DNA of 64,000 nt from a virus: positions 59,389 to 123,388 of the IMG/VR virus record IMGVR_UViG_3300009129_000005; one strand, written 5' to 3'. The first letter of the stretch is position 1. The number at the start of each line of letters is the position of its first letter. Under the pieces are notes generated by a model. It ran no database searches. It saw only the letters and a list, made by a program, of their open reading frames with translations, and had not been told where the DNA came from. Below are positions 1-64,000 of the stretch, piece by piece. A program made the translations under genes and the position numbers.

Positions 1-595
1 TTGCTTCTGCCGCCGCTTGTGCCGCATTTGCTTTAGAAGTTGCATCTGCCGCCGCTGTAGCAATTGCGTCTGCTTCTGCAGTATCTGCATAAGACTGTAA
101 CGAAGTTGTTTGAGCTGTATCAGCCGCTAACCACGCCGCATTAACTGCTAGGTCTGCGTTTGTTGCGAATGCCTGAGCATTTGCTTGAGCTGTATCTGCT
201 TTGGTAGTTGCATCTGCCGCTGCTGTTGTAACAGTTGCCGCATCTCCCGACGTAATAGCTGCCGCATTAACAGCATCCGCCGCATCTACGTATGTAGTTG
301 CCGCTTTTGTGCCAATACTTGCAGTGATTGTTGCCGAAAAGTTTGCATCATCGCCTAGTGCTGCCGCAAGTTCGTTGAGTGTATCTAACGTACCTGGAGC
401 TGAATCTACTAAACTTGCAATCTCAGCATCGACATAACCTTTACTTGCACCATCGCTACTTGCTGTTGCCGCTGCAACATTTAGGATTTTATTACCATCC
501 ATATCAATTGTGCCGCCCATTGTCAAGTTAGCTAATAGCTCAGAAGCATCGTCAGTTTTAAAACCACCGTCAATTATAAATTTTCTTTGTGCCAT
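1..595 (-). CDS. Tail fibre-like protein, C-terminus beyond window
   Basis: The start codon at 593-595 has a good ribosome site (GAAGGAGTC, minus strand), and the frame stays open to the window edge, so the C-terminal part is missing. The N-terminus (MAQRKFIIDGGFKTDD) is followed by a segment built on DTLNELAAALGDDANF and a TYVDA motif, then a long Ala/Thr/Asp-rich stretch of heptad-like repeats (ADATTKADTAQANAQ) expected to form an extended helical coiled coil. The same DTLNELAA segment occurs in the next gene upstream (621-3242), which suggests shared modules. Role inferred: distal or whisker-like virion fibre. No receptor-binding domain is visible in the part seen. Confidence 0.7.
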   Translation of the reverse strand, partial: MAQRKFIIDGGFKTDDASELLANLTMGGTIDMDGNKILNVAAATASSDGASKGYVDAEIASLVDSAPGTLDTLNELAAALGDDANFSATITASIGTKAATTYVDAADAVNAAAITSGDAATVTTAAADATTKADTAQANAQAFATNADLAVNAAWLAADTAQTTSLQSYADTAEADAIATAAADATSKANAAQAAAEA

Positions 596-620
596 TTTAT
601 TGACTCCTTCTTAATTTAGA

Positions 621-3242
621 TTACACATCAATGTAAGTTGCGATAACTTTCACTGTTGCTGATCCTGTTGTTGGTGTATACTGTAGTAGAACATCACTGC
701 CCGACATAGTAACACTTGCATCACCAATTAAGTCTGCTCCGGTATAAACCATTGCGTACTCAGTGATGTATGCAGTCGTACCATCGTGTACAACTAATGC
801 TTCTCTTGATTCGTAGTTACCTGCACCGTCGTCAACTTGCATGATATATTTTGCTGAACGGTATGTACCGCCTGCAAAAGTATCAATTGTAGTTGCACCT
901 GTTACTGCAACGTCAGATCCTTGTACATACGCCTTAACGTCTGTGCCCGCGATTTGAGTTGATGTTACAGAACCTGCCTGTAATACTGGTACTGAAGCTA
1001 CTGCTGGGTTAATTACAACCGCCTGCGTTCCTGTTGGAATGTTTGACGTAAATGTAATTGATGAACCAGTAATAGTATAGTGAGTTGTTGGATCTTGAAT
1101 AACACCACCTACAAACACATAAGCATGGCTTTGTGAGCCTGTGAAGCCTAGTGCGTAAGTTGCTACTCCTGAACCGTTTATTACTACACGATTCTGACTG
1201 CCCCAAACAACTACTGCTGGATCTACAAGTTCCATCGCTGTTGCGCCGGAATTAACTTGTAAAACGTAATCAGCTTTTGCTGTAAATGTATTATCAGTTA
1301 CGTCAGTTAGCTCTAATAGAGCTGCCGCCGCATCACCAACTATCCATTCGCTGCCATCATGCTTTAAGAACTTACCTGAAGCTGCACCTGTTGTGTCAAC
1401 ATCTGCAAGATCTCCAACGCCTGCTAAAGCAATACGTGCATCTGCTACTGTGATTCCACGTGCAGTTGTCCAATATAAATTTGAAGCTTCTGCAACGTCG
1501 TCAGTATCTAATGCTGAGATTGTGTTGTTAATTGTTGTAACTTGACCATCTACGTATGTTTTGTTAGCCGCATCACCGCCTGCTGCCGGAGCTGCAAGAC
1601 CTGTAATTGAGTTTGAACCCATTGCAATGTTGCCAGTCATTGTACCACCAGCTAAAGCTAGTTTCGTTGCTAGATTTGTTGTCATTGTACCTGCGAAGTT
1701 AGCGTCATCATTTAATGATGCGGCTAGTTCGTTCAATGTATCTAGAGCCGCTGGTGCCGCGTCAATAACCGCTGCAACTTGAGCATCTACATATGTTTCT
1801 GTAGCATATGAGTTTGTACCTAAGTACGATGCAACACGTGCATCTGTGTAGTATAAGTTACCTGAACCTTCTGTTAGGTCATCAGTATCTTTTGTAGCAA
1901 GACGTGCATCAAAGTTAGCGTCTTTGTATGTTACTACACCGAACGCACCAGTAGTTGAGTTATAAGTTAAATCACCTGTTGCCGAAAGGGCACCACGTGC
2001 TAACGCCTCAATTGCTGAGTTTGTACGCTCTGTATAAGACATAACACCAGTTGTTGCATTATATGCCAACGAACCGGATGCACTTATTGAGCTACGTGCT
2101 CTTGCTGTTGTAAAGTACAAGTTTGTACCTTCACTTAAATCATCAGTATCTAATGCCGCAATACCCGCATTAAAGTCTGCTGTATCAAAGTGATCAGCTG
2201 TTGTAAATGATGAGCTTCCACCATCCCAAACGATTGTGTTACCGCCTGCGATTCCTGAAATATCAACATCTGAAAGATCACCAACCGATGCTCCAGCAAT
2301 AACTGCGTTTGCACGAGCATTTGTAAAGTATAAGTTGCTTGAACCTTCTGATAAATCGTCTGAATCAGCTGCTGCTAACTTTGTATCAAACGCCGCATTT
2401 GCACGAGCGTCTGTGTAGTATAGGTTTGTTGAACCTTCTGATAAATCATCAGTGTCAGCCGCTGCAATTGCTGTATTGAAACGTGCTTGTGTCCAATATA
2501 GGTTGCTTGAACCTTCTGATAAATCGTCAGTGTCGTGGTTAGCAATTGATGAAACTGTACCAGTTACTGTACCAGTTATGCTACCAAGAAATGAACCTGA
2601 TGTGTATAGGTTTTCTGCACCTATTGACCATCTGTCATTTGTTTCGTCCCAGATAAACGACTTGTCGCCATCTGATCCACGCTCAACTGTAATACCTGCG
2701 TCTATTGTACCCGTTGTTGCGTCTTTGTTTAATACAAGGATGTTATCAGAAATTTCAACTGTAGTTGAGTTAACTGATGTAGTTGTACCTTGAACTGTTA
2801 AGTCACCACCAACAATCATGTTACCAGAAGTTGTCACGGTAGCTGATGTGATGTCATCTGTTGTTAATGTACCGTCAACTGCTACGTTGTTAAACGTAAC
2901 GTTGTCTGTAGTAGCAACAGCCTGACCAATTGAGATAGCTCCACCTGCAACAGCAACACCTGTGCCGCCTGTTACATAGCCGTCTACTGAAGTACGCACA
3001 CGTGCGTCTGTAAAGTAAACATTGGTAGAACCTTCACTTAAATTATCAGTATCATAAGAACCAATTAGATTAGCTGAGGTGATTTTTTTCAAAGCACCGT
3101 TTGCTGAATCATGAACCATTAATTCGTCTGCTCCAATAAGTGATGTAACAGCTGAGTGGCCTGAAACTGCTGTAACGTCTAGCTTGGCTGTGATAACTGC
3201 CTGATCCGCAAGAGCAGGAGTTTTAATTTGTCTAAAAGCCAT
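621..3242 (-). CDS. Tail fibre protein with seven DDLSEG repeats
   Basis: About 873 residues. I choose the internal start MAFRQIKTPAL at 3240-3242 over the upstream ATG at 3260 because GGAG lies about 8 bases before it. Seven copies of a unit resembling DTDDLSEGSTNLYFTDAR are spread over the N-terminal 60%. A DTLNELAASLNDDANF module is shared with the gene at 1-595. Near the C-terminus is a beta module (VFVGGVIQDPTTHY, then ITF) that recurs in three other virion genes here. Such repeats are common in marine T4-like fibre proteins. Role inferred: trimeric adhesion fibre. An 18-base palindrome abuts the ribosome site and may affect its expression. Confidence 0.8.
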   Translation of the reverse strand: MAFRQIKTPALADQAVITAKLDVTAVSGHSAVTSLIGADELMVHDSANGALKKITSANLIGSYDTDNLSEGSTNVYFTDARVRTSVDGYVTGGTGVAVAGGAISIGQAVATTDNVTFNNVAVDGTLTTDDITSATVTTSGNMIVGGDLTVQGTTTSVNSTTVEISDNILVLNKDATTGTIDAGITVERGSDGDKSFIWDETNDRWSIGAENLYTSGSFLGSITGTVTGTVSSIANHDTDDLSEGSSNLYWTQARFNTAIAAADTDDLSEGSTNLYYTDARANAAFDTKLAAADSDDLSEGSSNLYFTNARANAVIAGASVGDLSDVDISGIAGGNTIVWDGGSSSFTTADHFDTADFNAGIAALDTDDLSEGTNLYFTTARARSSISASGSLAYNATTGVMSYTERTNSAIEALARGALSATGDLTYNSTTGAFGVVTYKDANFDARLATKDTDDLTEGSGNLYYTDARVASYLGTNSYATETYVDAQVAAVIDAAPAALDTLNELAASLNDDANFAGTMTTNLATKLALAGGTMTGNIAMGSNSITGLAAPAAGGDAANKTYVDGQVTTINNTISALDTDDVAEASNLYWTTARGITVADARIALAGVGDLADVDTTGAASGKFLKHDGSEWIVGDAAAALLELTDVTDNTFTAKADYVLQVNSGATAMELVDPAVVVWGSQNRVVINGSGVATYALGFTGSQSHAYVFVGGVIQDPTTHYTITGSSITFTSNIPTGTQAVVINPAVASVPVLQAGSVTSTQIAGTDVKAYVQGSDVAVTGATTIDTFAGGTYRSAKYIMQVDDGAGNYESREALVVHDGTTAYITEYAMVYTGADLIGDASVTMSGSDVLLQYTPTTGSATVKVIATYIDV

Positions 3243-3254
3243 ATAGATTTCTCC

Positions 3255-3272
3255 AATCAAATATATTTGATT
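3255..3272 (-). promoter_or_regulatory. 18-bp palindrome touching the SD of the fibre gene
   Basis: AATCAAATATATTTGATT is a perfect inverted repeat and ends next to the GGAG (3251-3254) that serves the start at 3242. As RNA it could form a 7-bp stem with a TATA loop directly upstream of the Shine-Dalgarno. As DNA it could be a binding site. Function is not known. Confidence 0.4.
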
Positions 3273-3294
3273 TCCCTATAATCTATATAAGGAA

Positions 3295-3400
3295 AAGGTT
3301 AAGTGTGGTATATGAACTCCACATTTAACACTACGCAAGTATGAGTAAAATTCTTTTCTTATAAACATACTTACGTTACACAGGTCGTAAAACCTTGTGC
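3295..3400 (-). other. Hairpin-rich spacer between fibre genes
   Basis: The 226-base gap between the genes at 3242 and 3469 has no ORF. It holds an 11-bp stem (GTTAAGTGTGG pairing with CCACATTTAAC, one G-T), a 7-bp stem (AAGTATG with CATACTT) and a shorter bulged stem (CACAGGT with ACCTTGTG). These lie in the presumed 5' leader of the fibre gene. I see no convincing promoter in it. Confidence 0.4.
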
Positions 3401-3454
3401 AAGTGTATTTACCTATATTTGAGTGGAATTAACTTATTTGAGAACTAGGATTTT

Positions 3455-3484
3455 AAAAAAATATTTCCCTAGATTGGGAAATAT
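3455..3484 (-). terminator. Intrinsic terminator after the 514-residue gene
   Basis: On the minus strand ATATTTCCC, a six-base loop and GGGAAATAT are followed by a run of seven T. The 5' arm overlaps the last codons and stop of the gene ending at 3469, so the terminator is built into its 3' end. Confidence 0.75.
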
Positions 3485-5013
3485 CTAAAGTCAACTGTAG
3501 CACTATTTGCTGGTGCAGTTGACATTGTTAGTGTCGAGCCTAGTATACTATATTCTGATGGTTGCAATATTAATCCATCGACTATAACTAACATACTATG
3601 AACAGTATGTCCTGATTGTATAGTATATTGTGTAGTACTATTGTTTCCGGTATACTGGTCACTAGTATATATCAAATCTAAGTGTTGGTTTTCTACAGAG
3701 TTATTTACTAAACTTACATTTGTTGCATTCGGATATCTATACTTAACATATATGTTATCATCAATAGCAGGAGTTTCATTAAATGTTAATGTAGTTCCGG
3801 CTAATGAATAAATGCTTGGACGTTGCAAAACGTCATTTACATAAACGTCAATTGATTCTTCATCTGCTGGTGAATCTGTTAATGTAAAGTCTACAGTTGA
3901 TCCATCACCTGTAAAGTCTTGAGAAGTAGGAATAGAGTTAGATGTAATACTATTATTTGTAAATGAGAAGTTACCATTACCATCTGTTTGTAATACTTGT
4001 CCAACTGTACCATCAGCTATGCCAAGGTCTAATAAATCACTAATATCACTAGCAATTGTTATACCTTGTGAACCTGGAGTAGTAACCGGAGTAATTGTAA
4101 TGTTATTACCAGCACGTATATCAATTTCATCAACACCTGACGCAACAATATCAGTTGCTGTTGTATCTGTTGCAGTATCATAGACATGCCACGTTTTAAA
4201 TGTTGACTCAAGTTTTACTGTTACTGTACCGTCTGCATTGTCTGTAAGTGCAAACCCACCGTCTACGTCAAATTTTAATCCTGTTACATTTGATACTGAT
4301 ACATTTGATACTGGGTCATTAATTTCACTAACTGTAAGTTGTTGAGCTACTAAGGCCGCGTTTGTTGCTAAGTCTGCCGTCTGGAATGACGAAACAATTT
4401 CTGTTAATGAATCTAATGTTGCTGGATCTGTATTTGATAGTATGTCATCTATTTGCGATTGTAAGTTGCTTATAGCACTACTTGAACTTACTCCAAATAG
4501 TCCAGTATATGTAGCACCTGTAATATAAACACTTTTACCAGTAAAGTTTACACCATTAGGTAAGTTATCACCAATAAAGTTTAATACACCACTTTGATAA
4601 TCAAAGAACCATTCGTCGTTGTTACCACTACCAGTAGTAAATACTTTGTTGCTTAAACTTTCAGCACCTGCTGAATCACCAGCAGTGTGAATATAAACAT
4701 TTACTAAGTAAGTACTACCAAATTCTGTTGGAATCCAATCTGTAAGTCCTGTTTTCCAAGTTCTATTAGTTGATGCTGTAATATCTGCTGTTGCTTCTAC
4801 TGCTGTTTGTAAAGTTACTACACCACTTGTTGTTCCAGGTTTTACTGCTGGAATATTACCTGCTTCAGCCCAAACTTTATCACCACGTAATAAAAGTGGA
4901 CTTGGTATGCTTTCATTAGCCGCTAATTTATTAAAAACTGTATCTGTTTTAGAAGCGCCGAAACCGACCTTCTTAAATAAATAATCTAATTTTTGATTAT
5001 CAGAGATTGCCAT
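3469..5013 (-). CDS. Virion fibre/appendage protein with repeated beta modules
   Basis: 514 residues; ATG at 5011-5013 with GGAG about 9 bases before, overlapping by one base the TAA of the upstream gene (TAATG), so translation is probably coupled. The N-terminus (MAISDNQKLDYLFKKVGFG) is typical of marine phage structural proteins in my recollection. The C-terminal part carries two copies of a module with the pattern GDGST-FTL, then VYVNDVLQRPS-Y and LTF, ending in VKYRYP or VDFRYFP. A middle stretch (DPATLDSLTEIVSSF) resembles the DTLNELAA segment of the fibre genes to its left. Role inferred: baseplate-attached fibre or connector. Confidence 0.65.
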   Translation of the reverse strand: MAISDNQKLDYLFKKVGFGASKTDTVFNKLAANESIPSPLLLRGDKVWAEAGNIPAVKPGTTSGVVTLQTAVEATADITASTNRTWKTGLTDWIPTEFGSTYLVNVYIHTAGDSAGAESLSNKVFTTGSGNNDEWFFDYQSGVLNFIGDNLPNGVNFTGKSVYITGATYTGLFGVSSSSAISNLQSQIDDILSNTDPATLDSLTEIVSSFQTADLATNAALVAQQLTVSEINDPVSNVSVSNVTGLKFDVDGGFALTDNADGTVTVKLESTFKTWHVYDTATDTTATDIVASGVDEIDIRAGNNITITPVTTPGSQGITIASDISDLLDLGIADGTVGQVLQTDGNGNFSFTNNSITSNSIPTSQDFTGDGSTVDFTLTDSPADEESIDVYVNDVLQRPSIYSLAGTTLTFNETPAIDDNIYVKYRYPNATNVSLVNNSVENQHLDLIYTSDQYTGNNSTTQYTIQSGHTVHSMLVIVDGLILQPSEYSILGSTLTMSTAPANSATVDFRYFPI

Positions 5014-7601
5014 TAACTAGCCTCTCCTATTGATAGCCCTGTAATTTCTTTACCGGCTGATAGTGCAATTCTAACTAATACAACATTATCAGTTGCATTA
5101 CTCATATTCTCACTACCTAATGTCATTGTATAACTTGAATTAATACTTGAACCTGTTGGAACAACGTCTGCACCTGTTAATGCACAACCGTTTGATCCAT
5201 TACCACCGTTACCTGTATCACTACCTGGTACGCCAGCACCTGCATATTGAGATGTACATTCAAGCCAACCGTTTAAACCACTAGCACTATCAATAGCAGT
5301 GCCTGGTGCCGCTATCCACATACCTGCTATACCATTTGAATTAATATCTATATCAAAGTTAGCAACAACTTGTCTGCGGAATGCAAATGTAAAATATTGT
5401 GTTCCTGTATCTGCACTTCTATTTGGCCCTACTGGCAAATAGCCAGTTGATAAATCTGTTACAAAATGTTTTATATCTCCCCATCTAGTAGTTGCTTCTT
5501 GTGTTCCTTCAACTGCAACTGCTCCATTAAATAAACTGTTTGTATAAAAATTAGTACTACTAGTATACGAAGGTGTGTCTGTTGTTTCTGAAAGGAAGTC
5601 TGAAATTCTTTTACCGTCATCTGTGTAAGTACCATTTCCTAAACTATTTGCAACTGATATATCTTCTTCATCTATACCACTTGGACTTGCTGTATGTACT
5701 TGAATTAGTGTTGTATTATCTACATCAAATGAACCTGATCCATTTGAGTTTTTTGCTCTCATTTTAATTGACTGAATTGATCTTCTTGAACTTGTTGTAA
5801 TTGGTAGAGTTAATGCTGTTATTGCATATGGTGTTCCTACGCCTGTGTCAGCAATTGGGGTTCCACTACTAAGCATAGTTGACGCACCATCTATATTGCT
5901 GTATGTAAAATCTAAATTATTAATAACATCGCCACTTGTACCTTCTTGGTTTATTGCACCTTCAACTTCAACTGGACTTGATGTGTTTTGATATGTTTGT
6001 CCTACAAAATTTTCTACTGTACTTCCTGTAAGAGTTAAACTAGGTGAACCTGTATTATAATATGGTATACCTGAAATAAATCTAAAAGTTCCTGGAACGT
6101 TTTCTGTAATAGTTCCAATTACACTAGTAGGTGTTGCTGTTAATGTATCTTTAACAAACTCAACAGTATTAGTTGCACCTGTTGTACTATGATTTAACTG
6201 CATACTGTTTACACCATTGCTTATACCTGAAGCTGATGTTGATACTTTTGCTTTAAATCCTTTGTATAATCCTGGGTGGTATATGCTATTTGCAAAACTT
6301 GTACTTGTTCCACCTGCATTTAATAAATTATAATCTTCTTCATCAGTTACTGTTAAACTAGCATTTGATCCAGTTTCATTACCACTAGTAAATGCTATGC
6401 TACCGTCTACTGCATTATTAACTTTTGCTTCTAATGTTCCTGCATCAGCATCATATGCATATGAAGTAATTACATCACTCTCAATATTACCTGCTGTTGC
6501 TGTTACCCTTTTAACACTGCTACCAGCAGTTAAACTAGTACCTGGAGTATTATCTGTGAAACTTGCCGCTAAGTATGGAGATGATCCTGTTGTATCACTA
6601 AATGATAATGTTTTAGCACTTAACCCATTGGGTGCAGTTGGCGAACTAGCATAAACTTTTAACTGTTTTGTAGTTGAATCGGGAATAGAGGAAGGTAATG
6701 CTGTACTATGCGTTAGCAAAGTTAATGTAACTGTATCCCTAGATGTTCCTGATGATGTACTTGGAGCCCATGTATGCAATAATCTTGCACCATTGACTCC
6801 TCCATCTGCAGAATCACTAGCAATGTTATCAACAGATGAGCCATCACCCCAATCCATTGAATATGTTACATCTGCACTACTTGTGTTAGTAGTATCGTTT
6901 TCTAAGTATAAATTATCACCTTCAACAACATACAAATTGTTGCCTGTTAATGCTGATCCGCCTGTTGCATTTCTATACAACTCCATAACTGCGTTTGGAT
7001 CACTTGTAAAAATAGTAATGTAGTCTTGCCTTAATTTACTTGATGTTGAGCCTGTTCCTACACCTGCATTGTTAAATGCAGTAACAGTAACATCAAATGG
7101 GCTACCTGAGTTGGTAGCGTAAGTATGTGAGGGAGTAGAATCGGAAGTAGCTGTAGTTGAATTGCCATCACCCCAATCTACGGTATATCTATTAGGGTTT
7201 CCTGTTGCAGTAATAGTAAGAGTAGTATTAAGTCCTGCACCACCTGTTGTAGGATTAGCGGTAAAATCCACACCTTTAACAAATGTACTATTTTGTACAT
7301 TTAACATTGCTTCATTTAAGTCGTCAATAGCATCACCTACTGTCGTACTTTGAAGCCATCCTTCAATTGCGCCATCTGTCCAACTACTATCTGAACTTAC
7401 GCCCAATGTTAAATCAATGGCACTGCTACCACTGTTTGCTTCGAGGTATGATTTTGTTACAAGGTCTTGTGCATCTACTGGGTCTGATGCGTTTTTAACA
7501 ATCTTTGCCGAAACATCGATGTTACTTGCCGCACCTGCGTCCAGTATTAAGTCAGATTCAGATTTGATCTTATCTGCACTATGATTTATATTAATAGCCA
7601 A
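5013..7601 (-). CDS. Large appendage protein with two PKD-like domains
   Basis: 862 residues. The start codon is TTG (7599-7601, AININ following); GAGG lies about 8 bases upstream and no better ATG is near. Two PKD-like immunoglobulin folds are visible at about residues 110-185 (VDWGDGNST, then HTYA) and 195-300 (MDWGDGSSV, then HTWA). The WGDG motif and terminal H-T-aromatic are typical of PKD domains, which often bind carbohydrate or protein surfaces. The rest is Ser/Thr/Asn/Gly-rich beta sequence without cysteine clusters or membrane segments. It lies in a run of fibre genes, so an adhesin or fibre role is inferred. Confidence 0.65.
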   Translation of the reverse strand: MAININHSADKIKSESDLILDAGAASNIDVSAKIVKNASDPVDAQDLVTKSYLEANSGSSAIDLTLGVSSDSSWTDGAIEGWLQSTTVGDAIDDLNEAMLNVQNSTFVKGVDFTANPTTGGAGLNTTLTITATGNPNRYTVDWGDGNSTTATSDSTPSHTYATNSGSPFDVTVTAFNNAGVGTGSTSSKLRQDYITIFTSDPNAVMELYRNATGGSALTGNNLYVVEGDNLYLENDTTNTSSADVTYSMDWGDGSSVDNIASDSADGGVNGARLLHTWAPSTSSGTSRDTVTLTLLTHSTALPSSIPDSTTKQLKVYASSPTAPNGLSAKTLSFSDTTGSSPYLAASFTDNTPGTSLTAGSSVKRVTATAGNIESDVITSYAYDADAGTLEAKVNNAVDGSIAFTSGNETGSNASLTVTDEEDYNLLNAGGTSTSFANSIYHPGLYKGFKAKVSTSASGISNGVNSMQLNHSTTGATNTVEFVKDTLTATPTSVIGTITENVPGTFRFISGIPYYNTGSPSLTLTGSTVENFVGQTYQNTSSPVEVEGAINQEGTSGDVINNLDFTYSNIDGASTMLSSGTPIADTGVGTPYAITALTLPITTSSRRSIQSIKMRAKNSNGSGSFDVDNTTLIQVHTASPSGIDEEDISVANSLGNGTYTDDGKRISDFLSETTDTPSYTSSTNFYTNSLFNGAVAVEGTQEATTRWGDIKHFVTDLSTGYLPVGPNRSADTGTQYFTFAFRRQVVANFDIDINSNGIAGMWIAAPGTAIDSASGLNGWLECTSQYAGAGVPGSDTGNGGNGSNGCALTGADVVPTGSSINSSYTMTLGSENMSNATDNVVLVRIALSAGKEITGLSIGEAS

Positions 7602-7666
7602 CTTCTATTCCTCACAATTTCGCCGCTCTTGCGTTTTTGTTTCTATTATTCTTTACTAACGTTGCT

Positions 7667-8266
7667 TTATGCTACGCTAGGTCCATAAACAGAAAGAATA
7701 GACCAGCCTGCACTTGTATAAATCATCTCTACACTTTGACCAGCTGTTGTGAACGCTACAGTACTGAAACCGTTCGCTGTACTAGGAGTTACAACAACTG
7801 TACCGGCTGGTGTCGCTGTAGTAACTATAACTTTTCTCTCACCCTCTATACCGTTTGATAGTGATAGTGCTAAATCTGTACTTGCGTCTACGTATACTGT
7901 GCCTCTAGTATCTAGTGAAACAGAATTTGTAGCTGACTTTGTTAATATTACTATTTTTTGTAAATACCCAACATTCCATGGATTAGTGTTACTACCTATA
8001 TTATATTGTATGCCTGAGTCTATATTAGGTATAACATCGCTACTGATATTGGCATTTAATGTTAAGGAACCGCCTCCGTTACCTAGTGATATAACATCTC
8101 CGTTTACAACAAGGGTGCCTCCGATATACATATTACCGGCCGCATACGTTCCACCTTTATTATAAAGAGATGCACCTACTGGATCAACAGGAGATACGCC
8201 AACATCCAATGTGTTGGTGCTTTCTATAACTAATGTTCCAGAATCTGGATTAATGTGTGATGACAT
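7667..8266 (-). CDS. Small fibre-like structural protein
   Basis: 199 residues; ATG at 8264-8266 with AGGA about 10 bases upstream and a perfect late-promoter box TATAAATA at 8290-8297. The protein is Gly/Ser/Thr/Asn-rich, with a GNMYIGGTLVVNGDVISLG stretch resembling the beta-repeat part of phage fibres, and a C-terminal region of alternating Val/Thr strands. No enzyme motif is seen. It is the first gene of the leftward appendage operon (this gene, then 5013-7601, 3469-5013 and on), expected to be expressed late. Precise virion location is unknown. Confidence 0.6.
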   Translation of the reverse strand: MSSHINPDSGTLVIESTNTLDVGVSPVDPVGASLYNKGGTYAAGNMYIGGTLVVNGDVISLGNGGGSLTLNANISSDVIPNIDSGIQYNIGSNTNPWNVGYLQKIVILTKSATNSVSLDTRGTVYVDASTDLALSLSNGIEGERKVIVTTATPAGTVVVTPSTANGFSTVAFTTAGQSVEMIYTSAGWSILSVYGPSVA

Positions 8267-8289
8267 AATACTTTTTTCCTACTACTTCC

Positions 8290-8297
8290 TATTTATA
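8290..8297 (-). promoter_or_regulatory. Late promoter box TATAAATA
   Basis: Exact match to the T4 late-promoter consensus on the minus strand. Transcription would start near 8284, giving a leader of about 18 bases that contains the AGGA ribosome site of the gene at 7667-8266. Confidence 0.75.
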
Positions 8298-8345
8298 TAA
8301 TTATATATGTATTTATCAAAGGTAAGATGTTTTGAACTGTCATAA

Positions 8346-8379
8346 GAAAAGACACATTAAATTAATAATGCGTCTTTTC
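8346..8379 (-). terminator. Strong hairpin terminator ending the small RNA
   Basis: GAAAAGAC and GTCTTTTC form 8 perfect pairs, continued inward by CATTA/TAATG after one mismatch. On the minus strand the stem is followed by a T-rich run (TTTTCTTAT). It ends the structured RNA (8602 to about 8340) just before the late promoter of the fibre operon. Confidence 0.75.
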
Positions 8380-8602
8380 CGTTAATAAGTTAAATAGGTA
8401 GGACTTGGTTACACCTACAAGCCGGAAACACAGATACCATTCTATAATTCCAGCAACCTAACCCCGCCAGTGACTGCGATGTGACTCCCTCTGTTTTCCA
8501 GATAAAGCCTGGGTACCACCCCTGGTTAGTCAAGTTAGAGCCTCTGGTAAGACCCTCTTCCTTGCACTATTAACAAAAAGTAATTAGTTTTTTGTTACTT
8601 AT
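8346..8602 (-). ncRNA. Candidate structured small RNA with own promoter and terminator
   Basis: The gap of almost 470 bases between the capsid gene and the next gene has no ORF of note but is richer in C and G than its surroundings. On the minus strand a sigma70-like promoter (8609-8637) predicts a start near 8602. A 7-bp closing helix joins 8568-8574 (TATTAAC) with 8381-8387 (GTTAATA), enclosing about 194 bases. Inside are a long-range CTAACC/GGTTAG helix (about 8458-8527), hairpins CCAG-GCTTTAT-CTGG and GGGT-GGT-ACCC, and GTAGG/CCTAC. A terminator hairpin follows at once. I do not recognise a known RNA family; it lacks tRNA, tmRNA, RNase P or SRP hallmarks that I could see. Confidence 0.65.
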
Positions 8603-8608
8603 GTGTTT

Positions 8609-8637
8609 AATATATAACAGTTTTGCCTAAAGGTCAA
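8609..8637 (-). promoter_or_regulatory. Sigma70-type promoter of the small RNA
   Basis: Minus strand: TTGACC at 8632-8637, a 17-base spacer, then TATATT at 8609-8614. It is preceded by AAGG, as at the promoter of the second RNA locus (20742-20770). It lies downstream of the capsid terminator, so it would give an independent transcript. Confidence 0.65.
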
Positions 8638-8674
8638 CCTTTTTTTTAATCTTTTTTTAATTTTATCCACAGCC

Positions 8675-8706
8675 AAAAAAATAGGCCCATTTCTGAGCCT
8701 ATTTTT
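8675..8706 (-). terminator. Intrinsic terminator after the capsid gene
   Basis: Minus strand: AAAATAGGC, a loop of about 10 bases, GCCTATTTT and further T residues. It begins 29 bases after the stop of the capsid gene and isolates the head operon from the small RNA. Confidence 0.8.
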
Positions 8707-8734
8707 ATGTAAAAAATTGTATTCTAGTAAAATA

Positions 8735-9904
8735 TTACTGGAATGACAAGTTACTTGCGTTAACATCAATTTTAGAAACGTAGTCCGCCGCATTACCAAG
8801 AGATGAAGCCTGGTTATTTAGCTCAACATAGCCATAACGTGTCATAAATGATACTGTTGGCTCGAATGTTGCCGGATCTAATACTGTGCCTGAAGACATT
8901 AGTGGAATGTATGGGCAATAAAATGCTGCCGCATCAATTTCACCGTCGCCTTTATAGCCAACTAGTACTGGAGCATTATCTGCCGCGTACTGGTCAACAA
9001 AAACACGCATAGTGCCATTCAAAGTACCTACAAATTTAGTATTTGTTGGAGCTTCAAAAGGTCCTTCAGTTGTTCTTGCGAACGCTGAAGTTGTTGCACT
9101 TTGTAGTACTGTTAACATAGTTGGTGAAACAACGACATAGTTACCTGCACCACGACGTGTTCTTGCCGCGATTAGGTTAGCTGATCTGTTTATAAGAACT
9201 GCTAGTGCCGCATGTTGGTCTCCAACGAAAGTTGCTGTACCTGATACTGAACCTTGGTCATATGTATCAGTTGCCGCGCCTGCTAATGTACGTAGTGAAC
9301 CGATCACTTCTTGATCAATCTCAGCAGTAATTTCTTGGGCAAGTGCCTGCATAATTTCTGCTTCAACGTCTAGACCGTGCATTGCGTTTGCGTCTTGAGC
9401 CGCTTCAAACGTCCAACGAGCACTCAATTTACGAGTTTTCGCTTCAACTGTTTGCTTCAATACTTGGATAGAAAGTTTCTTTCCAGCTTCTGCTTCTAAA
9501 GAAGAAGTTGAAGTTGCTGCGCCTGCTGATGCGTTTGCATCACCTGAGTATCCTTTTGCAATTGCAAATGGAGATAAAGCTTCATCACCTGCTGAAACGC
9601 CTGATGCTGTTTCGCCATATCTTACTCTAAGTGTATGTATTTGTCCTACTGGACCTGTCATAGGCTGTACGCCTACAAGTTCGTTTGCGATAACTGTTGG
9701 CATCACACGTCTGATAACTGGAAGAATCACTTTGTTAAGTGATGCAACGTTACCCGCCATAGTTGTGCCAGCTGTAGCTGATTCTGAAAGGTAGCTCTTA
9801 GTGTTTTCAAGAACTGATTCCATTACAACCTTTTTGTTACCTTCTAAGCCATCTGTTAGGGCGTCTTTTGTAACGTCCCAATTTTCAAATAGATTCTGTG
9901 TCAT
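8735..9904 (-). CDS. gp23: Major capsid protein (gp23-like)
   Basis: 389 residues; ATG at 9902-9904 with a strong AAGGAGAATT ribosome site. Position directly after the protease and scaffold genes is the T4 order 21-22-23. The sequence fits a gp23 family member: LPVIRRVMPTVIANELVGVQP near the N-terminus, an EITAEIDQEVIGSL helix, a middle NLIAARTRRGAGNYVVVSP, and PYIPLMSSGTVLDPATFEP then TRYGYVELN near the end. It is shorter than T4 gp23 (521 residues), as in many marine relatives. It forms the hexamers of the head and is presumably trimmed by gp21. A terminator follows at 8675-8706. Confidence 0.93.
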   Translation of the reverse strand: MTQNLFENWDVTKDALTDGLEGNKKVVMESVLENTKSYLSESATAGTTMAGNVASLNKVILPVIRRVMPTVIANELVGVQPMTGPVGQIHTLRVRYGETASGVSAGDEALSPFAIAKGYSGDANASAGAATSTSSLEAEAGKKLSIQVLKQTVEAKTRKLSARWTFEAAQDANAMHGLDVEAEIMQALAQEITAEIDQEVIGSLRTLAGAATDTYDQGSVSGTATFVGDQHAALAVLINRSANLIAARTRRGAGNYVVVSPTMLTVLQSATTSAFARTTEGPFEAPTNTKFVGTLNGTMRVFVDQYAADNAPVLVGYKGDGEIDAAAFYCPYIPLMSSGTVLDPATFEPTVSFMTRYGYVELNNQASSLGNAADYVSKIDVNASNLSFQ

Positions 9905-9916
9905 TTGGAATTCTCC

Positions 9917-11017
9917 TTAGTTGATTCCTGCTAACTTTTTAAGGTTAATAATTTCGGCTTCACTATCCGTGTTTGCTGGAGTGTTAGCCTTGTTACCGGT
10001 AATCTCAGTCTTCTGAGATTCTGTTAGTGTTTTTTGTGAATCTTTGTTTGTGCCTGACTCATTAAGTACCGTTGGTAGGTATTTGTTGAATTGGGCTTTT
10101 AACTTGCTTGTAGCTATGCTTTCAAGTAAGTTGTTCATTAATTCACGTTTATCTTTGGCCAAAGGAGACATAAGTTCAGTTATAACTGCCTCACGCTCAC
10201 GGCTTTCATTAATTCTAGCAACTTCATTTGTTGCTTCAGTAATTTTTGCCTCTTTAGCTTCAATTTCTTTTTGCGATTCTTCAATTTGAGTCTTCGCATC
10301 TGAAAGTTCTTTTGAAAGTTTTGAAATATGTGTTCCCTCAGCGATATGCGAACCCATAAACTCAGCCGCAAAAGTTTCGAACAGTTTACGTCCGAACATA
10401 TTTTCTTTTGCCTGCTTAATATCTTCTTTTAACGTACCTAATTCTGTTGTAAGTGTCTTATCAACAATAGTAGCTAGTTTTGTAGAAGCCTTGTCTATGA
10501 AGTCAGTTTTTGCTTTGGTAATCATTTCTTTACCTTCTGCAACAAGTTTTACCTTTTGTTCAATAAGGTCTTTCTTGTCTTTATGGAATTCATTAAGTTC
10601 TGAAGTAAGTTGTTCCATCACAAAGTCTTCTAACTTCTCAAAATTGCTTTCTTGAAGTTTTCTGTCGTTGCGTAGTTCGCCAATTTCCTTTTTAAGTGTT
10701 TCCATAACAAACTTATCAAGGAGCTCAGCATGTTCTGCGATTTTACGTTTATACTCAACTTGAGATTCAACTGCCGCTTTTTTATCTGCTGCAAATTCTG
10801 CTAATTCAGTTTTAATTGTATCTGATACCATTGCATCTAGTGCTTCCACCATTTGCGTTTTGTCAGTTTCATATCTGTTAGCGAATTCTTCACGTAATTC
10901 GGCAGTGATCTCTTCACGAGCTTCACTTAATCTTGCTTCCCATGCTTCTGAAAGTGTTGAACGCACTTCCTCAGATAGGACTTCTGAACTTAGGAGTTGT
11001 TCTATTGCATTTGCCAT
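9917..11017 (-). CDS. gp22: Prohead core scaffold protein (gp22-like)
   Basis: 366 residues, almost wholly charged alpha-helix (long Glu/Lys-rich coiled coils such as SDAKTQIEESQKEIEAKEAK), as expected of the T4 core scaffold that is degraded by the prohead protease. It starts MANAIEQLLSSEVLSEEVR with GGAGAAG upstream of the ATG at 11015-11017, directly abutting the protease stop. The C-terminus (EIINLKKLAGIN) is short and conserved-looking. Neighbours gp21 and gp23 make the assignment secure. Confidence 0.88.
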   Translation of the reverse strand: MANAIEQLLSSEVLSEEVRSTLSEAWEARLSEAREEITAELREEFANRYETDKTQMVEALDAMVSDTIKTELAEFAADKKAAVESQVEYKRKIAEHAELLDKFVMETLKKEIGELRNDRKLQESNFEKLEDFVMEQLTSELNEFHKDKKDLIEQKVKLVAEGKEMITKAKTDFIDKASTKLATIVDKTLTTELGTLKEDIKQAKENMFGRKLFETFAAEFMGSHIAEGTHISKLSKELSDAKTQIEESQKEIEAKEAKITEATNEVARINESREREAVITELMSPLAKDKRELMNNLLESIATSKLKAQFNKYLPTVLNESGTNKDSQKTLTESQKTEITGNKANTPANTDSEAEIINLKKLAGIN

Positions 11018-11647
11018 TTAGCTTCTCCTAATATCTAGTTTTTCAATGAACTTTAATACTTCCTTCTGGAGGTATTGATTTGCTATTGTGTCGTCTTTTA
11101 CTGCGGATGCAACGTCAAGTAAGATGTTACCACGTTTACCATTCATAATTTGTTCATATAAAGGGTCTGGGTAAGCATCTGGTGCACTTGGATTAGCAAC
11201 AAGATCAACTGTTTGAATTTCAAACTCGCTAACATTGCCGCTTTCTGTTACATTTCCACTACCTCTTGACGAAACGCCAAGTTTTACTCCATTCTCTATA
11301 AGGGTTTTACAAATATTTCCCATTGGAGTAGGTAACAGTTTTAATCGACCATAACCGTCTTGACCGTCCATCCACATTTTTTCAATCATGTGACTAACAC
11401 GGTCTAAATTAACTTGCAAATCATCTGGATGATCTGCCTCGCCTAAAACCGAATATCCAGTTTCAATTTTTTCTTGTATTGCTTTAACAGCTTTTGAAAT
11501 TTCATTAACTGGGTAAACTCTTGAGTTTTGATTACGAGTATTTCCTTGTACAAAGATACCTTGCATAAAAAGGCTTTTACCGTCCTGAGCTGTCTCAGTT
11601 ATGATTTTAGCCTGATCATATGTTAGGTTCTCTTTAAGTGTAAGCAT
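11018..11647 (-). CDS. gp21: Prohead protease (gp21-like)
   Basis: 209 residues. The fold of the T4-type prohead serine protease is recognisable: GIFVQGNTRNQNSRVYP at the N-terminal strand, then GEADHPD with the presumed catalytic His, and KLGVSSRGSGNV with the presumed nucleophile Ser, then VDLVANPSAPDA. It cleaves scaffold and capsid N-termini during head maturation and itself. It starts 2 bases after the acidic core protein stop; the ribosome site is weak, so translational coupling is likely. Confidence 0.92.
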   Translation of the reverse strand: MLTLKENLTYDQAKIITETAQDGKSLFMQGIFVQGNTRNQNSRVYPVNEISKAVKAIQEKIETGYSVLGEADHPDDLQVNLDRVSHMIEKMWMDGQDGYGRLKLLPTPMGNICKTLIENGVKLGVSSRGSGNVTESGNVSEFEIQTVDLVANPSAPDAYPDPLYEQIMNGKRGNILLDVASAVKDDTIANQYLQKEVLKFIEKLDIRRS

Positions 11648-11649
11648 AA

Positions 11650-12555
11650 TTATTCAGCTTTGCCTTTTTTCTCAGCGCCATGACCTTTTGGTTCTGCTTT
11701 AAGATCGCCTGCCTCTTGTGGGCCATCAACGTTCATATCTTTAGCATCGCCTGTTAGGCCTTTTTTGCTGCCGTCTGAAGATTTCTTAGACATGTCTACT
11801 GCTTTGCCGCCCATATCGTTTTTACCTGCAACTGGTGACGCTTTACCGTCATCGCCTGCTGGCATACTAACTGGAGCTGCTTTTAGTTCTGCACCTTCTT
11901 CGATTTCTTCTGTTTTTTCATCGGCTTCATCTTTTGCTTCTTCTACTTCCTCTTTATCAGATTTAGTATCTTCAGCTTTAGTGTCCTCAACAACAGCAGT
12001 TTCTTCCATTTCTGGTTCCATTTCTAGTTCTGGTTCCATTTCTGGTTCCATTTCCATTTCTGGCTCTTCTGCTGGAGCTTCGTCGCCCATTACTTTAGCA
12101 AATTCTGCTTTTAGATCAGCTAGTGCGTCTTCAACGTCTACTAACTTATCTTCAATCTCTGCGTGATCTTCTTCGTGACTGTCTACTTCACCGTCACCGT
12201 CCATATCAGCTTCGCCATCTTCATCTGATAATTCCATTTCAGCTTCTGGTTCTGTTAGTTCAGCTTCGGGTGCGTCTTCGCCCTCAGAATCTTCACCATA
12301 CATCTCTTCTGCTTCAATTTCGTCATCATCTTCTTCGATGTCGTCAATGAAGTCGTCAGCTTTTTCGTCGCCTATTGCTTCATCTATATCTTCTTCCGCT
12401 ACTTCATCTTCAACAACTTCGTCTGCTTCGACTAAGTCATTCCAGATTTCACGTGCTTTTTCTACGAATGCTTCGTGTAAGAGGTCAGAAGCTTTAGCCT
12501 CCTCACCATTAACTAGGCTTTCTATTACTTTAATATAACGTTCGCGAGTACTCAT
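11650..12555 (-). CDS. Acidic prohead core / internal head protein
   Basis: 301 residues with an extraordinary Asp/Glu content: after an ordinary helical N-terminus (STRERYIKVIESLVNGEEAK) the protein is mostly acidic tracts, including tandem MEPEMEPE-type repeats near residue 165, and ends in a Lys/Gly-rich tail. Position between portal and protease corresponds to the small core proteins gp67/gp68 of T4. The N-terminal pattern is like the gp68-type proteins of marine phages as I recall them. Likely a prohead core component, possibly mimicking nucleic acid charge in the empty shell. AGGAG precedes the ATG at 12553-12555. Confidence 0.7.
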   Translation of the reverse strand: MSTRERYIKVIESLVNGEEAKASDLLHEAFVEKAREIWNDLVEADEVVEDEVAEEDIDEAIGDEKADDFIDDIEEDDDEIEAEEMYGEDSEGEDAPEAELTEPEAEMELSDEDGEADMDGDGEVDSHEEDHAEIEDKLVDVEDALADLKAEFAKVMGDEAPAEEPEMEMEPEMEPELEMEPEMEETAVVEDTKAEDTKSDKEEVEEAKDEADEKTEEIEEGAELKAAPVSMPAGDDGKASPVAGKNDMGGKAVDMSKKSSDGSKKGLTGDAKDMNVDGPQEAGDLKAEPKGHGAEKKGKAE

Positions 12556-12589
12556 TTGACATTCTCCTTTATCGAGGTTATAACGTATG

Positions 12590-12597
12590 TATTTAGT
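12590..12597 (-). promoter_or_regulatory. Possible variant late box ACTAAATA
   Basis: Minus-strand ACTAAATA lies 35 bases upstream of the acidic core gene and just after a terminator, where a fresh promoter is needed. It departs from NATAAATA at one position. The same octamer occurs upstream of the gene at 47441. Confidence 0.35.
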
Positions 12598-12626
12598 CTT
12601 GGTTTACGGTAAGATGTCTTAAATAC

Positions 12627-12654
12627 AAAAAAAACCGTGGTTTTGACGCCACGG
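12627..12654 (-). terminator. Intrinsic terminator after the portal operon
   Basis: Minus strand: CCGTGG, loop CGTCAAAA, CCACGG, then eight T. It lies 33 bases after the 65-residue gene and separates the portal transcript from the core/protease/capsid transcript. Confidence 0.88.
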
Positions 12655-12686
12655 CTATGATTTTTGTCGTTATGTAGGTGTATTAC

Positions 12687-12884
12687 TTATTCTTTATCTT
12701 GGCTAGTGCCATACTGTAATTGCACGTCTTCTATCTTATCTGCATGTTCAGATCGTGTCATTTCACGTCTATTTCGCATTTTATTTAAATGTTTTAACGT
12801 CAACTTAGGTCTACGAGTATCATCTTCGTCCCATTTATTGAAGTTATCATCTTTTGCGTTTTGTGCTAATTCATTAAATCGCAT
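12687..12884 (-). CDS. Small conserved protein after portal (gp67 position)
   Basis: 65 residues from the ATG at 12882-12884, which overlaps the last codons of the portal gene and has AGGAG 9 bases upstream. A longer reading from a GTG at 12929 would lie inside the portal gene and lacks support. The product starts MRFNELAQNAKDD and is highly charged (KWDEDDTRRPKLTLKHL), probably helical. T4 has the small core protein gp67 in this place, but the sequence itself is not diagnostic. Confidence 0.65.
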   Translation of the reverse strand: MRFNELAQNAKDDNFNKWDEDDTRRPKLTLKHLNKMRNRREMTRSEHADKIEDVQLQYGTSQDKE

Positions 12885-14544
12885 CGTCTGGTACTCCTGT
12901 ATCTCCACCAGCATCTGGTACTTCTGCACCGCCAGTGTCTCCTAAGTCGGATTCGGGTTCTGCATTTTCTGCGTCGACATCAGTAGGTTGGAAACTATCT
13001 ACGTCTGAGCCTCGTAATCCCATTCCACCCAAGTCACCGGTTGCTGAGCCCGATGGTTTATTACCTGCTTGGTTTTCTTCTTTCCACATTCTTTCATTCT
13101 CAACCATTTCTTCTTCGTTAAGTCCTAAGTATCTTGCAAGTATAAATCTTCTTGATAGATAAGGAACACCTTCAATAGAACTGAATAGATTTGCTTTTTG
13201 TGCATCAATTTCAATTGTTCTATATTGTGAGAAACTTTGTGGTTCAGTAAATGATAAATCAAATAAACTAGCACTAATATCTAGTCCTCTGTGTTTACAA
13301 AATAATTTAAACTCATGGTCTAATGCTTGTTGTAGTGTTAGTTGTAATCTTTCACAATACTTCGCAAAACGGAATTCTTGAATCATTGCTGTACCTATAC
13401 GTCCGTCATTAAACGCCGCTATACCGTCTTCACTTCCAGTAGGAAGGTACGATGTTGGTACACGAAGTCCACGCATTAACTTGTTATTAAAGTATTTTAA
13501 ATCATCAATCTCACCAAGGTTTTCACCACCCGGTAAAACTTCAACTTTAGATCCACGTCCTTCTGCTGTTTGTGCAAAGAAATAATCTTCCATTATTGAT
13601 AACGGATTATAAGCCGCATCAACAACTTTAGTACCACCACCACTCATATTTGGAATACGTGTTTGGTGTACCTCGTTTTTAACTCTTTCAACAAAGCCCA
13701 TTGCTTTGTGTGCTGGCATATTACCTACGTCAATATAGAACACACGTCTTTCAGGTGCTCTTTGTACACGATAGATAATAATACTATCTTCTAATAATTC
13801 TTTTTGTTTATAAACTTTAAATACAGGTTCTAAAATACTATCACCAAATGGCCAGTTACTATTCATTCCATCTGATAAACTAACATGTACTACATGCGTA
13901 GAGTCTACTGCAAATTCTGAATTCATACCTGATGAGTTTGGTGTTACAATACCTGCATTTCCTTTTCCTACTGTATAACCTGTTGTAGGATTAACTGCTG
14001 TAGCATCTTGATGTTTTTTAGTATCTGTTGCTACTAACTCTTGTAAGTTAAGTGCAATATTTTTAATAACGTATTGATCAATTCTTCTGCCTTCGCTTTC
14101 ATTGACAATTGTTTTTACTACATCACCGGATTGTACCGCAATAAGTTTATATGTTTCTGGATCTCTAATAAAAAATTGATCTCCATATTTAATGCAAGAT
14201 CTAAACATAGAAAAAATTCTACGTTCAAAGTTATTAATGTTAACCCATTGTTTTAATGTAGTTTCTAATGCAGTTACTTCTGAATCAGTTGGATTTGTTT
14301 TATATTGAATTTCAAATGGTATATTAGATTCTGGATGTAATTGTGTACTAAATTCTGCAATTGTATCAAGTGCCGCATTAATTTCACTGTCTTGATCCAT
14401 TTGATCATATTGTGTGTAACGTTCAATACGGTTTGGTTGGCCCGAGTATACCTCTGGTAGCCAACTCTGCCAACGGCTGGTATTCGCTGATCCGCTTGTT
14501 CCATCCATTGGATTATATCTTGTAAAGTGTTTTTTCCAACTCAT
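12874..14544 (-). CDS. gp20: Portal vertex protein (gp20-like)
   Basis: 556 residues. Typical gp20 features are seen: SRWQSWLPEVYSGQPNRIERY near the start, DQDSEINAALDTIAEF, the FRSCIKYGDQFF helix, VYKQKELLEDSIIIYRVQRAPERRVFY in the middle, VEVLPGGENLGEIDDLKYF and LRVPTSYLPTG. These match the conserved portal core used for marine myovirus surveys. It forms the dodecameric DNA channel at the head vertex. The C-terminal tail is Asp/Gly-rich and variable. It is driven by a late box at 14570-14577 and probably also by read-through from the tape-measure-like genes. Confidence 0.95.
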   Translation of the reverse strand: MSWKKHFTRYNPMDGTSGSANTSRWQSWLPEVYSGQPNRIERYTQYDQMDQDSEINAALDTIAEFSTQLHPESNIPFEIQYKTNPTDSEVTALETTLKQWVNINNFERRIFSMFRSCIKYGDQFFIRDPETYKLIAVQSGDVVKTIVNESEGRRIDQYVIKNIALNLQELVATDTKKHQDATAVNPTTGYTVGKGNAGIVTPNSSGMNSEFAVDSTHVVHVSLSDGMNSNWPFGDSILEPVFKVYKQKELLEDSIIIYRVQRAPERRVFYIDVGNMPAHKAMGFVERVKNEVHQTRIPNMSGGGTKVVDAAYNPLSIMEDYFFAQTAEGRGSKVEVLPGGENLGEIDDLKYFNNKLMRGLRVPTSYLPTGSEDGIAAFNDGRIGTAMIQEFRFAKYCERLQLTLQQALDHEFKLFCKHRGLDISASLFDLSFTEPQSFSQYRTIEIDAQKANLFSSIEGVPYLSRRFILARYLGLNEEEMVENERMWKEENQAGNKPSGSATGDLGGMGLRGSDVDSFQPTDVDAENAEPESDLGDTGGAEVPDAGGDTGVPDDAI

Positions 14545-14569
14545 AGTGTGTTTTGCCTCATTCTATTTG

Positions 14570-14577
14570 TATTTATC
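14570..14577 (-). promoter_or_regulatory. Late promoter box GATAAATA for gp20
   Basis: Minus-strand GATAAATA in the 39-base gap before the portal gene; predicted start near 14564, about 20 bases before the ATG, leaving room for the GAGG ribosome site. Confidence 0.6.
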
Positions 14578-14583
14578 TATTGT

Positions 14584-16581
14584 TTAACCGTTTATGTAAC
14601 CCATTGCAATTCTGGCTTCTTTGCTAAACTGAATATTCTCTTTTATTTGAATTTCTTTTTCAAGTGATGTTATCATTAATTTTGTTAATCTTATCTGTTC
14701 CTCTATTTGCCTTTTCTTTGCGTTTCCTACCGCACCAGAAAAATCCCTAGGAGTATTAGTTATTATATTAGGATTTGTAAGAGTTGTCAACCTTTCTTTC
14801 AACATTGGAAGGTCTTTTTCAGTTGCATTTGCTGGTAAATCAGCTACATTTTCTAAAACAGTCGTAGCTGACACTTTAGATGTGTCATTTTTACTAGAAT
14901 TTACTGTATTATCTTTAGATTCTACTGTAGCATCGCTATCTTCTTTATAATCATTAAATAAACCATTTAACCAATCTGAACCATCAGCTAATAATCCAGT
15001 TACAAATTCCAACTTCTCACCCATATCTTGCATAGGATATGTAATAAACTCTTGGGCTGTTAGAAACATTTTTGACATATCATTCATTGCTACAGTTGAT
15101 TTACCACTTGCTTCTTGCATTTTTGCTTGAATCTTTTTTTGTTCTTCCATATTTACGCCTTCTAACTTACCAAAGTTTTGCATTATTAAGTATAAACTAT
15201 TTTGCAAACTCTGTACTCTACCAATACCTTGATTACCTGCGGCAACGGCCGCTAATCTTTCTCTATCATATGTTGCTAATATATCTATTAAAAAAGTTTC
15301 AGATAATTTACCACCTGTAGTTTCTGCATCTTGAACTGTTTCATTAATTTTTGTAAGTAATCCAGGAAGTGCTACTTCTAAAGCACCTACTGCTTCACCA
15401 TCCATTGCACGTAATACTTGTATAATATCAAAATTACCCATATTGTGAGAAAACTGAGCTGTTGCATTATTCATTGCTGTTTGTACTTGTCCCAATAAAT
15501 CAGATGGTCCAACATCTGAAAATAGAGAAATTTGTTTTGCAAGAGATTCAACTACGTCTGCTGTTTTTTCTAATCCTTGATCTTCTATTGCCGCAAGTCC
15601 TGCCGCTAAGTTTGTGTCTGACAATGCACCTAACATTTTTGCCATTGTCTCACCTCTAGTAAGTGCTGTTAAGTTTGCTATTGCTCCTGATTCAAGTACT
15701 AATGATTTAAAACTAGCCTCAAGTGCTTCACCTTCTCCTACTAGTTGTTTATCTAACTGTCCTGTTATACGTTGCGTTTCTATATAACCTGCATAAGCAT
15801 TCATTAAATCTACGTTTGACATACCCAAGTCACCTAATATTTCTGAATTATCAGAAAGTCTTTTAAACATTCCTATATATGCTTGAGCACCTCGAGATAC
15901 ATCTCCGCCTATGCCTACCATTGTTCCACCAAAATTACTAATAATTGATGCAAAACTTTTATACGTTATACCTGCTTGAAAACTGTCTTTATATAATTGA
16001 TCAAATACATCAGCAGTGTCATATACAATAGCACCGGAGTCTATCATCATTTTTTGTACTTCAGCAAACTGTTCAAACTTGGCTGCATTCCAACCTGCCC
16101 ATGCTAACCCAATATCTACTGCTACGTTGGCTACTTGTCCTAAAGTTTTTGTCATCATCTTAGCAAATGGAATTTGTGCCGCTGTACTTTTGTCTAACTT
16201 GCCTGACGCTCCTTTAAGTTTCTTTACTATATCTTCAGTCGCACTAACCATACTAGTTAATGGCTTCTCTGAATCACCAAAGAAAGTAGCAGTGTCTTTT
16301 ATTTGCTGTGCACCTTTTAATAATAAACTTGATCTACCTTTTGCATTTTCTTCATTTGCCTTAGAATTTTTTACTCCAATTTGTAAATTCTTTTCTACTG
16401 CTTCTATAATTTCATCATCTAACTTAGTGTTCTTTTTAACATCACCTAACATTTCTTTAGTAAGAGAAACTGCATTCTTTGATTGCATTGCCAATGCTTC
16501 CATTGTTGTTTCACTTGCCCAAGCTGGTACCTGAAGTATTAAATCATCTGAAATTGGTATTTGATTTGTTTTATCAGCCAT
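14584..16581 (-). CDS. Tape-measure-like tail protein, paralog 1
   Basis: 665 residues, mostly alpha-helical, with a small hydrophobic segment around VAVDIGLAWAGW and a charged, low-complexity C-terminal third. The start region (LILQVPAWASETTMEAL) matches that of the next gene upstream (LIYQQYPWATEITLEKV), as do MMIDSGAIVYD versus QLIDFGAVVSD and DLGMSNVDLMN versus DFGMGIQDQTR, so the two are tandem paralogs. Length and helix content fit a tail tape-measure protein (T4 gp29 is 590 residues), but I cannot confirm it by motif. Start at 16579-16581 overlaps the upstream stop by one base. A sigma70-like promoter lies inside it at 14762-14790. Confidence 0.55.
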   Translation of the reverse strand: MADKTNQIPISDDLILQVPAWASETTMEALAMQSKNAVSLTKEMLGDVKKNTKLDDEIIEAVEKNLQIGVKNSKANEENAKGRSSLLLKGAQQIKDTATFFGDSEKPLTSMVSATEDIVKKLKGASGKLDKSTAAQIPFAKMMTKTLGQVANVAVDIGLAWAGWNAAKFEQFAEVQKMMIDSGAIVYDTADVFDQLYKDSFQAGITYKSFASIISNFGGTMVGIGGDVSRGAQAYIGMFKRLSDNSEILGDLGMSNVDLMNAYAGYIETQRITGQLDKQLVGEGEALEASFKSLVLESGAIANLTALTRGETMAKMLGALSDTNLAAGLAAIEDQGLEKTADVVESLAKQISLFSDVGPSDLLGQVQTAMNNATAQFSHNMGNFDIIQVLRAMDGEAVGALEVALPGLLTKINETVQDAETTGGKLSETFLIDILATYDRERLAAVAAGNQGIGRVQSLQNSLYLIMQNFGKLEGVNMEEQKKIQAKMQEASGKSTVAMNDMSKMFLTAQEFITYPMQDMGEKLEFVTGLLADGSDWLNGLFNDYKEDSDATVESKDNTVNSSKNDTSKVSATTVLENVADLPANATEKDLPMLKERLTTLTNPNIITNTPRDFSGAVGNAKKRQIEEQIRLTKLMITSLEKEIQIKENIQFSKEARIAMGYING
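14762..14790 (-). promoter_or_regulatory. Sigma70-type promoter inside a coding region
   Basis: Minus strand: TTGACA (14785-14790), 17-base spacer, TATAAT (14762-14767), preceded by AAAGG like the other sigma70-type sites of this window. Both hexamers are perfect. Start would be near 14755, still inside the gene, toward the portal. It may be chance within the Leu-Thr-Thr-Leu codons. Confidence 0.45.
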
Positions 16582-18536
16582 TATTCAACTGTTGCCTCCT
16601 CTTTTCCTAATAATTCAACTTTCTTTGCTTGTAACTTTTCTTGGTATGATAATAATTCATTTAATTCATCTTGTTGATCCATTAATAAGTTCTCTAAGTT
16701 TTGTCTTTGTTCATCTGTAATTTTTTCTCCCTCAATAACTTCACCAGTTTCAGGATCTGTCCAATCAGGTGCCATTCCATCTTTAGCATCTAATATTGCT
16801 TGTAACTCATCTGTAGATTCTCTCATTTGTTTAATTTGCATCTCAACTATTTGGACATTAGATACAACATTACCTTCATTTATTTGTGATAACCTTTTGT
16901 CATGTATTGAAGCTCTGTGTTCTTCCCAAAAAGTTTCAAATCTATTATCACCTTGTTCGTCACCATGAAAAAGTTTGCTTACGCCTCTACCAAATCTCAT
17001 CAAACTTCCAGATAACGTTCTAAATCCAGTTGCCATGCTACCAAATCCAGGTGTTAATAGCTCTTGCATTTCTTGGAATGCAATTGCCATATTATTCATT
17101 ACTTCTATACTAGTATCTGCATTATCAGCAAGATTTGCATAATAACCTGATGTTAATGTATCTGTGTCTGACATTAAAAACTCTTCAGCACCTGCCGCTG
17201 TTTTAGCTGATGCAAGTAATGCGTTAAGTGCTTCAAGGTTAGGATCACCTGCTGTTACTTTAAATGGTACATCTCTTATTAATTTAAAAAACTTCTTATA
17301 AGCATCTACTGTTTCTGCTTCAGTTTTAAATTGCCCTGTACCTATTTTTTCAACAAGATCAATAAGTGCTTCTGACGCACCTGGAGCACCTTGTAAAGTT
17401 TCTATCATTGTTTTGCTTATATTATTTGCCGCTGTCTGATCAAAACTAATATCACCCACGAATCCTGTTATGACACTTTCCATGGCTCCAGCAAAATCTG
17501 CACCAAATAATTGTTCATTTAATACTCTAACAAGACCGGTTGCGTCTGAAATGTTTTTACTAGCTTGTTCGCCATATGTTTTTTCAATAAATGCTTTATT
17601 TTGCAACAACCCAACCCTTAAATCAACATTATTCCTTGCCTCATCTCTTAATCTTAATGCTTCTTCTCTTTGCATTCCAAAAACATCACCAGTAAATAAT
17701 GCAAGGTTATTTGCTGATCTATATGAATCGATTACTCTTTTTCTACCAACTTCATTCATGGAAGTTAATTCTCCTAGCTGATATAATGTTTGTATTTCTT
17801 GAGCAATGAATCTAGTTTGGTCTTGTATTCCCATTCCAAAGTCTCTAAATGTTTTGTCTTGATCAATTTCTTTTGCAAACTCTGCTAATCTTAAAGCACC
17901 TTCGAATAAATTTTCTTCTGCTTGAACAAGAAACGGTTTAGACTCTGCCATTAAATCAGTAAAGTCTTTTAGTCCCATTCCTAAATCTCTAGTTGCAAAT
18001 CTTAAGTTAGTCCAATGATCTACATCACTTACTACTGCACCAAAGTCTATTAACTGTCTAGCTTGTTTTTCTTGCTCGGTTAATAACTTTGCAAAAATTA
18101 TACCCATACCTGTTGCTACTACAAGTGGAGTACCTGCATGTCTTGCCACCATTTTAAGACCCGAAGCCCATTTTCCCATTCCTGCTCCCATGTTTGACAC
18201 ACCTATACCAGCATTTGCCATAATCTTTGCTGCCTCGTGTGCTAATTCAGCGGTAGCATTAACAGGATCACTGCTTTTCATTATTACATTCATTGCACCG
18301 CCTGCTACTTTTGTGGCTTTTACAGTAGCTTCACCGGATGCTGTAACTAGATCTTCTGCTTCTTCTGCGTCAGCACTTAATGCTCTTATAGACGCCGCAT
18401 CTTTTTTACCTAGCACAGCCGCAATCATGGCCATAGTAGAATTGTTTATGGTCATGCTAGAGCTTACTTTTTCTAATGTAATCTCAGTTGCCCAAGGATA
18501 CTGTTGATAAATTAGGTCTATTTGTTGTTGGTCCAT
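16581..18536 (-). CDS. Tape-measure-like tail protein, paralog 2
   Basis: 651 residues; ATG at 18534-18536 without a clear Shine-Dalgarno. Largely helical, with a hydrophobic stretch (TPLVVATGMGIIFAKLL, about residues 130-150) as is common in tape-measure proteins, which must reach the host membrane. The C-terminus is a predicted coiled coil (QQDELNELLSYQEKLQAKKVELL). It shares N-terminal and central motifs with the following gene and is coupled to it by a TAATG overlap. It lies divergently from gp26, a hub assembly factor, which fits a tail role. Assignment is by overall character and place. Confidence 0.55.
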   Translation of the reverse strand: MDQQQIDLIYQQYPWATEITLEKVSSSMTINNSTMAMIAAVLGKKDAASIRALSADAEEAEDLVTASGEATVKATKVAGGAMNVIMKSSDPVNATAELAHEAAKIMANAGIGVSNMGAGMGKWASGLKMVARHAGTPLVVATGMGIIFAKLLTEQEKQARQLIDFGAVVSDVDHWTNLRFATRDLGMGLKDFTDLMAESKPFLVQAEENLFEGALRLAEFAKEIDQDKTFRDFGMGIQDQTRFIAQEIQTLYQLGELTSMNEVGRKRVIDSYRSANNLALFTGDVFGMQREEALRLRDEARNNVDLRVGLLQNKAFIEKTYGEQASKNISDATGLVRVLNEQLFGADFAGAMESVITGFVGDISFDQTAANNISKTMIETLQGAPGASEALIDLVEKIGTGQFKTEAETVDAYKKFFKLIRDVPFKVTAGDPNLEALNALLASAKTAAGAEEFLMSDTDTLTSGYYANLADNADTSIEVMNNMAIAFQEMQELLTPGFGSMATGFRTLSGSLMRFGRGVSKLFHGDEQGDNRFETFWEEHRASIHDKRLSQINEGNVVSNVQIVEMQIKQMRESTDELQAILDAKDGMAPDWTDPETGEVIEGEKITDEQRQNLENLLMDQQDELNELLSYQEKLQAKKVELLGKEEATVE

Positions 18537-18565
18537 AATGCTTTATTAAGTGGTATTTTAATTCA

Positions 18566-18573
18566 GATAAATA
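18566..18573 (+). promoter_or_regulatory. Late promoter box GATAAATA, rightward
   Basis: Plus-strand GATAAATA in the 106-base divergent gap, 70 bases before gp26. It overlaps in reach with a leftward box at 18595-18602, so the two late transcripts would overlap by a few tens of bases. Confidence 0.5.
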
Positions 18574-18594
18574 CTATTGTATATACGTTACTAC

Positions 18595-18602
18595 TATTTA
18601 TG
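18595..18602 (-). promoter_or_regulatory. Late promoter box CATAAATA, leftward
   Basis: Minus-strand CATAAATA 59 bases before the first tape-measure-like gene. Predicted start near 18589. Confidence 0.5.
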
Positions 18603-18642
18603 GAAATCATAATATACGTATATAATTGGAGAAATACAAAAC

Positions 18643-19473
18643 ATGACAAACCCATTAATTCAAGCATATAGAAAGCCTGCTTTATACATTCCATTACCAA
18701 GTGGCGGTAAATTCTACAAAAAGAAGCCGAAACTTAGCATAGATAATGAACTGGCAGTATATGCTATGACAGCAAGGGATGAACTTATTACTAAAACCCC
18801 AGATGCTTTGTTTAACGGAGAAGCTACAATTAGTTTGATTAAAAGTTGTTGCCCTGATATTGTTGAACCAGAAACAATGCCAGTAAGCGACTTACTTGTA
18901 ATCTTAGTAGGTATTAGACAAGCAAGTTATGGAAAAAATATAGACATCGATGTTAAATGTCCTAAGTGTGAGTTTGATAATCAATTGCAATTAGATGCAA
19001 ATATAATGTTATCAAACGCAAAAACTGGCACAATTGAGCAAAGTGTAACATTACCAAGTGATTTTAAAATTATTTGTAATCCATACACATTAAACGATAG
19101 AACTATGTTACAAGTTCAACAAATTAAACAAAACAAAATGATACAAGGATTGGCTAGTGAGAAACTAGAAGATGCTGAAAGACAAGATCTTTTTGGAAAA
19201 ACATTTGTTGAAATTGCAGAACTTACTGTTAGTTTAATTACTAATAGTATTGTAAGTGTACAAGGTAAAGACACTGATGTTATCACAGATAAAGATACTA
19301 TTAAAGAATGGCTACAAAATATTACTAAAAATGATTACGAAGTAATCAGAACTAAAATAGAGGAACTAAGCGAAAGTGGCTTAGAAACTAAATTTGCTGC
19401 CAATTGTCAAGACTGTGGACATAGTTGGAAGACTGGTGTGGACTTAGACGTCGCAAATTTTTTCGGGGGTTGA
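18643..19473 (+). CDS. gp26: Baseplate hub assembly protein (gp26-like), 0-frame product
   Basis: 276 residues; ATG with TTGGAG upstream. The N-terminus (YIPLPSGGKFY, then MTARDELITKTPDALFNG, CCPDI and LLVILVGIRQASYG) is the signature of the T4 baseplate protein family that includes gp26. Four cysteines (C106, C109 in CPKC and C255, C258 in CQDC) look like a zinc ribbon closed by the two ends. In T4 gp26 helps hub assembly and is not a major virion part. The gene ends in AAT TTT TTC GGG GGT TGA, where a -1 shift would extend the product to about 351 residues. Confidence 0.85.
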   Translation: MTNPLIQAYRKPALYIPLPSGGKFYKKKPKLSIDNELAVYAMTARDELITKTPDALFNGEATISLIKSCCPDIVEPETMPVSDLLVILVGIRQASYGKNIDIDVKCPKCEFDNQLQLDANIMLSNAKTGTIEQSVTLPSDFKIICNPYTLNDRTMLQVQQIKQNKMIQGLASEKLEDAERQDLFGKTFVEIAELTVSLITNSIVSVQGKDTDVITDKDTIKEWLQNITKNDYEVIRTKIEELSESGLETKFAANCQDCGHSWKTGVDLDVANFFGG

Positions 19474-19490
19474 TAGCTTCTCGTCAACCC
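19455..19490 (+). promoter_or_regulatory. Candidate -1 ribosomal frameshift signal
   Basis: Heptamer A AAT TTT (19455-19461) fits the X XXY YYZ rule in the gp26 frame. After a 5-base spacer a perfect 7-bp stem GGGTTGA/TCAACCC (19467-19473 and 19484-19490, 10-base loop) follows and covers the 0-frame UGA. The 0-frame and the -1 frame ORFs are both long, and the latter has no ATG near its beginning. Confidence 0.7.
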
Positions 19491-19697
19491 GAAGACATTG
19501 TAAAATTAGTTGAACAGTATAATAAGGATTTAGAAACTACAGAAGGTAGCTACTTAGATGTAGTTATTCGTAGTGAAGGTGCGGTTAGTTATAAAGACAT
19601 TCTGCAAATGCCTGTGAGCAGTATTAAACTCTTAATAGAACGTATGAATAGTCGTGTTGAGGAAATTAATAAAGCAAGAAAAGGTAATAGACGTTAG
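19461..19697 (+). CDS. C-terminal extension of gp26 in the -1 frame
   Basis: Starting from the slip site, 78 codons (FRGLIASRQPEDIVKLVEQYN and on) run to a TAG at 19695-19697. The sequence is a plausible folded helical domain (LQMPVSSIKLLIERMNSRVEEINKARK). No ATG or GTG with a ribosome site opens it: the upstream in-frame TTG at 19425 is deep inside gp26 and the first Met is about 50 residues in. Expression as a gp26 fusion by frameshift is the best explanation. The alternative is reinitiation at a TTG (19470) that overlaps the gp26 UGA. It ends tail-to-tail with the next gene, overlapping 4 bases. Confidence 0.65.
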   Translation, partial: FRGLIASRQPEDIVKLVEQYNKDLETTEGSYLDVVIRSEGAVSYKDILQMPVSSIKLLIERMNSRVEEINKARKGNRR

Positions 19698-20137
19698 TGG
19701 CCTGTTATTAAATTATAATAATCTTCTGGCCAACTGTCATAATATGTGGTGTTTTTGTGTAAATGTTTACGTTTTTCATGTAAATCGCTTTTTCTTTGAA
19801 CAAACACACAGTCAGTAAAGTTCTTTACAAAATGTCCACTTGTTCTTGTACTAGTAAAATATAATAAGTGAGGATGTTTTTCTCTAAGCTCTGCACAAGT
19901 CTTTTCTATAAAAGACATATCATCTACATCACCCAACCAACAAATAGCCATTTGGTACTTAACATGGTCAAATGATTCTAAAGCCAGAACATTGTCACGT
20001 GCATCAACAAACTGTAATGCATTTTTAATTCTTGCACTTTTTGCATACGGACATATAGGATATCCATCATCCTTTAAAGGCTCAACTGATTCTTCTGCAA
20101 ACTTTAAAAATTTAATCCGAAATTCGTCCAACGTCAT
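19694..20137 (-). CDS. Conserved-looking protein of unknown function with CPYA motif
   Basis: 147 residues; ATG at 20135-20137 with AGGA about 11 bases upstream. Features: DGYPICPYAKSARIKNAL near residues 25-43, an ICWLGDVDDMSFIEKTC strand-helix, and FTSTRTSGHFVKNFTDCVFVQRKSDL. The CPYA-R pattern resembles a few marine proteins, but I cannot name a family. Its presumed leader (about 90 bases from a late box at 20233) holds two perfect hairpins. It faces gp26 tail-to-tail. Function unknown. Confidence 0.7.
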   Translation of the reverse strand: MTLDEFRIKFLKFAEESVEPLKDDGYPICPYAKSARIKNALQFVDARDNVLALESFDHVKYQMAICWLGDVDDMSFIEKTCAELREKHPHLLYFTSTRTSGHFVKNFTDCVFVQRKSDLHEKRKHLHKNTTYYDSWPEDYYNLITGH

Positions 20138-20160
20138 GTATATGTTTTCCTGATATAATT

Positions 20161-20203
20161 GATGTCTTCGACATCATCAACTTCGCAAAGCTAATCGCTT
20201 TGC
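20161..20203 (-). other. Two perfect hairpins in the leader of the 147-residue gene
   Basis: GATGTC-TTC-GACATC (20161-20175) and GCAAAGC-TAATC-GCTTTGC (20185-20203). Neither is followed by a T run on the minus strand, so they are more likely leader structures or RNA stability elements than terminators. Confidence 0.45.
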
Positions 20204-20232
20204 TCGTTGTTGTTGCTTACGCTTTATACACT

Positions 20233-20240
20233 TATTTATG
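20233..20240 (-). promoter_or_regulatory. Late promoter box CATAAATA
   Basis: Minus-strand CATAAATA 96 bases before the ATG of the gene at 19694-20137. A second weaker copy (TATAAATT) lies about 11 bases further upstream. Confidence 0.45.
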
Positions 20241-20283
20241 TTAATTTATATTGAATTTAAATGACTACTTGACAAGATGCTTT

Positions 20284-20735
20284 ATTCACACTTAGCCTTA
20301 TACAGGCCAAGTGTAAATTGTTCTTGACATAGAACTCTACCCACAGATACTATAGTAAACCTAGTTTAGCACCTAGGAAGGGCGGTTACGCGGTACCCTT
20401 ATTACATACTGCTTTATAACGCAGAAACACCCATTGCCATAGTATCAACTTTGGGTTGTCCTCAAGTTCCAAATTGTCAGGAGAGCTTGATCATTTTGAT
20501 TTGTCAAATCAGTGCATTGACTTATAGGCACACCAGTTCTGGTCACAATGAAGTAACCTCAAGGTGAGTCGAGCGAATCTCGACCAATCAGGGCCTTGTA
20601 GCCTATGTTAGTTTTTATTAGCCTAAAATTGTATTTGAGTTGGAGCCGGACTTTAAGTCTGTATGAGTTTTGGTTTTACACTATTAGTTATCTTATGCTT
20701 TAATTATTAGCTGATAATAAAGTTAAAACGCTACT
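20284..20735 (-). ncRNA. Candidate structured RNA locus with many nested stems
   Basis: A 630-base gap without an ORF. It is dense in stems: long-range GATACTAT/ATAGTATC (20346-20353 with 20439-20446), enclosing CCTAG/CTAGG, AAGGG/CCCTT and CTGC/GCAG hairpins; long-range ATAGGC/GCCTAT (20524-20529 with 20601-20606), enclosing ACCAG/CTGGT and GTCGAG/CTCGAC; plus ACACTT-A-GCCT/AGGC-C-AAGTGT (20288-20314), GTTCT/AGAAC and CAAC/GTTG. A sigma70-type promoter on the minus strand precedes it. The 3' end is uncertain as no T-rich terminator is evident. No RNA family recognised; the strand is chosen from the promoter. Confidence 0.6.
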
Positions 20736-20741
20736 TTTGTT

Positions 20742-20770
20742 ATAATAACAAAAATTTAATACGTTGTCAA
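20742..20770 (-). promoter_or_regulatory. Sigma70-type promoter of the second RNA locus
   Basis: Minus strand: TTGACA (20765-20770), 17-base spacer, TATTAT (20742-20747). The -35 overlaps the stop of the upstream GIY-YIG-like gene. The -10 lies in a 19-base inverted repeat TTTTGTTAT-A-ATAACAAAA (20735-20753). Preceded by AAGG as at 8632. Confidence 0.65.
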
Positions 20771-21213
20771 CCTTTCTTTAAGTGTTCCGTAAGAATTTTT
20801 GAACTACCCACCCTTACGTTAATAATGCCGTTATAGTATTCATCGGTTTCTAATACTCTACGGTCAAATTGTTCTTTTGCTTCCATGTAACTTAATACAC
20901 CTTTACTAGGACAATAATGTAAAATTTCTCTAGTAAATTTATTTGAACCAAGTGTTAGGACATCTGCGTTTAAATGATCTGATGACCCCCAATAGTCTTG
21001 CCAATCACTTTCTTTATATCCACGTCTTTTATTCTTTTTACCTTTAAGTGGTGGCTTAGTTGTTTTAAATCTTGCTAGTTTTTTACCTATGTATTTTTTA
21101 TTGTTAGTAAGATTTGTAATTACATATACAAATCCTTCGCAATCATTAGGTAATTCATTGACTATTTTATTTTTATATGTCCATGGACAATTATTCTTCT
21201 TTGACCCATTCAT
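20767..21213 (-). CDS. GIY-YIG-type nuclease-like protein
   Basis: 148 residues; ATG at 21211-21213 with AGGA upstream. The N-terminal FVYVITNLTNNKKYIGKK fits the GIY-YIG core (here VYV and YIG), followed by a Lys/Arg-rich stretch, DWQDYWGSSDHL, and FTREILHYCPSKGVLSYMEAKEQF with a Glu where the metal-binding residue is expected. Similar short proteins occur in many T4-like phages, some as Seg-type homing nucleases, some probably in DNA repair. It follows gp46 and directly precedes the structured RNA locus. Confidence 0.7.
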   Translation of the reverse strand: MNGSKKNNCPWTYKNKIVNELPNDCEGFVYVITNLTNNKKYIGKKLARFKTTKPPLKGKKNKRRGYKESDWQDYWGSSDHLNADVLTLGSNKFTREILHYCPSKGVLSYMEAKEQFDRRVLETDEYYNGIINVRVGSSKILTEHLKKG

Positions 21214-21349
21214 TTATTGTTTTCCTAATCAAGTCTAAAGTATCTATACCTAGTTCGTCCTTTTTTATTGTTTCCGGTGCATGTAATAATACATAAGTCC
21301 ATTTTTCGTGTAATTCTAATTCTTCTTGTTTGTTATATGTATTACGCAT
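21191..21349 (-). CDS. Small protein overlapping the gp46 end
   Basis: 52 residues, MRNTYNKQEELELHEKW to NEWVKEE. The ATG (21347-21349) overlaps the gp46 stop by 8 bases, and the stop overlaps the next start by about 23 bases, so it is packed like a real T4-type early gene and probably translated by coupling. It is acidic and helical with no recognised motif. Support is the position, coding-like composition and the otherwise unexplained gap. Confidence 0.6.
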   Translation of the reverse strand: MRNTYNKQEELELHEKWTYVLLHAPETIKKDELGIDTLDLIRKTINEWVKEE

Positions 21350-23120
21350 CAATTACTTCTACTTCAGTGTCAAATGTAGTGAAGCCATTTTCTTTAGTAA
21401 CTTGTAGCACTCTGCTAACTCTACCTACTAATTCATCTCTGTGTGAAATAAGTAAAATATTCTTATTTCTATCACGTTCAAATTTCTTTAACACACCTAA
21501 TGCACTATCAACACCAACTGTGTCCATACCACTATCAACAAGTTCGTCTATACAAACAAAGTTAATAGGATGATTCATACTTTCAAATACATCACGGAAT
21601 GCCCAACTAAGTCCAAGTATAAGTCTATTACGTTCTCCCCTTGATAAATTATCAAAATCTAAATCTTGACCAAGTTGTGTAATAGTTACAGTTAAGTCAC
21701 TTTGAAATTCTACTTCATGCGGTAAACCTAGTCGTGTAATATAATATTCTAAACGTGTGTTTAAAAATTGTAAGTTTTGTTCAATAATCTTTTTACGAAT
21801 AAAACTATCTTTGTTAGTTAATAGTTTTAATAAAAAGTCTTGATGTTCTCTTAATTCTTCAAGTGTATTTACTTCTTCCCAATCTACATCTTGTAATCCT
21901 GTATTTTTTAAAACATCAATTTGTTCTATATACGGATTAGTTTCGTTTGCGGCATTAGTCATTGATGATTGTAACTTATCTATTTTACTTTGATGCTTAT
22001 ATGCTTCTTGTAAGGTATTATATTCAATTGTGGGAGCATTTCCAATTTCACCAATGGCAGTAATTGCATTTGTGTACGATTCAATTAATTCGTTCTCTTC
22101 AGTAATTTGAGTTTGACTTTCATTTACAAGTTCTGTTTTTTGAGAAACTATTTTATCATGTTGTTCATCATGAATATCTTGTCCACATGCATAACATTTA
22201 TGTTCTAATGTAGCAGTTAAATCTTCTTGTGCCTTATCTAAACGTTTCTGTTCACGTTCAGAACTACTTGTAAGTCTAGCTATTTCAGCATTTAAAGTAT
22301 CTATTTGGCCTTTCTTTTCATTAAATTCAGCAAACTCTTCGTGTGCTTTTATTTCTTTATCAATGTCAATATGTTCTAATGCTTGTATCTCACTAGTATA
22401 TTCTTGAATACGTCCTTCTAGTTGTGAAGCCCATGTCTTTTCTCTACGTTCAAGATCTTTAATACTATTATTAATACGTTCGTTTGCATCTTCTACTCCT
22501 TTAAGTCTATATGTTTCTTCAGTTATTCTGTCTTTAGTATTTTTTAATAGTTCTTTAAGTATATCAGCCTTCTCACTAAGTTTAGTAATTCCTAACAATT
22601 GCTCAATCATGTCACGTTGATCATTTGCTCTCATACTTAAAAATGGTTCAGTGTATGTATTCAGTGCAATAATATGCTTAAACATATTATGAGTCATACC
22701 AAGTGTTTGTTCAATTACGTGTTGGCTTTCTCTGCCTTGTCCTTGCATTTCATCTGTAATGCCGTCGTCATTGCTATCTACGTCATTAACTAGATATTTA
22801 AATACATTGGGTTTGCGTCCACGCTCAATACGATAATTTACACTGTCTATTTCAAAATCAACAGTGACCATCATATTTTTATTATTAGTTTTATTAACTA
22901 AGTTATCTTTTTTAATACTGTATAACGCACTACCAAATAATGCATAACTTAATGCATTAATAATTGTTGTCTTACCTGTACCATTACGTGATCCATCACC
23001 ACCTAAATCTAAATTATTACCTAATACAAGTGTTAGCCCTGCATCATCAAAGTGAACAGCCTGTGTGACATTGCCCACACTCATAAAGTTCTTTACGGTG
23101 ATATTTTTAATTATTAGCAT
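21342..23120 (-). CDS. gp46: Recombination endonuclease subunit gp46 (Rad50/SbcC type)
   Basis: 592 residues. Walker A SRNGTGKTT at about residues 44-52, a long coiled coil from 170 to 440 broken by a zinc hook HKCYACGQ (C309, C312), the ABC signature LSRGERNRL near 495 and Walker B FVCIDE followed by the DSGMD loop. With gp47 it forms the Mre11-Rad50-like complex that processes DNA ends for recombination-dependent replication. The gene starts directly after gp47 with no gap, as in T4. Confidence 0.95.
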   Translation of the reverse strand: MLIIKNITVKNFMSVGNVTQAVHFDDAGLTLVLGNNLDLGGDGSRNGTGKTTIINALSYALFGSALYSIKKDNLVNKTNNKNMMVTVDFEIDSVNYRIERGRKPNVFKYLVNDVDSNDDGITDEMQGQGRESQHVIEQTLGMTHNMFKHIIALNTYTEPFLSMRANDQRDMIEQLLGITKLSEKADILKELLKNTKDRITEETYRLKGVEDANERINNSIKDLERREKTWASQLEGRIQEYTSEIQALEHIDIDKEIKAHEEFAEFNEKKGQIDTLNAEIARLTSSSEREQKRLDKAQEDLTATLEHKCYACGQDIHDEQHDKIVSQKTELVNESQTQITEENELIESYTNAITAIGEIGNAPTIEYNTLQEAYKHQSKIDKLQSSMTNAANETNPYIEQIDVLKNTGLQDVDWEEVNTLEELREHQDFLLKLLTNKDSFIRKKIIEQNLQFLNTRLEYYITRLGLPHEVEFQSDLTVTITQLGQDLDFDNLSRGERNRLILGLSWAFRDVFESMNHPINFVCIDELVDSGMDTVGVDSALGVLKKFERDRNKNILLISHRDELVGRVSRVLQVTKENGFTTFDTEVEVIDA

Positions 23121-24143
23121 TTATGTTGTTAGTCCTCTGTAAATATCTACTAGTAGTTGCTTTTTAATAGTATCACTTTGTACTGAGTTAAGTTGCGACA
23201 GTACAATGCTATCTACGTTTTCTACTTGGATATCAACTCCTTTATTCCAGTCTTGTGTATGTTCTTCTTTTTTGCTAGGCATAAGAGCAATCTCACGTAA
23301 GTTGTATTGTTTAATAAATGTTTCTTTAATAAAGTTTGCTTCTTCGTATGTAATACCAACATCTAATGTAACACGGCAATGTGTTTTATCAGATAAGTAT
23401 TTGTCTGGGTTATCTATTAATTTACTTAATGTTAAAGTTCTATACTTAGGAGCATCTGGCCATGCTAGATATTCTATATTGCCATCCCAATCTAAAAACA
23501 TGCATCCTCTGTCGTCGTCCCATGTATCAGCATAGTTATGTGGGAAACAATTGCCTGGGTAAATTACATTGCCACGTTTTTGTCTTTTATGAAAGTGTCC
23601 ACTAAAAACCATCTCAGGTTTTGATAAGTCTTCTGCTTTAAGACCTCCTGTGTCTGGCATTTGTACAAGGGCATTCATATAAAAGTCTGGCAATTCAAAA
23701 TGACCAAACATAAATTTACATTCAATTTGTTTTAACTTTTTCCATTCGTCATCACATAGCCAAGGAATAAATGCTACGCCATCTTCAATAAGCATTTCCT
23801 TGTTTACCATTCTAATTTTTTTGAAGTCCTCAATCATTGATAAACTATGAATCTCACGCTTTTCACGATAATATAAATCATGATTACCAGTGATCATTAT
23901 AATCTCATCAAAGTTCTCATTAAGTCTTCGTAAGTTACTAGTGGTATAATTTAGTGTGCTAACATTGATACTAGCACGATTGTGATGCCAATCTCCTAAG
24001 AAGAAACATTTTTTAATGCCTCTTTTATGAGCTTCAGCAATCATCCATATGATAAAATCTTCACAATCCTGGTTATGATATCTACTGTTATTCTTCATGC
24101 CAAAGTGAATATCAGTAAAGATCACTGCTTTGTCAAAAAACAT
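23121..24143 (-). CDS. gp47: Recombination endonuclease subunit gp47 (Mre11/SbcD type)
   Basis: 340 residues. Metallophosphoesterase motifs in order: FTDIHFG (D11, H13), LGDWHHN (D51, H53/H54), TGNHD (N87, H88), MFGHFE and SGHFHKRQ. This is the nuclease partner of gp46. The ATG at 24141-24143 follows the gp55 stop immediately, with GGAG inside the gp55 end. Slightly long C-terminal part with an acidic-basic region ending near the stop. Confidence 0.95.
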   Translation of the reverse strand: MFFDKAVIFTDIHFGMKNNSRYHNQDCEDFIIWMIAEAHKRGIKKCFFLGDWHHNRASINVSTLNYTTSNLRRLNENFDEIIMITGNHDLYYREKREIHSLSMIEDFKKIRMVNKEMLIEDGVAFIPWLCDDEWKKLKQIECKFMFGHFELPDFYMNALVQMPDTGGLKAEDLSKPEMVFSGHFHKRQKRGNVIYPGNCFPHNYADTWDDDRGCMFLDWDGNIEYLAWPDAPKYRTLTLSKLIDNPDKYLSDKTHCRVTLDVGITYEEANFIKETFIKQYNLREIALMPSKKEEHTQDWNKGVDIQVENVDSIVLSQLNSVQSDTIKKQLLVDIYRGLTT

Positions 24144-25061
24144 TTACTCTCCTGTTTCTTCAGTTTCTTCGTCGGGAATTTCGTATGTTGTTACTTTTAA
24201 CGTAGGATTTTCTAGTTTCTTTTTTTCTTCACTTCTAAGATGAGCTTCCCATTCTGCATTAAATGTTCTAGTGCTACTTGGATTTAGCCCTTCTTCTTCT
24301 AGTAAGTCATCTCTAATATTTTGACTACGTTTTTCTAAGTTTAAAACTCTTGTAAAACTATTATTAATTGCCGCAGTATAATAAGCAAATGGGTTTTGAC
24401 TCTTAAGTTCATTAAATTGTAAGCCAATTTGTGCAAGTTGTAACAACGCCTGCCCACGCATCTCATCTACATATGTGTATCCACGCCAGTTACCTCGCAT
24501 ACTATAACGTTCGCATAGTTTAATATACATTTTTGCTAAAGAATCTGTTGTTTGTCCATGATGAACATTAAAATGACCGTTATCTTTTCCACCTTCCCAA
24601 TGGCTTCTAACTACTTCATTCCATTTGCCATTCTGCATTGCATAATGTTTAAATGGAGGAAAATTACATTTACTATGTAAATCTGCTTCTGATTTTGGTT
24701 TATTTTTTCTATTTTCTTCTGGTATATGATCAAATGTCATTACACGTACTACAATGTCATCATCTTTAATAGTATCAATATCAACTGCAAAATCTGCAGC
24801 TCTTGGTTTAGTTTTCTTTCCTGTTAAACCTTGCTCCCATCGTCCTACTTCAACTTGGTGTGCTAACTTTTGTAATCTTGTTGCTCTGTTTTGTTTTGCT
24901 TCTGCAATTGCTTCTTTTGTTATTTCTTCAAATCCGGTTACAATAAGATCAAAATGTGTATAATTATCATCTTTAGTCCAACAATACGTCATTTTACTAT
25001 TATGTATTTCTCTTAACAAATCTTTATTTGTTAAGTAAAAAGTTTTCTTTTTGGTTGTCAT
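24144..25061 (-). CDS. gp55: Late transcription sigma factor gp55, with N-terminal extension
   Basis: 305 residues. The C-terminal half (LAKMYIKLCERYSMRGNW, then EMRGQALLQLAQIGLQFN, NPFAYYTAAINNSFTRVLN) fits the T4 gp55 sigma-like core that recognises the late box. T4 gp55 has 185 residues, so about 150 residues at the N-terminus are extra: TFYLTNKDLLREI, a Lys-rich part and a HSKCNFPPFKHY stretch. That may be a fused small protein. It heads the gp55-47-46 operon behind a perfect sigma70 promoter, so it is made early or in the middle phase and would then switch on late genes. Confidence 0.85.
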   Translation of the reverse strand: MTTKKKTFYLTNKDLLREIHNSKMTYCWTKDDNYTHFDLIVTGFEEITKEAIAEAKQNRATRLQKLAHQVEVGRWEQGLTGKKTKPRAADFAVDIDTIKDDDIVVRVMTFDHIPEENRKNKPKSEADLHSKCNFPPFKHYAMQNGKWNEVVRSHWEGGKDNGHFNVHHGQTTDSLAKMYIKLCERYSMRGNWRGYTYVDEMRGQALLQLAQIGLQFNELKSQNPFAYYTAAINNSFTRVLNLEKRSQNIRDDLLEEEGLNPSSTRTFNAEWEAHLRSEEKKKLENPTLKVTTYEIPDEETEETGE

Positions 25062-25089
25062 AATGTGAAAGTTCCTTTATGTAATTAGT

Positions 25090-25119
25090 ATTATACGGCA
25101 TATGCCATGTCTGTGTCAA
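25090..25119 (-). promoter_or_regulatory. Perfect sigma70 promoter for gp55-47-46, with palindrome in spacer
   Basis: Minus strand: TTGACA (25114-25119), 18-base spacer, TATAAT (25090-25095). The spacer contains the perfect 10-bp palindrome GGCATATGCC (25097-25106), a possible operator. Start near 25083, leader of about 22 bases. Confidence 0.8.
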
Positions 25120-25135
25120 CCTGTTTTTTTAAATT

Positions 25136-25143
25136 GATAAATA
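25136..25143 (+). promoter_or_regulatory. Late promoter box GATAAATA
   Basis: Plus-strand box ending 20 bases before the ATG at 25164. Predicted start near 25149, leaving a 15-base leader with GGAG. It would drive the nucleotidylyltransferase gene and the following baseplate operon. Confidence 0.6.
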
Positions 25144-25163
25144 CTACGAACGGAGAAGTAATT

Positions 25164-25775
25164 ATGTTAATTGAACATGTTTTAAAAGAGGGCGTAGACA
25201 ACATAGCTGTATTTTATGGCGGTCGTTTTCAACCTATGCACCAAGGACATCACGATGTTTATAAACATCTAATCCAAAAGTTTGGTGCTGATAATGTATT
25301 TATCGCCACAACATTTAGCCAAAAAGCTGTGAAAGCACACTCACAGGGCGACTACGGTAGTGATCCTTTTACATTTGATGAAAAGGCAAGTATCATGAAT
25401 AAGATGTTCAATATACCCGGTGATAAGATTATTAAAACTAATCCATATAGACCAGACATGGCAGCGGCAGGTAAAGACCCAGAAACTACTGCACAAATAC
25501 TTGTGTATGGTGAAAAAGATGCTAATAGACTTGCTACAGGTGGTGAAGGGTTCTTACATAAATTACCAACCGATATGAATGAATTAGTTCCTACAGCACA
25601 AGAACGAGGCTACGTATATGTAGCACCACTTATGCAAGGTGGAATGAGTGCAAGTGATTTCCGTGCAACAATGGCTAAAACAATGGACGAAAAAGAGAAA
25701 CAACAAGCATTTACAAAGTTTTTTGGCAAATTTGACGAACAAGTTTATCGTTTTATTGAGGAGAGATTAACATAA
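25164..25775 (+). CDS. Nucleotidylyltransferase of the HIGH superfamily
   Basis: 203 residues from the ATG at 25164, which has CGGAGAAG upstream; a longer frame from 25107 has no ribosome site. The motif YGGRFQPMHQGHHDVYK is the nucleotide-binding HxGH signature, and GGMSASDFRATM near the C-terminus corresponds to the second ATP-contacting loop. The family includes NMN adenylyltransferases (NadM/NadR) and glycerol-phosphate cytidylyltransferases. Substrate cannot be told; NAD salvage is one option seen in other T4-type phages. It sits at the head of the late baseplate operon, coupled to the next gene by TAATG. Confidence 0.75.
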   Translation: MLIEHVLKEGVDNIAVFYGGRFQPMHQGHHDVYKHLIQKFGADNVFIATTFSQKAVKAHSQGDYGSDPFTFDEKASIMNKMFNIPGDKIIKTNPYRPDMAAAGKDPETTAQILVYGEKDANRLATGGEGFLHKLPTDMNELVPTAQERGYVYVAPLMQGGMSASDFRATMAKTMDEKEKQQAFTKFFGKFDEQVYRFIEERLT

Positions 25776-26419
25776 TGGCAGGCGTAACAAACAAAGCAAA
25801 ATTACTAATGAAAGAAAAAGGTAAACCATTTTTCTTAGGTTCTGGTAGATTAACTCATGAGCAAAGTATATTAAACCCACTTAGTAATGACGGTGGTGTA
25901 GTGTTTCCTTTAACACCTACTATTCAAATGTCACATAGTGCTAACTATGGAACATATGATGTGACTGGATCAATATATCAACAAAATTATTATATTAACA
26001 CACCAAATCCGCCTATATCAATAACAGCATTGTTTCCTTCTAATACAGCAGAAGAAGCGGCATATACAGCGGCGTCATTACATTTTTTTAAATCATGTAT
26101 GAAATCTGATTTTGGTTCACAAGCAGGAGCTACAGCAGGTACTCCACCACCAATATTAAAGTTTAGTTGTTATGGCTCAGTACATGCCTCAAACGTTCCG
26201 TGTGTTATTAGAAACTTTACATACACATTACCAGAAGACACAGACTACGTAGAAGTTAAAGCAGGAAACGGTGAAATGATTGCCGTTCCTACATTATCAC
26301 TAGTATCAGTAGAACTAGTACCTCAACTTCCACCAAAAGCAGTTAAAGATCGGTTCAACATAAGAACATATGCAAGTGGAATTGCATTAAATGATGGCAA
26401 CCCAGACGGATTTATATAA
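25775..26419 (+). CDS. Baseplate tail-tube cap protein (gp48/gp54-like)
   Basis: 214 residues. Sequence pattern FPLTPTIQMSHSANYGTYDV, then PPISITALFPSNTAEEAAYT, AASLHFFKSCMKSDFG, GTPPPILKFSCYG, and LVSVELVPQLPPKAVKDRFN fits the tube-fold baseplate proteins that join the baseplate to the tail tube; I lean to gp48. Followed by gp53 after one base, which supports a baseplate role. I cannot separate gp48 from gp54 with certainty. Confidence 0.7.
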   Translation: MAGVTNKAKLLMKEKGKPFFLGSGRLTHEQSILNPLSNDGGVVFPLTPTIQMSHSANYGTYDVTGSIYQQNYYINTPNPPISITALFPSNTAEEAAYTAASLHFFKSCMKSDFGSQAGATAGTPPPILKFSCYGSVHASNVPCVIRNFTYTLPEDTDYVEVKAGNGEMIAVPTLSLVSVELVPQLPPKAVKDRFNIRTYASGIALNDGNPDGFI

Positions 26420-26420
26420 T

Positions 26421-26705
26421 ATGGCAAATTACAGAACAGACAGTTTATACAGAGATACAAAAATCATTAATAAACAATATTTAGATGTATTAGATGTTAA
26501 CAGTATTGATATAGCTAATACAGCAACTAAACTATTAATACTAGAAGAAAAATATAATGAGAAACCAGATCTGTTAGCATACGACTTGTATGGTAACGCA
26601 AAATTATGGTGGGTGTTTGCTTTATTTAATCAAGACGAATTAGCAGATCCTATTGTAGATTTTAAAACAGGCTTAAAAATATCAGTTCCTATAAGGTTCT
26701 CATAA
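26421..26705 (+). CDS. gp53: Baseplate wedge protein gp53
   Basis: 94 residues from the ATG at 26421, one base after the previous stop. The pattern LLAYDLYGNAKLWWVFALFN, then DPIVDFKTGLKISVP, is the LysM-like gp53 core. T4 gp53 (196 residues) is longer, and short forms are usual in marine relatives. It locks the wedges to the hub in the T4 baseplate. Confidence 0.88.
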   Translation: MANYRTDSLYRDTKIINKQYLDVLDVNSIDIANTATKLLILEEKYNEKPDLLAYDLYGNAKLWWVFALFNQDELADPIVDFKTGLKISVPIRFS

Positions 26706-26706
26706 C

Positions 26707-28611
26707 ATGGCATTCGAAGATACAACAGGAACATCAACAGTTAAAGAAATTAGAGAAATAAGAAATCTAACTACTTTAAAAAACACTGTTTCTCCTAATT
26801 GGTTAAGTTTAGTTGATAGTCCAACATATCTTTGGACATTATATCTTGTAAGCAATGAAATCTGGAATGATCCTAACTTAATAGGAAATGATGATGCGGC
26901 CTTAAACAACAAACAAGCATTTATTGTTGCTAAACAAGGAGTAGACGCTGAATTTAGTTTAGACAATTTTATGTCGTTAGCAACAATCACACCAGGACAA
27001 AAACATGGTAATGCTACTCCTGGTATAATACAATTTGATTTATTTGAAACTTTAGGATTTACATTTATGGATAGAATTCTAACTGCTGGTAAAAATCTTG
27101 GCAAACCATCTAACTTATATTCACAAAACTTTATATTAAAATTAGAATTTAAAGGAAGAGATCCAGTAACTAGTGCAAGTGTTCCATTTCCTGGTGTATA
27201 CTTATATCCAGTTAAGTTTAATCAAATAAGGAGTACTACAGGACCAGAAGGAACACGATATAATATTATTGCATGGTCTTCTCTTAAACACGCACAGACA
27301 GAAGGGGTATTAGATTCTGATGTTACTATAGAAAACATTAGAACAGTAGAAGATTTTGTTAAAGGATTTGAAAAAGAATATAATGATGGACAGTTAAGTC
27401 TTATGAGTCCAATGGACCAAAGAAATGGAATGCCAGCACCTAAACAAATAGAAATAAATTTTGATAAAAAAACTTCATATGCAAAACCAGGTACAGAAAG
27501 AAAAATTAAAGGAAATCCGTTATCTTGGTTTCATTTGCCATCAAAACCTTTTTCAGGCACAACAGACCAAGCAACCAGTTCTAGAACTGGACAAGGTTTA
27601 CACAATGATTATAAAGACACAAATACAGTTACAGTTGAAAGAGAAACTAACATCGGTATGTGGCTTCAAAAAACAATATCTAATAATTGTACTGCTTGGA
27701 GCGAATGGGTAATTGAAGCAAACAAGTTTGGATTAACGCCTCATATAGTAGTTGAAAGTGAAGTAAAATATCCACCAGGTACAAAAAAAGAAAACTATGG
27801 TAACGTGGAACCAACATTAATTGTATATACTATTAAAATAGGATATGGTGATACAACATACGACGCTAGTATAGCTGAAGGAAATAAAAAATTAAATGAT
27901 ACAAAACACCAAGTAGATAGATTTAAAACATTACCTATTGAAAAAAGTTACACATATTTGTATACAGGTTTAAACACAGAAGTAATAAATTATCAATTAG
28001 ATGTACAAAATTTATTCTTTGTATTAGATCAACCAGGGGCGGCTACATTTGTAGCAGGTAAAACTTCAGAAGGTAAACAGCAATTTACGCCAACTCAAAT
28101 AACAGATTCTATATATCTATCAGATATAAAACAATCATCTGTTGAATTGGGATATTTTAATCCAGTAGTAGGTGGTGTTGCAAAAACAGATTCAGCTGAA
28201 AAGGCGCAAGTAAATGAATATAATTTAAATGAAAACTCAGCACTAGCACGTAGATTACAAGACATGGCTAAGAGAGAATATGATGCATTAAATGTTTCTA
28301 TAGAAATTAAAGGTGATCCACATTGGATGGGCAACATGCAGGCAGTAATAAAAGGAAAGTTAGAGAAACCAGACTATGCTAAACAAGATGCACTTATAAC
28401 GTTCTTACAGTTTAACCCTAATGCTGATAAGTTATTAACTGAACAAGTTAAAGGTGAAATTGATCCAATTAGTACAGGAATATATAAATTAACTACAGTA
28501 GAAAGTAGATTTCAAGGTGGACGATTCACCCAAACATTAAACGGATACAAAGATGTTAATTCAAATACGTCTTTATTGTTACCGAGCATAATAGAACTAT
28601 CAGGAGTATAA
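26707..28611 (+). CDS. Putative baseplate hub protein
   Basis: 634 residues; AAGG before the ATG. N-terminal part (PNWLSLVDSPTYLWTLYLVS) is followed by mixed alpha-beta sequence, a FPGVYLYPVKFNQI strand pair and a C-terminal domain ending in STGIYKLTTVESRFQGGRF, a phrase resembling hub proteins that close a ring near the spike. It sits between gp53 and the gp5 spike, where a gp27-type hub protein is needed and none other is present. Sequence alone does not prove gp27 homology. Confidence 0.55.
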   Translation: MAFEDTTGTSTVKEIREIRNLTTLKNTVSPNWLSLVDSPTYLWTLYLVSNEIWNDPNLIGNDDAALNNKQAFIVAKQGVDAEFSLDNFMSLATITPGQKHGNATPGIIQFDLFETLGFTFMDRILTAGKNLGKPSNLYSQNFILKLEFKGRDPVTSASVPFPGVYLYPVKFNQIRSTTGPEGTRYNIIAWSSLKHAQTEGVLDSDVTIENIRTVEDFVKGFEKEYNDGQLSLMSPMDQRNGMPAPKQIEINFDKKTSYAKPGTERKIKGNPLSWFHLPSKPFSGTTDQATSSRTGQGLHNDYKDTNTVTVERETNIGMWLQKTISNNCTAWSEWVIEANKFGLTPHIVVESEVKYPPGTKKENYGNVEPTLIVYTIKIGYGDTTYDASIAEGNKKLNDTKHQVDRFKTLPIEKSYTYLYTGLNTEVINYQLDVQNLFFVLDQPGAATFVAGKTSEGKQQFTPTQITDSIYLSDIKQSSVELGYFNPVVGGVAKTDSAEKAQVNEYNLNENSALARRLQDMAKREYDALNVSIEIKGDPHWMGNMQAVIKGKLEKPDYAKQDALITFLQFNPNADKLLTEQVKGEIDPISTGIYKLTTVESRFQGGRFTQTLNGYKDVNSNTSLLLPSIIELSGV

Positions 28612-28612
28612 T

Positions 28613-29818
28613 ATGGCAGGATTAATAAAACACGACGGTGTACATGTTTCAAACAGAGGCAAACAAAGTAGTGAAATAGGTATCAACAACCTTAGTGGAA
28701 TATATGTTGGTGAAGTTATTAATAATACTGATAGTTTATATACAGGCAGAATAACTGTACGCATATCAGAGTTTGGTGCAAAAACTTCTGAGAGGATTTG
28801 TTTATTAGTTACACCATATGGTGGGCATACAAAAATTCAAGATAGCGGTAAAGATGTAAAAAAAGAAGCACAGGCACCAGTAAGTTATGGTCTATGGCCA
28901 CAGCCACCAGAAATAGGAACAAATGTTGTTATAGCATATACTGGTAGCATGGAGCAAGGTATTGTAATTGGTTCTCTAATAGCCAAAGACAGAAATGCAA
29001 TGATGGGTGGTAAAGCAAGTGGACAAGTTTATGCTAATGATCAAACAAGTTTAGGAACTGCCGTAGAGAAAAATCCACACGATATAAATGATGCCGACAC
29101 CAAACCACTAGATGAATACTTTCAAGCGATATTAAATCAACAAGGACTAAGTCTTGACTATGTTAGAGGACACAGCCAAAGTAGTGCAAGAAGAGAATCA
29201 CCTAGTAAAGTTTTTGGAATTACAACACGACAAGGGCATGTTCTTACAATGGACGATGGTGATGCTAATGGTACCAGTAACAATATTAGATTGAGAACCA
29301 AAGGTGGTGCTCAAATATTAATGGACGATAGTAATGGTTTTATTTTTATTACAAACCAACAAGGCAGTGCTTGGGTTGAAATGGATATTGCAGGACACAT
29401 AGATGTTTACAGTCAGTCAGGTATAAACATGCACACAGAAGGTGATTACAATGTACATGCTAAAGGCAGTATTAATATGCAGGCTGAAATTGGAGTCAAT
29501 ATAAAAAGCTCAGGCGGTGAAGGAATAAAATTAGAAACAAGTGTAGCTGGTGTTGATGTATATAGTGCGTTAGATATAAATTTACAAGCAGATGCTAATT
29601 ATAATTTACTAGTAGCAGGAAACATAATTTCTAAAGGTACTAGAATAGATATGAACGGCCCTGAACCAGGTACTGCAACAAAACCTACAGTACAAAATCA
29701 AATATCAAACACTAGTGTAAAGACTAGTATAGCAAGTAGAGTACCCGAACATCATCCGTGGCAAGGAGTTAGTGGAGTAGAAGAAACATTTACAGCAGGA
29801 AAAGGGAACACATCATAA
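28613..29818 (+). CDS. gp5: Baseplate central spike gp5, without lysozyme domain
   Basis: 401 residues; AGGAG before the ATG. An N-terminal OB-fold part (GIYVGEVINNTDSLYTGRITVRI, then YGLWPQPPEIGTNVVIAY and GIVIGSL) is followed by a beta-helical needle region with repeated hydrophobic strands (IDVYSQSGINMHTEGDYNVH, SINMQAEIGVNI). The T4 gp5 lysozyme domain that lies between these parts is absent; a lysozyme-like protein is encoded by the next gene, with a one-base overlap. Acts as the cell-puncturing spike. Confidence 0.85.
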   Translation: MAGLIKHDGVHVSNRGKQSSEIGINNLSGIYVGEVINNTDSLYTGRITVRISEFGAKTSERICLLVTPYGGHTKIQDSGKDVKKEAQAPVSYGLWPQPPEIGTNVVIAYTGSMEQGIVIGSLIAKDRNAMMGGKASGQVYANDQTSLGTAVEKNPHDINDADTKPLDEYFQAILNQQGLSLDYVRGHSQSSARRESPSKVFGITTRQGHVLTMDDGDANGTSNNIRLRTKGGAQILMDDSNGFIFITNQQGSAWVEMDIAGHIDVYSQSGINMHTEGDYNVHAKGSINMQAEIGVNIKSSGGEGIKLETSVAGVDVYSALDINLQADANYNLLVAGNIISKGTRIDMNGPEPGTATKPTVQNQISNTSVKTSIASRVPEHHPWQGVSGVEETFTAGKGNTS

Positions 29819-30525
29819 TGCCAAGTTTTAGTTTACAATCAACTGTTGATAGTAAAAATCTAATAGATTATGGATTGTTTACCGTAATTGACAGTACAGC
29901 GGTTAAAACATTAATAAACTTGTCTGAACACGAAGCAAGTGATAAATTAATTAATTTTAAAATTAGAAGTACTAGATGGTTAGGCTATGCAAAGAATTCA
30001 GTTATTGGATATAAAGGAACAGTAGGTTTAACTAGTAAAGGATTAACTGAAGCAGAATCTTATACAAACTGGTTAGAAGAATTTAAAGACAAAGAAAGAA
30101 GTTTTAAAAAACAACTTCCATTAACTACATTATCACAATCACAATATGATGCAATGTTAAGTTTATATGTAGATACAGGATCATTTACTCATGTTGGTAC
30201 TAAAAACAGACAATTTGAAATATTAGAATTTATTTCTAATAGACAATGGGAACATGTGGCCACTGCATTAACACTTAGTGGTGCCGATAGGCTTACTAGG
30301 CAAGTAGAAGCAAAAATATTAATATTAGGTGACTATGGAACATATAAAAATAGATCTTATATTAAAGAAGAAGGTATACGAACTCTTATAAAAGATTATA
30401 GTACTAATCAATTAAATGATGAACAAACGAAACAAGCAGAGTATGTTTATTACGCAGAAACAAAAAGATTCTTACCTAATATGACTGAAAGTAGAAAGAG
30501 ACTTCTAGCAAACGAACTCAGTTAA
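29818..30525 (+). CDS. Lysozyme-fold protein, likely lacking the catalytic Glu
   Basis: 235 residues. The C-terminal half (LSQSQYDAMLSLYVDTGSF, then SNRQWEHVATALTLS and ADRLTRQVEAKILILGDYGTYK) resembles the end of T4 lysozyme (KRWDEAAVNLAKS, ... TGTWDAYK). At the N-terminus, where the family has an E-G motif and a following Y-x-D, I see NFKIRSTRWLGYAKNSVIGYKG: the catalytic Glu and Asp are not evident. It may be a structural or cell-wall-binding relic of the gp5 lysozyme domain, now a separate protein coupled to the spike gene. Confidence 0.55.
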   Translation: MPSFSLQSTVDSKNLIDYGLFTVIDSTAVKTLINLSEHEASDKLINFKIRSTRWLGYAKNSVIGYKGTVGLTSKGLTEAESYTNWLEEFKDKERSFKKQLPLTTLSQSQYDAMLSLYVDTGSFTHVGTKNRQFEILEFISNRQWEHVATALTLSGADRLTRQVEAKILILGDYGTYKNRSYIKEEGIRTLIKDYSTNQLNDEQTKQAEYVYYAETKRFLPNMTESRKRLLANELS

Positions 30526-30566
30526 TTCATAATAATCCAATCATAAACTACATAGTTAATCTTTTG

Positions 30567-30574
30567 CATAAATA
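30567..30574 (+). promoter_or_regulatory. Late promoter box CATAAATA for gp25, leaderless
   Basis: The box ends 5 bases before the gp25 ATG (30580). With the T4 geometry (start 6 bases after the box) the first RNA base is the A of the ATG. No Shine-Dalgarno is visible. Confidence 0.6.
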
Positions 30575-30579
30575 GTTGT

Positions 30580-30963
30580 ATGAGCAATATATTTGGATAT
30601 ACAACATTAGACCAACCTTACACAAGTAAGAGTCTGAGTGGCTTAGAATTAGCCAAACAGGATCTGTTAAATCATTTTAAAATCCGTAAAGGTGAGAAAT
30701 GGTCAGACCCTACGTTTGGGTGCGACTTAGAATTATATGTATTTCAACCGTTAGATCAAGAAACACAAGATAGCATCAACGAAGAGGTTTATAACGTAAT
30801 AAGTTATGATCCTAGGTTTGAAATATCTGATTCAACTATAAATGTTGTACATGATGCCCATTCGGTAACAGTTAATGTAAAATTAACTTACTTACCAACA
30901 ACAACTGCGACCGAGTTGCAGATTAAATTCGATAAAGAATTCACAGAAAACGAAGAGTTTTAA
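30580..30963 (+). CDS. gp25: Baseplate wedge protein gp25
   Basis: 127 residues, close to T4 gp25 (132). Conserved pattern: LLNHFKIRKGEKWSDPTFGCDL, then NEEVYNVISYDPRFEI. It joins wedges to the sheath initiator in T4-type baseplates. No ribosome site precedes the ATG, and a late box places transcription start on the initiation codon. gp6 follows after two bases, as in T4-like phages. Confidence 0.9.
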   Translation: MSNIFGYTTLDQPYTSKSLSGLELAKQDLLNHFKIRKGEKWSDPTFGCDLELYVFQPLDQETQDSINEEVYNVISYDPRFEISDSTINVVHDAHSVTVNVKLTYLPTTTATELQIKFDKEFTENEEF

Positions 30964-30965
30964 TT

Positions 30966-33900
30966 ATGGCACAGAAATCAAGACAAAATAAACTTTTTGC
31001 GGCAGAGGACTTTACAGTAATTTATGAATCATACATTAATGCAAACTTTCAAGCATTTGATTATGATACTATTAGAACTGCAATGGTTGACTATGTACGC
31101 AATAATTATCCAGAAAACTACAATGACTGGATAGAATCAGCTGAATTTGTTTCACTACTCGATGTAGTCGCACAATTTGGGCACAACTTAGCATATAGAG
31201 TAGATATGAATGCTAGGAATAATTTTTTAAGTACATCAGAACGACAAGAATCAGTTTACAAATTAGCAGAATTTTTAGGTTATCAGCCAAGACGTAATGT
31301 GCCAGCGTATGGCGAGCTAAAAGTAGTAAGTGTTAAAACAAACGAAAATATTATTGGAAGCGATGGAACAAGTTTAGGTGGAACTGATATTAAATATGAA
31401 GTTTCAAACAATGTAAGTAACTTAGATGATTTTATTACTATAATGAATTCAGTTTTACAAAATAGTAATCATTATGGTAGTCCAAAAAAATCAGTAGTAA
31501 TTAATAACATAACAACAGAATTTTATGATCTTAATAACAATCCTAATCAATTTAAATTTGATGTTAATGGAGCAGTATTAGGTTCTTCATCTACATTTAA
31601 TGTTATAAGCAGTGACTATGATAATACTACAAAATCATTTGCAGAAAAATCTCCAGACTCTGCAGGAAGTTTTGGAATATATTTTAAAAATGATGGCAAG
31701 GGTATAAACAGTGTTAATACTGGATTTTTCTTTGGCGTTAAGCAAGGAACATTACAATATGAAGATTTTACTATAGATACCCCAATTGATAGTATGTCAT
31801 TAGATGTAACTTCTAAAAATGTAAATGACACAGACGTATGGGTACAGAATATTGATAGCACAGGTGGCATTGTTAAAGAGTGGACAAAAGTAACAGATGT
31901 TAATAGTAATGTAATTTATAATAATCTAGCAACAGGTGAACGAGATATATTCAGTGTAAAAACAAGAGAAGATAATAAAATATCAATTTTATTCCCTGAT
32001 AGTACTTTTGGTAATATTCCAAAAGATACAATTAGAGTTTGGTATAGAACAAGTGCTAATAGTACATATGTTTTAAGACCAGATGATTTAACAAGCAAAA
32101 AAATACAAATAAACTATACTGGGTTTGATGGTAACACATATGTAGCGGCATTTACTATGCAACTTAAACAATCAGTATCAACAGCAAGTTCAAATGAAAC
32201 TATAGATGAAATAAGAGAAAACGCACCAAAGAACTATGCTAGTCAAGACAGAATGATTACCGCACAAGACTATAATACTATGTTAGGAAATTCTAATGGA
32301 GGTATTGTAAAAATTAAAAGTGTTAATAGAACATTCAGTGGGCATAGCAGATATTCAAAATTTATCGATCCTACAGGAACATACAGTAATTTATATTTAA
32401 CAGGAAACGATGCAGAAATAAGATCAGCTGACAACTTAGAAGAATCTGCAACAGCATCAACTGAAAATGCAAAGTTAATATATGAGAAATATGTAAAAGA
32501 TATTTTAAATAATGATGAGTTTGTAAATTTATATTATACAAGATTTAGAAAACATTTTGTAGCATTGGCAGTTACAGCTGGTCACTTTGATGGCACAATT
32601 GATTCGGGTACTGGATTTTCTGCAGACACTACGGAAACTGTAGAAGCATCATCTACATATACATGGAACACAGATAGTACTACTGCAAGTAACATTTTAA
32701 ATGGCTATTTTACAGATCCAGCAAATGCTATTAAACGAGTAGGTACTACAGTAACTGATTATACACAATACATTACACCAGGTGCCTTAATTAAATTTAA
32801 GCATATTGATACAACAGTAACTCCTAATGTAACTACAACTAAGTGGGCAAAAGTAGTTGACATAGTTGGGCATGGACTTGGTATAGAAGGTACAGGAAGT
32901 AATGCAGGACAACCAACTGGTAAAAAATCAGATGGTACGGGTGCTATTGTATTAGATGTTGGAATACCAACTGGTAGCACTATTGAAATTGTATATCCAG
33001 GATTATCTAAAAAGTTTTCTACTAGAGAACAAGAAATAATTACAGATCTGTTAGAAGCAAAAAGATCATTTACTATAAAGTATAGCCCAGCAACTAAAGC
33101 ATGGGTTGCAGATGTAACACCTGCTGTATTTAATGCGACAACTACTTTCCCTACAGACTTTGATACTGCAGATGCAAGTTGGGTTATTTATTTTAATTAT
33201 GCAGACACATCATATAATATTTACTTGAGAACACTAGGAATTAAATTTAAAAGTTCTAAAGTAAACTTAGGAAACATTAGAAATGAATTAGAGATAGGAA
33301 CATATACTAAAAAAGCAAAACGAGATATTATTACTATGTTAGGCTCAGATGGCACAAACATAACTAACAAAGGAACTTTCTACGTATATGGTTATAATGT
33401 TTATGTTAATTATAGTGATTACAGACTAACGTTAATTGATGGCAATGCTGACGCTAGACCAGATAATCCAGATACATTTAGAGATGTAGTAGGCGTAGGA
33501 AAAACAACATTACTTGCTACGGCTGATGTTCCAGTAAACTTTCAATGGGAACATATTGCCGCAGACAATCAAGTAGTAGACCCTAGCTTTACAAACATCA
33601 TTGATGTATTTGCTTTGTCAAAAACATATGACACAGAATATAAAAATTACTTAAATGATGTAATCATAACAGAACCTACACCACCTACTAGTTATCAACT
33701 AGGAACACAATTTGCTGGCCTTGATGGCAAAAAAGCAATAAGTGATACTATTGTTTATAAACCTGTTAAGTATAAACCAATGTTTGGAACACATGCAGAA
33801 TCACATCTTAAAGCAAGGTTTAGAATAATTAAATTATTTGGTTCGAACATTACTGACAGTGATTTAAAATCAAAAACAGTATCAGCTATAAATGCTTTCT

Positions 33901-34145
33901 TTGAATCAAGCAATTGGGAATTTGGTGAAACATTTTACTTTACAGAACTAGCGGCATATGTACATAAAGAACTCGCTGGTGTATTAAGTAGTTTTGTTAT
34001 TGTACCACAAGGAGCAGGTAGTGTATTTGGTGATATGTTTGAATATACACCAAACACAGATGAACTTATTATAGCAGATGTAGATGTAGATGATATTGAT
34101 ATTATTGAAAACATCACAGACGCAAACATTAAAGCAGGAAGTTAA
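30966..34145 (+). CDS. gp6: Baseplate wedge protein gp6
   Basis: 1059 residues, against 660 in T4, so about 400 extra residues lie mainly in the middle. N-terminus (YESYINANFQAFDYDTIRTA, YPENYNDWIESAEFVSLLDVVA, YRVDMNARNNFLSTSERQESV) is the gp6 core. Near residue 410, ENAPKNYASQDRMITAQDYNTML is the typical J-like motif. C-terminal LFGSNITDSDLKSKTVSAIN and ELAAYVHKELAGVLSSFVIV are also gp6-like. It forms the inner iris ring of the baseplate. Confidence 0.93.
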   Translation: MAQKSRQNKLFAAEDFTVIYESYINANFQAFDYDTIRTAMVDYVRNNYPENYNDWIESAEFVSLLDVVAQFGHNLAYRVDMNARNNFLSTSERQESVYKLAEFLGYQPRRNVPAYGELKVVSVKTNENIIGSDGTSLGGTDIKYEVSNNVSNLDDFITIMNSVLQNSNHYGSPKKSVVINNITTEFYDLNNNPNQFKFDVNGAVLGSSSTFNVISSDYDNTTKSFAEKSPDSAGSFGIYFKNDGKGINSVNTGFFFGVKQGTLQYEDFTIDTPIDSMSLDVTSKNVNDTDVWVQNIDSTGGIVKEWTKVTDVNSNVIYNNLATGERDIFSVKTREDNKISILFPDSTFGNIPKDTIRVWYRTSANSTYVLRPDDLTSKKIQINYTGFDGNTYVAAFTMQLKQSVSTASSNETIDEIRENAPKNYASQDRMITAQDYNTMLGNSNGGIVKIKSVNRTFSGHSRYSKFIDPTGTYSNLYLTGNDAEIRSADNLEESATASTENAKLIYEKYVKDILNNDEFVNLYYTRFRKHFVALAVTAGHFDGTIDSGTGFSADTTETVEASSTYTWNTDSTTASNILNGYFTDPANAIKRVGTTVTDYTQYITPGALIKFKHIDTTVTPNVTTTKWAKVVDIVGHGLGIEGTGSNAGQPTGKKSDGTGAIVLDVGIPTGSTIEIVYPGLSKKFSTREQEIITDLLEAKRSFTIKYSPATKAWVADVTPAVFNATTTFPTDFDTADASWVIYFNYADTSYNIYLRTLGIKFKSSKVNLGNIRNELEIGTYTKKAKRDIITMLGSDGTNITNKGTFYVYGYNVYVNYSDYRLTLIDGNADARPDNPDTFRDVVGVGKTTLLATADVPVNFQWEHIAADNQVVDPSFTNIIDVFALSKTYDTEYKNYLNDVIITEPTPPTSYQLGTQFAGLDGKKAISDTIVYKPVKYKPMFGTHAESHLKARFRIIKLFGSNITDSDLKSKTVSAINAFFESSNWEFGETFYFTELAAYVHKELAGVLSSFVIVPQGAGSVFGDMFEYTPNTDELIIADVDVDDIDIIENITDANIKAGS

Positions 34146-34148
34146 TAA

Positions 34149-37100
34149 ATGGCTAAGAAACGATCAGGACAGCAAACGGTCAATAATGTAAAATCTAGTA
34201 ACTTCTTACCTACTGTTTTTCAAACAGAACTTAATAAAAGTTGGTTAGATAGTACACTTGATCAAATGGTTTCTAAAGGACCACTTGAGAATATAGATGG
34301 TTACATTGGAAGTAGAAACGGAAAAGTATCATTAGCAAGTGACGACTACTTAGAAACAAAAGAAACTAAAAGCCAATTAAAACCTGCAGTCGTTTCATAT
34401 AATAAACAAAAAGAATTAACTAATGCAATTACATTTGATGATATTGCAAATTCTATTAATACAAACTTTAGCACATATAACTATAATGCGGCATATGCTT
34501 CAGACAGATATAGTTTTAATCCGCCAATTAATATTGATAAGTTTGTTAACTATACCAACTATCGTTGGGTAGAAGAATTACCTGTATACGAAAGTATATG
34601 GACAGGTTCAGCTAAAAATCCAATAACAGATATACAAACTAACGGCAAGTCACAACTAGTAGATGATAACAATACATTTACAGTTGAGAACAATATGCTT
34701 ATTAAGTTTACTGGTTCTGGATGGAACGCAAGTGTTTTAAACAAAACATATATAGTAGCAGGCTCGGCAGGTAAACATAAATTATACGAATATATAGATG
34801 AGAACGGTGTTAGAGTATATAACAACACAGTAAAACATTCAGAAAACAATGATGGTGTGTGGCATAACAATGTATTATTTAATGCAGAATTAAATACAAA
34901 CTACAATGGATATAATGCTGGCACTGTTGAGTCACCAGAGCAATTAGTAACACACTACAATAATACTAATCCAAGATTACCATTTTTTGATGGGTTTAAC
35001 TTCCCACAACTAACATCTAATCCTACACAACTTATTAGTGATATGCTTGTAAAATTTACAGGCAGTTGGGTACACAGTGGTATAACAAATAGTACTGATA
35101 TATTTTCAATAACAATTAATGCTACTACTGGTGATATAGCAATAACAGCGGCAACAGCTGCCCAAATAATATCTGCAAATGAAACATTATCACCTGACAA
35201 TAATTTAATGTATGATGAAGGCAATGCAGTAACCCCACAAAAAGATTATATTGTTATTACAAAAGATGACCCATTTCAAACTGCATGGAGTAGAGCTAAC
35301 CATTGGGTTAATATTAGTACAATTAATAAACTAGTTGACCTGATACCTACTTACGATTTTACTGAAATTAAAAATATTAAAAGAAAAGCACAAAGGCCTA
35401 TCATAGAATATAATGCTGGTATAAACTTATGGAACCAAGCAGAACACACAGGCGTTCAATACTTAGGAGCAGTACACGGATTAGCACAAGCAGACGCTAA
35501 GCCAACTACAGTAGGTGACAAGTATCTTTACATTGATAATAGTGATTACAAACTTTATACAGTTGCATCAGGAACAGATACTTCAGTAGATTTAACAGAC
35601 AATGATACGTTCTCTATTAAATCTACTTTACATACTTCATGGGTAGAAGCAGATGGTTATTGTATTGATGGTACAATTACACTAGCACAACAAAAAACAA
35701 AAATCAATCAATATCCTTTATATAAATTTTATAACATGGAAGGTGAATCATTAGAAGGTGGATGTGGTAAGTCATTTACAGGTGATAAGATTTTTGGTTA
35801 CAAAGTAGGAACAGGTACAAACGATACAGAGCTAGGATTTCCATTAAGTTTTAAAGATACACCAAAGGGTGCTGAATATGAATTTGAAAACTTTATTTTA
35901 ACTAACAAGTATTATACTAATCACTCAAACGCAGAATACTCAAAAGCAACTTATTCAAAAGATCAAATAGGATACAATTTATTTAAGCAGAACAATGTAC
36001 TAAAAACTATATATACACCAGCTGGCAATATAGCAGGTGCATTTGAAAATGCACAATATAAAATAGAAGCAATAGATGCACCATTAACAATCCCATATGG
36101 ATATAATAACTGGAGACCAACATCAACATATTTAATTCATAATATAGACAACGATGTTTCTATTACTATTGCTCATGACAATGGAACTACTCACACAACA
36201 CGCACAGGTAATGCAGAACTATATACAGTAGGTGAAAACCAAACAGTTGTATTTGAGAATTTAACAGGATTAGCATTAACAGTTGTTTCATATGGTGTAG
36301 ATATTGAATCAACATCTATACCAGAAATTTCATTTGCAAGGTCAGGACAAAAAATAACTTTAGTAACAAGTGCATCTAGTAACAATACTCATTTTGATAT
36401 TGTTGCAGGCGGAACAACAGTATTACAATCATTTATTGTAACTCAACAATGGGATAATTCATTTTACAAACTTACAGTAAACGGTAACAACATAGAACCA
36501 GCAAAAGTAACTATAGGTGCAACAACTGTTACAATAGACGAAAGTGCATTTGCAATTAATGACTTAGTTGACTTTAGTTGGCGAAATAATGACTTAGCAA
36601 ATAAAACAACTAATATAAGTTTACCAGATGTACATATCCATAACGCAAACAACACAGCTATTGAAACATTTACAATGAGCGAAACTATTAACCACTGGAC
36701 AGATAAACTAAATGCAATGCCAGGGTTCGATGGCAATATGCTTGGTGATAATAATTTTGCTAGTATACCTCATACAACACACCACGGTGGCACAATCTTT
36801 ATGCATGAGAATATTAGTGCAATGCATGATATTAATTATTCTAATAACAATTTAACAATTACAGGAGCATTAGTTGAGCAAGGAAAAGAGTTTGATGCAT
36901 TTAGAACAAGAGTAGGTGCCCAAGCAAGACGATTATATACATTAGGTACTACAACTATACAAGCATTAACAGATAGTGCAATAACTGAAATTCTTAGAAA
37001 CAAACAAAAAAGTAAATTATACAACACGTCTAATATGCTTTATACAGATTTAATTAATAAACATGAATTTGATTTAGAAGATGCAGACCCGGCAAACTTT

Positions 37101-40100
37101 ACTAAAACATTTAAAACAAGATTTACATTTAACGGTGATACTAATATTAGAGATCACGTATACGTTTACTTAACAGAAAACAATGGTAGCAACGTACAAG
37201 TAAGAAAACTTCTTTTAAAAGATAGAGATTATACATTTCTAAGTGATACAGTTACATTAAATGTTACTTATGCCGCATTAGACACTGCTAAGACAGCTCC
37301 TAAAGTAGAAGTTTATCATATTAAAATGGACGAGGAATCTTATGTTCCACCTAGTATGGTTAAACTTGGATTAGCATATGGTGTTGAGCCGCAAGTACAT
37401 GGAAACATTTTATACACACATGATGGTAAACAAATAGATGTAACGGGCAAAGATATTGAAAACATTGGAGCAGGTGCAACGTTTGATCCTGTTAATGCAG
37501 TAATATTTGAAATGGAAAAACGTATATATGCTGGACTAGTTAAAGAAGATGCTATGTACAATGATGAGAGTGAAGGAGTAGATAGATTTAATTCTCCAGT
37601 AGAATACATACCAACTGAACATGTAGGTACATGGTTTAAATTAAATGATTTAAATAATTACGTAGAAAAACATTATTACAAGTGGGCAAGACTTAATAAA
37701 ATTACAAGCCTAAACACAGCTAATTATTATGATGCCGCAGATCCATTTACATGGAATTATAGCACCATAACAATTAGTGGACACTTTACAGGCAATACAT
37801 TACCAGGACATTGGAAGGGTGCGTACACACACTTATTTGGAACATGCACACCACACATTACTCCGTGGCATATGTTAGGTTACGCATTTAAGCCAACTTG
37901 GTGGGATGCAAATTATAGTTGGACAGATGCAACTAAACGTACAGCATTATTAAATGCATTGAGTAAAGGTATTATTTCAAATCCAAGTAGCAATACAACA
38001 CAAGTAATAAGAAATGCAAGACACTCTTGGGATTTTACAACTAAGTGTCCAGTTAAAGCAGATGGCACACTGGAAGATCCTAGCACAGTATTAGGCATGC
38101 CAGCAAATATTGATAAAGAAAAAGAATTTGTATTTGGTGATTGGGGACCTGTAGAAGCACAATGGAGACTAAGTGCATTTGGTCAATCTATGATGCTAGA
38201 CGCAGTATTAAAATTAAATCCTGCAAAAGCATGGACAGACTTTTTTCAACCTGGTGTTATTGGCAAACATAACGCAATTATAAGAAATACAAATCATTAT
38301 AATAAATTATTGCCTGCAACAGGTGATTATAAAATTCCAGGAAAAATATATGAGAACAGCATTGAGAGTTTAACACTTAATAGTAACTCATCAAACACAT
38401 TAGAAAAAACAGGATATTTTAATATATTAGATGATAGCAAAAGTACTATTGCTAGAGCAAGATATAGACTTACTGTACCAAGTGCAAGTACAGGAACAGC
38501 AGAAGTTCTTAGTTTAATAGAACGTGGGCTAGACTTTACTGGGCAACCAATTGTTTCATATGTTGGATCTGATTCAGTACTAAATCCTATAGATGTTGCA
38601 ATAAAACTTAAACAAGTTCCATTTACAGCAAATGGAATAGCACAAGCACAATACAACTATATAATTAGAAATAGCATTGACGTTAGTTTAGAAGACTTAT
38701 ATAAAAATTTAACAACTAAATTACAAGCAAAACTAAACGGTTTTACTAGTAAACATTTAATAAATGTATCTGCAGAAACTAGTGTAGTGGGTGACTTTGA
38801 ATTAGGAATTGCTGATTTTAATGTTAGCATGTATGAAGGTTCTGTTACAGAACTAGTTACAGCAAGTTTATTAGTTATTACAAAAACACTTACTGGTTAT
38901 AAAGTAGCAGGTATTAATAATAACACTAGAGAGTTTAAATTTTATGAACCGAACTTAGTAAGCCCAACAGATTATACAACACAAACTATTGCTGGGCAAA
39001 CAGTAAGACGATATAATAAATTTGTTACAACACCAAGTATTGTTGAGTATGATGCAGAATTTGAAAAACTACAAGACATGTATAATTTTATACGAGGCTA
39101 TTGGAATTGGATGGAAACAAGCGGGTATACACCTGCTTACGATGGTGACAGCTCTGCTAGTGATTTTGTTACATGGGCATTACGTGCAGAAGTTAATAAC
39201 GGATATATTTTACAAATAGGTAGAGAAATTAAATTTAAACCAACAAGTGGTCATGTATATGAGTATAACCAATTAGAATATAATAGCAATGATATTTTAT
39301 TAACGGATTCTACTAGAATAGAAAATAGCAAGTTAGGTATTAAACGTGCTGATGGAACAACTTCAATTGAAACAAAAAATAAAGAATTTATAGGAAGTGT
39401 TACCAGTGCTGTTTTAGATTACGAACATATTATTATATTTGAAAACAAAACAGCATTAGGAGTAAATATTTTTGATGACGTTAAAAATAATAGTCAAGAA
39501 CGACTTCGATTAAAAGGACAAAGAACACAAAATTGGACAGGTGAAAAGAAAGCACCTGGTTACTTAGTATTTAATGATAGCATTGTACAAAACTTTGACA
39601 GTGCAGTACAAAGCATTGATGATATGTACAGAACAGATGTAGATCATTTTAATGAGTCATTTTCAAAAGCAAAAGATTTAACAATAGGAAATGTAGAAGG
39701 ACTGTTATTAGATAATTTAGGTATTAATAAAAACGTACTAACAAACTATCATCAAGGTATGATAAAAGAAAAAGGTACAAAGGGTGCAGTAGAACATATA
39801 GGTAAAAGTGATATACTACATAATAGTGAAACAAAAGTTTCCGCATACGAACAATATATGTTTAGGCAATCACATTTAGGTAATGACGATTTTGATAATG
39901 CACTTGAAATAGAAATAGTTTCGAGCGATGTTAATTCATCACCTCAAGTAATAACCCTTGATAAAACATCTACAGATTCTAATGTAATTGTAGCAACTAG
40001 TGATAAAATTGTTAATGATAAATCTATTACATTTGATACATTAAGTTATGAAGATTCAAATTCTGACATACTTACAGGAGGCGAGGCTCTAGCTACTGAA

Positions 40101-43100
40101 ACAAAATATAGAGTATTAAATTCAACTAAATTAAGTTCTGTATTTGACAGTACTGCTGATTATGCAATAATTCCTACATGGAGCCCTATAGTTAGTTATA
40201 AAAAAGGTGATCAAGTACGTTTCAGAGGTGAGTTGTGGAAATGTAATACAAACTTTACTGGCTTAGATGTAGTAGCACCAGCTATAGAAGTAACAACACC
40301 ATTAGCAACAGATCAACAAATACTTACATACGGAACAGTAGCAAACATTGCTGGAACAACAGTTACTATTGAGAAAACAAATCTAGCATATAATGATATT
40401 GTTGCTACAGGTTCATCTTTTACTCCATTCTTAGAAAGCGAAACTCTTAGTATCGCAGGTGAAACAATTACATTTAATAAACAAGAAAGTATACCTACAG
40501 TAATAGGACCAGCAGTTATACTTGGTGAAGCAGGACCTGTTTCATTTACTGATGTAACTGGCAAGAGCATTACTATTAATATTAGACATGGTACAAATGG
40601 TGATAGTAATACAGTAATTGATTTTGATACAACACCAGCAAACGTAGTTGAAAACTTTACAGGCGATGGAACTACAACACAATTTACAATAGCACAAACA
40701 ATGTCGGGTGCTACTTACATGGTAGACAGTATAACAGTTAACGGTGTAACACAAAATGTAACAACAGACTATACACAAAATTTGCAAATTATTACTTTTG
40801 TAAATGCACCAGCAAATAGTGCCGCTATTGTTATAACATTAGTACACACGCCACACCAGATGAGTTCAACACAAATTAGAGATCGTATTAATTCTTATGG
40901 TATAGCAAACTTAACAGCATCACTTGAAACAGCAGGCACTATTGAAGTATTACAATTAAGTTATCAAGATACTGATGTAGAAAATGAATTAGTCTTGGAA
41001 GCGGGTTCAACTAATAACGATTTAGGATTCATTACAAGTCCAATAAATCAACAGATAGTTAAAGCACAACCACAACAAGGAGTACTTACTCCAACTAATT
41101 TAACTGTAGAAGAAGTTAGAGATCAGATTAATAATACATCTGTTCTTCCAACAAATATAACAGCAACAGTCGCTAGTGGTAATATTGTATTAACAGATAC
41201 AACAGGATCAACCCCATTATTAATATCTGGAACAGCAAGAACAAAATTAGGTTTAGATGCAAGTTATCCAGTAAGTACATATTCAGCTAATCGCTCAGCA
41301 ACATATTCAGAAGCAGTAGCAGATATACAAGCGGCTCTTACAGCGGCAAGTATAACAGATGTTAGTATTGTTGTAATTGGAAACGCAATTAAAATAACAT
41401 CAACTGCGGCAAGTTTAACTTTAGGTGATACTACTTTTAATAGCCAAACAGGATTACAAACAGGAACTATATATGCGGCAGAAGGTAATATTGATAATAT
41501 ATGGGACAGCGATCATGCATCTTACTTTGATGCAATAACTGCCGACCCAGCATTATATAACATACTAGTAGCAGACGATAGTGATTTTGAAATTACTTCT
41601 TCTGGTGCAGTACAAACAAAGTTCTGGGGATGGAATGTTCTTCAAGTAACACAAAGACGACAAGATGTTTCAGGAGTACTTACTACTACACCATTATATA
41701 GTTTACCAAGTGCGGCTAAAAATGCGGCTTCATCAAATCCTACTACATGTGGTATATGTGCAGGTACTTCAAGTAAAGATGGTAATGATGCTGAAATAAC
41801 AACTAACCTTCCACACGGATTACAAGTAGGTGATTGGGTACAATTATTAAACACAGATACTACACCAAACATAGATGGAATACACAAAGTAACAAAAGTA
41901 GATGCAAACGACAATCAAATATTTTATATAGACGAGTACATTGAACATTGTGGTAATGCAGTATCAATTATGCCATTAGTAACTACTAGATTTACAAACA
42001 TAGATCAAAGAGACGGAGATGGTACTGTAACATATAATAATATAACAGGTGCAGAGAGTCTTGCACGTTGGAATATTCCAACTGATGCATATACTTTCCT
42101 TAGTTATGTAGATGCAGTTAGAGGAACATATGTATACAAAAAAGGTACAACACTTGCTACTAGAATTAATAAAACAAGGCCTACTAATAAAGATATAGAC
42201 AGTGTAGTAATTTATAATCATAAAGAAAATAAATCAAAAGTGCAATTAGAAGTATGGGATCCAATGAGAAAGATTATTCCTGGTATAGCTCAACAAAATT
42301 TAGATTATATTAATTTCTCTGACAATGCAATTTATACCACATCAACTGATACTAATCATCTTGTAGACTTAGATAATGCATGGGGTGAAGAACAAATAGG
42401 AACTAGATGGTGGGATATAAGTAAAGCAAGATACTATGATTACGACCAAGGCGGGTCGGTTAATAAGACAGCCGCTTGGGGATACTTATACCCAGGAGCA
42501 GAAATTGTTGTTTGGGAATGGATTAAATCAAGTGTAGCACCAGATGATTATGCTGATGCAGTAACTAATTTAACAGAAATGTTTGGAACAATAGCAACTG
42601 GTGAAGCATACTCTGTTTACGATAATGTTGCAAAAGAAACATTATATTACTATACAACAGAAAAAGAATATAATAGACAAACAGGATCTTATAATGATGT
42701 ATATTATTATTGGGTTAAAGATAAAACAACAATGTCAGATACAAGAACATTATCAGCATATGATGTTGCTAGTATGATTGAAAATCCAACAGCAAGTGGT
42801 GTTAGTTGGTTTGCAGTTATAAGCGAAAACGAAATTATCATTGATAATATTAATTATTATATAGAAGATAAAAATACTGTATTACAAATTAATAAAGCAG
42901 GTAATAAATTTAACTCACATAACGAATGGATGCTTATTGCAAAAGATTCAGATTTAATTCCAGAGTATTATATAAATGCTATGAAACGTAATTTTGCTGG
43001 TAGAGATGGTAGTAAAACACCATTGCCATATTCAACATTACATAAGTTTAATAGATACGGTGATGATATGACTATTGGTCAAACATGGTTTAATAATTTA

Positions 43101-44543
43101 TCGGATGCCAGAAGAAATGCTATAGTAACACTTAATACTCAATTGAAAAATATTAATCTAAATGATGAATTTGAACATACATGGGATAGAACATTTATAA
43201 CTAATAACTTTCCTACATTGTTATGGAATTGGGTAGACTATGAATTAAAATCATATACAGGAACACTTAATCATACAACAACAATTACAATATATTCAGA
43301 TTTAGATACTATAGATAAAGATTATCATTCAGTAGCTAAATTAAATATATTTGATAACACTGATCAACTTGACAGAAGTGAGATATACGCATACAACGAA
43401 TCAACTAGTAAGTGGGAGTTAGTATTTAAAAAGAATAATACAATTAAATTTGATGAGGCACTATTATCCGCAGTAGGTGGATGGGATAGAAATGTATGGG
43501 ATTCTACACCGTGGGATTTTGCAGACATTGCTGAATATTGGGAAACATTACTAGATGCATTAAACAACGATATATTTGTTCATTATAATAAACATCAAAT
43601 GAATACTTTCTTCTTTAGTGTTATTCACTATGTATTAAGTTCAATGGAACAAACAACTTGGGTTAGAAAAACAACATATATTAGATTAGAATTTGCTGAC
43701 GCAATTAATACAACTACTAAAAAATATACAAAGAGTAAAATTAATAATGTAATAGGATACGTACAAGAAGTTAAACCTTTCCATACTAAGTCAAGTACAG
43801 TACTTACAAAACATACTAACTTAGATGAAGTTGGCCTTACAATAACAGAGGATCCAAAAACAAATATAACTATTAAGCCACAAGCATATGATGGTGTATT
43901 TGGTGGCAACACATATGCAGGTGCATCGGATTGGGGCACAACATATGATGATTACATTACAGGTGAAGGTACAAATATATACAGTGGCCCTGACTTTATA
44001 GCTCCTGAGTTATTCAACTATACAGTTGATGGGCATAACAGAAATAGTTTAGTAGAAATTAGCCCACTTGAATTATTAAGAATTAACGTACAAACAAATG
44101 CTTCAGGTAGTACACATGCAACTACTTCAAGAACATTTGCACACGTACAAGATAATAATGGATATGTAAATGCATATTCATTAACAGAAGCAAAAGAAAC
44201 AACATTAACAGCCGCACTAGATTTAGATGACACAACTATAAGTGTAGCAAGTACAACAGCATTTGATAGTGTTGGTATTGCTTATATAGGCGGCGAGCTA
44301 ATAGAATACGTTGTAGCAGATGCTACAACATTAGGAATTACAAAACGTGAGATTGCTGGAACATTTAGTGTTATAGCAAGTATAGGAGACTCAATAATAA
44401 ATGTAACTAACTCAAAACTTACATTTGCTAATGATGATCCAAGTCATTATCAGTATAACACGTTAAGTGATACAATTTTAAACAGCCCAGGCTCAACACA
44501 GGCACAAGAGTTGCAATCATTAGGCAAGGGTGTAGAATTATAA
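34149..44543 (+). CDS. Giant virion protein, 3464 residues, gp7 position
   Basis: The frame is intact for 10.4 kb; AGGA precedes the ATG three bases after gp6. The N-terminus (SSNFLPTVFQTELNKSWLDSTLDQMV) appears, from memory, in large baseplate-region proteins of marine T4-like phages. Recognisable pieces: a KKGDQVRFRGELWKC element like small carbohydrate-binding modules (about residue 2015), an NFTGDGTTTQFTI/VNGVTQN beta module near 2180, and several aromatic Trp-rich stretches. T4 has gp7 (1032 residues) here, so it may be a fused wedge plus fibre-arm. No cysteine-rich or protease motif seen. Virion protein is inferred from place and composition. Confidence 0.6.
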   Translation: MAKKRSGQQTVNNVKSSNFLPTVFQTELNKSWLDSTLDQMVSKGPLENIDGYIGSRNGKVSLASDDYLETKETKSQLKPAVVSYNKQKELTNAITFDDIANSINTNFSTYNYNAAYASDRYSFNPPINIDKFVNYTNYRWVEELPVYESIWTGSAKNPITDIQTNGKSQLVDDNNTFTVENNMLIKFTGSGWNASVLNKTYIVAGSAGKHKLYEYIDENGVRVYNNTVKHSENNDGVWHNNVLFNAELNTNYNGYNAGTVESPEQLVTHYNNTNPRLPFFDGFNFPQLTSNPTQLISDMLVKFTGSWVHSGITNSTDIFSITINATTGDIAITAATAAQIISANETLSPDNNLMYDEGNAVTPQKDYIVITKDDPFQTAWSRANHWVNISTINKLVDLIPTYDFTEIKNIKRKAQRPIIEYNAGINLWNQAEHTGVQYLGAVHGLAQADAKPTTVGDKYLYIDNSDYKLYTVASGTDTSVDLTDNDTFSIKSTLHTSWVEADGYCIDGTITLAQQKTKINQYPLYKFYNMEGESLEGGCGKSFTGDKIFGYKVGTGTNDTELGFPLSFKDTPKGAEYEFENFILTNKYYTNHSNAEYSKATYSKDQIGYNLFKQNNVLKTIYTPAGNIAGAFENAQYKIEAIDAPLTIPYGYNNWRPTSTYLIHNIDNDVSITIAHDNGTTHTTRTGNAELYTVGENQTVVFENLTGLALTVVSYGVDIESTSIPEISFARSGQKITLVTSASSNNTHFDIVAGGTTVLQSFIVTQQWDNSFYKLTVNGNNIEPAKVTIGATTVTIDESAFAINDLVDFSWRNNDLANKTTNISLPDVHIHNANNTAIETFTMSETINHWTDKLNAMPGFDGNMLGDNNFASIPHTTHHGGTIFMHENISAMHDINYSNNNLTITGALVEQGKEFDAFRTRVGAQARRLYTLGTTTIQALTDSAITEILRNKQKSKLYNTSNMLYTDLINKHEFDLEDADPANFTKTFKTRFTFNGDTNIRDHVYVYLTENNGSNVQVRKLLLKDRDYTFLSDTVTLNVTYAALDTAKTAPKVEVYHIKMDEESYVPPSMVKLGLAYGVEPQVHGNILYTHDGKQIDVTGKDIENIGAGATFDPVNAVIFEMEKRIYAGLVKEDAMYNDESEGVDRFNSPVEYIPTEHVGTWFKLNDLNNYVEKHYYKWARLNKITSLNTANYYDAADPFTWNYSTITISGHFTGNTLPGHWKGAYTHLFGTCTPHITPWHMLGYAFKPTWWDANYSWTDATKRTALLNALSKGIISNPSSNTTQVIRNARHSWDFTTKCPVKADGTLEDPSTVLGMPANIDKEKEFVFGDWGPVEAQWRLSAFGQSMMLDAVLKLNPAKAWTDFFQPGVIGKHNAIIRNTNHYNKLLPATGDYKIPGKIYENSIESLTLNSNSSNTLEKTGYFNILDDSKSTIARARYRLTVPSASTGTAEVLSLIERGLDFTGQPIVSYVGSDSVLNPIDVAIKLKQVPFTANGIAQAQYNYIIRNSIDVSLEDLYKNLTTKLQAKLNGFTSKHLINVSAETSVVGDFELGIADFNVSMYEGSVTELVTASLLVITKTLTGYKVAGINNNTREFKFYEPNLVSPTDYTTQTIAGQTVRRYNKFVTTPSIVEYDAEFEKLQDMYNFIRGYWNWMETSGYTPAYDGDSSASDFVTWALRAEVNNGYILQIGREIKFKPTSGHVYEYNQLEYNSNDILLTDSTRIENSKLGIKRADGTTSIETKNKEFIGSVTSAVLDYEHIIIFENKTALGVNIFDDVKNNSQERLRLKGQRTQNWTGEKKAPGYLVFNDSIVQNFDSAVQSIDDMYRTDVDHFNESFSKAKDLTIGNVEGLLLDNLGINKNVLTNYHQGMIKEKGTKGAVEHIGKSDILHNSETKVSAYEQYMFRQSHLGNDDFDNALEIEIVSSDVNSSPQVITLDKTSTDSNVIVATSDKIVNDKSITFDTLSYEDSNSDILTGGEALATETKYRVLNSTKLSSVFDSTADYAIIPTWSPIVSYKKGDQVRFRGELWKCNTNFTGLDVVAPAIEVTTPLATDQQILTYGTVANIAGTTVTIEKTNLAYNDIVATGSSFTPFLESETLSIAGETITFNKQESIPTVIGPAVILGEAGPVSFTDVTGKSITINIRHGTNGDSNTVIDFDTTPANVVENFTGDGTTTQFTIAQTMSGATYMVDSITVNGVTQNVTTDYTQNLQIITFVNAPANSAAIVITLVHTPHQMSSTQIRDRINSYGIANLTASLETAGTIEVLQLSYQDTDVENELVLEAGSTNNDLGFITSPINQQIVKAQPQQGVLTPTNLTVEEVRDQINNTSVLPTNITATVASGNIVLTDTTGSTPLLISGTARTKLGLDASYPVSTYSANRSATYSEAVADIQAALTAASITDVSIVVIGNAIKITSTAASLTLGDTTFNSQTGLQTGTIYAAEGNIDNIWDSDHASYFDAITADPALYNILVADDSDFEITSSGAVQTKFWGWNVLQVTQRRQDVSGVLTTTPLYSLPSAAKNAASSNPTTCGICAGTSSKDGNDAEITTNLPHGLQVGDWVQLLNTDTTPNIDGIHKVTKVDANDNQIFYIDEYIEHCGNAVSIMPLVTTRFTNIDQRDGDGTVTYNNITGAESLARWNIPTDAYTFLSYVDAVRGTYVYKKGTTLATRINKTRPTNKDIDSVVIYNHKENKSKVQLEVWDPMRKIIPGIAQQNLDYINFSDNAIYTTSTDTNHLVDLDNAWGEEQIGTRWWDISKARYYDYDQGGSVNKTAAWGYLYPGAEIVVWEWIKSSVAPDDYADAVTNLTEMFGTIATGEAYSVYDNVAKETLYYYTTEKEYNRQTGSYNDVYYYWVKDKTTMSDTRTLSAYDVASMIENPTASGVSWFAVISENEIIIDNINYYIEDKNTVLQINKAGNKFNSHNEWMLIAKDSDLIPEYYINAMKRNFAGRDGSKTPLPYSTLHKFNRYGDDMTIGQTWFNNLSDARRNAIVTLNTQLKNINLNDEFEHTWDRTFITNNFPTLLWNWVDYELKSYTGTLNHTTTITIYSDLDTIDKDYHSVAKLNIFDNTDQLDRSEIYAYNESTSKWELVFKKNNTIKFDEALLSAVGGWDRNVWDSTPWDFADIAEYWETLLDALNNDIFVHYNKHQMNTFFFSVIHYVLSSMEQTTWVRKTTYIRLEFADAINTTTKKYTKSKINNVIGYVQEVKPFHTKSSTVLTKHTNLDEVGLTITEDPKTNITIKPQAYDGVFGGNTYAGASDWGTTYDDYITGEGTNIYSGPDFIAPELFNYTVDGHNRNSLVEISPLELLRINVQTNASGSTHATTSRTFAHVQDNNGYVNAYSLTEAKETTLTAALDLDDTTISVASTTAFDSVGIAYIGGELIEYVVADATTLGITKREIAGTFSVIASIGDSIINVTNSKLTFANDDPSHYQYNTLSDTILNSPGSTQAQELQSLGKGVEL

Positions 44544-44560
44544 TATTATTTAATGAATAG

Positions 44561-44568
44561 CATAAATA
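44561..44568 (+). promoter_or_regulatory. Late promoter box CATAAATA
   Basis: Plus-strand box in the 44-base gap before the gene at 44588; predicted start near 44574, followed by AAGGAATAGGA and the ATG. Confidence 0.65.
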
Positions 44569-44587
44569 GTGTATAAGGAATAGGAAT

Positions 44588-45202
44588 ATGAAAACATTAA
44601 ACGAAAACTCAATAGTTAAAGTAGAAGGACACGTTGTAATCACAGATGTTGATACAGGTGAAGTTTTACTTGACAAATATAACGCGATTAATTTTCAGAA
44701 CTTTGCATATGCTGTAGCGAAAGCTATGGCTAATCAAACAAATGTCTCTACTGGCAATGGATATTATATATCTAAACTAGCGTTTGGTTATGGAGGTACT
44801 GAGATTGACGTAAACGGAAATATGACATACAAAGATGCAAGAGTATCAGGTGAGTCAGTTGATGGATTGTATAACGCAAGTCCAGCAACAATAGGAGCTG
44901 ACCCGGCAGTAAGTCCATTACAAAAAGCAGTAACTACATTTACTGTTAACAATGCCGCTAATCAACCATACTCAGATTTAGAGTGTAAGGTTGTATTAGA
45001 CTACAACGAGCCAGACGCAACAGGACCAGCTACAGACAATGCATCAGACTTTGACGATGCAGACAGTTTTGTATTTGACGAAATTGCATTAATGACTAAT
45101 ACAGATACTTACTTAACACATTTAATATTCCATCCTATTCAAAAAAGTAATAACAGAAAATTAGAGATATTATATACTCTAAGAATTAGAGCAGGAGTTT
45201 AA
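44588..45202 (+). CDS. Virion structural protein, unassigned
   Basis: 204 residues, rich in beta strand, beginning MKTLNENSIVKVEGHVVITDVD, with FDEIALMTNTDTYLTHLIFHP near the C-terminus. This layout (short N-terminal strand, then a YGGTEID loop and a closing RIRAGV strand) is like small baseplate or fibre-attachment proteins; a gp8 or gp10 equivalent is possible but not shown. It has its own late box and is followed by two appendage genes. Confidence 0.6.
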   Translation: MKTLNENSIVKVEGHVVITDVDTGEVLLDKYNAINFQNFAYAVAKAMANQTNVSTGNGYYISKLAFGYGGTEIDVNGNMTYKDARVSGESVDGLYNASPATIGADPAVSPLQKAVTTFTVNNAANQPYSDLECKVVLDYNEPDATGPATDNASDFDDADSFVFDEIALMTNTDTYLTHLIFHPIQKSNNRKLEILYTLRIRAGV

Positions 45203-45204
45203 TT

Positions 45205-46149
45205 ATGGCATCAGGATATACAATTAGCAAACACGGTGTTACAGGCACTAATAATGGCGGAAGTTTTAATATCGCTGATGATACTGTAAACGTAACAGAT
45301 ACTAGTTTAAGTTTAGTGGGCAAGTATCATGTTGGATATGGTGCAGACATTGCACAAAACTCGGTTAGCTTATTAGAAAATTTTGCAAGTGACACAGAAC
45401 CATCTAATCCAATTGAAGGTCAACTATGGTGGCACCCAGCAGAAGAACAATTAAAGATAAGACATGACGGTGCATGGTTAGGAATAGATTCAGATTCAAA
45501 AGTAGCTACAGTAAAAGATACTCTGAACGTAAACCATACTGTAGTATTAACTAAAGTAAATGGTGTTTATGTTTCTTTAACAAGTTCAGATAATGCAGAT
45601 TGGATTATTAATGTATCTGAAACAACAATTGAACCTTACTTTAGAAATAACGGTTTAGTAGGTACAGCGGATAACGCAACTATTAAACCAGGTATTAATT
45701 TAAGTACAGATAGTACAAGAGGAATGAAGTTTCATGGAACAGCAACCACTGCACAATATGCTGACGTTGCAGAGCTTTATACATCTGATATAGAATATGC
45801 TCCAGGTACTGTCCTAACAAACAACACAGATGATTCACAAGAAGTTACCCAAACAACACATTCATTAGACAATAATGTTATTGGCGTAGTAACTACAGAC
45901 CCAGCATTATTAATGAATAGTGTATTGCCAGGAACTACGGTTGGGGTAGCATTACTTGGCAGAACACCATGTAAGGTTACCGGCGAAGTTACTAAGGGTG
46001 ATAGAATTATCAGTAGTGACGTTCCAGGACACGGTCAATCAGTAAACGCTGTTGAAGAATTTTCATATCAACATATTGTTGGCAGAGCGATTGAATCAAA
46101 AACAACTCCAGGCGAAGGTATAATAGAAGTAGTAATCGGAGTAAAGTAA
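45205..46149 (+). CDS. Short tail fibre-like protein with a C-terminal self-folding domain
   Basis: 314 residues; AGGAG before the ATG. N-terminal beta-rich part (TPSNPIEGQLWW-like phrase EPSNPIEGQLWWHPAE, common at fibre attachment domains) and a C-terminal domain starting near KFHGTATTAQYADVAELY, then YAPGTVL, GVVTTDPALLMN, VALLGRTPCKVTGEVTKGDRI, resembling the C-terminal domain of several phage fibre or head-fibre proteins. That domain may be an intramolecular chaperone-like cap. Role inferred: short fibre. Confidence 0.65.
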   Translation: MASGYTISKHGVTGTNNGGSFNIADDTVNVTDTSLSLVGKYHVGYGADIAQNSVSLLENFASDTEPSNPIEGQLWWHPAEEQLKIRHDGAWLGIDSDSKVATVKDTLNVNHTVVLTKVNGVYVSLTSSDNADWIINVSETTIEPYFRNNGLVGTADNATIKPGINLSTDSTRGMKFHGTATTAQYADVAELYTSDIEYAPGTVLTNNTDDSQEVTQTTHSLDNNVIGVVTTDPALLMNSVLPGTTVGVALLGRTPCKVTGEVTKGDRIISSDVPGHGQSVNAVEEFSYQHIVGRAIESKTTPGEGIIEVVIGVK

Positions 46150-47376
46150 ATGCTAACAAAGCCTTTACCAGTTGTCACAGGCGAACTAATTGAAGCCGAG
46201 CACTTAAATGATCTTGTTGCTTACTACAATGAGATTTGGAATACCCCTTCAACGGGCCCATTTGCATTTAATACTCATAACGATGCCACAGGTAACAATC
46301 TTGATAGAAGATTTGGCTGGGGGCAATCATTAGCAACAATTGTTCCAACTCCAATAGCATCTACTTCAGCAAATAGTTATAATGGAACAAAAGTAACTCT
46401 TAGTGATATTAATCAAATTACTGCTCAAATAAACGCAGGTGGATATCATAAAGAAGACGATCCAAGTCTTGCAGGGTTAATAGTACTTACTAGTTTTTCA
46501 GTAGGTGACAAAATTCCAACTACATTATATAATAGTGTATGCACTCACGCAGAAAATTTAACAACAAACAAATACAAAGTAGACTGGATTAATTTAAGTT
46601 TAGCAGAAGTCACATCAACAAACACAGCATCTTGGACAGAGGATCTAGAAGTAGTTCATAAATTTGCATTTACAGATTATAACGAAGCAAGATACTTTTT
46701 TAATAGTGGTGGTGAACTTACTTTTGAATTAACAATGGCATCGGGTGGAACAGCCGCCAATCAAATATGGCAAGATATATTTAATCAATTTGACAGCATT
46801 AGAATTGGTGCTGAAACTTGTAGAGTTGTTACTGATGATGACGCAGGTGAAACACAATGGGATGTTATAGGTACAAGTAGTATTAATAAAGGATTTTATA
46901 CTGGAATAATATATTCAGCCACACCAGCATTCAATACTATACTAGATGCAGGTGTTTTTAGTTATCTTGATAGTCCAACTAACGAAAATGCCTATGTTTA
47001 CATATACAGTGAGTATAACAGCAGAAGAATTAGAATACAATTAAAAGCAGATGAAGTAGGTGGAACTTTTAATGTATATGTTAAGGTTATACTAATTGAA
47101 GATGCTGATGATACGTTTGCTATTACACAAGCCATAACATTAGAATCTGGATATGTGCAACCAAGTACTACTCCATTAACAGCAGATACTAATAAATCAT
47201 TTATGACTGTAGGCAGTACAATGTATCAATTCTTAGAAAGAAATGCTCCTACTGTTACAGAAGAACAACCATGGACACCTGTAGATGCACCAGATGGTGA
47301 ACAATTAAATTGGGCATCAACTGACCCGGGTACTATATGGCAAAATACCGGCGGATCAAAATTCACTAAGATTTAA
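46150..47376 (+). CDS. Virion structural protein, unassigned
   Basis: 408 residues; CGGAG before the ATG, which directly follows the stop of the previous gene. The N-terminus (PLPVVTGELIEAEHLNDLVAYYNEIW) and SFSVGDKIPTTLYNSV suggest a two-part fold with repeated attachment helices; the middle and end are beta-rich and Thr/Asn-rich. It closes the late baseplate operon. I do not recognise a family. Confidence 0.6.
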   Translation: MLTKPLPVVTGELIEAEHLNDLVAYYNEIWNTPSTGPFAFNTHNDATGNNLDRRFGWGQSLATIVPTPIASTSANSYNGTKVTLSDINQITAQINAGGYHKEDDPSLAGLIVLTSFSVGDKIPTTLYNSVCTHAENLTTNKYKVDWINLSLAEVTSTNTASWTEDLEVVHKFAFTDYNEARYFFNSGGELTFELTMASGGTAANQIWQDIFNQFDSIRIGAETCRVVTDDDAGETQWDVIGTSSINKGFYTGIIYSATPAFNTILDAGVFSYLDSPTNENAYVYIYSEYNSRRIRIQLKADEVGGTFNVYVKVILIEDADDTFAITQAITLESGYVQPSTTPLTADTNKSFMTVGSTMYQFLERNAPTVTEEQPWTPVDAPDGEQLNWASTDPGTIWQNTGGSKFTKI

Positions 47377-47385
47377 CAAACCCCA

Positions 47386-47414
47386 TTGACAAACAAGACT
47401 AAATAGTGTATTAT
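47386..47414 (+). promoter_or_regulatory. Sigma70-type promoter at the head of the glycan operon
   Basis: TTGACA (47386-47391), 17-base spacer, TATTAT (47409-47414). A 20-base inverted repeat TATTATATA-CA-TATATAATA (47409-47428) covers the -10 and the start. An ACTAAATA octamer (47398-47405), a possible weak late box, lies in the spacer. Start near 47421, leader about 20 bases with AAAGGAG. Confidence 0.7.
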
Positions 47415-47440
47415 ATACATATATAATAAAGGAGTATTCT

Positions 47441-47788
47441 ATGGACGAAAGACTCGAGAAGGCACTAGAGTTTAGTAATTATGCTTTAACCATTAATAAT
47501 CAAAAAAGAAATATTAGAAATAGAGTTGCACAATTACAAATTGTACATCACTTAGGTGGTGTGTTTATTGCTAATCACGAAACAATTGCTTTTGTAAAGG
47601 CATTAATTGACTTAAAACATAAGAATTCTGTTGTTATTGATAGTAAAAACAATCCTATTACAGTAAAAAGTTTAAAGGATTTACTAGAAAAACTTGTAGA
47701 TGCATACACAAGTGCTACTACTGAATTTGATATTGAGAACGAAAAACTTAAGAAAGCACGAAACATTAAGAAAATAATGGATTGGTAA
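47441..47788 (+). CDS. Small helical protein, first gene of the glycan operon
   Basis: 115 residues; AAAGGAG before the ATG. Lys/Glu/Asn-rich, with three predicted helices (LEKALEFSNYALTINNQKRNI, NHETIAFVKALIDL, and a C-terminal coiled coil ENEKLKKARNIKKIM). It ends in TAATG shared with the first glycosyltransferase-like gene. I recall similar short proteins in marine T4-like phages, of unknown function. It could be either a late virion protein or a regulator. Confidence 0.65.
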   Translation: MDERLEKALEFSNYALTINNQKRNIRNRVAQLQIVHHLGGVFIANHETIAFVKALIDLKHKNSVVIDSKNNPITVKSLKDLLEKLVDAYTSATTEFDIENEKLKKARNIKKIMDW

Positions 47789-48687
47789 TGGGAGAAATTC
47801 TTGCACCAAAGGGCATATGCTTCTTTGCCTATAACAATGATCAACTAGACTATGTAAAAATGGCACTTACCGCTGGTAAGTATGCTAAGAAAAATTTACA
47901 TTTGCCTGTATGTTTAATTACAGATGATGGTTCTGAAAGTTGGCTAACCGAAAGTCAACCCAAAAAACTTATTAAAGAAGTGTTTGATTACATTGTGATT
48001 ACTAATGATAAGTTGAAAGAAAATCGCAGACGTCACTTTGATAGCCCGTGGTCGGAATTCGCTGCACAATTTAATAACAGTAACAAACATAAAATATATC
48101 AATACAGTCCATTTGAACAAACATTATTATTAGACATTGATTATATTGTAAAGACAGATGCATTATTAAAATACTTTGACAGCACCCATCCAGTATGTAT
48201 GTTTGATAATGCATTAACTATTAGAAACGAACTACCACTGTTACCTGAACGTTTCTTATATGATGCAGGAATTAAAATGTGGTGGAGTACTGTTGTTTAT
48301 TTTGATCGTAGTGATTGGAGTAAATTATTTTTTGATACGTGGGCACACGTAGCTGATAACTATGAATTCTATCAGTACTTGTATAACTTTCCAAGTAAGT
48401 TATTCCGTACAGACTATTGTGTAAGCATAGCAGTGCATATACTTGGCGGTATGCAAGAAACTCAAGTATCTCTAGGTAACTTTGATGATACTCCTATAGT
48501 GAACATGAGTCAGAAAGATGATATTATAGAAGCAAATGATATTAATGAATGGATAATGATTGCACATGATCAAAAAGAAGAATGGAAAAACATTTTAGTT
48601 AAAGTAGGTAAACAAGATATACATGTTATGAACAAGAGAGCATTTGAAAGAGTAATTCCAAAGTTAATGGAGACATTAAATGGATAA
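47788..48687 (+). CDS. Glycosyltransferase-like protein (GT-A type), copy 1
   Basis: 299 residues starting at MGEILAPKGICFFAYNN; the start overlaps the upstream stop. The GT-A order is visible: an N-terminal strand-helix, LPVCLITDDGSE, and QTLLLDIDYIVKTD, a DxD-like motif (D-I-D) at about residue 115. No signal peptide or membrane segment. Likely adds sugar to a phage or host product. Followed by a paralog with 8 bases of overlap. Confidence 0.65.
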   Translation: MGEILAPKGICFFAYNNDQLDYVKMALTAGKYAKKNLHLPVCLITDDGSESWLTESQPKKLIKEVFDYIVITNDKLKENRRRHFDSPWSEFAAQFNNSNKHKIYQYSPFEQTLLLDIDYIVKTDALLKYFDSTHPVCMFDNALTIRNELPLLPERFLYDAGIKMWWSTVVYFDRSDWSKLFFDTWAHVADNYEFYQYLYNFPSKLFRTDYCVSIAVHILGGMQETQVSLGNFDDTPIVNMSQKDDIIEANDINEWIMIAHDQKEEWKNILVKVGKQDIHVMNKRAFERVIPKLMETLNG

Positions 48688-49531
48688 GGAAGATAGAGGC
48701 TATGTAATATTGGCTATGCAAGACTTTGAATATGAACAAGCCACTGCTCTTGCATATAGTATTAAGATACATAACAAAGATGCTAGTGTTACATTAGTAA
48801 CTAACTATGTTGATCGTGTACCACATCATTACGAAGAAGCATTTGATTATTTGGTCGACTTGCCGTACCCTAGCAACGATATTACTAGAGTAAATGATTG
48901 GCAATTATATTGGGCTACTCCATATGTACATAACATTGTAATTGATTGTGCAAGTCTTGTAAAAGAGAATCATGATAGTATTTGGGAATACTTGGAAGAC
49001 CATTATGATATTTACTTTTTTAATCAATCATTTAATTTTAGAGGAACACAATTAGAAAACAAAACATTTAAATTACTTGAAGAAGAATATAAACTTAGTA
49101 CAGTATACTCACATATGTTTTACTTTAAACACGATACGGATTTAGCACTTGCATTTTTTAAACTAGCTGACGTGTATATGCAGAACTGGAGAGAAATTTT
49201 TGCACATTATATAGGAGAAGCACACCGCCCAAGTACATATGTTAATGACATAATGTATAGTTTATTAAACACAATAATATTATTTGAACAGCCGGCATTG
49301 CATAACAACATTATAAACACAATTAACATGCCAGCTACATTAATGGCAGGCGACATTGGGCAATGGGACAAATGGACTGATAGACTAAATGTTTGGAACA
49401 GCTATGGAGCAAAAGTAAAAATTCAAAACTTTGCAGTCGCTACCAATTTATATTATGGAGAACAAGAGTTCATGACGGAAGATATTTTTAATGGCCACCG
49501 AGACACTTATAGAGCAACAGCAAAACGTTAA
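48680..49531 (+). CDS. Glycosyltransferase-like paralog with altered DxD
   Basis: 283 residues. Same layout as the gene before it: GYVILAMQDFEYEQATALAYS, VTLVTNYVDR, then YVHNIVIDCASLVKEN in the place of LLLDIDYIVK. The second Asp of the DxD-like motif is replaced (D-C-A), so metal binding may be altered or lost. Tandem duplication with later change of function is likely. It is followed by an unrecognised gene with a 41-base overlap. Confidence 0.55.
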   Translation: MDKEDRGYVILAMQDFEYEQATALAYSIKIHNKDASVTLVTNYVDRVPHHYEEAFDYLVDLPYPSNDITRVNDWQLYWATPYVHNIVIDCASLVKENHDSIWEYLEDHYDIYFFNQSFNFRGTQLENKTFKLLEEEYKLSTVYSHMFYFKHDTDLALAFFKLADVYMQNWREIFAHYIGEAHRPSTYVNDIMYSLLNTIILFEQPALHNNIINTINMPATLMAGDIGQWDKWTDRLNVWNSYGAKVKIQNFAVATNLYYGEQEFMTEDIFNGHRDTYRATAKR

Positions 49532-50471
49532 ACGTTCTTACTTTATAGTATTTGATGAGAGCGGAAAGATACGTAAGATCAATAGCACCCCAATAACAAA
49601 GTTAAATGATAAAACATTAACTCAAATTGAAAGTACTAATCCAGTCTGTAAAAAACTTATTAAGGGCGAGGTTGGTTTAAAGAAGTATGGAATTATATGG
49701 GACATACTTAATGAGAAATGGGATATTGATCTTCGTCGTACTAAATTAGTGCTAGAGTTAAAGCATAATAAACTATTACCATTTGTATATGGAACTGATA
49801 TAACAACTACAGAAATGTTTGTTAATATATTTTATAATGATAATGTTGCTGTAGTACAAGTCAATAAAGATAAAATTAAACGTATTAAAAATTTAAGTGA
49901 TATAACAGAAATATCAACACACGAAACAGAGTTACTAGATATATACATTACAAGAAAGAATGATCCAGATTATTTAATTACTGTACTTAAATTAGATCCA
50001 TTAACTCTTTTTAGAACTGGGTTGCAAAAGATAGAACTTGGTATTACTGAACACGTAGACTGGCAAAATATTAGTATGTATACAAAGCCAGTGTTTAGTA
50101 ATTATGGTTGGAATTTATCAGACTCTATGGCAGACGTTCCTATAATAACAAACACAGTTTTACAGAAATCAAATAACAAAGATAAAAATAACATAAATAT
50201 TAACGTAGTAGATAATACTTTATATCTTAATAGTAAGTTAACTAAAGCACAAGAATATTATTTTGATGGACAGGCTGTACTACGTGTTGTTGTATGCGAC
50301 CATACTCCAGATAACTTAGTAGGTGCGTTTGAGGTACCTGTTAAACTTTTATTAGATAATGAAGTAAGCACGACAACAATAAACTTTAAATGGCCTAAAC
50401 AGCCATTGCTGTTATATAAAAATAATTATTTAACAGTTAGCACAGGAGATACACATGAGCAAAATGACTAG
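49491..50471 (+). CDS. Unknown protein in glycan operon
   Basis: 326 residues; GGAAG about 9 bases before the ATG, which lies in the end of the previous gene. Begins MATETLIEQQQNVKRSYFIVFDESGKIRKIN. Lys/Asn/Ile-rich with alternating strands, ending in a beta-like LLLYKNNYLTVSTG. No catalytic motif recognised. The long overlaps on both sides point to a genuine coupled gene. Virion or glycan-related role cannot be decided. Confidence 0.6.
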   Translation: MATETLIEQQQNVKRSYFIVFDESGKIRKINSTPITKLNDKTLTQIESTNPVCKKLIKGEVGLKKYGIIWDILNEKWDIDLRRTKLVLELKHNKLLPFVYGTDITTTEMFVNIFYNDNVAVVQVNKDKIKRIKNLSDITEISTHETELLDIYITRKNDPDYLITVLKLDPLTLFRTGLQKIELGITEHVDWQNISMYTKPVFSNYGWNLSDSMADVPIITNTVLQKSNNKDKNNININVVDNTLYLNSKLTKAQEYYFDGQAVLRVVVCDHTPDNLVGAFEVPVKLLLDNEVSTTTINFKWPKQPLLLYKNNYLTVSTGDTHEQND

Positions 50472-51441
50472 CATTAATGAGTTTGATATTGTATTCATTA
50501 GCTATGACGAACCAAATGCAGACGAAAACTATAATGATTTAATTAACAAAGCACCGTGGGCTAAACGTAGTCATGGAGTATTTGGAAGTGATGCGGCACA
50601 CAAGGCCGCGGCAGACTTAGCAGAAACAGATAGATTTATTGGAATTGATGCTGACAATATTGTACATGATGATTTCTTTGGTGTTGAAGTTGATATGAAA
50701 AAAGTTAGAGATACTGACGTTATTAGTTGGGCTGGAAAAAATATAGTTAATGGATTAGTATATGGCAACGGTGGGATTAAGTGTTGGCCTAAAGAAGTTG
50801 TGTATGGAATGCAAACACATGAGAACGCACCTAAGGGTGACAAGAGAGCACAAGTAGACTTTTGTTGGAATATTAATTACGTGCAAATGAATAATATTTA
50901 CTGTGATGTAATGAACAATGCTAGTCCACTACAAGCGTGGCGAGCAGGTTTCCGTGAAGGTGTTAAGATGGGATTAGTTAATGGTGATGTTATTGATCCT
51001 TTACAACTTAGAGAAAAGGTACACGACAAGAATTATAAACGATTGCTTACATGGATGAGTGTTGGTGATGATTGCGAAAACGGACTGTGGGCTATTTACG
51101 GTGCAAGGTTAGGATGTCATATGACAAACATTACTAGAGAAGATTGGGATTGGAAAAACGTTAGAGACTTTGATTGGCTAACTAAATTCTATCACAGTGA
51201 TGTGTTACCAAACTTTGAAGAGAGTAGTGATCAACTTTGTCCACGTACTGGAATGAAATGGAATTATAAAACATTACAAGATGAAAGTAATAGACTTGGT
51301 TATGAGCTACGTTCTAAATTAGATCTTGAAATTGCTGACTTAGGTAAAGAAGGCTCACGCTTCTTTAAGAAAGTATATATAAACCCTAGCAGAATGGGTG
51401 CTCAGATTAGAGAAGACCAAGTAGAAGATACATTGGAGTAA
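50455..51441 (+). CDS. GT-A type glycosyltransferase-like protein
   Basis: 328 residues; GGAG about 7 bases before the ATG. The N-terminus FDIVFISYDEPNADENYNDL is a nucleotide-sugar-binding strand, and TDRFIGIDADNIVHDDFF contains a clear DxD (IDADN, near residue 65), preceded by HKAAADLAE. The C-terminal half (WMSVGDDCENGLWAIYGARLG, NVRDFDWLTKFYHSD) is rich in Trp and Asp. Likely transfers a sugar from a nucleotide donor in the cytoplasm. Confidence 0.65.
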   Translation: MSKMTSINEFDIVFISYDEPNADENYNDLINKAPWAKRSHGVFGSDAAHKAAADLAETDRFIGIDADNIVHDDFFGVEVDMKKVRDTDVISWAGKNIVNGLVYGNGGIKCWPKEVVYGMQTHENAPKGDKRAQVDFCWNINYVQMNNIYCDVMNNASPLQAWRAGFREGVKMGLVNGDVIDPLQLREKVHDKNYKRLLTWMSVGDDCENGLWAIYGARLGCHMTNITREDWDWKNVRDFDWLTKFYHSDVLPNFEESSDQLCPRTGMKWNYKTLQDESNRLGYELRSKLDLEIADLGKEGSRFFKKVYINPSRMGAQIREDQVEDTLE

Positions 51442-51443
51442 TT

Positions 51444-52667
51444 ATGTCTAATACACGACAAAATCTGAGTCCAGGAGAATCATCAATTAGGTGGACAAAA
51501 GATCCTTTGTTTGGTAACGTATGGATTAAAGATACTACAGGACTAGACTTTGATGAAGATCCTGACTTGAGTGGTAAGTATTGTCAGAAACTTTACACAT
51601 GGTTTGAGGTTGATACGTATGGGAACGCCTGGATGTGTTGTCCTGCTTGGTTGCCTTATAGTATTGGTAATATATTAGAAAATAGCATAGAAGAACTTTG
51701 GAATGGCAAACGAGCACAGGAATTACGTAATCAAGTTTTTACTGGTAAGTGGAAATACTGTCAAGCTAGTTTTTGTCCATGGATACAAGGAGACCATCTT
51801 CCTGACATAAAAGATGTGTTATTAAAAGAAAACTCAACATTATATATTTCAGATGCAGAAATTAATGCATTACAAAATAAGTCATTAATATCTACACGAT
51901 TGCCTACAAACATTAACTTTAGTAATGATGAGAGTTGTAACTTAAGGTGCCCAAGCTGTAGAATAGAAAAAATATTATACACCGAAGGACCATTATATAA
52001 TAAACGAAAGAAAATTAATGATAAAATTATTGAGACATTTTTAACAACACCAACAGACAGACATTTTAGTATTTTTGTAACTGGCAGTGGAGATCCATGG
52101 GCTAGTAAAATTTATAGAGAAATGTTGTATAACATAGACGGAAACGACTTTCCTAATCTCGGAATTAGTATGCAAACAAATGGTGTTATGTATACTCCTA
52201 AATTATGGAATCGTATTAGTAAGATACATAAAAATTTAAGAGACTGTCGTATTAGTTTCGATGCTGGAACTAAAGAAACATACGAACACAAAACAAGATT
52301 AAATGGAGATTGGGATTTATTATTATCTAATTGTGATTTCTTAGATAAAAAAAGTAATGAGCTTTCTGGATTTAACATTCATTATGACTTTGTTGTACAG
52401 TATGACAACTACAAAGAAATGAAAAGATATATAAGGCTTGTGCAAGAACGTTTTCCTAATCACGCAGATATTTGTTTTAGCTTGGTTGCCGATTGGGGCA
52501 CATGGTCTGATACGTCTGCAGAAAATTATAACAGTAAATGTATATGGAAAAAAGATCATCCAGAGCATCAAAATTTTTTAAACATTTTAAAAGATCCTAT
52601 ATTTGATAGCAAAGGAGTTGTCTTAGGCAATTTAACATCAATGAGAAAGAAAGCGTTATCGCAATGA
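51444..52667 (+). CDS. Radical SAM enzyme 1 with N-terminal cysteine-rich domain
   Basis: 407 residues; TTGGAG upstream. The canonical CxxxCxxC is C165-NLR-C169-PS-C172. Before it a SPASM/twitch-like domain is seen (C47, C65, C66, C106, C111, with the phrase IGNILENSIEELWNGKRAQEL), so the auxiliary cluster domain precedes the barrel, the reverse of the common order. ISMQTNGVMYTPKLWNRI and CRISFDAG fit the barrel strands. Uses S-adenosylmethionine and iron-sulfur clusters for a radical reaction; substrate unknown. First of three consecutive such genes. Confidence 0.8.
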   Translation: MSNTRQNLSPGESSIRWTKDPLFGNVWIKDTTGLDFDEDPDLSGKYCQKLYTWFEVDTYGNAWMCCPAWLPYSIGNILENSIEELWNGKRAQELRNQVFTGKWKYCQASFCPWIQGDHLPDIKDVLLKENSTLYISDAEINALQNKSLISTRLPTNINFSNDESCNLRCPSCRIEKILYTEGPLYNKRKKINDKIIETFLTTPTDRHFSIFVTGSGDPWASKIYREMLYNIDGNDFPNLGISMQTNGVMYTPKLWNRISKIHKNLRDCRISFDAGTKETYEHKTRLNGDWDLLLSNCDFLDKKSNELSGFNIHYDFVVQYDNYKEMKRYIRLVQERFPNHADICFSLVADWGTWSDTSAENYNSKCIWKKDHPEHQNFLNILKDPIFDSKGVVLGNLTSMRKKALSQ

Positions 52668-54145
52668 ATGAAAACGAATTAAAACATGCATTAGTTATGA
52701 AAGACCGACTTAATAAAGTTGGTTCGGGATTCTGTTTGGCTAAGTGGGATCAGGTAACAATGCATTTACATAATGGCATGACTCATAGTTGCCATCACCC
52801 AGCACCTCATAAGATACCGTTGATAGAGATTGAAAATAACTATAAAGCAATTCATAATAGTAAAGAAAAAATCAGTGAACGACAAGCAATGATAAACGGA
52901 GAACGTCCTAGCCCTTGTAACTTTTGTTATAAAATGGAAGATAATAATTCTGAAGCAGTTAGTGATCGTTATCTCAAAAGTGCTAATCTATTTGAAAAGA
53001 GTTTTGATAAAATTGTTAAGAGCGGCACAGGAAAAGAATATGTTCCAGAGTATGTTGAGGTTAGTTTTAGTAATGTATGTAATTTAAAATGTACGTATTG
53101 TGGCCCACACTTTAGTAGCAAGTGGCAACAAGAACAAGAACAAGAAGAACCAATTATGTTACAAGATGAGCATGGACCTAATTGGGATTATCATAGTCTT
53201 GACTATCTTAAAAGCAAAGACGAACTTCCTATACCACATAAAGATCATAATCCATATGTTGAAGCATTTTGGAAATGGTGGCCTGAATTAAGAAACAATC
53301 TTAAAACTTTACGTGTTACTGGCGGCGAGCCTTTAATGGCAAAGGACACATTTAAACTTTTAAAAGAGTTAGAAAACATTCCAGCACCTGAAATGCAATT
53401 AGGAATAAACACAAATTTAAATGCTCCACAGAAAAATTGGGAACAACTAATAGACTTTATAAAGAAAAACGAACAGGAGAACCTTGTTAAGAAAATAACA
53501 TTGTATACTAGTTTAGACGGATGGGGAGAACAGGCAGAGTATATACGTAGTGGATTAGATTTTAAATTGCTATGGGATAGATTGCTTTATATAATTGAAG
53601 AGCATCCTTCAGTAGACAATACTATTATGACAGCGTACAGTGTATTAAGTTTACCAAGTTATAAAAAAATGCTTGAAGAAGTATTAGCTATAAAGAGAAA
53701 ACATAATATGTATAACGGAGGTCTAGAAAGTAGATTCTATCAATACAAAAACTGGATGCAAGAAAATGGAAACGGTGATTTCTTTGTTAGAGGTGAAAAG
53801 CCATGTAGTGTACATATAGATATTAGCCCTATACGTTTTCCTTGGTTTCTTAGTTTAGCAAGTGCCCCTAAAGAATTATCAATGCCTTATCTTTGGGATC
53901 AATATAAATTTATGATGGGAAATTTAACACTAGGCAACGACAACAGAAACTTTTATGACTTTGAAGCAGAAAAGATGGGTCGTGTAAATGACTTGGCTTT
54001 CTACAGAGAAATGTCAGATAAATGGTCAAGAATTAACATGTCTAATTTTAGAAAGTATATTGATACAATAGACAAACGTAGAGGTACTAACTTTTGTAAA
54101 GTATTTCCTGAACTAGAAGAATACTACAGAGGTTGCAATGAATAA
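52664..54145 (+). CDS. Radical SAM enzyme 2 with N-terminal cysteine-rich domain
   Basis: 493 residues, starting inside the end of enzyme 1 (ATGA). CxxxCxxC is C139-NLK-C143-TY-C146; LRVTGGEPLMA is the GGE motif that positions S-adenosylmethionine. N-terminal cysteines C24, C43, C85 and C88 (SPCNFCYKME) look like half of an auxiliary iron-sulfur site. The C-terminal part (SRFYQYKNWMQENGNGDFF) is unusual. Closely coupled to enzymes 1 and 3, so the three may act in series or on one substrate. Confidence 0.82.
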   Translation: MNENELKHALVMKDRLNKVGSGFCLAKWDQVTMHLHNGMTHSCHHPAPHKIPLIEIENNYKAIHNSKEKISERQAMINGERPSPCNFCYKMEDNNSEAVSDRYLKSANLFEKSFDKIVKSGTGKEYVPEYVEVSFSNVCNLKCTYCGPHFSSKWQQEQEQEEPIMLQDEHGPNWDYHSLDYLKSKDELPIPHKDHNPYVEAFWKWWPELRNNLKTLRVTGGEPLMAKDTFKLLKELENIPAPEMQLGINTNLNAPQKNWEQLIDFIKKNEQENLVKKITLYTSLDGWGEQAEYIRSGLDFKLLWDRLLYIIEEHPSVDNTIMTAYSVLSLPSYKKMLEEVLAIKRKHNMYNGGLESRFYQYKNWMQENGNGDFFVRGEKPCSVHIDISPIRFPWFLSLASAPKELSMPYLWDQYKFMMGNLTLGNDNRNFYDFEAEKMGRVNDLAFYREMSDKWSRINMSNFRKYIDTIDKRRGTNFCKVFPELEEYYRGCNE

Positions 54146-55427
54146 AATTTTTGATATTATTAATAACAATGCTTCTGAAAAAGAAATTATAAAACAAACA
54201 GAAAGTTATTGCCCATTGCCGTGGAGCCACTTACATGTCAGTGCAAGTGGTGATGTGCTTCCTTGTTGCATAGGGCAATGGAAAATGCCATTGGGAAATA
54301 TAAACAAACAAAGTTTTGATGACATATGGCAAGGTGATGAAATTAATAAAATACGCAAGGCACTTGTAGATGATAAGAAAGTACCTCAATGCAGTACGTG
54401 TTACTTAAAAGAAAAGGATAGTGGATTTAGTTTACGGCATGATGCTATTGCGAAGTTTCATAATGTAAGTAAGGACATGGTGCTTAGTACTAATGAAGAT
54501 GGGTCGGCTCCTGATGCACGTCCAGTGTATTGGGATATTAGGTTCAGCAATATATGTAATATGCGTTGTAGAATGTGTGGACACTTTAGTAGTAGTAAAT
54601 GGTATGCTGATGCTAAAAAGTTAGCAGACGATGGCATATACAATTATGGCACTGATAAAGATCAAGCTATAATACATGGTGTGGAAGATAGTGAAAAATT
54701 ATTAACCAGGTTAGAAGAGTATTTGCCTTACGTGCAAGAGTTATACTTTGCAGGAGGTGAGCCACTGTTTATGGAAGAACATTATACTATATTGAATAAA
54801 CTTATTGAGATGGGGATAACAGATGTGTTCATTCGTTATAGCTCTAACCTTAGTATAATGAAATATAAAAATACAAATGTAGTAGACTTATGGAAACATT
54901 TTAGTAATGTTTATTGTGCAGGCAGTATAGATACATACGGTGCTCGTGCAGAAAACATACGCAAGGATACAGTGTGGTCTGAGATAGAAGATAATATGAG
55001 ACTAATAAAAACAACAGCACCAAAAGTTTGGCTAGGCATTAGTCCTACAATACAAATTATGAATGCATATACAGTATGTGAATTAAACGAGCAATGGATT
55101 AGTAATGGTTGGTTAAATCGTTGGACTATGTATTGGAATATTTTATCCAGCCCTAGTTTTTATAATATACAACACTTACCAGATCATATGAAACAAGAGC
55201 TTATAGAGATATGGACTAAGCATTTGAAATGGCTTAAGATTAAAAAAAATAGTCCAGTGCATCACACAGTTAATGCTACTATTAAGTGGATGCTTAGTGG
55301 AAAACACAATCCAGAAGAGTTGATTAAAATGTGCGACCACACCAAACGTATTGACAAGTTGCGTAATGAAGATACACGTTCAGTTTTTCCAGAGCTTAAT
55401 TATATATGGGAAAACTATTGGGAATGA
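54138..55427 (+). CDS. Radical SAM enzyme 3 with N-terminal cysteine-rich domain
   Basis: 429 residues, overlapping the previous gene by 8 bases. CxxxCxxC is C140-NMR-C144-RM-C147, and LYFAGGEPLFM is the GGE motif. The N-terminal domain (CPLPWSHLHVSASGDVLPCC, GNINKQSFDDIWQGDEINKIR, C85-STC88) is a clear SPASM/twitch-like pattern. Related N-terminal twitch radical SAM proteins are known from phages and marine bacteria, with unknown substrates. Overlaps the next start by ATGA. Confidence 0.82.
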   Translation: MNKIFDIINNNASEKEIIKQTESYCPLPWSHLHVSASGDVLPCCIGQWKMPLGNINKQSFDDIWQGDEINKIRKALVDDKKVPQCSTCYLKEKDSGFSLRHDAIAKFHNVSKDMVLSTNEDGSAPDARPVYWDIRFSNICNMRCRMCGHFSSSKWYADAKKLADDGIYNYGTDKDQAIIHGVEDSEKLLTRLEEYLPYVQELYFAGGEPLFMEEHYTILNKLIEMGITDVFIRYSSNLSIMKYKNTNVVDLWKHFSNVYCAGSIDTYGARAENIRKDTVWSEIEDNMRLIKTTAPKVWLGISPTIQIMNAYTVCELNEQWISNGWLNRWTMYWNILSSPSFYNIQHLPDHMKQELIEIWTKHLKWLKIKKNSPVHHTVNATIKWMLSGKHNPEELIKMCDHTKRIDKLRNEDTRSVFPELNYIWENYWE

Positions 55428-56653
55428 TACCTTACATAGAACAGAACGAATATTGGAGAGATAATCTCATACTTGAACTACTTGATTCTAGATATAAGCT
55501 GATACAAAGAGATAATGGTGTTTACATACACTGGTGTGAAATTACTAAAGACCCTGACAGCCATGACGCTATACAAGGTAACATACTGCCGTTTATTCCT
55601 ACTAAAGTAATAAACGACTTACGTACAAACGACGCATGTATTGTTTTTAGCACATGGCAAGAAAGTACTAACCCAGTGGATGATTATCCAATAGAACATT
55701 GTATTGATTTTGACTTAGTATTAGAAAAGTTTTGCGATGATAATAATATACCTTGTCGCAATGTTGTGTGGGTTAGTGGAGACTTAAAAGTACAAGAGAG
55801 GCAAAAGAGTAAACGTATTAAAGCATATGGATTTACATGCTATGGGCATGATATACTACGACACGTAGAAACTGAGATAGACAAGACACAATGGAACTTG
55901 CAACCAATTACTAAGCGAACGTTTGAAAAAGACTTTATATGCTTACAACGTTTTATGAAGCCAGGTAGAATATACTGGAGTTTATTATTGTATAGGAATA
56001 ACTTTATACATTCACAGTATGTTAGTATTGCAGATAAAATAGCAGGCTGGAGTTTTTTTGAAAAGGCTAAAGCATTTTATTTGTCAGCAAAGAAACATTA
56101 TAAACATATGTCTGCTTACAACTTATCGTGCGACCAATACTTTAAAGATATGTGGCATGACTTAGCAGATTTAGGACTTAGTGTTCCTGTAACAGTAGAT
56201 GTACAAGACCATGATAAGAATTGGTGTGCAGGTTGGGATACTACATTAAGTAGTTTGGAATTTTATAATAAAAGTTTTGCAAGTGTAATAACTGAAACAG
56301 ACATGCAGAGCAATGGATTGTATATTAGTGAAGCTACATTTAGGCCATTTATATATCAACAACCCTGTGTCTGGGCAGGACAAGCAGGCATTGTTAAGCA
56401 ATTAAATGATTGGGGATTTAAGACCTGGTCTTGGTTAGCAAGTGAAGATTATGATAATTGTCATTATATGATTGACAGATTAAATATGTGCAAGGATAGT
56501 TTAATAGAAATGATATCAACAAGTAGAGATAAAAAAGTTTTAGAACGTATACACGAACAAAATATCTATAACTGGAATCATCTACAGAATAAATTTGTGG
56601 AAGACCAAAGAACTAGATTTATTAAATTGTTAAATGATATTGTAAATAAATAA
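55424..56653 (+). CDS. Exostosin-like glycosyltransferase (putative)
   Basis: About 409 residues from the ATG at 55424, which shares ATGA with the radical SAM 3 stop; an ATG at 55406 in frame is possible but has no ribosome site. The C-terminal part has SEATFRPFIYQQPCVWAGQ then LNDWGFKTWSWL, resembling the donor-binding motif of exostosin/GT47-type enzymes in marine phages (pattern TEKTFKP-P-GFKTF, from memory). No transmembrane segment. Function in glycan transfer inferred. Confidence 0.55.
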   Translation: MIPYIEQNEYWRDNLILELLDSRYKLIQRDNGVYIHWCEITKDPDSHDAIQGNILPFIPTKVINDLRTNDACIVFSTWQESTNPVDDYPIEHCIDFDLVLEKFCDDNNIPCRNVVWVSGDLKVQERQKSKRIKAYGFTCYGHDILRHVETEIDKTQWNLQPITKRTFEKDFICLQRFMKPGRIYWSLLLYRNNFIHSQYVSIADKIAGWSFFEKAKAFYLSAKKHYKHMSAYNLSCDQYFKDMWHDLADLGLSVPVTVDVQDHDKNWCAGWDTTLSSLEFYNKSFASVITETDMQSNGLYISEATFRPFIYQQPCVWAGQAGIVKQLNDWGFKTWSWLASEDYDNCHYMIDRLNMCKDSLIEMISTSRDKKVLERIHEQNIYNWNHLQNKFVEDQRTRFIKLLNDIVNK

Positions 56654-56664
56654 CATAGGAGTAA

Positions 56665-57528
56665 ATGGTGATTTTATTAACAGGTGCAAATGGATTTATA
56701 GGAAACTATTTGCGTAATAATATAGACTGTATCACAGTTGACTATGAAAACTGTGACTTCAATGGAGATTTAAATGACTGGAATTTTATTCAGAGTTTGC
56801 CAGATGTTGATACAGTAATACATTTAGCCGCGTTTAATAGTACAAAGAATTTTTATAGTACGCCGTTTAGTGTAATAGATAGTATTATAACTCCTACAAT
56901 GAATTTATTAAAGCGTTACACTAATGCTCACTTTGTATATGCCGGAAGTAGTGAAGGATATGCTGGTACTGTAAATTTGGGTTGGACTGAACCACCCACA
57001 CCAGAAAATGTTCCTCTAACAATAGAAGACATAACTAATCCACGTTGGAGTTATGCTAGTGGTAAGATTGCAATGGAGAGTGCAGTAATCAGTAATAGCG
57101 TACAAAATGGGAACACATATACTATTATTCGTTTTCATAATATATACGGGCCTGGACAAAAGAATCATTTTATTCCAGAGTTTGTAGATAGAGTACGCAA
57201 TAAAGATTTTGTTCTATATGGATATGATAACACTCGTAGCTTTTGCTATATTGATGATGCAGTAGACTTAATAACAAAAGTATATAATACTAAAAATGAG
57301 ATTATTAATATTGGTTCTCCAGATGAGAATAAAATAATAGATGTAGCTCGTGTTATTATGTCGCAACTAGAATTAGATAATGAGAAATTAGAACTACATC
57401 CAGACCCACCTGGTAGTACACGAAGAAGACTACCAGACTTAACTAAACTGAATAGTCTTGTTACTGACTTTCAGTACACACCGTTAGAAGAAGGAATAAG
57501 GAGAATATTAAATGGTATTAAAAACTAG
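56665..57528 (+). CDS. NAD-dependent sugar epimerase/dehydratase (SDR)
   Basis: 287 residues; ATAGGAG before the ATG. Rossmann motif GANGFIGNYL (G7, G10, G13 spacing), VIHLAAFNS, and the catalytic pair in RWSYASGKIAMES (Tyr-x3-Lys), then FHNIYGPGQ and SFCYIDDAV typical of the extended SDR sugar epimerases. Likely makes or changes a nucleotide sugar in this operon. There is an 11-base gap before it, unlike the overlaps elsewhere. Confidence 0.85.
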   Translation: MVILLTGANGFIGNYLRNNIDCITVDYENCDFNGDLNDWNFIQSLPDVDTVIHLAAFNSTKNFYSTPFSVIDSIITPTMNLLKRYTNAHFVYAGSSEGYAGTVNLGWTEPPTPENVPLTIEDITNPRWSYASGKIAMESAVISNSVQNGNTYTIIRFHNIYGPGQKNHFIPEFVDRVRNKDFVLYGYDNTRSFCYIDDAVDLITKVYNTKNEIINIGSPDENKIIDVARVIMSQLELDNEKLELHPDPPGSTRRRLPDLTKLNSLVTDFQYTPLEEGIRRILNGIKN

Positions 57529-58024
57529 CGACAACATGATTGGCCAGAAAGCATGGGCTATTGGAGATATGGTAAATGGCACACCAAGTCTTGTAATGAT
57601 TATTTGTAACCACTGTCCTTATGTATTATTTAGAATGCCAGCAATATCACAGTTAGTTAAAGATTATAATGACAGAGTATATTGCATAGCAGTGAATAGC
57701 AATGATAGTAGCAAGTATGAAGAAGATGCTCCAGAGCTTATGCCAGAGTTTAAAAACAAATATGGTCTTGCATGTGAATATATGTTTGACGAAGATCAAA
57801 GTATAGCACGTGCATACGGAGCAGTATGTACTCCAGAGTTTTATGTAGTTAACAGCGAAGGCATTATAGTGTATCATGGCGAACTAGACGCAAGTCATAC
57901 AAGCAATGACTTAATGCCCACAGGCAGTAGTTTACGTCATGCATTAGATTTAACTCTTGCTGGAAAAGAAATTACATGGGATGTAAATCCAAGTTTTGGT
58001 TGTAGTGTAAAATGGAAAGCATAA
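57512..58024 (+). CDS. Thioredoxin-fold/peroxiredoxin-like protein
   Basis: 170 residues, overlapping the epimerase by 17 bases. VMIICNHCPYVLFRMPAI holds a single active-site Cys (H-C-P-Y) and GEAVCTPEF-like AVCTPEFYVVN, the cis-Pro element, comes later; the C-terminus has PSFGCSVKWKA. This fits a redoxin family with CPYV motif. In a glycan operon it could protect or reduce the radical SAM proteins' clusters or a substrate, which is speculation. Confidence 0.75.
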   Translation: MVLKTSDNMIGQKAWAIGDMVNGTPSLVMIICNHCPYVLFRMPAISQLVKDYNDRVYCIAVNSNDSSKYEEDAPELMPEFKNKYGLACEYMFDEDQSIARAYGAVCTPEFYVVNSEGIIVYHGELDASHTSNDLMPTGSSLRHALDLTLAGKEITWDVNPSFGCSVKWKA

Positions 58025-58761
58025 TGGAAAGACAAAGCCGTAAGTATAAAAATGATTATAGAGATTTGAGTTATCGTTGGCAAGACGAACTTAAATCTAT
58101 AGACAACGAAGAATGGAAAAAAGAAATTGCATACAACTGTAGTCCATTTACTGTTACGCAATTGCCAGCAGTTTTAGATTTAATAGATACAGTTGAAGAT
58201 ATTATATTAAATGACATACCAGGAGACTTTGTAGAATGCGGAGTCTTTATGGGCGGCAGTTGTATGATCATAGCTGAGGTTTTAAAACATTATAATGTTA
58301 ATCGTACTATATGGCTTTTCGATACATTTGATGGAGTACCTATGCCGAGTGAACATGATGTTACTCCTGAAGGCGAAAGTTTAAAGGATTGGTATAAGAA
58401 TAAAAAATTAGATACTAATAATAAAAGCACATGGTGTTATTCTGCATTAGATGATATAAAAGAAAACTTTACAGAATGTAATTATAAAGGTGATACAAAA
58501 TTTATAATAGGCAAAGTAGAAGATACTATACCTAATAATGCTCCTGATAACATTTCTCTTTTAAGAATAGATGTTGATCTTGCAGAGTCAACAAGACATG
58601 TATTAGATCATTTGTATCCAATACTAGTTACAAACGGGCATTTAATTTTAGATGACTATGGACATTTTCCTGCTGTTAAAGAAACAGTAGATGATTATTT
58701 TAAAAATGATCCTAAGACATTACAAGAAATTACATATACAGTTAGGCATATAATAAAATGA
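58024..58761 (+). CDS. TylF/MycF-type sugar O-methyltransferase
   Basis: 245 residues from MERQSRKYKND, the ATG overlapping the previous stop (TAATG); an ATG 12 bases earlier is also possible. Motif I PGDFVECGVFMGGSC, then LFDTFDGVP, and SLLRIDVDLAESTRHVLDHL and HLILDDYGHFPAV match the macrocin O-methyltransferase family, including the metal-binding Asp residues. Methylates a sugar or related hydroxyl with S-adenosylmethionine. Confidence 0.85.
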   Translation: MERQSRKYKNDYRDLSYRWQDELKSIDNEEWKKEIAYNCSPFTVTQLPAVLDLIDTVEDIILNDIPGDFVECGVFMGGSCMIIAEVLKHYNVNRTIWLFDTFDGVPMPSEHDVTPEGESLKDWYKNKKLDTNNKSTWCYSALDDIKENFTECNYKGDTKFIIGKVEDTIPNNAPDNISLLRIDVDLAESTRHVLDHLYPILVTNGHLILDDYGHFPAVKETVDDYFKNDPKTLQEITYTVRHIIK

Positions 58762-59549
58762 AAATAGGATTAATAGGATTAGGTGTTGTAGGCAAAGCCT
58801 GTAAAGAAGGCTTTGAACATTGTGGCTACAATGTAGTTGCACACGACATAGCACTTGATACAAAAATAGAAGATGTATTAGAAACTGAGATTACATATCT
58901 TTGTGTTCCTACACCTACTAATGACAAAGGCGAATGTGACACTAGTATTATTGAAAGTGTTATTCATGAGTTAAGGCAGTTAAAATATAAAGGCGTTATA
59001 GCAATTAAGTCAACTGTTGAGCCTGGAACAACAGCAAGGTTAATAAAACAGTACGATGATAAAATTGTATTTGTTCCTGAGTTTCTTAAAGAACGTAGTG
59101 CAGAATATGATTTTATATTTGACCACAGACTGTTATTAGTAGGAACAGAAAACGTAAACTATTATTATCTAGTACAGCGTTCACATGGTAAGTTACCAGA
59201 TGACATAATGAGAGTGCCACCAACAGAAGCAGAACTAATGAAATACTATCACAACACATTCAATGCATTACGTGTAGTATTTGCAAATGTAATGTTTGAG
59301 ATAAGTGATAAACTTAATGTGTCATATGATACAGTGAAAGAAGCATTTTTAAAGAACAGCGATTTACCTGATGAGTACCTTGATGTTAAACCTGAACTGC
59401 GAGGATACGGTGGTGCTTGTTTACCTAAAGATGTTTTAGCAATGAACAACGCATGTAAAAAATTAGGAATACCAAACAAGTTGTTTGAGTATATTGATAA
59501 AGAAAATAAACTATTTAAGAAAACAGTATTCAAAGGAATGAGACTATAG
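58758..59549 (+). CDS. Short UDP-glucose/GDP-mannose dehydrogenase-like protein
   Basis: 263 residues. GLIGLGVVGKACKEGF is the NAD site, CVPTPTNDKGECD and KSTVEPGT the usual loops, K162 and N166 in EAELMKYYHNTFNALR the catalytic pair, and GYGGACLPKD carries the catalytic Cys (C221). Typical family members have about 400 residues: the C-terminal UDP-binding domain is missing here, and the reading frame ends naturally. Either a minimal enzyme, a partner-dependent one or an altered function. Overlaps neighbours by a few bases. Confidence 0.75.
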   Translation: MKIGLIGLGVVGKACKEGFEHCGYNVVAHDIALDTKIEDVLETEITYLCVPTPTNDKGECDTSIIESVIHELRQLKYKGVIAIKSTVEPGTTARLIKQYDDKIVFVPEFLKERSAEYDFIFDHRLLLVGTENVNYYYLVQRSHGKLPDDIMRVPPTEAELMKYYHNTFNALRVVFANVMFEISDKLNVSYDTVKEAFLKNSDLPDEYLDVKPELRGYGGACLPKDVLAMNNACKKLGIPNKLFEYIDKENKLFKKTVFKGMRL

Positions 59550-60208
59550 TGAGTTATTTAGAAGACAATAAAGAAAATGTATATTTTAATAATGATGCTA
59601 ATCTGTTTTGGGGGGTCATAGAACATTTTAGACACAGTGATAATAACCGTCTTTGTATCGATATTGGCACATTTTATGGAGGCTATGCAGAGAGATATGT
59701 ATCTTTATTTGAAAACGTAGTTTGTTTTGAAGCTAATTATTATATTGAAAAAGATTTAAGAAATAGAATGGCTAAAACAAAACATGATAATTATAAAATT
59801 TATATGAATGGACTAGGCAAACCCGAAGACCATAACACTGAAAAGTTGTTCTATGCAGTTACTTGGGCGCCTCCTCACAATACACGTTGGAGTGGCATCA
59901 GCAGTTACAAAAGCGATCACTTCACAAACTGGCCCGAGAAAGAAGTGAACATAACTGAAATTACTACTACGGTTAGGACATTAGATAGCTATAACCTAGC
60001 ACCTAGTTTTATTAAAATGGATGTAGAGAATTCAGAATCAGATGTTATTATGGGTGGAATAGAAACTATATCAAAGCATAAACCCACACTACAAGTAGAA
60101 GGCAAAGGAAGTATAGAATTAATAAAAAGTTTAGGATATCGTTTAGTAGCTCAACGAAAATGTCATGGCGCACTACACGATAATATATATGTATATGGAC
60201 AAATGTAA
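59549..60208 (+). CDS. FkbM-type methyltransferase
   Basis: 219 residues; GTG start overlapping the previous TAG by one base (TAGTG). CIDIGTFYGGYAERY is the SAM-binding loop, VVCFEANYYIEKDL follows, and FIKMDVENSESDVIMGG is the FkbM family signature. Family members O-methylate sugars or polyketide-like substrates. Coupled to the cupin gene by 14 bases of overlap. Confidence 0.8.
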   Translation: MSYLEDNKENVYFNNDANLFWGVIEHFRHSDNNRLCIDIGTFYGGYAERYVSLFENVVCFEANYYIEKDLRNRMAKTKHDNYKIYMNGLGKPEDHNTEKLFYAVTWAPPHNTRWSGISSYKSDHFTNWPEKEVNITEITTTVRTLDSYNLAPSFIKMDVENSESDVIMGGIETISKHKPTLQVEGKGSIELIKSLGYRLVAQRKCHGALHDNIYVYGQM

Positions 60209-60569
60209 AATACTTACAGCAGATTTATTTGAAGATGAAAGAGGAACTACTCGTAGTTTCTATCCTGACGAAGATATTGTAGAGTATAATCTAATGATTA
60301 CTAAAAAGGGCGATGCTCGTGGTTATCATTATCACCCACACTTTGTTGAGTATATGATTATAGTAGATGGTGAATGTTTGTTTAAAGAGTACAGCGATAG
60401 TATACATGAAACAGTGCTAACCGAAGGCGACAGTATACGTATACCTAGTGGCACAGCACACACGTTTATAGCATTAACAGACTTTAAGTTTGTTAGTATG
60501 CTTACAAAAAGGTGGCACGATAGCGACCCGCCAATAGTAAAGGTAGATGAATATGGCAAACCCATTTGA
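60195..60569 (+). CDS. Cupin-fold protein (sugar-isomerase-like)
   Basis: 124 residues from MDKCKILTADLF; the ATG at 60195 has no clear ribosome site, and an ATG six bases earlier is also possible. RGYHYHPHFVEYMIIVDGECLF and GDSIRIPSGTAHTFIAL show the two cupin motifs with histidines. Size and motifs recall the sugar 3,4-ketoisomerase/epimerase group (FdtA-like, RmlC-like), acting on dTDP-sugars, but other cupins are possible. Confidence 0.65.
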   Translation: MDKCKILTADLFEDERGTTRSFYPDEDIVEYNLMITKKGDARGYHYHPHFVEYMIIVDGECLFKEYSDSIHETVLTEGDSIRIPSGTAHTFIALTDFKFVSMLTKRWHDSDPPIVKVDEYGKPI

Positions 60570-61161
60570 TACAGTACATAAGTTTGAGAGAGTAGTTGCA
60601 GATTATTCTGGTGCTCCTTATGCTATTGCTACTGATTGTTGTAGTCATGCTATATTCTTAAGTGCAATATACTACAAACAAAAACACGGAACATGCACAG
60701 TTACAATGCCCAAGAACACATATGTAAGTGCGCCTGTGCAAATGATACACGCTGGATTTGATGTAGAGTTTGTAGACAAACAATGGTCAGGTGTGTATAA
60801 GATTAACCCAACAAACATTATAGATGGTGCTCCTAGGTTTACATATAATATGTATATCAAGGGAAGTTATCATTGTTTAAGTTTTCAATTTAAGAAAATA
60901 TTAAGCACAGGCAGAGGCGGAATGATACTAACAGACGATGAAGAGTTTTATGAGTGGGCTCAACGTGCAATACACGATGGAAGAGATATGAGTATACCAT
61001 ATGAAGAAGATACTGTTACTATGCTGGGCTATCATATGTTTATGACTCCTGAAGTTGCACAAATTGGATTAGATAAGATGAGAACTATGCCACGTATCAA
61101 TAGTGATGTTGCAACCAACAACACTTATCCTGATATTAGTTATATAAAAGATTTCAAATGA
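60553..61161 (+). CDS. Short DegT/DnrJ-type aminotransferase-like protein
   Basis: About 202 residues from the ATG at 60553 (AAAGG 9 bases upstream). SGAPYAIATDCCSHAIFLSAI, MPKNTYVSAPVQMIHAGFDVEFVD and CLSFQFKKILSTGRGGMIL fit the N-terminal PLP-fold; K115 is the presumed Schiff-base Lys. Normal members have 360-400 residues: the second half of the enzyme is absent, yet a natural stop ends the frame. It may be a PLP-binding half-enzyme, or act with a partner. Expected role: amino-sugar formation. Confidence 0.65.
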   Translation: MANPFDTVHKFERVVADYSGAPYAIATDCCSHAIFLSAIYYKQKHGTCTVTMPKNTYVSAPVQMIHAGFDVEFVDKQWSGVYKINPTNIIDGAPRFTYNMYIKGSYHCLSFQFKKILSTGRGGMILTDDEEFYEWAQRAIHDGRDMSIPYEEDTVTMLGYHMFMTPEVAQIGLDKMRTMPRINSDVATNNTYPDISYIKDFK

Positions 61162-62117
61162 GAATACATTTTAAAAGTGGAATAGTAGAAATAGAATTAC
61201 TAGACAACGAGTTTGTAACACAATGGCACAACACTGTTAGCAAACTACAGCCTATAGAAACTTGGAATGAAAACTTAATTCCAAAAGTAACTATTAGTGA
61301 TGAAGAAGTTTTTCGTATACGTTCTACGTATGTACCAAAGTTTAATGCTCATGTTAAAGAATTAAAAGACAAATATGGTTTAGAGTTTCCAGGAGAAATG
61401 GAATTAAATATGAAACAAGAGCGTCTTAATTTATTGCACAAGTGGGTAACACACGGTGCATTTACAAAGACTAATTGGGATTTGCCAAATGCTACTGTAG
61501 AAGATATTAATAACAGTAAATGGAATCATTGGCAAGACTATAACTTCGCAACTGATCATGAACCAGAGTTTGAAGTTCCTGTAGATGCTATTGATGACAT
61601 TACACATATATTATTTGAAATGAACTGTGATATACACTGGTATGAAGAAACAATTACAAGTCCTAGAGTACAACAATTATATGATTGGGGTTACAATTAT
61701 AATGATGGTAACCATATTATACAACGATACACTAGTGGTGCAGACAGAGCATTTGATGTAGTTGATATACCTAACGAGTATAGAAAGTTATGTACATATG
61801 ACACAGAGCCAGACTTATGGTTACCATTTGCAGTTCTAGGAAAAGAATATTATACGTGTTGGGTTAATATGGATAACCCTAGCCAGTTTGATATAACAAA
61901 CATTGATAAAACATATTGTCCAGGTTGGGAATTACAACCTAATGCGTTTACTAATAAAGTATTAGCACATGATGAGTTTCAATATTGGTTAACACAGCAC
62001 GGCGTGCCAACGGATGCATTTTGTATTGCTAAGATGCCATTAGGAAAATGTATTAATAAAGAACAATTAAATTTTAATCAAATATTATTAGAGCCAGTAC
62101 AACATGTTGAATGGTAA
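61158..62117 (+). CDS. Unknown protein between aminotransferase and sulfotransferase genes
   Basis: 319 residues; ATGA overlap with the previous gene. Trp/Tyr/His-rich, with WKWVTHGAF-like LHKWVTHGAFTKTNWDLPN, several EFEVP and DIHWYEE strands, and repeated C residues near the end (TYCPGW, DAFCIAKMPLGKC). No known catalytic motif recognised. Such aromatic-rich composition fits a sugar-binding or enzyme protein of the glycan pathway. Confidence 0.55.
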   Translation: MRIHFKSGIVEIELLDNEFVTQWHNTVSKLQPIETWNENLIPKVTISDEEVFRIRSTYVPKFNAHVKELKDKYGLEFPGEMELNMKQERLNLLHKWVTHGAFTKTNWDLPNATVEDINNSKWNHWQDYNFATDHEPEFEVPVDAIDDITHILFEMNCDIHWYEETITSPRVQQLYDWGYNYNDGNHIIQRYTSGADRAFDVVDIPNEYRKLCTYDTEPDLWLPFAVLGKEYYTCWVNMDNPSQFDITNIDKTYCPGWELQPNAFTNKVLAHDEFQYWLTQHGVPTDAFCIAKMPLGKCINKEQLNFNQILLEPVQHVEW

Positions 62118-62697
62118 GAAAAACATTGTAATAGTAACGCCTGCTAGAAGCGGAAGTAGTTGGCTAGTCAGTTCGTTTGGTAGAGAAAATTATAACGAGC
62201 AACCTCTTAGTCTAAGTGAAACAAACAATGATAAGAAACTAAGTTTACAACAAAGAATAGATATACTAAACTCTAATAAGCCTTTTGTAACAAAAGTGTT
62301 TACTGATGAAATGATTGACTTGGAATTATTAAAGGATGATGATGTTGAATTTATATGGTTGTATAGACGTAACCTTGTTGAACATTTTTTAAGCAATGTA
62401 CTTGCTTGGCGAACACAAGTGTTTAATGTACACCAGCACGAATGGTACTGGCCTCCTACAACACTTAATATAACAGATGATGATTTAAATATATATGAGA
62501 ACATTGTTAAGTGTCAAAAGAAAGCATATAAAAAATACAAGGATTGGTTTACATATGAAATTGCATACGAGGATTTGTTTACTAACAATCCGTGGAATTT
62601 CAAATCAACAGACGACAAGACTGTTAAGTTAAATCATTATTCAGATGAATGGATTGCGTTAGCAACTAATAAACTACAAGAGAGAAATATAATATGA
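62104..62697 (+). CDS. PAPS-type sulfotransferase-like protein
   Basis: 197 residues; the ATG overlaps the end of the previous gene. The PAPS loop VTPARSGSSWLV (residues 12-20) and FIWLYRRNLVEHFLSNVLAW (3'-phosphate-binding element R-x-N-x-V-x-H-x-x-S) are visible, with a C-terminal YEDL. Shape and size fit the cytosolic/Stf0-like sulfotransferases, shorter than usual. It would transfer sulfate onto a glycan, a rare phage activity. Confidence 0.65.
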   Translation: MLNGKKNIVIVTPARSGSSWLVSSFGRENYNEQPLSLSETNNDKKLSLQQRIDILNSNKPFVTKVFTDEMIDLELLKDDDVEFIWLYRRNLVEHFLSNVLAWRTQVFNVHQHEWYWPPTTLNITDDDLNIYENIVKCQKKAYKKYKDWFTYEIAYEDLFTNNPWNFKSTDDKTVKLNHYSDEWIALATNKLQERNII

Positions 62698-63884
62698 GAC
62701 AAGTAAAAAAAGTAAACGTATGCCGTAGTTGTGGTTACGATAACATGCCTACAGTATTTGATATGGGTGACTTAAAAATTAATGCATTTATGAAAGAGCC
62801 TAACACTGATGTAGGTACTGCACCACTTACACTTGTGCATTGTCCTGAGTGTGACTTAATACAACTAGACCATACAGTACGTGAGCAAGAGTTATATGAA
62901 AACTATTGGTACTTGTCAAGACTAAACAAAAAGATTGTTGACAATTTAGAAAGCATTACTAAAGCAGTAACTATTAATGACGGAGATATTGTACTAGACA
63001 TTGGTGCTAATGATGGAACCCTATTAAGTTTTTATCCTGACACAGTTACTCGTGTTGGATGTGATCCTGCTAAAAATATTCATAACGAATTAGTTAAGCA
63101 TACTGACATTATGATACCAGACTTCTTTAATTGGGATAACTGGATTAGACATGTAGGTTTAACTCGTCGTGCTAATGTAATTACTACAGTAGCTATGTTC
63201 TATGACTTAGACGATCCTAATGCATTTGTGCAAGACATTGTTCGTGTATTAAGTAAAGACGGTGTGTGGCTATGTCAACTTATGACGGCTCGTCCTATGC
63301 TAGACAGTAACGACCTTGGAAATATTATACACGAACACATAGAGTATTACAGTTACAAGAGCTTAGTAACATTAATGGAAAGACATGGGCTTGAGATATA
63401 TAAGGTACGTGAGAATGATATCAACGGAGGTAGCTATCAGTTATTCATTAGACATTACAATACTGGCAGTGTAGACTTCCAAGAAGATATTAGTAGTGAA
63501 CGTATCAGTGCTTGGGCAGATAACATTGCAACGAATCGTACAGACACTATGGAGTTTATTCATAGAGAAGTTGCTAATGGTAAAAAGATTTACATAATGG
63601 GTGCTAGTACTAAAGGCAATACTATTATGCAGTACTATGGATTAGATAGTGATACTATTACTGGAGCGGCTGAAATACATCCAGACAAGGTTGGAAAGTA
63701 TTTAGTAGGAAGTAGTATTCCTATTGTACACGAAGATGATGCAAAGAAAGATGCAGACTATTTTCTAGTGTTCCCATTTCATTTTAAAGAATTATTTGTA
63801 AACAAGATTATGAAAGACTGGATAGCTGAAGGTGGACAACTAATATTCTGCACACCAAAGTTTGAGGTAGTTGGTAATGAGTAA
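62694..63884 (+). CDS. Sugar C-methyltransferase (NovU/TylC3 type) with zinc domain
   Basis: 396 residues. N-terminal zinc site C10, C13 (VCRSCG) and C50, C53 (HCPECD), then the SAM loop VLDIGANDGTLLSFYP near residue 99, NIIHEHIEYYSYKSLVTLMERHGLEI and NGGSYQLFIRHYN, and a C-terminal NAD-like MGASTKGNTIMQYYGL. All three parts are the layout of nucleotide-sugar C3-methyltransferases. Adds a methyl to C3 of a keto-sugar. Stop overlaps the next start by 8 bases. Confidence 0.9.
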   Translation: MRQVKKVNVCRSCGYDNMPTVFDMGDLKINAFMKEPNTDVGTAPLTLVHCPECDLIQLDHTVREQELYENYWYLSRLNKKIVDNLESITKAVTINDGDIVLDIGANDGTLLSFYPDTVTRVGCDPAKNIHNELVKHTDIMIPDFFNWDNWIRHVGLTRRANVITTVAMFYDLDDPNAFVQDIVRVLSKDGVWLCQLMTARPMLDSNDLGNIIHEHIEYYSYKSLVTLMERHGLEIYKVRENDINGGSYQLFIRHYNTGSVDFQEDISSERISAWADNIATNRTDTMEFIHREVANGKKIYIMGASTKGNTIMQYYGLDSDTITGAAEIHPDKVGKYLVGSSIPIVHEDDAKKDADYFLVFPFHFKELFVNKIMKDWIAEGGQLIFCTPKFEVVGNE

Positions 63885-64000
63885 AATAGTATTAGCCACA
63901 GGTGGGTTTGATCCACTGCATGGTGGACACATAGAATACTTTGAAGCGTCTAAGAAGTTAGGTGACAAACTAATTGTAGGTATTAATTCTGATGAGTGGT
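63877..64000 (+). CDS. Nucleotidyltransferase, partial at window end
   Basis: The first 41 residues (MSKIVLATGGFDPLHGGHIE and on) carry the HxGH-type motif DPLHGGH of the cytidylyl/adenylyltransferase family, as in HldE/RfaE and glycerol-3-phosphate cytidylyltransferase. The frame runs out of the window. It would activate a sugar phosphate for the pathway above. Confidence 0.8.
   Translation, partial: MSKIVLATGGFDPLHGGHIEYFEASKKLGDKLIVGINSDEW

Follow-up and report, generated by a model that had tools for sequence, protein, structure and literature searches.

The radical SAM trio and its neighbours

The window (the 64,000 nucleotide stretch of IMG/VR record IMGVR_UViG_3300009129_000005 that was analysed) comes from a T4-like phage genome, as shown by PHROG matches of its portal, major head, baseplate wedge and SbcC-like proteins. 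It carries three adjacent radical SAM (rSAM) genes, termed A, B and C; A and B overlap by 4 nt and B and C by 8 nt. They are preceded by tail-region and glycosyltransferase-like genes and followed by sugar-modifying genes (Table 1).

Table 1. Genes of the locus, with positions given in the window
Gene or product	Position	Strand	Basis or remark
TF314, tail-region protein, constant upstream neighbour of the core	45205..46149	+	PHROG tail fibre/virion structural matches
c322, tail-region protein, 408 aa	46150..47376	+	no library match
c114, small conserved protein opening the core	47441..47788	+	in 66/160 loci
Glycosyltransferase-like gene 1, c279 family	47782..48687	+	DxD motif in alignment; no Pfam match
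Glycosyltransferase-like gene 2, c279 family	48680..49531	+	motif degenerate in window copy; no Pfam match
c326, variable beta-rich protein; may be a virion protein or a glycan acceptor	49491..50471	+	
Glycosyltransferase-like gene 3, GTA315 family	50455..51441	+	conserved D(G/A)DN motif, alignment of 15
Radical SAM protein A, 407 aa	51444..52667	+	N-terminal twitch, outlier
Radical SAM protein B, 493 aa	52664..54145	+	NF033640 member, 302 bits (cut-off 170)
Radical SAM protein C, 429 aa	54138..55427	+	NF033640 member, 374 bits; model pLDDT 93.2
GTB395 family, putative GT-B-type glycosyltransferase	55406..56653	+	alignment motif; no Pfam or PDB match
Nucleotide-sugar epimerase/dehydratase (SDR)	56665..57528	+	NCBIfam; PHROG 540 nucleotide-sugar epimerase
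Thioredoxin-fold protein (AhpC-TSA/Redoxin)	57512..58024	+	
TylF-type O-methyltransferase	58012..58761	+	PF05711, E 4.7e-35
Nucleotide-sugar dehydrogenase	58758..59549	+	PF03721/PF00984
FkbM methyltransferase	59549..60208	+	
Cupin, sugar 3,5-epimerase-like	60165..60569	+	
Short DegT-type aminotransferase, 204 aa	60547..61161	+	PF01041
Two genes, 319 and 197 aa	61158..62697	+	no family match; conserved along with cassette
C-methyltransferase (Methyltransf_13/23/14)	62694..63884	+	

Each protein has a CxxxCxxC motif (C165/169/172 in A, C139/143/146 in B and C140/144/147 in C) and, N-terminal to it, four further cysteines (47/65/106/111, 24/43/85/88 and 25/43/85/88, respectively) which fall in common alignment columns. 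The GGEP region of A reads TGSGDPW. Pfam places SPASM (47-107) before Radical_SAM (165-303, scoring below its cut-off) in A, and SPASM (25-89) before Radical_SAM (135-291) in C. Only Radical_SAM was matched in B, and its N-terminal domain is assigned from the aligned cysteines and the match to NF033640. An earlier note, made from the sequence alone, had described three overlapping genes in which a cysteine-rich twitch precedes CxxxCxxC, the reverse of the common SPASM order. Both the genes and the order are borne out, and the predicted architecture of all three is that of an N-terminal-twitch (N-twitch) rSAM enzyme with four putative auxiliary-cluster cysteines ahead of CxxxCxxC.

The same note had staked its reading on conservation of these cysteines, and all seven are held by 413 of 420 sequences in an alignment of 417 non-redundant phage relatives and the trio. 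Of the seven exceptions, two are without the entire N-terminal set, one is without CxxxCxxC and one is without any of the seven; the first position is a gap in two more and Gly in the last. Pairwise identity of A, B and C is 17-20% in this large alignment (28% and 21% to C in a three-sequence alignment) and they fall in three separate clades of the tree. They are therefore not simple copies, in agreement with the note, and recent duplication of one gene was rejected as the origin of the trio. No other NF033640 match was found in the whole 123 kb record.

The trio had been placed between glycosyltransferase-like and sugar-modifying genes. The downstream sugar genes have Pfam support, but the upstream genes (47782, 48680 and 50455) gave no match in Pfam or PHROGs and no meaningful one in NCBIfam, and we infer their glycosyltransferase label from DxD-type motifs in alignments. 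A PDB sequence search with the GTA315 and GTB395 profiles and the protein at 55406 gave no credible match. The beta-rich c326 varies strongly, with 21-34% identity between trio contigs where matched and no match on one contig; for c322 the range is 26-31% where matched. Strands predominate in the AlphaFold model of c326 (pLDDT 77, pTM 0.47). No fold is claimed for it, as its best PDB match in Foldseek had E 7e-4 and TM 0.15, and its best in VIA had Z 5.3 over 77 residues. The clear matches that it has in a viral library (E 6.5e-17, 1.8e-11 and 1.7e-9) are to phage proteins that are unnamed or uncharacterised.

Family membership and fold of the radical enzymes

B (302.3 bits) and C (373.6 bits) lie above the 170 bit cut-off of NF033640 (N_Twi_rSAM, twitch domain-containing radical SAM protein), a family in which the twitch is N-terminal to the radical SAM domain, as in the phage trio, and whose name carries no function. 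At 46.2 bits A is under this cut-off, and by its sequence is better regarded as a divergent relative than filed as a member. NF033640 was matched by 30/30 diverse A3 members at E up to 0.001. At the same threshold the viperin model was matched by 24/30 and the MoaA model by 19/30, with scores far under the cut-offs of both families; for viperin NF038283 (cut-off 180 bits) B scored 22.6 and C 19.2, and A gave no match. Matches to RiPP maturase families were weak and all below cut-off.

The best-ranked structure listed for the radical domain of C was BlsE (Z 11.9, rmsd 3.4, 214 aligned), followed by DesII (Z 11.7, rmsd 4.1, 231 aligned). We take both to be radical SAM enzymes acting on sugar-nucleoside or nucleotide-sugar substrates, yet they tie within 1 Z with the peptide enzymes SkfB, anSME and SuiB, at sequence identities of 11-13%. 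Viperins also stand near the head of the Foldseek list. The modelled fold points to the superfamily and not to a substrate class (sugar versus peptide); here and in the fold comparisons of c326, the result applies to the families listed. The N-terminal twitch of the phage enzymes matches that of BtrN (E 7.9e-6), presumably the 2-deoxy-scyllo-inosamine dehydrogenase (an aminocyclitol dehydrogenase) of butirosin synthesis, although in BtrN the twitch (chain residues 162-257) is at the C-terminal end.

Recurrence of the trio and of the core in other loci

The A-B-C trio is a real unit: seven other viral contigs have it contiguous and in the same order, and the same sugar block is present on six of these. 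The prospect, raised in the earlier note, that the genes would occur only singly among unrelated neighbours is thus not what was found, as the trio recurs with the same neighbours. Of 160 phage loci, 100 have at least two N-twitch rSAM genes, the arrays ranging from 2 to 8 genes each. Loci entered the set if they resembled B, C, GTA315, c114 or A. Several scans comprise the best 80 matches, and some loci share contigs (e.g. L005/L086/L407) and thus do not count as independent. The set of 160 used for family and adjacency counts includes the near-identical contig of the window (L085) and Vibrio phage K566 (L165); for array counts L085 was left out, and L005 and L086 were both retained.

Within one large group of phages the arrays come after a nearly invariant core, which runs from the tail genes through c114, a pair of glycosyltransferase-like genes and the variable beta-rich protein to a third glycosyltransferase-like gene. 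This order was seen at 62 of 64 c114 anchors and in 59/59 and 58/65 cases in further scans. TF314 lies directly before c322 in 47 adjacent pairs, c322 (81 members, 61 loci) is immediately 5' of c114 in 60, and the two c279-family genes adjoin each other in 67. GTA315 has 101 members in 78/160 loci and GTB395 has 222 in 116/160; c114 has 548 relatives in IMG/VR. Where enough sequence was available, an rSAM gene lay within 6 kb of GTA315 in 43/44 loci of the c114 scan and in 33/57 of the GTA scan. The core was found without rSAM genes in the other 24 GTA-scan loci, so these genes look like optional tailoring cargo on it. The first rSAM gene after the core is usually of the B subtype, subtypes being called by best score among three small profiles and not by tree placement. 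Behind their tail-fibre genes, uncultured T4-like phages carry a fixed set of putative sugar-transfer genes, often with an rSAM array after it.

Relatives are plentiful in the genomes of uncultured phages (at least 489 in IMG/VR in one scan and 499 in another), yet the family is nearly hidden among cultured phages, with no more than 3 of 50,697 phage records matching. In Vibrio phage K566 three rSAM genes at 161548-165950 are interleaved with one GT8 gene, and a second GT8 gene is nearby. K566 (OZ196521) and K567 (OZ196593) resemble the trio with its sugar genes in having N-twitch rSAM genes in a row with GT8, but unlike the trio phage have genomes of 255 kb. No c114, c279, GTA315 or c326 was recognised next to the rSAM genes of K566, and GTA315 and c279 had no match in the phage-record collection holding K566 and K567.

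Cellular context was rejected as a guide to the substrate, as the neighbours are diverse and name none. It was drawn from 77 loci on genome contigs, the best 80 of 125 relatives being kept. For the neighbour count, L168, L170, L176, L177, L201, L213, L214 and L226 were dropped as phage contigs, and removal of L175:9133 (a near-duplicate of L169) reduced 72 same-strand neighbours to 71. The commonest Pfam matches among these neighbours of close relatives were Radical_SAM (7), ChaN (5) and B12-binding (4); glycosyltransferases were not among the commonest.

Substrate and destination of the product

A sugar or glycan is the probable substrate of A, B and C, whatever its destination. Support for it comes from conservation of the glyco-core, from the sugar block linked to the trio and from the rSAM/GT8 cluster of K566; the cysteine conservation, the confident model of C with its radical SAM relatives and the BtrN twitch match also speak for it. 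Against it count the bacterial relatives, mostly without sugar neighbours, the upstream glycosyltransferase-like genes and GTB395 without Pfam or credible PDB sequence matches, the fold neighbours that fail to split sugar from peptide enzymes, c326 without a confident fold, and the core loci that do without rSAM genes.

A, B and C would be active two-cluster enzymes, to judge by conserved ligands and fold, and would carry out successive radical reactions on a sugar, which might be epimerisation, alcohol oxidation or deoxygenation; that the three work stepwise is plausible. They may edit nucleotide sugars from the downstream SDR, dehydrogenase, aminotransferase and methyltransferase block, or the glycan after transfer. 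The two c279 proteins, GTA315 and GTB395 would, given their motifs, transfer sugars in the cytoplasm, most likely to a protein of the phage tail region, either c326 or a tail fibre, so that the virion would bear a radical-tailored glycan. The virion acceptor is suggested by three features: linkage with the tail genes is nearly fixed, membrane export genes are absent and c326 is variable. With this acceptor included, the full reading is tentative and has somewhat less than an even chance. It is doubtful that it extends to a radical glycan 'assembly line', in which the constant tail-linked core glycosylates a hypervariable virion protein (c326 or tail fibre), a first enzyme of B type, mostly constant between phages, makes the opening edit and an exchangeable N-twitch series, of one to many further enzymes per phage, then adds phage-specific changes, so that every phage would have its own surface chemistry.

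The product of the same sugar chemistry could instead be incorporated into the surface polysaccharide of the infected host, where it would prevent superinfection or mask the cell. The glycosyltransferases of the pelagimyophage host-recognition region are read in this way in the parts of PMC7029224 covered, and nucleotide-sugar genes are present here. From 47441 to 63884, however, no protein has three or more predicted transmembrane segments, and there is no polytopic flippase, polymerase or exporter of a Wzx/Wzy- or ABC-type locus, although host enzymes could supply export. Polytopic proteins are almost missing from the phage loci (1/70 type-1, the single one being a TctA transporter, 1/58 type-2 and 2/80 GTA-scan) compared with 42/69 bacterial loci, a weak test since phages generally have few such proteins and the comparison has no rSAM-free phage control. 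A virion target better explains the near-fixed tail-gene linkage, and a host-surface destination is rather unlikely.

Direct modification of protein side chains (epimerisation or cross-links in c326 or a tail fibre) in the style of RiPP or proteusin maturases, with the glycosyltransferases acting on the same protein, is unlikely. Peptides are substrates of many SPASM/twitch radical SAM enzymes in the parts of PMC11002830 covered, and the arrays of 2 to 8, the fold tie with SkfB, SuiB and anSME, and c326 as a variable non-enzymatic neighbour fit this alternative. Against it, the RiPP maturase matches are weak and the proteins scanned had no Pfam or NCBIfam match to PqqD/RRE (divergent RREs can escape), nor to a transporter or peptidase. 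A dedicated peptide precursor was sought as intergenic room, and no gap from 47441 to 63884 exceeds 11 nt, although a small ORF that overlaps other genes or lies at a distance could still encode one. The earlier note had named a sugar, a peptide or a virion protein as possible substrates; the sugar has gained support and a dedicated small-peptide gene has lost it. It is very unlikely that these are unrelated nucleotide, cofactor or host-takeover genes (viperin-like or MoaA-like) gathered by chance in a tail-region hypervariable island, which the weak viperin and MoaA matches and the Foldseek list would favour, as the scores are far below cut-off and conserved order with a linked sugar block is unexpected in a random island.

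The observation in the earlier note is therefore confirmed and its interpretation partly supported. Its description of the system as undescribed would apply to the module and not to the rSAM family itself, catalogued as NF033640, nor to the radical SAM genes of marine T4-like phages, many of which are in print in the parts of two papers covered: in pelagimyophages the host-recognition region has radical SAM cassettes (PMC7029224), and one T4-like TARA genome has 12 such genes (PMC5332604). Those phages are like the trio phage in being marine and T4-like, with the genes in the tail-fibre region and glycosyltransferases nearby; domain order, arrays, gene order and subtypes are not mentioned in those parts. 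A literature search, with subscription papers and preprints outside its coverage, returned no description of N-twitch arrays in phages or of this module. If the radical-tailored glycan reading is true, a catalogued family whose substrate is unknown would gain a function, viruses would be added to the users of radical SAM sugar chemistry, and variation among phage surfaces could be explained in chemical terms. The question can be tested in a cultured system, Vibrio phage K566.

Three overlapping radical SAM genes and their domain order

The three radical SAM genes of the window, A, B and C, are genuine ORFs, neighbouring and mutually overlapping, and in all three proteins a four-cysteine domain precedes the CxxxCxxC motif. 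B and C belong to NCBIfam NF033640 ('twitch domain-containing radical SAM protein'), whereas A, at 46 bits where the cut-off is 170, is a divergent relative. Across the 123 kb virus record, only these three genes match the family. Of 420 aligned sequences, 413 have all seven cysteines, and the SAM-binding GG(E/D)P region hardly varies in the same alignment. AlphaFold gave a confident model of C (pLDDT 93.2, pTM 0.88), which matches radical SAM structures. A profile of C and its relatives matched the twitch domain of BtrN (E 7.9e-6), which lies at the opposite chain end in that enzyme, whereas it is N-terminal in the phage proteins. Taken with the cysteine order, this bears out the reversed arrangement, twitch before radical SAM domain, proposed in the earlier note.

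The same note held that the genes are not simple copies, and this is confirmed by their identity of 17-20% and their placement in three clades of the tree. Though not copies, they are a unit. Contiguous A-B-C was found on seven other contigs (3300027833, 3300025809, 3300020191, 3300022921, 3300033182, 3300017913 and 3300001846), and a further contig, 3300013109, carries the trio with proteins 100% identical to those of the window. Scores were identical for 3300020191 and 3300022921 and nearly so for 3300033182 and 3300017913, so the seven represent approximately five independent lineages. The downstream sugar block was present on six of them (inverted in two), and the seventh terminates inside it. 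On three more contigs (L006, L067 and L410) A-, B- and C-like genes share one array but are not adjacent. Scanning with A alone gave eight loci, including the identical contig, and B- and C-type genes were present in all eight.

Between the trio contigs the enzymes are well conserved (for the seven, A 64-72%, B 63-73%, C 55-77%, GTA315 of the upstream core 67-76%). The tail gene products TF314 (32-44%) and c322 (26-31% where matched) and the core protein c326 (24-34% where matched) are poorly conserved. The latter is rich in strands, its AlphaFold model is poor (pTM 0.47), and structure comparisons, including the PDB and a viral library, gave no nameable fold.

Neighbouring genes and the phage arrays

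Upstream, alignments show a D(G/A)DN motif retained in GTA315 and a DxD-like motif in c279; GTB395, the gene after C, has a conserved C-terminal motif, read here as GT-B-like. As none of the three has a Pfam match, they are described here as putative glycosyltransferases. The thioredoxin-fold protein downstream might provide redox protection or electron supply.

Features of the window around the radical SAM genes
Feature	Position	Strand	Basis or remark
ORF upstream of tail genes	34149-44543		one ORF, 3464 aa; match to a virion structural PHROG over the first 1333 aa
A	51444-52667	+	
B	52664-54145	+	
C	54138-55427	+	
AhpC/thioredoxin-fold protein	57512-58024		Pfam; CNHCPY motif; kept inside sugar cassette on six trio contigs
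DegT aminotransferase, short	60547-61161		Pfam; may be shortened or inactive, being only 204 aa with piecewise match to profile parts
TylF methyltransferase	downstream		Pfam
Nucleotide-sugar dehydrogenase	downstream		Pfam
FkbM methyltransferase	downstream		Pfam
Cupin, epimerase-like	downstream		Pfam
C-methyltransferase	downstream		Pfam
SDR	downstream		NCBIfam and PHROGs

Hundreds of relatives were among the IMG/VR matches listed in scans with B and with the trio profile, in which C is the first sequence. At least two family members occurred in 100 of 160 phage loci (the window's own excluded), with a contiguous run of at least three in 74 and a longest run of seven. By neighbourhood, loci were assigned to type 1 (70 loci, beside GTA315 and c279), type 2 (58, beside c476, a fusion of glycosyltransferase 7 with a LamG lectin) or neither (32). 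In type 1 the order c114, c279, c279, one protein, GTA315 was found for 62 of 64 c114 anchors. When c114 and GTA315 replaced the radical SAM genes as anchors of the scan, the core order was seen in 59/59 and 58/65 loci, respectively. Where there was enough sequence, a radical SAM gene lay within 6 kb of GTA315 in 43/44 (c114 scan) and 33/57 (GTA scan) loci; the core therefore exists without these genes, which behave as its frequent yet optional cargo. The first radical SAM gene after the core was B-type, as called by the best of three small subtype profiles, in 48/58 (trio-profile scan), 25/38 (GTA scan) and 37/55 (c114 scan) loci.

In type 2 the Glycosyltransferase 7-Laminin_G fusion is usually present in two copies (e.g. 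L033:657-2081 and L033:4868-5452), after which come a B-type radical SAM gene and a second small c244-family protein. Some arrays (21 loci, e.g. L009:11212-13368) also contain radical SAM proteins of a different, B12-binding type.

Substrate and destination of the product

The substrate is probably a sugar or glycan, as suggested by the trio-linked sugar block, the glycosyltransferase core, the lack of room for a precursor gene in the operon and a cluster in the cultured Vibrio phage K566, an independent case. There, three N-twitch radical SAM genes form a row in which a GT8 gene separates the first from the second, and a second GT8 gene lies nearby, both GT8 genes scoring above Pfam's cut-off; a recognisable type-1 core was not found in this phage. 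Fold comparison of C ranked BlsE and DesII first, tied with peptide enzymes. Counting against a sugar, the bacterial relatives (records labelled Bdellovibrionota, Bacteroidota, Elusimicrobia and others) have diverse neighbours; no glycosyltransferase was among the most frequent Pfam families of 71 same-strand bacterial neighbours. A lone bacterial locus, L173, lies beside a Polysacc_synt_3 protein.

In the K566 region (OZ196521, 148976-179578), the annotation lists three radical SAM genes for the cluster and a fourth farther on; VPHK566_0308, annotated as hypothetical, also matches the N-twitch profile.

Excerpts of earlier papers report an environmental T4-like genome with 12 radical SAM genes (PMC5332604), radical SAM cassettes among differences in the host-recognition region (PMC7029224) and radical SAM enrichment in viral contigs from the Tasman Sea (PMC7150976). 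Literature searches turned up no description of the domain order, the array, the core or the subtypes. We read the locus as a putative phage glycan-tailoring cassette around a catalogued family without assigned function.

The virion is favoured over the host surface as the destination of the product because linkage to tail genes is near-fixed and polytopic proteins are scarce (1/70, 1/58 and 2/80 phage loci versus 42/69 bacterial loci), the latter being weak evidence since phages in general encode few polytopic proteins and could rely on the host for export. For the host surface, glycosyltransferases beside pelagimyophage radical SAM cassettes were read as modifying the host O-chain in the same excerpt of PMC7029224.

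Many N-twitch radical SAM genes lie on both strands of the Bdellovibrionota MAG contigs L220, L224 and L238, whereas the phage arrays are co-directional. NZHE01000012.1 (L213, L226), a contig assigned to a Rickettsiales MAG by binning, has the phage tail and glyco core, with 14 consecutive radical SAM matches farther along.
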